From positions 1 to 33,154 of the IMG/VR virus record IMGVR_UViG_3300008117_000292: a DNA stretch of 33,154 bases. One strand, given 5' to 3'. The first letter of the stretch is position 1, and each line of letters opens with the position of its first letter. The notes under the pieces were generated by a model, which saw only the letters and a program-made list of their open reading frames with translations, had not been told where the DNA came from and searched no databases. Source of the DNA: a virus. The translations under genes and the position numbers were made by a program. Positions 1 through 33,154 of this stretch are shown piece by piece.

Positions 1-51
1 ATTTCCAGTGGAAAGAAAGTTCTTGTATCGAACTTTAGAAAAGAATATCAC
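1..51 (-). CDS. 46: gp46 recombination endonuclease subunit, 5' end only
   Basis: Only the first 17 codons lie in the window; the gene runs off the left edge. Starting from the GTG at 51, the frame reads MIFFSKVRYKNFLSTGN. This resembles the start of T4 gp46, where a similar R-x-K-Y-K-N segment precedes the Walker A region of this SbcC/Rad50-like ATPase. A GGAG sequence lies five bases upstream, and the start overlaps the end of gene 47 by 4 bases, as is usual for this pair. gp46 and gp47 together form the complex that resects DNA ends for recombination-dependent replication. The identity rests on the short N-terminal match and on position, so confidence is moderate to high for family and lower for the exact start. 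Confidence 0.7.
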   Translation of the reverse strand, partial: MIFFSKVRYKNFLSTGN

Positions 52-1103
52 ACGGTCTCCATGGACAATGCTTGATTGTAAACATCGCGCAGAACTGTCT
101 TTATTTTATCTGATTCTACTGGCAATGTCAAGCCATCAACATACTTATTTAAGATTGTCATTGTATCTTCTGCTTGGTCAATATCGACTTCAACATTGTC
201 AGTGATCTCAGAGAAGTCTTCAACAACTGCAACTTCCAGCGGAGCAGCCTTTGTAATTGTATCAATTAGAGTATCAAACAAGAAAGAGTTATTACGCTTT
301 TCTACGACAATCTTGAGAAACTTTCCGTTCAAGTATGAGTAATCAGCATTGACAATATCATTGTAATACATTTCATCATCGTTGTACTTAATCTTATAGA
401 ACATCCTTTCAGGATTTGGGATGAATGTCAATTCACGAGTTTCTGTATCCAGAATATGAAAACCGCGATCATCGTTATAGTCAGCCCAAGTCATTTCGCC
501 AGGAGTACCAACATAGACAATACTGCCATTGTTGCTCTTGTGATGAAAGTGTCCAGACAAAACGAGATCATACTTGTTCAATACGCTTGGATCCATTCCA
601 TCATGACAGATATTGCCACGATCCATCTCAAAGCCAGCAAGTTCAAAGTGACCAAAGCATAGATGATTATCGCTGCGTTTGATGAAGTCAGCAATCTCTA
701 ATTCATTATCTTTACAAATCCAAGGAATGATATCAACCCCACTCCAAGCAACTGGCTTGTCGTAAAGAATTACATGATCCTTGTAATCTCTTAAAAGTAG
801 ATCAGGTGAATTGACTTCGAGAGTATTCTTGAAAAAGATATCGTGATTGCCAAGCAAAGTGTGGCAATGTATATCATGCTTTACCAGTTGATCAAAAAAG
901 TAACGACGGCAAAGAGCAAGAGACTGAAAAGAGATATACTTCCGACGATCAAATAAGTCACCCAATTGAAATATGGTCCTAATTCCATGGTCCACCAAAT
1001 ACGGAAAAAACGTATTTAGATAGAAGTCTCGATAATGATTATGAAATGCGATAGAGTCGCCGCGCATTCCGAAATGGGTATCACCCAGGATTGCTATCTT
1101 CAT
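48..1103 (-). CDS. 47: gp47 recombination endonuclease subunit (SbcD/Mre11-like)
   Basis: A 351-residue metallophosphoesterase, close to the length of T4 gp47 (about 340). The metal-binding motifs are visible in order: GDTH with Asp8 and His10, GDLFDRR around Asp49, GNHD at 85-88, then GHFEL and SGHFHH in the second half. In T4 the protein pairs with the gp46 ATPase to process double-strand ends, feeding UvsX/UvsY-driven strand invasion, host DNA breakdown and recombination-dependent replication. The ATG at 1103 overlaps the end of gene 55 by 23 bases and has a GGAG about 10 bases upstream. The order 55-47-46 matches other T4-like phages. All key residues of the nuclease core appear intact. 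Confidence 0.95.
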   Translation of the reverse strand: MKIAILGDTHFGMRGDSIAFHNHYRDFYLNTFFPYLVDHGIRTIFQLGDLFDRRKYISFQSLALCRRYFFDQLVKHDIHCHTLLGNHDIFFKNTLEVNSPDLLLRDYKDHVILYDKPVAWSGVDIIPWICKDNELEIADFIKRSDNHLCFGHFELAGFEMDRGNICHDGMDPSVLNKYDLVLSGHFHHKSNNGSIVYVGTPGEMTWADYNDDRGFHILDTETRELTFIPNPERMFYKIKYNDDEMYYNDIVNADYSYLNGKFLKIVVEKRNNSFLFDTLIDTITKAAPLEVAVVEDFSEITDNVEVDIDQAEDTMTILNKYVDGLTLPVESDKIKTVLRDVYNQALSMETV

Positions 1104-1620
1104 CTACAAACTTCTCCAGTCCAGCCTTCTTTGCCTTTTTAACTTTTCTTGCGTTCTCATAGTTTTGAATAAACTCAGAGATATTTTCATACAATTCAAA
1201 TTGTCTGAACGTACCATCTTCGTTTTCATTCAACTCAAACTCATCAAGAATACCTGCAGTCTCAGTAGACTTATACTTAACATATAACTGCTTCTTTTCT
1301 TTTTGAATGCGACGTAAGAATGCATAATATACTATTTGAGTGAAATAGGCAAATGGATTGCTTGATTTCGCAGGATCAAAATTGTCAACGTACATCACGC
1401 AGTTTTCAATTGCATCCGCAACCATCTCATCGCGAAATGTATATGACAAAAAGTTTGGCTTGTGAGAAAGATTCTCAGCGATCTTCATAAAGCATTCAGC
1501 AACATAGCGAGGGATCTGAGGCTTTGGTTGACCAAGTCTCTTTGCCTTGCGAATGGCAGTGCGATATGCAGTCATTTCCTTGAGGAAATCCTTGTTGTTA
1601 ATATAATGATTTTTTGCCAT
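1081..1620 (-). CDS. 55: gp55 late-transcription sigma factor
   Basis: This 179-residue protein matches T4 gp55 (185 residues) in size, position and the central segment. The stretch FRDEMVADAIENCVMY followed by FDPAKSSNPFAYFTQIVYYAF and RRIQKEKKQ is the sigma-70 region 2-like part that contacts core polymerase and the late -10 element. gp55 replaces sigma-70 on host RNA polymerase and directs it to TATAAATA-type late promoters, together with gp33 and the sliding clamp (neither is in this window). The C-terminal tail is Lys-rich. Several candidate target promoters lie in this same window, for example upstream of genes 22, 18 and 13. The gene lies three bases after the preceding gene's stop, so it is probably co-transcribed with uvsW and gene 47. 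Confidence 0.93.
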   Translation of the reverse strand: MAKNHYINNKDFLKEMTAYRTAIRKAKRLGQPKPQIPRYVAECFMKIAENLSHKPNFLSYTFRDEMVADAIENCVMYVDNFDPAKSSNPFAYFTQIVYYAFLRRIQKEKKQLYVKYKSTETAGILDEFELNENEDGTFRQFELYENISEFIQNYENARKVKKAKKAGLEKFVDEDSNPG

Positions 1621-1623
1621 AAA

Positions 1624-2067
1624 TTAGTGTACTGGTCCTTTGTCTTTTTTTGCTAATGCTTCTAAAATTGATACAACGTTTTCTTGCATCTCTTCGACGT
1701 CTTCAACTTTTTTATTTTTAGATTTTTTCTTTTGTGGGTTCTTTAGGTTATGTGTGTTATTATAAAAGAAATCACTTACATACTCATACTGCTCATAAAA
1801 TTCTGGTCGAACTGGAGCAGCAAATAGTATATCAGACATAGGAATCTCAACTTCTCTCAGTTCAATAACTGATTGAGGTAAGTATTCTTGCATTGCAAGA
1901 ATTTGCCTACCTTCTTCAAAAAGAGTTTCAATCTCAATTCTAAGTGGCGTCTCAATAACTAAACACTCATCTTTATATGTCACATACCCAATTAAATCAT
2001 CTGGAAAATTTTTAAGGCGAACAAAACGAAGTTCGCCTCTATTATAAACTACTGGATCTTCTGACAT
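1624..2067 (-). CDS. conserved T4-type hypothetical protein, Sm-like N-terminus
   Basis: A 147-residue protein between uvsW and gene 55. Residues 13-29 (RFVRLKN...DDLIGYV) have the rhythm of an Sm/Lsm-type small barrel, V-x-L-K-N followed by a G-Y-V strand. The next segment, with IETPLRIEIETLFEEGRQ and MQEYLPQS, looks well conserved among aquatic T4-like phages at this locus. Residues 108-122 are strongly Lys-rich (PQKKKSKNKK), followed by an acidic helix. The start overlaps the uvsW stop (TAATG), indicating translational coupling. The function is unknown. The barrel resemblance and the basic tail would fit RNA or DNA contact, but this is inference from sequence pattern only. Confidence 0.8.
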   Translation of the reverse strand: MSEDPVVYNRGELRFVRLKNFPDDLIGYVTYKDECLVIETPLRIEIETLFEEGRQILAMQEYLPQSVIELREVEIPMSDILFAAPVRPEFYEQYEYVSDFFYNNTHNLKNPQKKKSKNKKVEDVEEMQENVVSILEALAKKDKGPVH

Positions 2068-3395
2068 TAATTTATCCTTACATTATTGGTTGTGAAAGGA
2101 AATTTTTCTTCACTATAGATTTTCACTCGTTCCTCATAGTGCTTCAATGTGAAATTTGTATAAGGACCATAACGCAAATCATCAGCGATATCATAAAGCG
2201 TGGCAGCATCTTTGTTCTCACCTAAACGCAGCACGCGACCAATGGATTGTAGAGAACGAATCTTACTCTTTGTTGGAGAAGAGAACACTATATTATGTAG
2301 GTTACGGATATTCACACCTGTTGAGAATGTGCCATAACTCGCTACAATGATCGCATCATTTTCCTGTTCAGTGATATGTCTCACTGCTTCGCGATCTTCT
2401 GCTTCAACCCCACCATGAATAAAGAATACTTTGCGATTACCACATCTCTCTTTAATCGATTCATATAGTATCTTACCGTGTTTTTCGACATAAGTAAATA
2501 AAATTAAACTATTGCCTTTGAGATTAATAGCAAGATCACATATAAAGTTATTTCTTCCTTCATGCTGAGTCAAAAAATTCATCTCGTCAGGATATGTAAA
2601 GCCTTTAATTGCCTTACATACAATCTCTGGATACTTTAACACAATACACTTGATGCTAAAATTAGCCAACTGCTTGCGTTCAATGAGTTCTTTTGTAGAG
2701 ATTACTTTAAACACTGGACCAAATAGACCCTCAAGAACCAATTTGTTTACTTTACTATCATCAAGTGTACCAGTTGTACCAATACGCACATCGCAGTTGA
2801 TAAGTTTGGTCATGATGCTTGTCAATGACTTGGCTTTAAACGTATGCGCTTCGTCGCCAATAATGAAATCAAACTGAGTAAAGTATTTCTTTGGCATGTC
2901 GTAGATACTCTGCCAAGTAGAGATAATCAAATCAGTATCTGGAATTTTACTTTCACCACCGAATATCTTTTGACAATACTTGTCTACATCCCAGCCATTG
3001 TTGCTGGAGTAGTTCTTAAAGTCAGAATGCATCTGAGTGACGAGGTTGATCGTAGGAACAATCAACAATCCGCGCTTCTTACCACTATTCAACAAGTGGC
3101 GAATCATCATGTAGATGATTAGCGATTTTCCACTCGCGGTAGGTGAAATGAGTACAGTTCTCTTCTTCGTAAGTCCAACGCTAGACGCGAGTAACTGATA
3201 ATCTCTTGGCTCCAATGGAAGGGAGAGAGCAGTCGCGAGATTCTTTGTGTCAATTGGGTGAACTTCTTTTTCTTCGTCGAGATAGCCTGGAGTTGAGAAT
3301 GTAAAGAACTCTGACATCTCTCGAATGATGCCATCATCGGCATGAACCTGAACATAGATGTTATTTACTTTTTCAACAACGACGTGTTCAATCAT
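2067..3395 (-). CDS. uvsW: UvsW RNA-DNA and DNA helicase, shortened N-terminal domain
   Basis: A superfamily 2 helicase of 442 residues. Walker A (SPTASGKS, residues 84-91) and the DEAH box (181-184) are intact. Later motifs (SGxL-type TGTLDD, VASYGTFSTGVNI, QSIGRVLRLG) match T4 UvsW closely. UvsW unwinds R-loops and branched DNA, shutting off origin-dependent replication and promoting recombination-dependent replication. The ATG at 3395 was chosen because it forms an ATGA overlap with uvsY and because IEHVVVEKV...VQV resembles the T4 N-terminus; an upstream ATG at 3482 would lie inside uvsY. T4 UvsW is about 500 residues. Here, only about 28 residues separate the FTFSTPGY segment from the PLEPRDYQ motif, so some 50-60 residues of the N-terminal domain seem absent, in frame. 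Confidence 0.93.
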   Translation of the reverse strand: MIEHVVVEKVNNIYVQVHADDGIIREMSEFFTFSTPGYLDEEKEVHPIDTKNLATALSLPLEPRDYQLLASSVGLTKKRTVLISPTASGKSLIIYMMIRHLLNSGKKRGLLIVPTINLVTQMHSDFKNYSSNNGWDVDKYCQKIFGGESKIPDTDLIISTWQSIYDMPKKYFTQFDFIIGDEAHTFKAKSLTSIMTKLINCDVRIGTTGTLDDSKVNKLVLEGLFGPVFKVISTKELIERKQLANFSIKCIVLKYPEIVCKAIKGFTYPDEMNFLTQHEGRNNFICDLAINLKGNSLILFTYVEKHGKILYESIKERCGNRKVFFIHGGVEAEDREAVRHITEQENDAIIVASYGTFSTGVNIRNLHNIVFSSPTKSKIRSLQSIGRVLRLGENKDAATLYDIADDLRYGPYTNFTLKHYEERVKIYSEEKFPFTTNNVRIN

Positions 3396-3841
3396 CGAGC
3401 ACCTTGAATAAACTTCTCCCAACCCATGTACTCTTTCAATTGCCACGTGCGGTTGTTTAACTCTTTCATGACATTGGTGCAAAAATTTGCAGCCTCTTCA
3501 TGATAGGCTTTCTTGCGCTTGAGTTTGTTTAAATCATCATCACCGTCAAGATAAACTTGCATATCTGATTTAAGAGTAAATCGAAATGGCTCCCAACCAA
3601 GTTTATCCAATTCTTCTTGATCTAACTTGCCACTGTAATACATCCACTTGAGTTTCTTTAATTTGTCGAACTCAAGTGCTGCGCGTTTGGCTGCAAGATT
3701 ATGCAGCGACAAGTATTTGTTATACTTGTTGTGAATCAATGGAATGCGCAAAATCTCTTTGCCAGGTTCCGTAGTATCAACTTCGGAATCTTTTTCCCAT
3801 TGCTGCATTAATTCTTCGAGTGGAGGTGTTTCTATTTTCAT
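3392..3841 (-). CDS. uvsY: UvsY recombination mediator
   Basis: A 149-residue protein matching T4 UvsY (137 residues). Shared features are an N-terminal LEEL...WEKDSEVDTT segment, the helix with KKLKWMYYSGKLDQEEL (T4 has a similar LDYYSGR), a short segment with VYLDGDDDL, and a C-terminal helical region. UvsY hexamers load UvsX recombinase onto gp32-coated single-stranded DNA. It is followed directly by uvsW with an ATGA overlap, the order seen in other T4-like phages. No Shine-Dalgarno sequence is visible before the ATG, and a sigma-70-like promoter ends only seven bases upstream, so a leaderless message is possible. The chosen start keeps the segment that aligns with the T4 N-terminus. Confidence 0.92.
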   Translation of the reverse strand: MKIETPPLEELMQQWEKDSEVDTTEPGKEILRIPLIHNKYNKYLSLHNLAAKRAALEFDKLKKLKWMYYSGKLDQEELDKLGWEPFRFTLKSDMQVYLDGDDDLNKLKRKKAYHEEAANFCTNVMKELNNRTWQLKEYMGWEKFIQGAR

Positions 3842-3848
3842 ACACGAA

Positions 3849-3877
3849 AGTATACACTATTTCAAATCAAAAGACAA
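3849..3877 (-). promoter_or_regulatory. sigma-70-like promoter upstream of uvsY
   Basis: On the minus strand, TTGTCT (3877-3872) and TATACT (3854-3849) are separated by 17 bases, a good match to a bacterial sigma-70 promoter. The -10 ends seven bases before the uvsY ATG, so the transcript would begin at or next to the start codon. It lies in the 116-base gap between the tail-tube-like gene and uvsY, the natural place for a promoter that lets the recombination genes run earlier than the late block. No clear MotA box was seen. Confidence 0.5.
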
Positions 3878-3957
3878 GTCAATACAAGAGTTGTCTTACA
3901 AACATTGCACCAGTATAATGAGTATGTCTGGTTTGAACGAACTCTCAAGAATAATAT

Positions 3958-4500
3958 CTAGATTCTTTCGTAATCATAGTAAGAGAATCTAAATGTAGCA
4001 TCTGCTGTAACAATATTCTCTGCAGAATCTTGAGATGAAAATAAAATCGTTGAAAGCGATGTTGGAAACAAATCTATAAACTTCACACGAAAGTTTGGAT
4101 TGTTTTTGTTTGTAAACAAACTTAATGTGGCGCTGCTGTATTGCGGTTTATTATTATAATTTGCTCTGAAGTTTGCAGCTCGATCAAGTCTTTGTAAATC
4201 CAAATATTCTTTAAAGTCAGTTGGAAATGTCGTAGCACGGATCCAATCATGGATGTCTGTCCACGCACGTAGATCTTCATCAACAAGAAACGTGATATTG
4301 AATGTATCATACACAATCTTTTCGCCAGGAACATACAGATCTACAAATGGAGTTTGTCTTGGAATTTCTGTAAGAGAAACTCCAGGAAAGTTTGCAGTTT
4401 GACAGAAGTACGTTGTTCCAGGCAAACGATCAAACGTCACTCGAAACTTTGTACTTTGTAAAAGATCTTTGTTATACGGTGCTCTAGTCAGTGCTGTCAT
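3958..4500 (-). CDS. tail-tube-fold protein (gp19-like), role unknown
   Basis: A 180-residue protein with the look of a T4 gp19-type tail-tube subunit: FRVTFDRLPGTTYFCQTANF near residue 20, GVSLTEIPR, then FNITFLVDEDLRAWTDIHDWI and a C-terminal ATFRFSYYDYERI strand. The gp19 gene at 11111-11698 has parallel elements (VTVINDEDFLIRNAMESW and YTVNFAYQYW), so the two are probably distant paralogues. Proteins of this fold include the tube subunit and the baseplate-tube junction proteins. In aquatic T4-like genomes, genes between 23 and uvsY include the tail-completion protein gp3, which is another possibility here. It overlaps the preceding small coiled-coil gene by 17 bases. Structural role is likely; the exact assignment is inference. 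Confidence 0.8.
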   Translation of the reverse strand: MTALTRAPYNKDLLQSTKFRVTFDRLPGTTYFCQTANFPGVSLTEIPRQTPFVDLYVPGEKIVYDTFNITFLVDEDLRAWTDIHDWIRATTFPTDFKEYLDLQRLDRAANFRANYNNKPQYSSATLSLFTNKNNPNFRVKFIDLFPTSLSTILFSSQDSAENIVTADATFRFSYYDYERI

Positions 4501-4693
4501 CTATTAGTTTCCGTAAATCTACAATGTTTTCTTTTTCAATCAAATCAATAATAAAATTAGTCAACTCAATTTCTTTACGAATGAAAAACATTTTTTTATT
4601 TAATTCTTCTAATCTTTCTGAGTAATACTTTAACTCCTGCTGTTTTTGTTTGCGCAGGTCTTTCAAATCAGATAGAAGAATAATCTTCGCCAT
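4484..4693 (-). CDS. small coiled-coil conserved hypothetical protein
   Basis: A 69-residue, highly charged protein (MAKIILLSDLKDLRKQKQQE...). Residues 10-58 form a near-continuous amphipathic helix with heptad spacing (LRKQKQQELKYYSERLEELN), strongly suggesting a coiled coil. Small proteins of this type are found at this place in aquatic T4-like phages, but I know of no assigned function. There is no Shine-Dalgarno before the ATG at 4693. A CTAAATA late-promoter-like motif ends only six bases upstream, so translation may be leaderless or driven from elsewhere. Its end overlaps the start of the tail-tube-like gene by 17 bases. Confidence 0.75.
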   Translation of the reverse strand: MAKIILLSDLKDLRKQKQQELKYYSERLEELNKKMFFIRKEIELTNFIIDLIEKENIVDLRKLIDDSTD

Positions 4694-4699
4694 ATCAAT

Positions 4700-4706
4700 T
4701 ATTTAG
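4700..4706 (-). promoter_or_regulatory. late-promoter-like motif CTAAATA
   Basis: Minus-strand CTAAATA between the gene 23 terminator and the small coiled-coil gene. It matches motifs seen upstream of genes 13, 18 and a fibre gene. Restarting transcription after the terminator is a sensible job for it. The motif is only six bases from the ATG, closer than the other examples, which lowers confidence. Confidence 0.4.
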
Positions 4707-4710
4707 GTGT

Positions 4711-4740
4711 AAAAAAAAGGGGGAGTCTTTCGACTCCCCC
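4711..4740 (-). terminator. rho-independent terminator after gene 23
   Basis: On the minus strand a perfect 9-bp stem, GGGGGAGTC/GACTCCCCC (4740-4732 with 4727-4719), closes on a GAAA tetraloop and is followed by eight T residues. It lies 56 bases beyond the gene 23 stop, so it ends the capsid transcript. Confidence 0.95.
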
Positions 4741-4795
4741 CAGTTCTTTGCCTTATTGTTATAATACAGTCGGCAATAACTTACTAGCACATCAA

Positions 4796-6036
4796 TTATT
4801 GATTGACGTTTAGGACCTTGAACTTTGTTGCGAAAGGATTTGCAACGAGACCATAACGGGTCTTGAAGCCAACCTTTGGCTGGTAGGTTGTTGGGTCGAT
4901 TGCGCGAACCATCTGGAGTGGGACGTATGGGCAGTAGAACAAGCCAGCGTCGTAAGCATTTGTACCCTTATAACCGACGACAACATAGTCAGCGCCAGCG
5001 ACAGAGTATGGGTCAACATAGACCTTCAAGCGTCCGAATAGCGTACCTGCGAAGGTATTGCCTGTATCGTCAACTGTTAGGTTTGTGTTGTTGCTTAGAG
5101 CAGAATTGTAGTCAAGAAGACCTGTCATTGCTAGGGCTGATGCAACGTCTGTTGAGACGATGATCAAGTTACCCTTGCCGCGACGTGTGTCCTTGGCAAT
5201 CTTGTTTGCTGCTTGCTCAATGCGGAACAATAGGCTCTTATACTTTTCAACCTGCCAACGACCGCTTGTACCACCAGCAGCATCTGTTAGGGTGCTTGAT
5301 GATAGGTTTACGACGTTTTGTGCGGCAGATGTGATACCTACGTTAGCTGTTGCATAGATCGTACGAACAACTTCGCGGTTGATTTCTGCAAGAATTTCAG
5401 TTGACAAAATATTTGTCAATTCTGTTTCTGCATCGAGACCGTGAATTGCCTTGAGATCTTGTCAGAAACGCGATCGATCTGGAAGCCCATGTACTTCATG
5501 GTTAGATCTTCTGCGGTTGTTGTTGCCATGCCTGTACCAGTATTGGCTAGACCGAACACTGCAGAATTTGCTTCAGCTGGGTTTAGTGAAGCTGATAGTG
5601 CATTGTGGTCGCCTGTACCAGAGTGTGCAGTATTGGCTTCTAGGAATAGAGCCTCACCGCCACGTGCTGATGAAGAAGCATATACTGAGCGCATTGCGAA
5701 GATTAGTCCTGTTGGACCAGTCATTGGCTGCACGCCGCAGAGATCATATGCCATTAGGTTTGGAAGAGCACGACGTACCAATCCGATTAGGATTGGGTCA
5801 AAACCTTTGATGCCGCCTTCTGAGCCGACAACTGGTGACATACCGCCGCCAACTGCGTTGGCTGGTGATGCTTCCCATAGGTTTGTCATTGTGCGTGATT
5901 CTTCAACTAGAGCACGCTCTTGATTTTCTAGAACTAGGGCAGTTACAGCGCGCTTGTATGGGTCGCTGATCTTTGGGAGTTCTGGGTGATCAAGAACTGG
6001 TGCCCACTTCTTTGCGTATGTTTCGTTTAAATACAT
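4796..6036 (-). pseudogene. 23: gp23 major capsid protein, reading frame broken
   Basis: Two adjoining frames together encode a T4-type major capsid protein, the hexamer subunit of the head. The first frame (6036 to a TGA at 5416) starts MYLNETYAKKWAPVLDHPEL, a typical gp23 start, with a GAGG ribosome site; it is recognisable through MGFQIDRVS (residue 191, base 5464). The second frame is recognisable from QDLKAIHGLDAETEL (base 5461), then TNILSTEILAEINREVV, to the stop at 4796. Only two bases separate these two points, but gp23 homologues carry about 17 conserved residues there (of the type AKTRALKAEYT). So roughly 49 bases appear missing, which also shifts the frame. Without that gap the protein would be about 429 residues. 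An essential gene should not be broken like this, so an assembly or sequencing error is likely, though real damage is possible. Confidence 0.9.
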
Positions 6037-6060
6037 AAGTGTTTACCTCAGTTCGTTAAA

Positions 6061-7245
6061 TTAGGCTTTTGGAGCCGTTTTAGTAATTGCTGCTACATAA
6101 TGTTTCATTAGACCGTGAACTTCTGCTACTTCTGGCTCTTCAACAGCTGTTTCTTGAATTGCCTTTACCTCACTCATCACTTTCTTTGCTGGGAAGTAGT
6201 TCTCGCGTAATACTGCGAGCTTATTATCAAACTCACCCTCTGTGGTGAACTCCACGCCCTCTGCGAGCGATTTCATTTTCTCAACCTGTACTTCGGTTAG
6301 ACCTTCACAGATTTTTCGAATTGCTTCGTTTTTCTTTGCAACGTTGAGTTCTTCAACAATTGCTGCTTTCTCTGCTGCGGCTGCTGTTGCTGCTTCTTCA
6401 AGAGCGGCAACACGCTGTGCAAGTTCTTCAGCAACATCGACTTTCTCTTCAGGAATTTCGATGTAGTGCTCAGAGAATAGGTTCTTGAGACCGCTGATGA
6501 AGTCATCAACGAGTTCTGCACGTAGACCTGTTTCGATTGCAACCTGATTGCTTTCAACCCATTGCTCGACGACATAGTTGAGGTACTCATCAACTTGCTC
6601 TGCAATTTCTGACTTGATTGTGTCAACTGCTTCAGCAAGAACTGTTTCGTTCTCTGTCATCATATCTTCTAGGATTGCGTCAACACGTGAGTTGACTGCT
6701 GCTTCGAAGATTGTTGTTGCTTTTGTCTTAAATTCTTCGGAGAGTGACTCGCCGTTGAAGAGAGCGTCGACGTCTTCAGCCATGGACTTGGCATGCTTTT
6801 TCTTCATGTCATTTTTCCATGCTTCTTTCATTTCCTTCTCATCTTCTTCGTCTTCATCATCTTCTTCTTCGTCATCTTCCATTTTTGCTTTTGCTTCAGC
6901 AACTACTTCTTCAGCAGCTGCTTCTTCAGTAGCAACTTCTTCTTCAGCAACAACTTCTTCAGCTGCTGGTTCTTCTGCTACTTCAGCAACGACTTCTGCA
7001 GTCTCATCGGCTTCTGTTTCTTCCATAGCCTGAGTCTTAACTGCCTTTGCGTCACCCTTTGTGGCTGGCTTTGCAGCAACAGATGCAGCGGCAGATGCTT
7101 TCTTACCGATATCTGATGGTGCAGTTGTTGGTGTTTGACCGCCGAGATCATCCATCTCTGCTGGTAGTTTTGATGCTGGTTCCTTTGCGGCTGACATTGA
7201 TGCCTTTAGGATTTCTGCAGCGGATTCTGATAATGTCTTACTCAT
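6061..7245 (-). CDS. 22: gp22 prohead scaffold (core) protein
   Basis: A 394-residue, helix-rich protein between the protease (gene 21) and capsid (gene 23), the T4 position of gp22. After an Ala-rich N-terminus, residues about 75-140 are extremely acidic, with runs of Glu and Asp (EDDEEEDDEDEEDEKEM). The second half is long coiled-coil helix (VDVAEELAQRVAALEE) and ends with segments typical of gp22, EGLTEVQVEKMKSLAEGVEF and LAVLRENYF. gp22 forms the inner scaffold of the prohead and is cut to small peptides by gp21 during maturation. T4 gp22 is 269 residues, so the acidic region makes this one longer. A CAGGAG ribosome site and a TATAAATA promoter lie just upstream. Confidence 0.93.
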   Translation of the reverse strand: MSKTLSESAAEILKASMSAAKEPASKLPAEMDDLGGQTPTTAPSDIGKKASAAASVAAKPATKGDAKAVKTQAMEETEADETAEVVAEVAEEPAAEEVVAEEEVATEEAAAEEVVAEAKAKMEDDEEEDDEDEEDEKEMKEAWKNDMKKKHAKSMAEDVDALFNGESLSEEFKTKATTIFEAAVNSRVDAILEDMMTENETVLAEAVDTIKSEIAEQVDEYLNYVVEQWVESNQVAIETGLRAELVDDFISGLKNLFSEHYIEIPEEKVDVAEELAQRVAALEEAATAAAAEKAAIVEELNVAKKNEAIRKICEGLTEVQVEKMKSLAEGVEFTTEGEFDNKLAVLRENYFPAKKVMSEVKAIQETAVEEPEVAEVHGLMKHYVAAITKTAPKA

Positions 7246-7272
7246 TTGTTTTAACTCCTGAAGAAGTAATAT

Positions 7273-7280
7273 TATTTATA
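7273..7280 (-). promoter_or_regulatory. late promoter TATAAATA, upstream of gene 22
   Basis: An exact match to the T4 late-promoter -10 element on the minus strand, in the 39-base gap between genes 21 and 22. It ends 27 bases before the gene 22 ATG and should supply extra transcription of scaffold and capsid. Confidence 0.85.
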
Positions 7281-7284
7281 AATT

Positions 7285-7929
7285 TTAAAGTTTTGACAAG
7301 AAATTTTCGAAGATTTTCAACGAAATTTCGTCAATTTGACGTTGCTTTGCATTCTTGATTTGATTATAATAAGCATTGACATCGATCTCTTTGACAACGC
7401 CATTATCCCAAACCCACTCTTTACCTTCCATAATACCTTGAACAAAAGCACCAGGTGCGGATGGATCCGCTACAATATCAGCCGCTGTGGCTAGATAATA
7501 GTCATCCTGAACCACATTGACACCATTCACTTCTTTAAGTGAACCCATGCCACGTGATGATACACCAAGAGTTGCGCCGCCTTCCATAAGGGACTTGGCG
7601 ATTTTACCCATTGGTGTTTCAAGAATTTTTGCCTTACCAATCCATTGGTTTCCTTCCTGTTTTAGATTGGTAATAAGATGCGATACGCGATCTAGGTTAA
7701 TTGATGGTGAATCAGGATGACCTAACTCGCCAAATGCGCGATTCTTAGAAACATATTCTTCGTTGTAACGATTGACTTCTTTTGCAAGAGTGTCAGTCTT
7801 ATACATACGACCGTTACGATTTTTCATTTCTGCAACGAGAAATGGACCTTGAATGTAAAGTGTCTTCACACCATTCTTTTCTTCGGTGATCATCTTTACT
7901 GATTCGATTGTTTCTGTGATTAGTTTCAT
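7285..7929 (-). CDS. 21: gp21 prohead maturation protease
   Basis: A 214-residue protein, the same length as T4 gp21. The expected catalytic elements are His71 in GELGHPD and the Ser pair 124-125 in LGVSSRGMGS, the herpesvirus-assemblin-like active site. VAEMKNRNGRMY near residue 32 is the typical N-terminal signature of this family. In the prohead core it cleaves scaffold (gp22), itself and the capsid N-terminus before DNA packaging. It starts one base after the previous gene's stop and is followed by the late promoter and gene 22, so its expression is coupled to the core genes. Confidence 0.95.
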   Translation of the reverse strand: MKLITETIESVKMITEEKNGVKTLYIQGPFLVAEMKNRNGRMYKTDTLAKEVNRYNEEYVSKNRAFGELGHPDSPSINLDRVSHLITNLKQEGNQWIGKAKILETPMGKIAKSLMEGGATLGVSSRGMGSLKEVNGVNVVQDDYYLATAADIVADPSAPGAFVQGIMEGKEWVWDNGVVKEIDVNAYYNQIKNAKQRQIDEISLKIFENFLSKL

Positions 7930-7930
7930 T

Positions 7931-8233
7931 TTATCTCAACCCCAGTGATGCGCGTTTTCTAAGTGAACGCTTTCTTTTAATAAGAGCGCGAGCCATCTTT
8001 GCTTTACGCTTAATTTTTGCACGTCGTGCTGCAAGTTTTCTTTTCATTCTTTCGCGCGGTGGAATGCGCACTAATTTACCACCACGAATAGTATAGCCAG
8101 GAACTGCTGATAGAACCTTGCGACGTTGGACTTTACCACCTCGTACACGCGCACGAACGAGTTTTTTACGACCCATGCGCTGCACGTTTGCTTCGGCGAT
8201 AATTTCTCTTACAATGTCAGAGACAAGACTCAT
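7931..8233 (-). CDS. small, very basic head-region protein
   Basis: A 100-residue protein of which roughly 40 percent is Arg or Lys, with almost no acidic residues after the first 15. The N-terminal helix (SLVSDIVREIIAEANV) is followed by KKLVRARVRGGKVQRRKVLS, a central VPGYTIRGGKLVRIPPRERM segment, and a C-terminal all-basic helix. The start overlaps the upstream gene as ATGA, and gene 21 follows after one base, so it belongs to the prohead-core operon. Proteins of this kind occur at this locus in other T4-like phages. I infer a DNA-binding or core-packing partner for the acidic scaffold; it could be a gp68 counterpart, but identity is not certain. Confidence 0.8.
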   Translation of the reverse strand: MSLVSDIVREIIAEANVQRMGRKKLVRARVRGGKVQRRKVLSAVPGYTIRGGKLVRIPPRERMKRKLAARRAKIKRKAKMARALIKRKRSLRKRASLGLR

Positions 8234-9321
8234 TTATCTCCTCCAATTTTAAATTGTACCTTACTTAATGCAAAGTGAGCCGCTTTTTCAAATCCTTTTG
8301 GAGTTGTGAGCATATCGGCAAACTTCTTTTTATTCTCATCATTCAATGCACCATGAACCATATGAATGGCTTTTGCTGCACCATGACTGACTTTAAGTTT
8401 TGAACCATCAGCAAACTTCATATGCTTTGCATGTGATGTAACGTTATCTTGTTGTGCATATGCTGCGACTTGTTCAAGACTTTCCATGACGTCACCAGAA
8501 ACTTCTACGCTATCGCCCATGTAACGACCTTGACCATATCCACGATCTGTTGGATCATACTCTGGTTGTTTTCTTGGTGGTGGATTTCTCTTTAGTAATT
8601 TTGCCTTTGCACGCGCTCTTCCAATACGAGTAAGGTTTGCGCGTTCAATGTCTTTTTGCCTTTCTTCTGGTTTGCCAACTGTTTCTTTACGAGCAATATC
8701 TCTAATTTTTGGAGATGGACGTTTCTCAAGATAACTCTTGAGTGTTTCATCTTTAAGTTCATTCACTGGCTCGACTTCTTCCATCTGTATGTTTGTGCCA
8801 GGAATAACTTCTCCTGGAGAGTTACCAGTGCCAGCATATGGGATTGTAATTACAAGACCGAGTTGCTTGTTATGATACATTGCAACTTTTTTGCCGTCAG
8901 GAAAAATGCGAATTCCTTTTCTTTGCAATACAATCATTACTGGCGGATTTTGTTCGTCTTTAAATCCAGCAATTGCTTCGGTGATTAATTCATCACCTTC
9001 AATCTCATTGTGCTGCATTAAATTTTTGCGCACTGCTTGAAATGCTTGTTGCGATCCAATAGCAGCACTTGAAGTTGCATCATAATATCTTGTCAAAACA
9101 TCGCGATGTTGTTTTGGCAATCTAGCAATATCACCAACTTCTGATTGGCGTCGCAATGCAATTTTCAAGCGTGGTAAATCGCTGGACTTCATTGCTCCAG
9201 AACGAACTAACGCAGAAATTCTTGCACTATCAAGTGCTGCTTGTTTCGTCTGCTGCGACTTCTGCTGATCCATCGCTGGATTCGCCTCCATCAACTTCGA
9301 CTTGATCTGTTTCAACTTCAT
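8230..9321 (-). CDS. prohead core-region protein, gp68-like N-terminal part
   Basis: A 363-residue protein between the gp67-like frame and gene 21. Residues about 30-100 (ARISALVRSGAMKSSDLPRL...PKQHRDVLTRYYDAT) follow a pattern common in phage head-core proteins at this locus. The middle holds a beta-rich segment (PPVMIVLQRKGIRIFPDGKK). Around residues 188-195 is ELKDETLKSYLEK, a short helix motif recurrent in phage virion proteins, followed by basic sequence. The first ATG at 9321 lies inside the gp67-like frame and has no good ribosome site. The ATG at 9273 has a GGAGG 11 bases upstream and may be the true start. Probably a minor head or core component; no enzymatic motif was found. Confidence 0.75.
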   Translation of the reverse strand: MKLKQIKSKLMEANPAMDQQKSQQTKQAALDSARISALVRSGAMKSSDLPRLKIALRRQSEVGDIARLPKQHRDVLTRYYDATSSAAIGSQQAFQAVRKNLMQHNEIEGDELITEAIAGFKDEQNPPVMIVLQRKGIRIFPDGKKVAMYHNKQLGLVITIPYAGTGNSPGEVIPGTNIQMEEVEPVNELKDETLKSYLEKRPSPKIRDIARKETVGKPEERQKDIERANLTRIGRARAKAKLLKRNPPPRKQPEYDPTDRGYGQGRYMGDSVEVSGDVMESLEQVAAYAQQDNVTSHAKHMKFADGSKLKVSHGAAKAIHMVHGALNDENKKKFADMLTTPKGFEKAAHFALSKVQFKIGGDK

Positions 9322-9413
9322 TTGTTTCTACTTCTGGTGTGATTAAAGAAGAGGCAATTTCTACCTTCTTAACTTCAAGGGCATCAGTAACTTTATTAGC
9401 TATTATTCTCCAT
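9230..9413 (-). pseudogene. gp67-like prohead core protein, frame disturbed near start
   Basis: Between gene 20 and the 363-residue gene, a minus-strand frame reads IIANKVTDALEVKKVEIASS from base 9406, then a strongly acidic tail (PEVETNEVETDQVEVDGGE...) ending at a TGA at 9230. A small acidic protein following the portal gene is what T4 gp67 is, and the first helix looks like other small phage core proteins. No normal start codon exists in this frame, which has a stop just upstream. An ATG at 9413 (ATG GAG AAT) sits in the wrong frame and stops after five codons. A one-base deletion or two-base insertion near 9407 would join them as M-E-(N)-I-I-A-N-K-V. The tail overlaps the start of the next gene in another frame. 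Confidence 0.55.
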
Positions 9414-9416
9414 TAC

Positions 9417-11057
9417 TTATTTAACTTGCGAGCTGAATGCTTGATCTAAACTTGAAGATTGTTGTGGTTGCCCTTGTGGAGCACCTTGCATTGCAGCCAT
9501 GGCTGCATTTTGAGCAACTGCAGCATTCTGCGCTGAAACTGAGAGGCTTCCAAGACCCATTGCATCAGCAGCTGCCTTTTCTTCTTCAAGTTCATTATCC
9601 ATACGCTCAATGCCTTCTTCATCAAAGTGAAGGACATGTTTCTTAACCCATGCACGAGAGAAATATGTTCCAACATATGGATCAACAAGATTCATAAGTT
9701 GTAGTCTTGCAGTCATGAGTTCAGATTCTTTAAGTTCTGAGAAATTATTATCTTTAAGGAAGTCATAATGAATCTTTTCCTTCAAAACTTCCCATTCATC
9801 AATTGAACAAATACCTTTAAGTGCTAGCTGACGCTTCATCAGTTCGTCAAATAGCACTGTAAACTTTGAACGCACACGCTCAATAAACTTGTTAAACTTT
9901 AATTCGTCACGTGTGATTTCTGATGTACGACCAAGAGTAAATCCTGTCGATGATTCAAGGCGAGAAATTGGAACGTTCAATGACTTATATAATTTTTGTT
10001 CAAAATACTTAACGTCAGACAACTCCCCAAGATTTTGACCTGCTGGGAGAGTTGTGATTTCTGTTGACTTACCCTCACCACGACGCGGAATCCAGAAGTC
10101 TTCCATCATTGACATAAACTTACGATCGTCTTTGACTTCACCAGTAGAACTATCGTAGACAACTTTGTTTCTAAACTTGGTCATAATGTCACGAAGATAT
10201 TGCTCTGCTTTGACCTTCGGCATATTACCAACGTCAATATAGAACACACGACGTTCTGGTGCACGACTTAAACGATAGATGACAACAGCGTCCTCAACCA
10301 TTCGGAGCTGGTTGAGGGGCTTTATTGCCTTGTGAAGGTAGGACAAAACCATTTGACGTTTTGCGTCAAGTAAACCTGAATTGACATTAATAATTGCATC
10401 AGGAGCAATCTTAACAGCATTATCACTTACAGAAGTGACAATAGATTGACCTTGTTGTGATGCTTTGTCGTTGAAGATATAAAATTCTTCTACTCCAGTC
10501 ACAACTTCAATTTTTGTTCTTGGATCTTTTTTCTTAATGATCGTTCGAACTTTTTTAATCTTTCTTGGATCAATATAAACTAATTCTTGAATGCCAAGTT
10601 TTGGTTGCTTTTCATCAATCAAAACTTGATAAAATAACCGACCGTCAATATACCAATTACGAAATATTTCTGCGCCATAGTTTGAAAAGTCCATCATACG
10701 AAGAACGTTCTCAAATTCGTCGCGGATCATATTCTTAATTTTTTCTGGTTGCTCTAGGTCATCTAGAATAATAGAAACAGACTTACCAGTAACATCGTGT
10801 ACAATCGTCTCATTGACAATTTCATCTACTGCAGCTTCAAGTTCTGGCTGCATTGCCATCTCGCGATAACGAGTGACTAAATCATTTTCGTTTTTAAAAC
10901 TGGCTTCGAGATCTAGATAAGTTCCGAAATAACCACCAGCAGTTACGGCAATTGCACCGTCATCTGCAACAGGTGCACTAATCTGTGCCTGAAGTTGCTG
11001 AGGAGCGTCTTCAGGTTGTTTTCGAACGATTTGAAATCCAAATAGATTAATTGCCAT
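9417..11057 (-). CDS. 20: gp20 portal protein
   Basis: A 546-residue protein, close to T4 gp20 (524). It begins MAINLFGFQIVRK, and the typical segments are present: YREMAMQPELEAAVDEIVNE near residue 64, LVYIDPRKIKKVR, the RLSRAPERRVFYIDVGNMPK region near residue 263, DFWIPRRGEGKSTEITTLPAG, and RLESSTGFTLGRTSEITRDE. The C-terminus is Gln- and Ala-rich. The portal forms the dodecameric channel at one head vertex, starts prohead assembly and is the dock for the terminase and neck. A GGAG ribosome site lies seven bases before the ATG. A terminator for gene 19 lies directly upstream, so the promoter reading gene 20 is either read-through or not recognisable. Confidence 0.97.
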   Translation of the reverse strand: MAINLFGFQIVRKQPEDAPQQLQAQISAPVADDGAIAVTAGGYFGTYLDLEASFKNENDLVTRYREMAMQPELEAAVDEIVNETIVHDVTGKSVSIILDDLEQPEKIKNMIRDEFENVLRMMDFSNYGAEIFRNWYIDGRLFYQVLIDEKQPKLGIQELVYIDPRKIKKVRTIIKKKDPRTKIEVVTGVEEFYIFNDKASQQGQSIVTSVSDNAVKIAPDAIINVNSGLLDAKRQMVLSYLHKAIKPLNQLRMVEDAVVIYRLSRAPERRVFYIDVGNMPKVKAEQYLRDIMTKFRNKVVYDSSTGEVKDDRKFMSMMEDFWIPRRGEGKSTEITTLPAGQNLGELSDVKYFEQKLYKSLNVPISRLESSTGFTLGRTSEITRDELKFNKFIERVRSKFTVLFDELMKRQLALKGICSIDEWEVLKEKIHYDFLKDNNFSELKESELMTARLQLMNLVDPYVGTYFSRAWVKKHVLHFDEEGIERMDNELEEEKAAADAMGLGSLSVSAQNAAVAQNAAMAAMQGAPQGQPQQSSSLDQAFSSQVK

Positions 11058-11069
11058 ATATTACTCCAT

Positions 11070-11098
11070 AATAAAGAAGGGGGAGGCATTCCTCCCCC
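11070..11098 (-). terminator. rho-independent terminator after gene 19
   Basis: On the minus strand the 8-bp stem GGGGGAGG/CCTCCCCC (11098-11091 with 11086-11079) has a four-base loop and is followed by a T-rich tract (TTCTTTATT). It starts 12 bases after the gene 19 stop and closely resembles the terminator after gene 23. Confidence 0.9.
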
Positions 11099-11110
11099 AC
11101 TCAAGTGGCA

Positions 11111-11698
11111 TTAAGCGCCAGTTAGAGATTCAATTGGTGATCTCAATGAAGAGACGCCACCACGATCAATTGATTCCCAATACTGATAAGCAAAGTTAAC
11201 AGTATATTCTTCAATTGTGTCGTTTGAACCCCAGTCTAGGTCGATCTGAGCAATATCTGTTGGGAACATACCAACAAACTTGTACTTCTTTAATTGACGA
11301 CCATCTTTTGAGAATTGGATAACCTCAGCATCAACACCATATGACTGCGATGTTCTTGCGCGTGTTGAACGTAGATTTGTGACATTGTCGTTAATGCCGC
11401 GAACCCATGATTCCATTGCGTTACGAATCAAGAAATCTTCATCATTGATAACTGTTACTGACCAATCAGCAAAAGTACGATTGCCAGCAACCTTCACTTC
11501 GCGACCGAAGTAAGGAACTGTCACCATACCGACTGTTGATCCTGGAAGAGCAGCAGTCTTAACCATGAAAGATGACTTTGCCGAAGCAGCTGCACCAAGT
11601 GATGCATAGTTCGGGAAAGTTAGTCGTACTTCAAACAGATTAGGACGTGCGCCATCACCAGTTAGTGAGGTACGAAATTGATTTACATTAAAAGCCAT
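11111..11698 (-). CDS. 19: gp19 tail tube protein
   Basis: A 195-residue protein; T4 gp19 is 163. It starts MAFNVNQFRTSLTGDGARPN and continues with FEVRLTFP, VKTAALPGSTVGMVTVPYFGR, FADWSVTVINDEDFLIRNAM and a C-terminal EYTVNFAYQYWE, the usual tube-subunit layout. Hexamers of this protein stack to form the inner tube through which DNA passes. It follows gene 18 after a 32-base gap with an AATAAATA late-promoter-like motif and an AGGAG ribosome site, and it is closed by a strong terminator. Sheath and tube are therefore separately controllable, as suits an abundant structural protein. Confidence 0.95.
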   Translation of the reverse strand: MAFNVNQFRTSLTGDGARPNLFEVRLTFPNYASLGAAASAKSSFMVKTAALPGSTVGMVTVPYFGREVKVAGNRTFADWSVTVINDEDFLIRNAMESWVRGINDNVTNLRSTRARTSQSYGVDAEVIQFSKDGRQLKKYKFVGMFPTDIAQIDLDWGSNDTIEEYTVNFAYQYWESIDRGGVSSLRSPIESLTGA

Positions 11699-11724
11699 TT
11701 TATTCTCCTGACTTTATCCTAGTC

Positions 11725-11732
11725 TATTTATT
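11725..11732 (-). promoter_or_regulatory. late promoter AATAAATA, upstream of gene 19
   Basis: Minus-strand AATAAATA overlaps the TAA stop of gene 18 and ends 26 bases before the gene 19 ATG, the same spacing as the clear TATAAATA sites at genes 22 and 32735. Confidence 0.6.
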
Positions 11733-13428
11733 AGAAGCGACCAACGATTTCGTCGAAGGCAACACCAGTGCGAACAGCAACAAAGTTCAACTGGATAAAG
11801 TTGATACTACGTGCTGGCTTGATGTAAATGTCGCCAATAAATTCGTTACGATCGATAACTTCTGGAGTATTGTTTGTTTCATCGCAAACAACACGGAAAT
11901 CATAGATACCGCGACGACCTTGTACCGTTCTGAGGAATGGTTCGACAAGATTTACGAAAGTTGCTCTCGTAAACTCATCATTGAACTCGAATAGGCTTGC
12001 GCGTGCAGCGCGAGCAATTGCTTTCTCAAGAACGATAAACAAGCGACGAACATTGATACGATCAAATGCGCTTGGGCGAGCAAGTAAAGTCTTGTCACCA
12101 AACAGAACAACACCCTCACCTGGGAACGACACGATTGGGTTCACACCCTTCTTGTATAGTTCGTCACGATTTGCTTGGCTTGGATTATAAGCCAACTTGA
12201 TGACGTTCTTCAATTGACCGCGATTGAAACCAGCTGGTGAGAACCATGGGTCACGATCTTGATCGGTGCGAGCACAGAGACCTGCGGTATCACCATTACA
12301 TGGAACCCAACGGTAGGTATCGTTGTACTTATCGTACTGATACTTCCAGTTGCTATCCATCACAGCATATGAAGATGATGGTAGTGCATTGCGATAATTT
12401 GTCGTTGAGGTTACTGGATCAGCCGTGTTAACGTTTGCATATGTTGGTGAAAGGAACACAACACAATCGCGTCGTGCTTCTGCAATATCGATTGCCTTTT
12501 CAGCAACGGCTTCACCACCACCACCAACCATGATTAGAGAGATATCAACGTTTTCTGTTGAGCGGAATTGCTCATAAGCAGTTAGAACATTGCCTTCTGT
12601 TACGCTACCATCTGTACCACGTTGGAACGAAATTGTTAGATTCTCGCCCTCAAATGCGTGGTTTGAATTAGCTGCAACACCCCATGTATCGTTATTTTGA
12701 CCAAGAACATAAACATAGCGTGAAGCACGATAGATAACATCGCGATAGTATAGGCTATTTCCTGATTCGTCTTTAGCGTTTGTTGCTTTTGAAACATTTG
12801 CAAAACGCTCAACGACGGTGTTTGGTGTTCCTGAGAACAAACCATCTTCGTCGATAATTGCAATATGCATTTCGTCATTTGCAAGAGCATTGTGATTTGC
12901 AGCAACCCAAGTTGATGTGCCAGGAGGACCATCGAAGAATGATCCATATGGCGTCAACGTTGCATTAGCAAATACTGATGCGTTTGAATTTGCAATAATC
13001 GCAACTTTGAGAGAGTTACCACGAGCACCAGGATAACGTGCAGCAAATGCGATATCAGAATTTGAACCAAGATGGAAAGAACTGAAGTAGTTATCTTCAC
13101 TCTTCACCTTGACGTTTGATGCGCAAGTTGCTGGATCAACGTTGAGAGCAACAGCTGAATTTTGCGTTGCAGCTCCTGCGCGCGACACAAACATATTGTT
13201 GCTATAGGAAAGAAAGTTTGCAGCAGTAAAGAATGGTAGGAATGTGTTGGCGTCTGGTTTGCCATACACAGCTACAAGTTCATCTTCTGATGCGACTTGA
13301 CGTAATACGTCGACTGGACCCCACTGAAACGCGCCTGCAATTGCGCCAGTGGATGTTGAAACTGCTGGGACAACTGTTGTTGCATCAATTTCGGATACAT
13401 TCACGCCTGGTGATACTAGAAAAGCCAT
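11731..13428 (-). CDS. 18: gp18 contractile tail sheath protein
   Basis: A 565-residue sheath protein. The N-terminus MAFLVSPGVNVSEIDATTVV and the following TGAIAGAFQWGPV are characteristic of T4-type sheath proteins. The C-terminal third carries the conserved FNRGQLKNVIKLAYNPSQ, VLFGDKTL, FDRINVRRLFIVLEKAI and DGI/IYIKPARSINFI elements. The subunits form the contractile outer tail. T4 gp18 is 659 residues, so a surface insertion domain is probably smaller here. An AGGAG ribosome site lies before the ATG, and a CTAAATA motif lies 40 bases upstream in the gap after gene 17. Gene order 17-18-19-20 is identical to T4. Confidence 0.97.
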   Translation of the reverse strand: MAFLVSPGVNVSEIDATTVVPAVSTSTGAIAGAFQWGPVDVLRQVASEDELVAVYGKPDANTFLPFFTAANFLSYSNNMFVSRAGAATQNSAVALNVDPATCASNVKVKSEDNYFSSFHLGSNSDIAFAARYPGARGNSLKVAIIANSNASVFANATLTPYGSFFDGPPGTSTWVAANHNALANDEMHIAIIDEDGLFSGTPNTVVERFANVSKATNAKDESGNSLYYRDVIYRASRYVYVLGQNNDTWGVAANSNHAFEGENLTISFQRGTDGSVTEGNVLTAYEQFRSTENVDISLIMVGGGGEAVAEKAIDIAEARRDCVVFLSPTYANVNTADPVTSTTNYRNALPSSSYAVMDSNWKYQYDKYNDTYRWVPCNGDTAGLCARTDQDRDPWFSPAGFNRGQLKNVIKLAYNPSQANRDELYKKGVNPIVSFPGEGVVLFGDKTLLARPSAFDRINVRRLFIVLEKAIARAARASLFEFNDEFTRATFVNLVEPFLRTVQGRRGIYDFRVVCDETNNTPEVIDRNEFIGDIYIKPARSINFIQLNFVAVRTGVAFDEIVGRF

Positions 13429-13468
13429 GTTTTTGCTCCTATAAATGGAGATTAAGAAATCTACCGTT

Positions 13469-13475
13469 TATTTAG
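13469..13475 (-). promoter_or_regulatory. late-promoter-like CTAAATA in a hairpin loop, gene 18
   Basis: Minus-strand CTAAATA lies in the 64-base gap between genes 17 and 18, 40 bases before the gene 18 ATG. It occupies the loop of an inverted repeat, CCGTTT/AAACGG (13464-13469 with 13478-13483). Confidence 0.55.
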
Positions 13476-13492
13476 TAAAACGGGGTTTTTGA

Positions 13493-15121
13493 CTAATAGG
13501 GTTTCCAAACAGCACCATCTTCAATAAAAGCACCGTCATTATGATCAACATCTATATGTCCACCTAAAAAAGTCGGAAGTTGTTCTTCTTCAATCTGTCT
13601 CATCTGCTCTTGGTGCAGTTTTGCTTTGATATCGACGTTCGTAAGTTCAGCAAAGAATTGCTGGTTTGTCATCCATGAGAATAATACCAAAGTCATAACG
13701 AGATCGTCGTGTGATCCTTCTTCAGCTTCGTAACTCGATCCTCTTGCAATAAATGTTGAGAGTTCTGAGATGGTTTCGAAATCTTGAACTATAAGTTTTT
13801 GTCCTTCGATTAAATTTTTAAGCAAAGAACATCCTAATCGCTTAACGGATTTTGTGGTGCGTATGCCTCGATAAGATTTATTCCCATAACCCCATGTAAG
13901 AGCAATCTTACCCTTTAGGTCAACGGTTGAAAGGATGTTTTCATACTCGTAATCTTCGAATAAAGAATCCACAATCTGCTGACCATTATCGTTTATTTCA
14001 ACAAGAACGTAGGCTTGATTATAATAGTCAGCAACTCTTTTAATTATAGACGGATATACCAAAGGACTTATGTTATTATCTTTATAGGTACAAACCTGTC
14101 GATATGGAAGAGAGGTTACATCAATCACACTAAATGCCGAATAGTCCAAACCTTTTCCGCGAGATGTATCGACGACTACTGCGTAAGTGTGTTCTGGTAT
14201 TGGTGCTTGATATACCTTAATTCCATTTTCGGATAGATGCATCGGTTTGACGAAAGCAAGTGATTTGAGCGCAGCTGCAGAAAGTAAAGTTCCCGCAGAA
14301 CCCATAAACTCACATTCCATTTCCTGAAGAAACTTTTGTTCTCCAAGAACGCGACGCTGTTCGTCTGCCCATTGTTGACTCCTTCCTGGCACTTGACGCC
14401 AGTTAGCCTCAACATGCGTGAATCCGTTTAATCCTTCTACTGCTTCAGTCCACATTTTATAAAAGTGATTCATTCCATTTGGTGTTGACGACATAAGAAT
14501 CTTAGATGTTTCACCAGAAGAAATCGTTGGATAAACAGATGTAAAAAAGTCTTCAGCAATGTTGCTTGGTACGAACGCAAACTCGTCAAGATATAAAAGC
14601 GAGATAGAGAAACCACGGATCGCACTTGATGCAGTAGAGTTAGCAAGCACACGGCATCCGTTTTCTAATTCAATGTCACCCTTGTTCCATACCTTAACGC
14701 CCTGTTGAATCCACATTGGCAATGCTTCGTATGCCAATTTAATTCGAGCAAGAATTTCTCTAGAGGTGCTGGCTTTGTTTGCAAGAATCGCGACTGTTTT
14801 GTCTTGATTGAAAAGAATATACCATAGAATGTAACCAACAATGATCGTGGTCTTACCAACCTGACGACCAGCCTTTACGATTACACGACGATTATTATTA
14901 ATGTCGTTGACAACTTCTTTTTGAAACGGATATAATGAGATCTGCACAAAACCTTTGTCAAGCGTGATAATCTTAACATAGTTTTCGATAAAATATTCTG
15001 GATGCTCTGAGCATTTGATAAACTCACGGATTTGATCTTCCGTGAGACTCATTTGCATATTCACTCGCTTTAACTTGGGATTACCAAGATAATGTTTGAG
15101 TTTAGCTGTTATTTGATTCAT
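13493..15121 (-). CDS. 17: gp17 large terminase (packaging ATPase-nuclease)
   Basis: A 542-residue terminase. ATPase part: Walker A KAGRQVGKTT (residues 83-92) and Walker B LLYLDE (175-180), followed by SSTPNGMNHF, the coupling motif region. Nuclease part: Asp318 in VVVDTSRGKG, Glu375 in VEINDNG and Asp472-473 in SHDDL, the three acidic positions of the RNase H-like fold. The protein docks on the portal, pumps DNA into the head and cuts the concatemer. T4 gp17 is 610 residues. It overlaps gene 16 by 20 bases and has only a weak ribosome site, consistent with translational coupling to the small subunit. Confidence 0.98.
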   Translation of the reverse strand: MNQITAKLKHYLGNPKLKRVNMQMSLTEDQIREFIKCSEHPEYFIENYVKIITLDKGFVQISLYPFQKEVVNDINNNRRVIVKAGRQVGKTTIIVGYILWYILFNQDKTVAILANKASTSREILARIKLAYEALPMWIQQGVKVWNKGDIELENGCRVLANSTASSAIRGFSISLLYLDEFAFVPSNIAEDFFTSVYPTISSGETSKILMSSTPNGMNHFYKMWTEAVEGLNGFTHVEANWRQVPGRSQQWADEQRRVLGEQKFLQEMECEFMGSAGTLLSAAALKSLAFVKPMHLSENGIKVYQAPIPEHTYAVVVDTSRGKGLDYSAFSVIDVTSLPYRQVCTYKDNNISPLVYPSIIKRVADYYNQAYVLVEINDNGQQIVDSLFEDYEYENILSTVDLKGKIALTWGYGNKSYRGIRTTKSVKRLGCSLLKNLIEGQKLIVQDFETISELSTFIARGSSYEAEEGSHDDLVMTLVLFSWMTNQQFFAELTNVDIKAKLHQEQMRQIEEEQLPTFLGGHIDVDHNDGAFIEDGAVWKPY

Positions 15122-15518
15122 TCTTTAGTTGCTTCAATAGTTCAGCAGTGCTTCCTACGAATACTGCTTTGTCAACATTAATATTAGTTGGTGCTGCTTG
15201 TTCGTGTTTAGGTTGCAATTCTTTTTGTTGCTTTTGAAGAATCATAAGTTTCTCTGTGACGTCAGAGAGATTTTTAATCATGTTGGCAGCAACTTCATAT
15301 GCGCGTGGATGCTGTGATTCTTTTGCAACTTCTAAAATGCCGTCAAGTGCTTCGTTACCTTTCTCAATTAGATTATAATAGTTTGCGCGAGAATAATCCG
15401 CGTCTGGATTTTCAGCATTATCTTGATGAATTGTAATTGGTTTATCACTGTTATCTTTTACAACAGGGATATAATCAGTGTTCAGAATATCTGCCAATTT
15501 TGAATCAGTTTCACTCAT
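15102..15518 (-). CDS. 16: gp16 small terminase subunit
   Basis: A 138-residue protein directly before gene 17. The central helical region (YSRANYYNLIEKGNEALDGI through PRAYEVAANMIKNLSDVTEK) is typical of T4-like small terminase proteins, with flexible ends. It recognises DNA and stimulates the large subunit's ATPase. T4 gp16 is 164 residues. It overlaps the stop of the preceding LamG-like gene by 4 bases, showing that the adhesin genes are inserted into, and transcribed with, the packaging operon. Confidence 0.9.
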   Translation of the reverse strand: MSETDSKLADILNTDYIPVVKDNSDKPITIHQDNAENPDADYSRANYYNLIEKGNEALDGILEVAKESQHPRAYEVAANMIKNLSDVTEKLMILQKQQKELQPKHEQAAPTNINVDKAVFVGSTAELLKQLKNESNNS

Positions 15519-16219
15519 AAGCCATATGTTGATTTAGTTGCATTGTAATTTTGTAATATTTCAGAGGCAGTCAATGTTCTATTATAGATGAACACTTGAC
15601 TTAAATCCCCATAATACTGATAACTTCCACCAGAATACGCGCTCAATCCAAACCAAACTTCTTGCGAATTTGTGATAGAAGATAAGGTTGTGTTTGTATT
15701 GTTTACTTCAATTCCATTTACATATAATCGTAACTTAGATGCATCTCTTGTAAACATAACATAATACCAAGATCCATCATTATAAGTGTTCAATTGACTA
15801 GAAATAGAATTACTTGATCCACCTGATTTTGCAATATCACCAATAATTAACCCACCATTCATCCATATGCGATAATTCCATGGCCAACCTGCAGCAGTTT
15901 CTTTTGAGATAATCATCTTAATGCCAGCAGAACTAGTGCAGAACCATGCACCAACAGAAAAATCTTCTGATGCTAAACTTTGATTAGTATCAATGTAATC
16001 AGTAAAATCAAATGTGAAGTGTGTGCTATTAAATGTTGGTGAGCCTTGTAATGTTGTTGCATATCCATTTGGACTCAAATCTGTCCAAGTTGTTCCAGAA
16101 CCAGGATAACTTGTAGAATCAGCAGCATTGAGATAAAGTTGAAGATTAGTGCGCACAATATCAAGCACACCAACTTTTCTTCTACCAAATTTAAATGAAC
16201 CGCTAAATGAACCCAACAT
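15515..16219 (-). CDS. LamG-like lectin-domain adhesin
   Basis: A 234-residue protein. Residues 1-17 (MLGSFSGSFKFGRRKVG) resemble the N-terminus of the next upstream gene and probably serve as an attachment peptide. The rest reads as a laminin-G/concanavalin A-like jelly roll: LQLYLNAADSTSYPGSGTTW, WTDLSPNGY, DFSVGAWF, SWYYVMFTRDASKLRLYVNG and GDLSQVFIYNRTLTASEI, the standard order of LamG strands. Such domains usually bind sugars, so a host-surface or particle-decoration role is likely. There is no signal peptide. It is sandwiched between the PA14-like gene and gene 16 without gaps. Confidence 0.85.
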   Translation of the reverse strand: MLGSFSGSFKFGRRKVGVLDIVRTNLQLYLNAADSTSYPGSGTTWTDLSPNGYATTLQGSPTFNSTHFTFDFTDYIDTNQSLASEDFSVGAWFCTSSAGIKMIISKETAAGWPWNYRIWMNGGLIIGDIAKSGGSSNSISSQLNTYNDGSWYYVMFTRDASKLRLYVNGIEVNNTNTTLSSITNSQEVWFGLSAYSGGSYQYYGDLSQVFIYNRTLTASEILQNYNATKSTYGL

Positions 16220-16750
16220 TTAAATACCCATTGTAGCTGGATTGTAGAAAGTTTTTCCAGTTGTATCTGTTGTTTTGCTTATAGTTGCTGTGGAGAAACT
16301 AAACGTACACACATCACCACCACCTCTTTCACCAAATTGAACTCGAATTGGATAATATACACCAGCACTCAATGCAATGCTTCCACTCATTTCAACAACA
16401 CCATGCAACCCACCATTATTTACGGTTGCATTTCCTGTTGTAAATCCAGAAATAGCATTTGCGCCAATCCACATATATGACGCATCATCGCTACTCAAAT
16501 AAAATGTATATGTTTCACTTGTTGTTGGTCTAAAATATCCCAACCATTGATAACTGAAATCACTTCCATCATCACTTCCTGGTTCAGATATTGAACCAAC
16601 TTGAATTGTAGTAGAAGATACTGTTTGCGAGGCGAACCATGAAACGTCGTCAGCAAAATAGCCGCCGTTATATCTTCTTGCTACAACTCCAGCAAGGTAG
16701 GAAATCCCTTTCCTACCAAATGCTCTGGACCCACTGAATGAACTAAACAT
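16220..16750 (-). CDS. PA14-like domain adhesin
   Basis: A 176-residue protein when started at the ATG at 16750, which forms a TAATG overlap with the preceding fibre gene. The alternative ATG at 16786 lies inside that gene. It begins [15 protein letters not shown], close to the neighbour's MLGSFSGSFKFGRRK. The body resembles a PA14/GLEYA beta-barrel: FSYQWLGYFRPTTSETYTFY, LSSDDASYMWIG and AGVYYPIRVQFGERGGG, where the DD pair in SSDDAS is the usual metal/sugar-binding position of carbohydrate-binding PA14 domains. Probably a virion-attached glycan binder; the target is unknown. Confidence 0.83.
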   Translation of the reverse strand: MFSSFSGSRAFGRKGISYLAGVVARRYNGGYFADDVSWFASQTVSSTTIQVGSISEPGSDDGSDFSYQWLGYFRPTTSETYTFYLSSDDASYMWIGANAISGFTTGNATVNNGGLHGVVEMSGSIALSAGVYYPIRVQFGERGGGDVCTFSFSTATISKTTDTTGKTFYNPATMGI

Positions 16751-19695
16751 TATCCGAACGTCGTCAATTGACCAAGTGTTATCCACGTTCCATTATTGTT
16801 CACAACACTGAAGGAAACAACATCCTTCTTGTTGGCTGAACCAGCTGGTTGCGTACCACCCTGCCAATTTACAGTTTGTGCTTGACCACCAATTTGAACC
16901 GCAGTTGGAACATATGCTGTTGCACCTTGATTCAACACTAGCGTGAACGATGTTGCATTATTTGCAGGAATCGTTGTGTTAGTGAAGTTGGCAGTAAAGT
17001 TTGCAGTAATGCTTGAGTGAACAAAAATTTGTCCAAGCGAACAGTCATGCGTAACAGTACCAGTTGCAGCAGACAATGCATTGGTTGCCTCAATTACATT
17101 TTTGACATTCAATACATTTGTTGACACGCTAGTGAAGACTACAGGATCAGCAATGTTTAGTGATTGGTCATAAGTGCTTGGACCCTGTGGACCCTGTGGA
17201 CCTTGAGGACCCTGTGGACCAACTACGCCTTGTGGACCTTGCGGACCAACTACACCTTGTGGACCTTGTGGACCTGCAACTCCTTGAGGACCTTGTGGAC
17301 CCTGCGGACCTTGTGGACCACCAGAAGGACCAGAAGGACCAGATGGACCTGTTGGACCAGCCTCACCCTTATCACCAGTACGAGCAAATGTAATCAAGAC
17401 ATCTTCAGAGGCACTGAATGCTGCAGCACTACCAGAAACATAAGAGCAGTTCACTTCGAAGTAACCTGTCTTATCTGTTAGACTGTTTACAACAAACAAT
17501 GCAAAGTCGCTTGGATCAGACTTATTGCTGATCTTGAAGTGACCCTTAATGGTTGATGTTGAGTCATCAATTGTTGCCAAGAAGTTGAAGATATTTGTAC
17601 CGCTATCGTCAAGATAGTCAATCCACAATTTATTTGCAGCAGTGACAGTGCCATTGTTCAACTTCAATTTGCCTTGTCCTGGATCACTATCAGTAGTGTT
17701 AGAATCAAAGGTAAAGTCAAACGTTGCGCCACCAAAGCCACCAGTTGCACCAGTTGGTCCTTGTGGACCCTGTGGTCCTTGTGGACCTGTGTCACCAGTT
17801 ACGCCTTGTGGACCTTGAGGACCTGTGTCACCAGTTACGCCTTGAGGACCTTGAGGACCTTGTGGTCCTTGTGGACCCTGCGGACCTTGCGGACCAACAA
17901 CACCTTGAGGACCTTCTGGACCTTGTGGTCCTTGTGGACCCTGCGGACCGACAACACCCTGTGGACCTTGTGGACCCTCTGGACCTTGCGGACCTTGTGG
18001 ACCTTGTGGACCAACAGCACCTGTATCGCCTTTATCGCCAGTGCGAGCAAAAGTGATTACAATATCTTCAGCATCACTGAAACTGCTTGCGCTGCCTGAA
18101 ACATAAGCACAATCAACTTCGAAGTATCCAGTGCGATCTGTCAATCCACTAATTGTGAAGAGAGCAAAATCAGCTGAATTTGATTTATTGCTAATACGGA
18201 AGTGACCCTTAATCGTTGATGTTGAGTCATCGATGGTCGTCAAGAAGTTTTGAATTTGTGTTCCGTTGTCATCCAAATAATCAATCCACATCTTATTTGC
18301 AGATGTGATTGTTGTATTATTCAAACGCAACTTACCAGTGCCTGGATCACCCTGGAAGTCATTTGCACTAAACGTATAGTCAAATGTTGCACCACCAAAG
18401 TTACCTGTTGCACCAGTTGGACCTTGTGGTCCTTGCGGTCCTTGTGGACCAACAACACCTTGAGGACCCTGTGGACCTTGTGGACCCACATCGCCAGTCA
18501 CGCCCTGTGGTCCTTGCGGACCTTGTGGTCCTTGCGGACCCTGTGGACCAACAACACCTTGAGGACCTTCTGGACCTTGTGGTCCTTGCGGTCCTTGTGG
18601 ACCTTGTGGACCCTGTGGACCAACTACGCCTTGCGGACCTTGAGGACCTTCTGGACCTTGTGGTCCTTGTGGACCTGTTGGACCGCCTGATGGTCCTGTT
18701 GGACCTTGTGGACCAGTTAAACCAGTCTCACCTTTATCACCAGTACGAGCAAAAGTGATGAGAATATCTTCACCATTACTAAATGATGCAGCACTACCAG
18801 AAACAAAAGCACAATCAACTTCAAAGTATGAAGTTTTGTCAGTTAAATTACTGATTGTGAACATAGCAAAGTCAGCAGAGTTTGCTTTATTTGTTACGCG
18901 GAAGTGACCTTTGATCAATGATGTTGAATCATCAATTGTTGCAAGGAAATTTTGAATGTCTGTGCCGCTTTGATCAACATAGTCAATCCAAAGTTTAGTA
19001 GCAAGAGTTACTGAACTGTCATTAAGTTTTAATGAACTATTGCCTGGATCGCTATCTGTGGTATTTGTTTGGAAATTATACTCAAACGTTGCACCACCAA
19101 AGCCGCCTTGTGCGCCAGTTGGACCTTCAGGACCTTGCGGTCCTTGTGGACCCTGTGGACCAACGACACCTTGTGGACCTTGTGGACCTTCTGGTCCTTG
19201 TGGACCTTCTGGACCTTGTGGACCAACGACACCTTGTGGACCTTGTGGACCTTCTGGTCCTTGTGGACCTTGAGGACCAAATACACCTTGTGGACCTTCT
19301 GGTCCTTGTGGACCTTGAGGACCTTGTGGACCAACATCGCCTTGAGGACCTTGCGGACCGATAACACCTTGAGGACCTTCTGGTCCTTGTGGACCTTGTG
19401 GACCTTGTGGACCTGGAACATTTGATACGCCAGATGGACCTTGAGGACCTTCAGGACCTTGCGGACCTTCAGGACCTTGCGGACCAACTACGCCTTGTGG
19501 ACCTTGAGGACCTTCTGGACCAGATGGACCAACAAGACCGCCATATGGTAATATGTTCCATGCTGTTGTGCCATCGCCGACTTTGAATTGACTTGTGTCA
19601 GTTTCAAGACCGAGCTCGCCTAGCGCAAGAACTGAGTTCGCAGTTGACCACTGTGATGCAGTACCGCGACGAAATTGAAGTTGAATATATGCCAT
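16750..19695 (-). CDS. collagen-like fibre protein, 981 residues
   Basis: Residues 1-53 ([10 protein letters not shown]...[20 protein letters not shown]...LPYGG) form the short N-terminal module found on many phage fibre proteins, often named after the Mtd N-terminus. Then come long Gly-Pro-Gln/Glu triplet tracts that predict collagen triple helix. These are broken by three copies of a 124-residue globular domain (from residues 199, 433 and 654). The C-terminal 140 residues form a non-collagen head ending [14 protein letters not shown]...[18 protein letters not shown], a trimer-tip type domain. It probably forms a long trimeric fibre. A CTAAATA motif lies 34 bases upstream and a GGAGG lies 12 bases before the ATG. 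The repeated DNA makes this region prone to assembly error. Confidence 0.9.
17365..17736 (-). repeat. fibre repeat domain, copy 3 of the 981-residue protein
   Basis: Codes for 124 residues, [10 protein letters not shown] to ARTGDKG, with the invariant core [12 protein letters not shown]. It sits between two collagen tracts. Confidence 0.9.
18028..18399 (-). repeat. fibre repeat domain, copy 2 of the 981-residue protein
   Basis: Codes for 124 residues, [10 protein letters not shown] to ARTGDKG. It is very similar to the copies on either side in length and in the [12 protein letters not shown] and [12 protein letters not shown] segments. Confidence 0.9.
18730..19101 (-). repeat. fibre repeat domain, copy 1 of the 981-residue protein
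   Basis: Codes for 124 residues, [10 protein letters not shown] to ARTGDKG. It is the first globular break after the longest collagen tract of this protein. Confidence 0.9.
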
Positions 19696-19696
19696 G

Positions 19697-20800
19697 TTAG
19701 GAAACGCCTCCGCAATTAATATTTAGTCCTACGCTAAAATCTGTATCTGGTTCACCACCGTCATAAACTACAACACCAGCAAGAGTTGGTCCAGTTGGAC
19801 CAGCAACACCAGATGGTCCTTGTGGTCCTTGTGGACCTGTATTACCAGTCGCACCTTGTGGACCTTGCGGACCAACATCACCATTGACACCAGATGGTCC
19901 TTGTGGTCCTTGTGGACCAACATCACCAGTTACACCTTGTGGACCTTGCGGACCAGCATTACCATTAACGCCAGCAGGTCCTTGTGGACCCTGTGGACCT
20001 GTGTTGCCATTCGATCCTGCTGGTCCTTGTGGACCCTGTGGACCAGCAACATTTGATGCTTCGCCTTGTGGACCAGATGGACCTGATGGACCAGTTGGAC
20101 CAGTTGGTCCTTGCGGACCTGTATCACCAAGATCGCCAGTTCTTGCAAAAGTAATTAAAACATCATCATTGTTATTGAATGATGTTACACCACCAGAAAC
20201 ATATGAGCAATTTACGATTGAATAAATGCCAGGATGAGATGCAGATGAAATTGTAAACAATGCAAAGGCTTCTACGTTTGCCTTTAAACTTACTTTGAAG
20301 TGACCTTTAATTGTTGACGTTGAATCATCAATTGTTGTTAATAGATTAGTAATGTCAACTGCAGAATCATCAGCTTCGTCAATGTAAAGTTGAGTAGCAA
20401 GAGTTAAGTTGTTATTATTAAACTTTAAACGACCAGTGCCTGGATCAGTGTTGCCTGTATTTGAGTCGAATGTATAATCAACTGTAATGCCACCAAAAGA
20501 TCCTGCAGGACCAACTGGACCAACAGGACCTTGTGGACCTGCTACACCCTGCGCACCTTGTGGACCTTGCGGACCTTGCGGTCCAGTGTCACCGTTTGAA
20601 CCCGCAGGACCTTGAGGACCTTGTGGACCTGCAGAACCTGCTGCGCCTTGTGGACCTTGTGGACCTTGTGGACCACTATCAGCTCCAGCGCCAGCATACA
20701 GTTCAGTGAAGTTATCATTTACTTTATCAAATGCTTCACGAATTGTATCGCCAGTACCATCATTTGGTGCCGATCCAATATCGATTACTTGTTGTGTCAT
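19697..20800 (-). CDS. collagen-like fibre protein, 367 residues
   Basis: Residues 1-38 ([20 protein letters not shown]...NDNFTELY) are a common N-terminal attachment module of phage fibre and neck-associated proteins. It differs from the N-terminus of the larger fibres. A collagen tract (44-100), one copy of the 124-residue repeat domain (102-225, with GDLG instead of GDKG at its end) and a second collagen tract rich in GPSGVNGD-type triplets follow. The last 30 residues ([12 protein letters not shown]...NINCGGVS) match the C-terminal motif of the 640-residue fibre. It lies between gene 15 and the larger fibre gene, whose ATG comes one base after its stop, so the two are probably co-expressed. 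Confidence 0.88.
19730..19736 (-). promoter_or_regulatory. late-promoter-like CTAAATA before the 981-residue fibre
   Basis: Minus-strand ACTAAATA lies within the last codons of the 367-residue fibre gene and ends 34 bases before the next ATG. It has the same flanking A as the sites at genes 13 and 18. Confidence 0.5.
20126..20497 (-). repeat. fibre repeat domain, single copy in the 367-residue protein
   Basis: Codes for 124 residues, [10 protein letters not shown] to ARTGDLG. It is more diverged in the middle ([12 protein letters not shown] in place of the SGLTD-type segment) but keeps [15 protein letters not shown]. Confidence 0.88.
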
Positions 20801-20811
20801 TTCTTATTCTC

Positions 20812-21882
20812 TTAAAAATTATCGTCAGCTGTCTTAGAACCAGTATCAACTCTAATGAGAGTAGAGTCAACTCTATCATCAAAGAAGTATGGTGTTTCTT
20901 GCAATACTTCTGTAAATCCAAATGCGCTGTCTGCATTCGCATTCATTGGGTCTGGATATATTACCTGCCTTGTGAGCTGATAATTTGGTGTTGTAAAACT
21001 TTGTATATTCCACGATGCATTTGATACTGCGCCTGTTATATATCTGCCAGTTAGAAGAACTCCATTTGTATCTGCAACAATCATCGTATTTGTTGTTTGA
21101 TTCCATGAGCGCACAAATGCAGTTGAATTGGCTTCACTTAAAGTTCTACCCTCATAGACCAATTCTCCAATTTTAAATACTCCACTTCCAGTGCTAAACA
21201 CAATTTCTTTTTGCGCTGTTGTGTTATATGTTGTGTCATATGTATTAGCTGTTGATTTGCGAATGATCTTAGACTCAGTTGTTGCGCCGTACATGTATCC
21301 TTTTGCAGTAAATGTTAACGTCCAAATAATTATACGAACATTGTCAGAACTTACACCAACATTTTCTAGATCTTGTGATACTGAATTAAGTACAAATGGA
21401 ACATCAACTTTTTCTGATGGAATATCAACTAAATTGAGAGTCATAGTATAATCAGGTGAAAAGTAAGGAAGAATTTGCTCAACAATCTGAGTGCCGTCTT
21501 CAACATTTCGAACATATATGGAGAGTGTGAAGTCAAAGTTATATGGTGACGCAACAACATTTTTTACTTTAGTATTATCATCACCAACTGCAAAACTATT
21601 TACGAAGTTACTTCTTTTTCGAAGTGGATCATAGGTTATAGCTGTCATCTCAAAACTCATTCTTGGCAACGTCATCATTGTTTCATTTGCCAAGTTTGGA
21701 TCTTGAGTGATACGCTCAAAGAATTTCTCTTTTTGAGCATACATTAACGGCACATTAATTCTTTCTATCTCTTGTGTTCCTGCTTTGTTGTATCTTTTTA
21801 ATGTGATATTGTTGAACATTGTTCCAAATGCAACAACCATTTTGCGAGTGATTCGATGATAGAAATGCACATTTGATAACAT
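20812..21882 (-). CDS. 15: gp15 tail completion / sheath terminator protein
   Basis: A 356-residue protein after genes 13 and 14. The N-terminus (NVHFYHRITRKMVVAFGTMF...ITLKRYN) and the following PLMYAQKEKFFERI, TLPRMSFEMTAITYDPLRKR and VEQILPYFSPDYTMTLN all parallel T4 gp15, in which a Y-A-x-K-E-x-F segment, LPRIN and VEQILPYFQP occur in the same order. gp15 caps the tail sheath and joins the tail to the head. T4 gp15 is 272 residues; the extra length here lies in the C-terminal 100 residues (KIGELVYEGRTLSEANST onwards), which look like a separate beta-rich extension. Its start overlaps the gene 14 stop by one base. Confidence 0.93.
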   Translation of the reverse strand: MLSNVHFYHRITRKMVVAFGTMFNNITLKRYNKAGTQEIERINVPLMYAQKEKFFERITQDPNLANETMMTLPRMSFEMTAITYDPLRKRSNFVNSFAVGDDNTKVKNVVASPYNFDFTLSIYVRNVEDGTQIVEQILPYFSPDYTMTLNLVDIPSEKVDVPFVLNSVSQDLENVGVSSDNVRIIIWTLTFTAKGYMYGATTESKIIRKSTANTYDTTYNTTAQKEIVFSTGSGVFKIGELVYEGRTLSEANSTAFVRSWNQTTNTMIVADTNGVLLTGRYITGAVSNASWNIQSFTTPNYQLTRQVIYPDPMNANADSAFGFTEVLQETPYFFDDRVDSTLIRVDTGSKTADDNF

Positions 21883-22763
21883 TATGGTTCACCAAATGGA
21901 TTGCTTTCACTAAAGTCAAGAATATTGTCTGCTTCTTGTTCAATAATAAAGTTGTCATCAAGTTTGTTACCAACTGCATCTTTGATCGGATCTGCTTCTG
22001 CTGTCACAGTCCAAATTGCACCACTTGATTTACCCTTTATCTGTATACCATCGGCAAAAACACCAAAGATATTTTTGAGTTTAAGTTTACGTTCTGGCTT
22101 ATTCCAATTTGCAATCAGCCCCTTTGCAGTCGCTGTTGCAAACGATGCGCCCTGATAAACCCATTCTTGATCAACAAATGTTCCAGAACCGCCAGAGTCG
22201 AGCGTATACTCTAGAATCATCGCTTGTATATCTGAAATATTATCAATTTCACTGACGCCTGTTTCAAACAACTCGCCATTATACTTAAACGCTTCCATTG
22301 TCAACCCAAACATATATGGCGCAATCTTACCTGCTTGGAAGAAGTTCTTTTCTTCTTCTACGCCTTTGATTTCCATTATTTTCTTTTGAGTTGGGAGATA
22401 AACTAAATCACCTTCTTTTGGTAGATTATGTGTTATTGGATATTGTCGTGTTACAAGTCTTTCAAATGTTCGACGAGCAACAGCCATGCGCGCAACCTTT
22501 TGTATTTCTAAACCAAACTTACTGAAGAACTCAGAATTGCCTTCGAAGTCTTGAAAAGATTCCATGTACATGTCAACTTTAATTGCACTACGATAGCACT
22601 TCACTGGATCATCGCCAAATAGTTCATCTGTCGATGAGCGAGACTCTCGCGGAAGATAATAAACATCGATTCCGTGATTTCGAATTGATTCGATAATCAA
22701 GTCTTCAATCAGCTGTTGTTCAACTGATGCTTTTTGATTGTTAAAGTATACGCTGGTTGGCAT
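21882..22763 (-). CDS. 14: gp14 neck protein
   Basis: A 293-residue protein. The segment EQQLIEDLIIESIRNHGIDVYYLPRESRSSTDELFGDDP parallels T4 gp14, which has a similar L-x-A-E-S-I-x-x-x-G-x-x-x-Y-Y-x-P-R-E stretch. EFFSKFGLEIQ later in the protein also matches. gp13 and gp14 form the neck rings that seal the packaged head and receive the tail. It sits one base after gene 13's stop and shares one base with gene 15's start, so the three neck genes form a tight translational unit. Confidence 0.93.
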   Translation of the reverse strand: MPTSVYFNNQKASVEQQLIEDLIIESIRNHGIDVYYLPRESRSSTDELFGDDPVKCYRSAIKVDMYMESFQDFEGNSEFFSKFGLEIQKVARMAVARRTFERLVTRQYPITHNLPKEGDLVYLPTQKKIMEIKGVEEEKNFFQAGKIAPYMFGLTMEAFKYNGELFETGVSEIDNISDIQAMILEYTLDSGGSGTFVDQEWVYQGASFATATAKGLIANWNKPERKLKLKNIFGVFADGIQIKGKSSGAIWTVTAEADPIKDAVGNKLDDNFIIEQEADNILDFSESNPFGEP

Positions 22764-22764
22764 T

Positions 22765-23523
22765 TTATCCTACGATAAAGGCAGTTGGTTCTTCATAGGT
22801 ATCACGAAGTTTTTCTTCGAGCATTGCAACTTCTGTTGTGGCTTCATCGTAAATTTGCTGAGCATTGATGACGAGTCCACCAGGAAGCGTATAGTTACCA
22901 TACTTCTTCAGATTCGTTCCCCATTGCTGCTTAAAGAGTGCAGCTGTATAGTCACGAACCCAAAGATCTCCATACACTCCAGAATGAACTTGAGGGTCTA
23001 CGATTCGATGACACTCAAATGCAATATATGCATTATCTTTATACTTGTTCCAATCCATAAACACTTTCAGTTGATGAACTTGTTTATTGAAAGTAAATGG
23101 AGGAAGTCCCGTTACGATCATATCAAGCATCGCTAGATGTTCGCGAGCAATTACATAGTAGGTGTATGAAGAGGCTGTTAGATTATAGAAATCGTTTAAG
23201 CGAAGTTGGTAATTAATATCGAACATGTTAAATCCAGTCGAAGATGTTGATGACTGGATTGAACCTGTGAATGGAAATACTTGGGATATGCCGACGATAG
23301 AATCAGCAAGAGTAATATAGGTGTTTGAGATGTCACCTGCAGTTACCTGATGCGCTAGATAGCAACGCTCAGTTCCGTCATAGTGATACGTGCGATACAT
23401 GTAAAGAGCATCATCGATGCGATCTTCGAGCTGATCTTCATCGACATTGATATCAATTACTGGAAAACCGAGTTTTCTAAGACAATAATCCTTGAGTTCG
23501 GTACGAGATGAGGGATGCGCCAT
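22765..23523 (-). CDS. 13: gp13 neck (head completion) protein
   Basis: A 252-residue protein. Its N-terminus RTELKDYCLRKLGFPVIDIN followed by VDEDQLEDRIDDALYMYRTYH is the family signature; T4 gp13 has nearly the same wording. The C-terminus contains QQWGTNLKKYGNYTLPGGLV, also typical. It forms the first neck ring on the portal after DNA filling. The ATG at 23523 has a GAGG ribosome site about eight bases upstream and a CTAAATA late-promoter motif 23 bases upstream, so the neck operon begins here, separate from the accessory glycosyltransferase cluster. Confidence 0.95.
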   Translation of the reverse strand: MAHPSSRTELKDYCLRKLGFPVIDINVDEDQLEDRIDDALYMYRTYHYDGTERCYLAHQVTAGDISNTYITLADSIVGISQVFPFTGSIQSSTSSTGFNMFDINYQLRLNDFYNLTASSYTYYVIAREHLAMLDMIVTGLPPFTFNKQVHQLKVFMDWNKYKDNAYIAFECHRIVDPQVHSGVYGDLWVRDYTAALFKQQWGTNLKKYGNYTLPGGLVINAQQIYDEATTEVAMLEEKLRDTYEEPTAFIVG

Positions 23524-23546
23524 GGAGAACCTCGCTAATTATTGTA

Positions 23547-23553
23547 TATTTAG
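23547..23553 (-). promoter_or_regulatory. late-promoter-like CTAAATA in a hairpin loop, gene 13
   Basis: Minus-strand ACTAAATA ends 23 bases before the gene 13 ATG, in the short gap after the GT-A gene. It lies in the 15-base loop of a TTATTG/CAATAA inverted repeat (23539-23544 with 23560-23565). Confidence 0.6.
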
Positions 23554-23554
23554 T

Positions 23555-24301
23555 TTATGCAATAAGTCTCCCGTCTCTAGAACTATAGACTTTATCAGGA
23601 TGCATATGCGCAAATTGCTCCCAATTTGGCTCTCCAGGAAGAATTCGACGACCTGTTGACTCTTCGCCGATGTGTTCTATAATATTTTTCCCTTCTGAAT
23701 TTTTTAAAATCGCTGAATACATCTGCTCGAAATGAGCCAAGTACACCATAATCATACCTTCGTTAATCGTAAATCCCCAGTATTCTCGAAAAGGATAATT
23801 GATAATACTTCGACGATAGAACGAAAAGATAATCGGAAACTGTTTTGTATTCTTAGCGTAATAGTATTGCTTGATTGGCGTATCTGATTCTTCAATCTTT
23901 GGGGGATGTTCGTGAAAGTACCATTCTTGTCTTTGCAGTACAACAGAAGCCATTTTAGGATCAGATTCTAAAATTTCGATCATATCATCTAGACGAATAG
24001 GTTCTTTTAGAATGACATCGTCTTCTTGATGTATGATATAGTCATAATCTACTGTCTTGAGATAATCGAAAAACTCGGACCACGTGACCGAAAGCCCCAT
24101 GTTTTCTTTATGCAAAAAGGTATTAAATTGATGAGTCTTTCCGAGCAGATCGAAAATATAATCATTTCGAGTTCTTGGATAGTCGTCGATTATAAGGCGA
24201 TCGACTTGATGCCCGCAATAGTCTAATAGATGTAAAGACTCGAGCGTTTTCGTCAAATACTGAAGACGATTACACGAAAATATTACATGAAGAATTTTCA
24301 T
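23555..24301 (-). CDS. GT-A fold glycosyltransferase (family 2-like)
   Basis: A 248-residue protein with the layout of a small GT-A enzyme: MKILHVIFSCNRLQYLTKTL at the N-terminus, VDRLIIDDYPR at residues 33-43, HKENMGLSVTW at 64-74, and the metal/nucleotide-sugar-binding HQEDDVIL at 91-98 with the acidic Glu93-Asp94-Asp95. The second half has GFTINEGMIMVYLAH and GRRILPGEPNWEQF. There are no membrane segments, so it would act in the host cytoplasm. Its ATG shares one base with the stop of the oxygenase-like gene, indicating coupling. The acceptor is unknown: candidates are virion proteins, DNA or cell-surface sugars. Confidence 0.85.
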   Translation of the reverse strand: MKILHVIFSCNRLQYLTKTLESLHLLDYCGHQVDRLIIDDYPRTRNDYIFDLLGKTHQFNTFLHKENMGLSVTWSEFFDYLKTVDYDYIIHQEDDVILKEPIRLDDMIEILESDPKMASVVLQRQEWYFHEHPPKIEESDTPIKQYYYAKNTKQFPIIFSFYRRSIINYPFREYWGFTINEGMIMVYLAHFEQMYSAILKNSEGKNIIEHIGEESTGRRILPGEPNWEQFAHMHPDKVYSSRDGRLIA

Positions 24302-24849
24302 CAGTATTCAGTATTAAAGAAGAATGTCTGGAATAAGCGACCGCTATGCAACGTACTTCCGAAATAATCGAGCGAAGCATGAAACATATTTCCGCGATAT
24401 AGAACGAGGCGATTGTACTTGTTTGCGATATAATCAGTCATTTCCCATTTGGTGTAGTCATAGCCTTCGTAATCTTTATCCGAGCGTTCATATTGACCAG
24501 TGGCTTTATGGCGATAAAGTGCAGTTCCAGAAGAAAGCGGAGCATCGGGAGTGAGATAACAAACACCAGCCCATGTATTGAATTGATCTGCATGAATCCA
24601 GGTGCGATCCTGAGCTGTGCAAATTTGAAATGCTCCAGTGTATCCAGAGTCTTCAAACCAATGAGTGACCTTTCCTCCAGCATATTCTATAATATTTCCA
24701 ATAATTGTTTTTGTATCTTCTGTTAAAAATGGCACTGTTCTCAGTCCAGGGTAGTTGCCTGAGACTTCGAATTTTTGCGATAGTGCAAATTCTCTAACTG
24801 TATCTGGATTACTATAGAAATCGTCGATGATAATCGTCTTTACTTTCAT
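24301..24849 (-). CDS. 2OG-Fe(II) oxygenase-like protein (DUF6445-type)
   Basis: A 182-residue protein beginning MKVKTIIIDDFYSNPDTVRE, with GNYPGLRT, then the metal site TWIHADQFNTWAGVCYLTPD giving His86-x-Asp88. GTALYRH, NRLVLYRGNMFHAS (possible distal His157) and GRLFQTFFFN (Arg171 as possible 2-oxoglutarate contact) follow. This order matches a phage- and marine-bacteria-associated family of jelly-roll oxygenase-like proteins. Members would hydroxylate a protein or small molecule; no substrate is known. It is flanked on both sides by glycosyltransferase-like genes and lies close to the collagen-like fibre genes. A GAGG ribosome site lies eight bases before the ATG. Confidence 0.8.
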   Translation of the reverse strand: MKVKTIIIDDFYSNPDTVREFALSQKFEVSGNYPGLRTVPFLTEDTKTIIGNIIEYAGGKVTHWFEDSGYTGAFQICTAQDRTWIHADQFNTWAGVCYLTPDAPLSSGTALYRHKATGQYERSDKDYEGYDYTKWEMTDYIANKYNRLVLYRGNMFHASLDYFGSTLHSGRLFQTFFFNTEY

Positions 24850-24859
24850 GATTATATCC

Positions 24860-25612
24860 TCAATAGTACATAAATCGACCAGAAGTTCCGTCCCATCCAG
24901 AAACCTTCCAATCTACTTCAATGATCTTATCTTCAAATGCTCTTGTAAAATAATATGATAATGTTTCAATATCATAATGATTCATTGCTGGTTGTTTTAG
25001 TAGATGAATCGTTGCTTCATTTATATCTATAAACTTCTCTAAATGATCCGAGCCGAATCCATATAGCACCGTACAGTACTGATGCAGTCTATTATTATTT
25101 TGCTGCTGTCTTCGATCAACAAAACTGTATCGCCAAGCGTCGTTCCACTCAAAGTTCAATGGCTTTTTAAAGAATATTTTATCTTTATTTTCTTGCGTTA
25201 ACAACTTATCATTAAAATCAAAATAGAAATATCGACCAGTTGCCTTGAATACAAAATCGTATTCTTTAATAATTGGTTTGTGAATCTTGAAATATGTATT
25301 TAATAACAATGATTCACAAAGACTTTTATTGGGATGAGTATTTACAATTTCAAATGCATCTTCGCATAACTCTTTTAATGGAACAAAGTCCACATTCTTC
25401 ATATGCCAGAATGTTTGTATGTACTCCATATAATCGTTAGACGAATCAACAATTACAATCTTGGCTTCTGGGAATGCTGCAGTAATTGAATTGATTGTAA
25501 AGATTGTTTGACGAAATCTTTCGTCAGCTGCAAATGTAGAACGAGTTGGGCTGTATGTAAAACGCCCTTCTCTTGGTTGAATAGATGAACCGACTACAAA
25601 TAGATTACGCAT
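24860..25612 (-). CDS. putative glycosyltransferase-like protein
   Basis: A 250-residue protein. The N-terminal segment STFAADERFRQTIFTINSI followed by PEAKIVIVDSSND looks like a GT-A nucleotide-binding half. DFVFKATGRYFYFDF near residue 120 resembles the K-x-x-G-R-Y motif of WavE-like and related transferases. The C-terminus (HYDIETLSYYFTRAFEDKII ... VSGWDGTSGRFMYY) looks characteristic of a family I associate with aquatic phages and algal viruses. There is no clear DxD motif and no membrane segment. It overlaps the end of the GT-B gene by eight bases, so it is in the same operon. The enzymatic assignment is inference. Confidence 0.6.
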   Translation of the reverse strand: MRNLFVVGSSIQPREGRFTYSPTRSTFAADERFRQTIFTINSITAAFPEAKIVIVDSSNDYMEYIQTFWHMKNVDFVPLKELCEDAFEIVNTHPNKSLCESLLLNTYFKIHKPIIKEYDFVFKATGRYFYFDFNDKLLTQENKDKIFFKKPLNFEWNDAWRYSFVDRRQQQNNNRLHQYCTVLYGFGSDHLEKFIDINEATIHLLKQPAMNHYDIETLSYYFTRAFEDKIIEVDWKVSGWDGTSGRFMYY

Positions 25613-26600
25613 AGAAATCGTTCATAATAACTTTGTTCAAATAGTTTTTGTGTTTGTTGTGAATCTCTTCATCTGAGAAATTTAAACCCCATTCTCTACA
25701 ATCAAATGGAGATATTTTATCTATATTTTCAATTGCAGTCAATAATGATTTAAAATCTCGAACTCGATAACCAGTTTGTCCTTCTTCAACAATTTCTGGG
25801 AATGCACCCCAATCGGTTGTAATTACTGGGGTGCCAGACAAATTAGCCTCAATGATCATGTTACCAAATGGCTCAACATAGTAAGTGAGTCCGATTAATC
25901 CTTTTGCTTTTTTCATCAATTGTTTTCGCTGTTCAGCATTTGCAACACCAAACACCTCAACATGATCAGGAACTTTAGTGTATCCGAGAGATGCAAGTGA
26001 TCCAGGACCAGCAATGATTAGTTTTTTGTTTAATCTTTCTGTTGCTTGAATTGCAAGATGAACGCCCTTTTCTTCGCACACTCGACCAAAGTATAGGAAA
26101 TAATCTTCTTTTTTTTCGCAGTATTCAAACTCGCTAACTGTAAAAGGATTACCAATGACGTCATCAAACCAAGATGGACTCATGAGCATTCCGCGCTCGC
26201 CATAGAACATGTGCATATTTGCATATGATGTAAAGACGCGATATGGTGCAAAAATTCCATTTGCTCGATACCCAATCGAAGGTTCAACAACCTTGCATGT
26301 TGGATTCATATCGCAAGCAAGTTTGTTGTCTACGCCAAAGAAACACGCAATAATATCACCATCGCTTGCACGTTTGCGAATTTCTTCGCCAGCAAGTTCG
26401 TTGAAGCGTTGTATCTCTGTTGGATTTGTTGGAATATCCACATGCTCACAATCAACTTGTGCACCAGGAACGCCATAGTGCACCATATCGAAATGCGGAG
26501 ACAAATGTTTGATATACTTGTAGCCATGAACCGCAAATGGATCTACACGGTTCATCAACCCTGTTGGATTGCGTGGATTGACCAAGACATGTACTTTCAT
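25605..26600 (-). CDS. GT-B fold glycosyltransferase (family 4-like)
   Basis: A 331-residue protein when started at the ATG at 26600 (MKVHVLVNPRNPTG). The longer frame from 26666 would run into the preceding fibre gene. The C-terminal half is classical GT4: FLYFGRVCEEKGVHLAIQAT at residues 168-187, LIIAGPGS, VEVFGVANAEQRKQLMKKA, and the E-x7-E donor site PFGNMIIEANLSGTPVITT with Glu243 and Glu251. It then has FPEIVEEGQTGYRV. The N-terminal acceptor half is diverged. It acts in the cytoplasm. A CTAAATA motif lies 29 bases upstream, overlapping the fibre gene's stop, so this four-gene cluster may have its own late promoter. Confidence 0.88.
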   Translation of the reverse strand: MKVHVLVNPRNPTGLMNRVDPFAVHGYKYIKHLSPHFDMVHYGVPGAQVDCEHVDIPTNPTEIQRFNELAGEEIRKRASDGDIIACFFGVDNKLACDMNPTCKVVEPSIGYRANGIFAPYRVFTSYANMHMFYGERGMLMSPSWFDDVIGNPFTVSEFEYCEKKEDYFLYFGRVCEEKGVHLAIQATERLNKKLIIAGPGSLASLGYTKVPDHVEVFGVANAEQRKQLMKKAKGLIGLTYYVEPFGNMIIEANLSGTPVITTDWGAFPEIVEEGQTGYRVRDFKSLLTAIENIDKISPFDCREWGLNFSDEEIHNKHKNYLNKVIMNDFYA

Positions 26601-26629
26601 AACAAACTCACTGATAAAATAATCTATAC

Positions 26630-26636
26630 TATTTAG
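26630..26636 (-). promoter_or_regulatory. late-promoter-like CTAAATA before the glycosyltransferase cluster
   Basis: Minus-strand GCTAAATA overlaps the TAA stop of the 1280-residue fibre gene and ends 29 bases before the GT-B ATG. The same stop-codon overlap is seen at genes 18/19. Confidence 0.5.
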
Positions 26637-29600
26637 CGTGCGTCCTTCATAGTCAATGTGCCCCAATATGTTGCACCTGCATCATATGTTATGAAAGTCC
26701 ACATGTCACGAGCATTTGCTGCTGTTGTAGCTGGAGGCTGTGATCCACCCGCCCAGTAAATTGTATTCGCAAATGTTGGGTTGCGTCCACCAACTCCATC
26801 TTGAATCAACAAGAGTGAGAACATTTGACCAGTGCCAGAACTTGGAGCATTTGTAAAGGTAAATTGAACACTAGCAGTCAATGTATGTCTGAAGAAATTT
26901 GACACAGACAAGTCTACAGTATTTGCTGCATTCGTATTTGTATTTGCAATCATGAAGTCTTTACTTGACTTCATTACACCACTAATATTGCCAGCGGTAT
27001 AGACATTGCCAGCATTTATATTTGCTGCAGTGGTGATTGTCGATGTGATATTTGCATTACCTACAACATGAAGGTTAGATGTTGGCGTTGTTTGGCTTAT
27101 ACCAACATTGCCCTTTCCATCAATATGCACTTTGCCATCAAACAATTGCAAGTATGCGTTTGCAGTGTTATTATAACCAGCAAAATATAGTACACTACTG
27201 TTTAAACTTTTTCCCTCACCATTCAAATATGCATTTAATCCAACAGTACCATAACTATTATAGATTTGAGCATAACCAATTGGATGAGCCCAATATGTAG
27301 ATGGCTCAGTTCCAGCTTCAATTGTCATATTGGTATAATTATCAACTGATGCTGTACCAATCTTAAATTTAGAATTATATCCTGAAGTTGGGTTTGTATT
27401 ACCTACACCAACAACTCTATTTGTTGCATCAACATAAAGTGTGCTTGTTCCAACAGCAAATAGATTTTGATTTAGGTTGAAGGTTAGATTTGCACTACCA
27501 CCAGTCGTTCCATTATTATTGAATAGAATCTGCGTATTTGATCCACCAATTGGACCAGTTGGTCCTGTCGCTCCTTGTGGACCTTGTGGACCAGCAACAC
27601 CCTGCGGACCCTGTGGACCCGATACACCTTGCGGTCCTTGCGGACCAGCATTGCCTTGCGCGCCCTGTGGACCTTGAGGACCTTGTGGTCCTTGAGGACC
27701 AGCCACACCTTGCGGACCTTGTGGACCCTGTGGTCCAATATCGCCCACAACACCTTGTGGTCCTTGTGGTCCTTGGGGACCAGCATTGCCTTGTGCACCC
27801 TGCGGACCCTGTGGTCCAATTACGCCTTGTGGTCCTTGTGGACCCTGTGGACCAGTATTGCCTATTGGTCCTTGTGGTCCTTGTGGACCAGCAACTGTAG
27901 AAGCGTCACCTTGTGGACCAGAAGGACCTTGTGGACCTTGTGGACCAATGACGCCTTGTGGTCCTTGTGGACCAGTGTCACCTTTATCACCAGTGCGTAC
28001 AAATGTCATTATAACATTGGTGCTATTTGGGAAATTTGATCCAGTAAGAGTTGAATTCAATCCAGCAACAGGAACAACAAACCAATCAGTAACATGCTGA
28101 TGCGAACCATTAATATTAAAGAATGTATACTCAAGAGTATTTGCTGCATTTGCAATCTTGAATGTGCCTTTGATTGACGATGTTGAGTCATCAATTGTGT
28201 TTAGATAATTAAACACATTTGCGCTTAAACGATCAATATAATCAATATACATTTCAGTTGCAGATAGCAACGTTGTATTATTAAACTTAACAAAGCCATT
28301 TGTTGGATCTGTGTTTGCTGTATTGGTGTTGAATACATATTCAAAGGTTGCGCCACCAAATTCGCCAGTGTCACCCTTTAATCCTTGTGCGCCTTGTGGA
28401 CCCTGCGGACCTTGCGGTCCTTGTGGACCTTGTGGACCTGCATCACCAATCACACCTTGTGGACCCTGAGGACCAACAACGCCTTGTGGTCCTTGTGGAC
28501 CAGCATTACCTTGAGGACCTTGTGGACCCTGTGGACCTTCTACGCCTTGAGGACCTTGTGGACCCTGAGGACCAACCACACCTTGTGGTCCTTGAGGACC
28601 TTGTGGACCTTGTGGACCAACCACACCTTGTGGTCCTTGAGGACCTTGAGGACCTTGCGGACCTTGCGGTCCAGTATCACCAGTCACGCCTTGTGGTCCT
28701 TGAGGACCAGTGTTACCAGTCACACCTTGTGGTCCTTGTGGTCCAGTGTCACCAGTCACACCTTGAGGACCTTGTGGTCCAGTATCACCAGTCACACCTT
28801 GCGGTCCTTGTGGACCTTGCGGTCCTTGTGGACCCTGTGGTCCAGTGTCACCAATCACTCCTTGAGGACCTTGCGGTCCTTGTGGTCCTTGTGGACCCTG
28901 TGGTCCTTGTGGACCTGCTTCGCCAGTTGATCCAATTGGACCTTGTGAACCTTGTGGTCCTTGCGGACCTTGTGGACCTTCTGGTCCTGTTGGTCCAGGA
29001 ACATTTGAAACACCAGATGGACCCTGTGGTCCTTGTGGACCTTCAACGCCTTGCGGACCTTGTGGACCTGCAACATTTGATGCTGCTCCAGATGGTCCTT
29101 GTGGTCCTTGTGGACCAAGAACACCTTGAGGACCTTGAGGACCTTGTGGTCCATCTAATCCAGCTCCAGATGGTCCTGATGGTCCTTGTGGTCCAGTAGC
29201 ACCAGCAACACCTTGTGGACCAGATGGACCTTGAGGACCAATCACACCTTGTGGTCCTTGTGGACCGCGATCGCCTGTACGCGCAAAGGTAATGATCACT
29301 TCTTGAGCATTTGCAAATGCAGCAGCACTACCAGTAATGTGTGTAAGATCTAATTCATAGTATCCAGTTTTATCTGTCAACTCACTGATTGAATACAAAG
29401 CAAAATTACTTGATGAGGATTTGTCAATTAGATTGAAATAACCTTTAACAGAACTTGTACTATCATCAAGCGATGTGAGGAATGTGAGAATGTTGGCGCC
29501 ATCAGCATCAACATTATCAATAAACATTTTTGAAGCAAGAGTTGTTGCCGCATTATTCAATCGTAAATTGCCAACTCCAGGATCTGAATCTGTTGTACTT

Positions 29601-30475
29601 GAACTAAACAAATAACGGAAACTGATACCACCATATACACCTTGTGAGCCAGATGGACCAGTTGGTCCTTGTGGACCTGCCACGTTTGAAACACCAGATG
29701 GACCAGTTGGTCCTGTTGGACCAATATCACCCTGTGCTCCTTGCGGACCTTGAGGACCTTGAGGACCATCTAAGCCAACGCCAGATGGACCACTTGGTCC
29801 TTGTGGACCAATGTTACCTTGAACACCCTGTGGACCTTGAGGACCTTGTGGTCCTGCAGCACCAGTATCACCTTTGTCACCAGTGCGCGCAAAGGTGATG
29901 AGCAAATCTTCTGATTCGCTAAATGATGATGCACTACCAGAAACATATGCACAATTAACTGTGAAATATCCAATGTGATCTGTAAGACCGCTGATTGTAA
30001 ACAACGCAAAATCATTGGCGTTTGTTTTATTACTTACTTTGAAATGACCTTTGATTGATGATGTTGAATCATCGATTGTAACAAGAAAATTATGAACATT
30101 AGTTGATGCATCATCTAGAGTATCAATGTAAAGTTTATCTGCAAGAGTTAAATTTGAATTATTAAATTTAAGTATGCCAGTGCCTGGATCTGTATTCGCA
30201 GTTACAGCGCTGAATGTATAATCAAATGTTGCACCACCAAATGATCCAGCTGGACCTTGTGGTCCAACAACACCTTGAGGTCCTGTTGGTCCTTGCGGAC
30301 CTGTATTGCCTGTCAATCCACCGTACGGAAGAGCGTTCCATCCGAGAGTACCATTACCAATTTTAAATAAGTCTGTATCTGTTTCGATACCCATTTCACC
30401 ATCAGCGAGAACTGTGTTTGCAGTCGCCCAATCTGATGCTGTACCTCTACGAAACTGAAATTGAATAAAAGGCAT
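26633..30475 (-). CDS. large collagen-like fibre protein, 1280 residues
   Basis: The largest protein of the window. Residues 1-53 are the same N-terminal module as the 981-residue fibre ([10 protein letters not shown]...[19 protein letters not shown]). Three copies of the repeat domain start at residues 79, 281 and 706, separated by collagen tracts. The tract at about 405-700 is nearly 300 residues of Gly-Pro-Gln-type triplets. After a last collagen tract, residues 970-1280 form a non-collagen tip. It has [20 protein letters not shown] and [16 protein letters not shown] motifs, common in tail-fibre ends, and a final domain with [15 protein letters not shown] and [16 protein letters not shown]. 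It probably forms a long trimeric receptor-binding or whisker-like fibre, produced late. A possible AATAAATA promoter lies 45 bases upstream. Confidence 0.9.
27980..28360 (-). repeat. fibre repeat domain, copy 3 of the 1280-residue protein
   Basis: Codes for 127 residues, [10 protein letters not shown] to VRTGDKG. It is the most diverged of the seven copies in its second half ([15 protein letters not shown]) but keeps [14 protein letters not shown]. Confidence 0.85.
29264..29635 (-). repeat. fibre repeat domain, copy 2 of the 1280-residue protein
   Basis: Codes for 124 residues, [10 protein letters not shown] to ARTGDRG. It has [13 protein letters not shown] in place of the usual IDDSTSxIKGHF. 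Confidence 0.87.
29870..30241 (-). repeat. fibre repeat domain, copy 1 of the 1280-residue protein
   Basis: Codes for 124 residues, [10 protein letters not shown] to ARTGDKG. It is closest to the copies in the 981-residue fibre, which suggests exchange between the two genes. Confidence 0.9.
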
Positions 30476-32398
30476 TTAGTTTACTCCGCCGCAATCAAAG
30501 GCAGGACCATTAGTGTAATTATTTATTGGCGATCCGCCATCAAAGGTATATGCTGTGATTGGTCCTTGAGGACCTTGTGGACCTGTAACGCCCTGTGGAC
30601 CCTGTGGACCAACAGCACCAGTTGCACCAGTTGGACCTTGTGGACCGACAAAAGGACCTGCATCCATCCATTGAGCAGGACCAGGACAATCATCCCAGAT
30701 CCAAATATGACCAGATGCTGTTACAATATAGGCTTCACCAACAGAAGCTCCAGTAATTGTAAAAAGAACATTTGTGTTTGGAACAGTGCCAGAGATGCGA
30801 ATACTTCCACCTCTTTCACCCTGTGGTCCAGAAGGACCTGACGGACCCTGTGGACCTAAACTTCCTTGAGGACCAGATGGACCAGGAACACCTTGCGGAC
30901 CAGTAAATCCACGATCACCCTTTGGTCCTTGAGGACCAATTGGACCTTGTGGTCCTTTTACACCTTGAGGACCACGACGACCTGTTGTTGCAGTGACTTC
31001 CCAAGTTGTTCCATTGTAAATAAATTCTACAGTAACGCCTTTAATATCAAGCGCAACTGGACCAGTAGAACCTTCAATTGTACTATCAAGTGATGTTACA
31101 TATACTGGATTTACATTCCAATTATCACCATCAGTGACTTGAACATAACCACCAGAAACTGGAGTATTTGGAAGCGTGATTGTAAATGGACCATTGAGTG
31201 TTGTGTTTGCAACAAGTCGATCACCATCACTAGCAATATAGTCTAATGTAATTACAGCCCAATGTTGTAATGCACCAGATGCGCCACGTGGACCTTGCGG
31301 ACCAGCAACACCTTGAGGTCCTCGTGGACCTGTTGGTCCTTGTGCGCCAACTAAACCCTGCGGACCACTTGGTCCTTGTGGACCAGCAGCACCAACTAAA
31401 CCTTGTGGACCCTGTGGACCTTGCGGACCAGCAAAACCACGATCACCTTGCGCACCTGAAGGACCAGTTGGTCCTGTTGCACCAGTTGCGCCTGTTACAC
31501 CTTGCGGTCCTTGAGGACCTCTTGCACCAGAAGGACCTGTTACACCTTGAGGACCTTGCGGACCAGCATCGCCAGTTGCGCCTGTAACACCAGTTGGACC
31601 ACGCGCACCAACTAAACCTTGTGCACCTGTTGGTCCTTGCGGACCAGCAAAACCACGATCACCTTGCGCGCCACTTGGTCCTGTTGGACCAGTTGCACCT
31701 GTTAAACCTGTTGCACCAATTGGACCTTGCGGACCACGCGCACCAGCTGGACCTGTTGGACCAGTTGCGCCAGTATCACCAGTTGCGCCTGTAACGCCAG
31801 TTGGACCTTGCGGACCAGCAGCGCCAACAAGACCACGCGGACCAGAAGGACCTTGTGGACCAGCAAAACCGCGATCACCTTGTTCACCTTGTGCACCACT
31901 TGGTCCTGTTGGACCAGTTGCACCTGTCACACCTTGAGGACCTTGTGGACCACGTGCACCTGAAGGACCTTGTGGTCCTTGTGCACCAGTTGAACCAACT
32001 ACGCCTTGTGGACCTTGCGGACCAGCAACACCTTGAGGACCGCGAATACCAATTGGTCCTTGTGGACCTTGTGCTCCAGTCTCACCAATTGGACCAATTA
32101 AACCTTGTGCGCCAGATGGACCAGTAGGACCACGAACACCCTGCGGTCCTTGTGCACCAGTTGAACCTGTTGGTCCTTGAGGACCAGTAGCACCTGACGG
32201 ACCAGATGGACCTTGTGGACCGCCAGATGGACCTGTTGGACCAGCCACACCCTGTGGTCCTTGTGGACCTTGCGGACCACCAGGACCTTGAGGACCAGCG
32301 CCACCGCGAGCTGTTGAAACTTTTACTTGAGAAGTGTCAGTTGGATTTGCTGCGATTCGAATGGTCGGGTTAGCTGCAGTAACCTTTATCGACGTCAT
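30476..32398 (-). CDS. collagen-like fibre protein, 640 residues
   Basis: Starts [20 protein letters not shown], a short beta N-terminus unlike the other fibres, then about 340 residues of collagen triplets with more variety than elsewhere ([20 protein letters not shown] and [10 protein letters not shown] types). A beta domain at about 376-474 ([20 protein letters not shown] ... [17 protein letters not shown]) is followed by a second collagen tract. A small domain at about 532-582 ([17 protein letters not shown]) comes next, and the end motif is [20 protein letters not shown]. It lacks the 124-residue repeat domain. It is probably a trimeric fibre; the C-terminal motif is shared with the 367-residue fibre. 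It lies directly against its neighbours on both sides. Confidence 0.88.
30520..30527 (-). promoter_or_regulatory. possible late promoter AATAAATA before the 1280-residue fibre
   Basis: Minus-strand AATAAATA within the last codons of the 640-residue fibre gene, 45 bases before the next ATG. It also encodes Ile-Asn-Asn residues, so it could be coincidence. Confidence 0.35.
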
Positions 32399-32399
32399 G

Positions 32400-32735
32400 T
32401 TACTTTGTTACCTGAGGCAGTACCGTGATAATTCCTTCAATGATGCGTGTCGTTACATTAGCAGCATCTTTCTGTTTTACATCAAAAAGGTATCTACCTG
32501 CCTTGATATTTGCTGAAGTTGCAGAATTCATTGTCAGTAGAACGTTTCCACCAACAGAGTTAGCAATTGTAACAACTAGATTTGCTGTTACATTTGAGGA
32601 ATAATATGATTTTCGAATGGATGAAGAGAACGCAAAGCCAGTCACGTTAAGTGGGCTTCCATCGTCTTGCGTTAGGTCTAGATTATAGGAGAGATCTGTG
32701 CCTTGATCGAGATCTAATTCTACAAATTGCGCCAT
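32400..32735 (-). CDS. small Ig-like/BppU-type structural protein
   Basis: A 111-residue protein with the pattern of a widespread phage beta-sandwich: [39 protein letters not shown], then [20 protein letters not shown] and FDVKQKD followed by a closing [13 protein letters not shown]. This resembles the N-terminal domain of baseplate upper proteins and small fibre-linked proteins found beside collagen-like genes in other phages. It is probably an adaptor or a minor fibre component. It is driven by a clear TATAAATA late promoter 24 bases upstream and is followed, after one base, by the 640-residue fibre gene. Confidence 0.7.
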
Positions 32736-32738
32736 TTA

Positions 32739-32781
32739 GGATTCCCCGTTTTATTTTCTTATTTATAAACCTGGGGAATCC
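32739..32781 (-). repeat. 9-bp perfect inverted repeat around a late promoter
   Basis: GGATTCCCC (32739-32747) and GGGGAATCC (32773-32781) are perfect inverted copies with a 25-base spacer that contains TATAAATA. There is no T tract after either arm, so it does not look like a terminator. Confidence 0.8.
32760..32767 (-). promoter_or_regulatory. late promoter TATAAATA, start of the fibre operon
   Basis: An exact T4-type late -10 element on the minus strand, 24 bases before the ATG of the small structural protein at 32735. It lies in the only intergenic gap of this region and probably drives the fibre genes. Confidence 0.85.
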
Positions 32782-32793
32782 GCTTTAAAAAGT

Positions 32794-33154
32794 TCAATCC
32801 CCTGTATTTTTCTCTAGTTTGAACTTCTTTTTAATCATATAGAATCTACGATACCAATTTCCCTCGTAAAAATGCTTCGGGGATTTATACTTATCGAGTT
32901 GTTCTGTAGTCCCAGGACCGTATGATGCACTAAAATCGTCTGTTGTTTTAAATGGAATTACATGTAGCAGAGGAGTTCCTGCAGGAATCGTAATATCAAT
33001 CTTTCTTTTCGGTGAGAGGATTACATTTGCAGTTGTAAACTCTCTGTAGTCTACAACGCCTGGATAGAGATAAAGATCTTCAAGAAATGGGCAATGATAG
33101 AATGCAGGAAGCAATAAGGCAGAAACATTTTTCTTACCAAAGATCTTCCATGGT
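32794..33154 (-). CDS. unidentified protein, C-terminal part (DUF6065-like)
   Basis: The frame is open to the right edge of the window, so at least 119 C-terminal residues of a longer gene are present. The TTG at 33114 is not a convincing start. The segment PGVVDYREFT ... IPAGTPLLHVIPFK resembles the family known as DUF6065, in which a P-G-V-V-D ... F ... P-A-G-x-P-I-x-Q-x-I-P-F order occurs. That match is from memory and partial. The tail (WYRRFYMIKKKFKLEKNTGD) is basic. The function is unknown. It is separated from the fibre genes by the late promoter and inverted repeat. Confidence 0.6.
   Translation of the reverse strand, partial: PWKIFGKKNVSALLLPAFYHCPFLEDLYLYPGVVDYREFTTANVILSPKRKIDITIPAGTPLLHVIPFKTTDDFSASYGPGTTEQLDKYKSPKHFYEGNWYRRFYMIKKKFKLEKNTGD

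Follow-up and report, generated by a model that had tools for sequence, protein, structure and literature searches.

Whether the major capsid gene, gp23, is truly interrupted is the question raised by this locus, since the window (the whole 33154-base stretch analyzed, an IMG/VR virus record) carries it as two open reading frames (ORFs). The window covers part of a T4-like phage genome, the main genes of which run on the minus strand here, and the phage is probably a lake phage, going by IMG numbering. The gene order 21, 22, 23 is that of T4, with Pfam matches to PF03420 and PF25623 preceding gp23. The features of the region are as follows, in order of position.

2067..3482, minus strand, ORF of the uvsW helicase gene
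3284..3285, minus strand, third join, within uvsW, where 138 bases (46 codons) are absent, in frame
4796..5462, minus strand, C-terminal part of gp23, in a frame that differs from that of the N-terminal part; PF07068 positions 174-355
4825..4826, minus strand, second gp23 join, where 48 bases (16 codons, GAGTGALADDTNYYYR) are absent, in frame; microhomology 0 bases
5416..6036, minus strand, N-terminal part of gp23 (major capsid protein); PF07068 positions 2-119
5462..5463, minus strand, first gp23 join, blunt, lacking 49 bases (17 codons minus 2 bases); microhomology 0 bases
6061..7245, minus strand, gene 22-like prohead scaffolding protein, intact; T4_CASP PF25623; 100% identical in contigs L003, L004, and L061
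7285..7929, minus strand, gene 21-like prohead protease, intact; Peptidase_S77 PF03420; 100% identical in L061

As written, the window copy lacks a single uninterrupted gp23 frame. An earlier note made from the sequence alone placed the end of the recognizable N-terminal frame (...YMGFQIDRVS) at base 5464 and the start of the C-terminal frame (QDLKAIHGLD) at 5461, with bases 5463 and 5462 between them, and this reading was confirmed on the minus strand. True gp23 coding sense stops at 5463, and the remainder down to 5416 is out-of-frame read-through; the two long ORFs overlap by four bases (5416-5419). Both halves match the Gp23 family PF07068; the N-terminal half stops at profile position 119-124, and the C-terminal half begins at 159-174.

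Near-identical contigs (up to 100%) were found by scanning IMG/VR with the N-terminal half of gp23. Three of them, L003 (IMG dataset 3300031784), L005 (3300027127), and L061 (3300008267), come from other metagenomes and show 98-100% identity on both flanks of the 5463/5462 join. In alignments to the near-identical contigs, these three and L004 carry 49 extra bases at this point, and a sequence pattern spanning the absent stretch is present in the closest relatives. The earlier note had put the loss at about 49 bases and the missing residues at about 17; the loss proved to be exactly 49 bases, and the L003 sequence restores exactly 17 residues; together with the two junction bases, the absent bases encode VTAKSRGLQAAYTLELA. 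L003 differs from window positions 7821-699 by one mismatch over 7.1 kb, plus three stretches that are absent from the window. Its gp23 is one open frame of 445 amino acids that scores 434 bits against PF07068 over positions 2-376 of 376. The N-terminal part of the window gene is 100% identical to L003 residues 1-191, and the C-terminal part equals residues 209-445, except for 16 residues absent at 4826/4825. Of 80 relatives of gp23, those that no contig end cuts have a single open frame, about 435-474 codons long. The one exception is L061, in which an 89-base loss of its own interrupts the gene at a different site; at the point of the window's break, L061 is continuous. No relative (0 of 80) shares the short form, which was one half of the test that the earlier note had set. 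The gp23 of the lineage is an ordinary one.

Two further losses, both in frame, had been overlooked in the earlier reading. The 48 bases absent at 4826/4825 correspond to 16 residues near the gp23 C terminus, and the 138 bases absent at 3285/3284 lie in uvsW, where four bases, TATC, are common to both sides of the join; both stretches are present in L003, L005, and L061, these two junctions having been compared with the fetched relatives only. The best UvsW relatives among the matches listed all have 46 residues more than the window protein, and UvsW_N (PF21241) has a Pfam match in the L003 protein and none in the window protein. All three losses of the window fall within 2.2 kb.

Elsewhere, the parts of the window that are covered by near-identical relatives are complete. 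Positions 5463-9094 are colinear with L003, L004, and L061, barring losses private to those contigs, and positions 15925-33154 are colinear, with one mismatch, with L209/L215 (3300027816). A near-identical relative was not found for 9.1-15.9 kb, where the listed genes align over their full length to homologues with small gaps only and where a short in-frame loss is possible. The ORF at 8230-9321 (363 amino acids) has no Pfam match, and most relatives lack anything corresponding to some 70-90 of its central residues; this segment looks like natural length variation, because L004 has the same form as the window. The long ORFs of 981, 367, 1280, and 640 amino acids in the region 16750-32398 partly match one another, and the 1280-residue ORF holds collagen-like DGPQGPQG motifs; these ORFs probably encode tail-fibre or other structural proteins. 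Long tblastn spans here (1382 bases for 356 amino acids and 5625 bases for 1280 amino acids) take in matches to adjoining related genes, and as large deletions of the window they were ruled out by the colinearity with L209/L215.

The fetched contigs were also compared with each other for losses, a stretch being testable where it had a near-identical partner elsewhere. Single losses were found in L004 (213 bases), L061 (89 bases), L163 (80 bases), L170 (187 bases), L172 (70 bases), and L074 (226 bases), together with five in L165/L216 (173, 76, 89, 49, and 215 bases) and three in L171/L233 (260, 91, and 264 bases). An exact-match check gave 50 instead of 260 for one loss, probably owing to an anchor made ambiguous by a repeat, and could not place the loss in L172. 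All of these contigs come from IMG datasets 3300008108-3300008459, in which 14 distinct losses occur in 78 kb tested; they measure 49-264 bases, have an overlap of 0-2 bases, and do not favour lengths that are multiples of three. Loss-bearing contigs make up 8 of the 10 testable ones in this series (78 kb) versus 2 of 110 elsewhere (937 kb), with a Fisher p of ~2e-9 for a series that was defined after seeing the data. The two loss-bearing contigs outside the series look different, with 4 shared bases in one and 2 unmatched bases at the join of the other. The window, with 3 losses in 25.6 kb tested, behaves like the series and presumably comes from it. Contig L165/L216 (IMGVR_UViG_3300008113_003306) has five near-blunt losses within 13.8 kb that are identical in all other respects to the window and L209/L214, and at these losses the window and contigs of 3300027816 and 3300031787 agree on the longer form; it is a strong example of what would be a dataset-wide artefact.

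The absence of these bases relative to near-identical contigs is a plain observation, and we infer that the loss arose in assembly and not in the DNA. At a probability of roughly 0.93, the three losses of the window would be an artefact of assembly or scaffolding, an error in the data with no biological meaning, and jointly with this the phage population would have a normal gp23 of 445 residues and a uvsW that is likewise normal. Assembly error is favoured because three losses lie close together in an otherwise intact contig with 0-4 bases of microhomology, and because no other contig has the 5463/5462 junction, whose 27-base sequence has no exact match in IMG/VR (in a search that may omit the record of the window itself). 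The missing sequence, in turn, is present in near-identical independent contigs. The losses are contig-private, mostly blunt, frame-indifferent, and tied to a dataset series, and therefore an assembly procedure is indicated. Against this stand the four shared bases at the uvsW join, which a real deletion could leave too. Pieces flanking three short unresolved stretches would have been joined end to end, with 49, 48, and 138 bases dropped. As for the program step, our guess is that a scaffold gap was closed with nothing or that gap characters were removed later. Gap stripping is indistinguishable from gapless joining here, because runs of at least two N are lacking in all 278 sequences, in which single N only occur, in two loci. 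A search for papers naming the affected IMG datasets found none that bear on them; a paper on Great Lakes Microcystis (PMC5647855) used IDBA-UD to assemble isolates, and no link between that work and the contigs here was found.

The earlier note had left the cause between an assembly error, a mixed population, and a defective genome, and that range of causes is supported, with the evidence favouring the first. A defective genome, with gp23 and uvsW partly deleted, that survives alongside helper phage or makes up a minority in the sample would account for losses that are, after all, present in the sequence as given, and for the lack of further damage where identical relatives cover the window. 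It is nevertheless very improbable. Three separate deletions would have had to fall within this short region, with blunt joins in two cases and no more than 4 bases of homology in any; the gp23 junction is in no second contig of IMG/VR; and the same class of loss recurs at unrelated sites in one dataset series, including further contigs of the same phage. If the short forms were real, complementation would have to maintain defective genomes in which essential genes for the head and a helicase carry several small, blunt deletions, through a process shared by other phages of the same datasets, which we likewise hold to be very improbable. Even less credible is a genuine short or two-piece gp23, made by programmed frameshifting or as two proteins. 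The overlap of the two long ORFs in the window as written is what such a gene would present, but the 17 absent residues are beyond the reach of frameshifting, as the earlier note had argued, and L003 has them in one frame; of the 80 relatives, all without a contig-end cut, L061 included, are continuous at this point. A programmed frameshift or split gene was accordingly rejected, as relatives with identity of up to 100% on the two flanks have one frame and the additional residues.

A mixed population bears on the trigger of the error, and as a sub-type of assembly error its likelihood is contained in that of the main reading and does not add to it. Strains would fork in gp23, the assembler would misjoin the arms, and the bases at the fork would be dropped. 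Over the 2413 bases that end at the 5463 join, L004 and the window are 100% identical; L004 then departs after four bases of the missing stretch. This suggests that two strains separate here and that the contig was broken by a fork of the assembly graph. In addition, two of the three missing stretches of the window are almost wholly common to other strains (1.00 and 0.98 in shared 25-mers). Over the 14 losses, however, shared 25-mers are not enriched (observed 0.48, expected 0.51), and a strain fork is accordingly not supported as the general cause of the losses. We regard a strain fork as a possible but rather doubtful trigger in the window. Past the gp23 join, around its position 3419, L004 diverges clearly from the window, which may reflect real recombination within gp23 or else a change of strain during assembly.

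The preferred reading, an assembly artefact, calls for neither a new form of the gene nor a new mechanism. As biology, the interruption has no consequence, the phage having an ordinary gp23. For data hygiene, it has a minor one: the affected IMG/VR series holds silent losses of 49-264 bases that are unmarked by any N. Such losses create false split genes, and where they are in frame, as in uvsW, they create false domain losses that gene callers do not flag.

Among known systems, the gene belongs with T4-like gp23 (PF07068), and shares about 55% identity with the nearest isolates, Pelagibacter phage HTVC008M and marine Synechococcus phages; in this analysis, metagenome contigs are the only source for the lineage. 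Like other T4-like gp23 genes, the intact L003 gene covers PF07068 and stands beside genes for a T4_CASP scaffold and an S77 protease, and it is only the window copy that differs, by the absence of 49 and 48 bases. The joins themselves resemble misjoins in short-read metagenomes in being blunt and contig-private, in losing tens to hundreds of bases, and in being concentrated in contigs of one dataset series. Assembly misjoins are usually described as chimeras or collapsed repeats, whereas here unique coding sequence has been dropped without any N.
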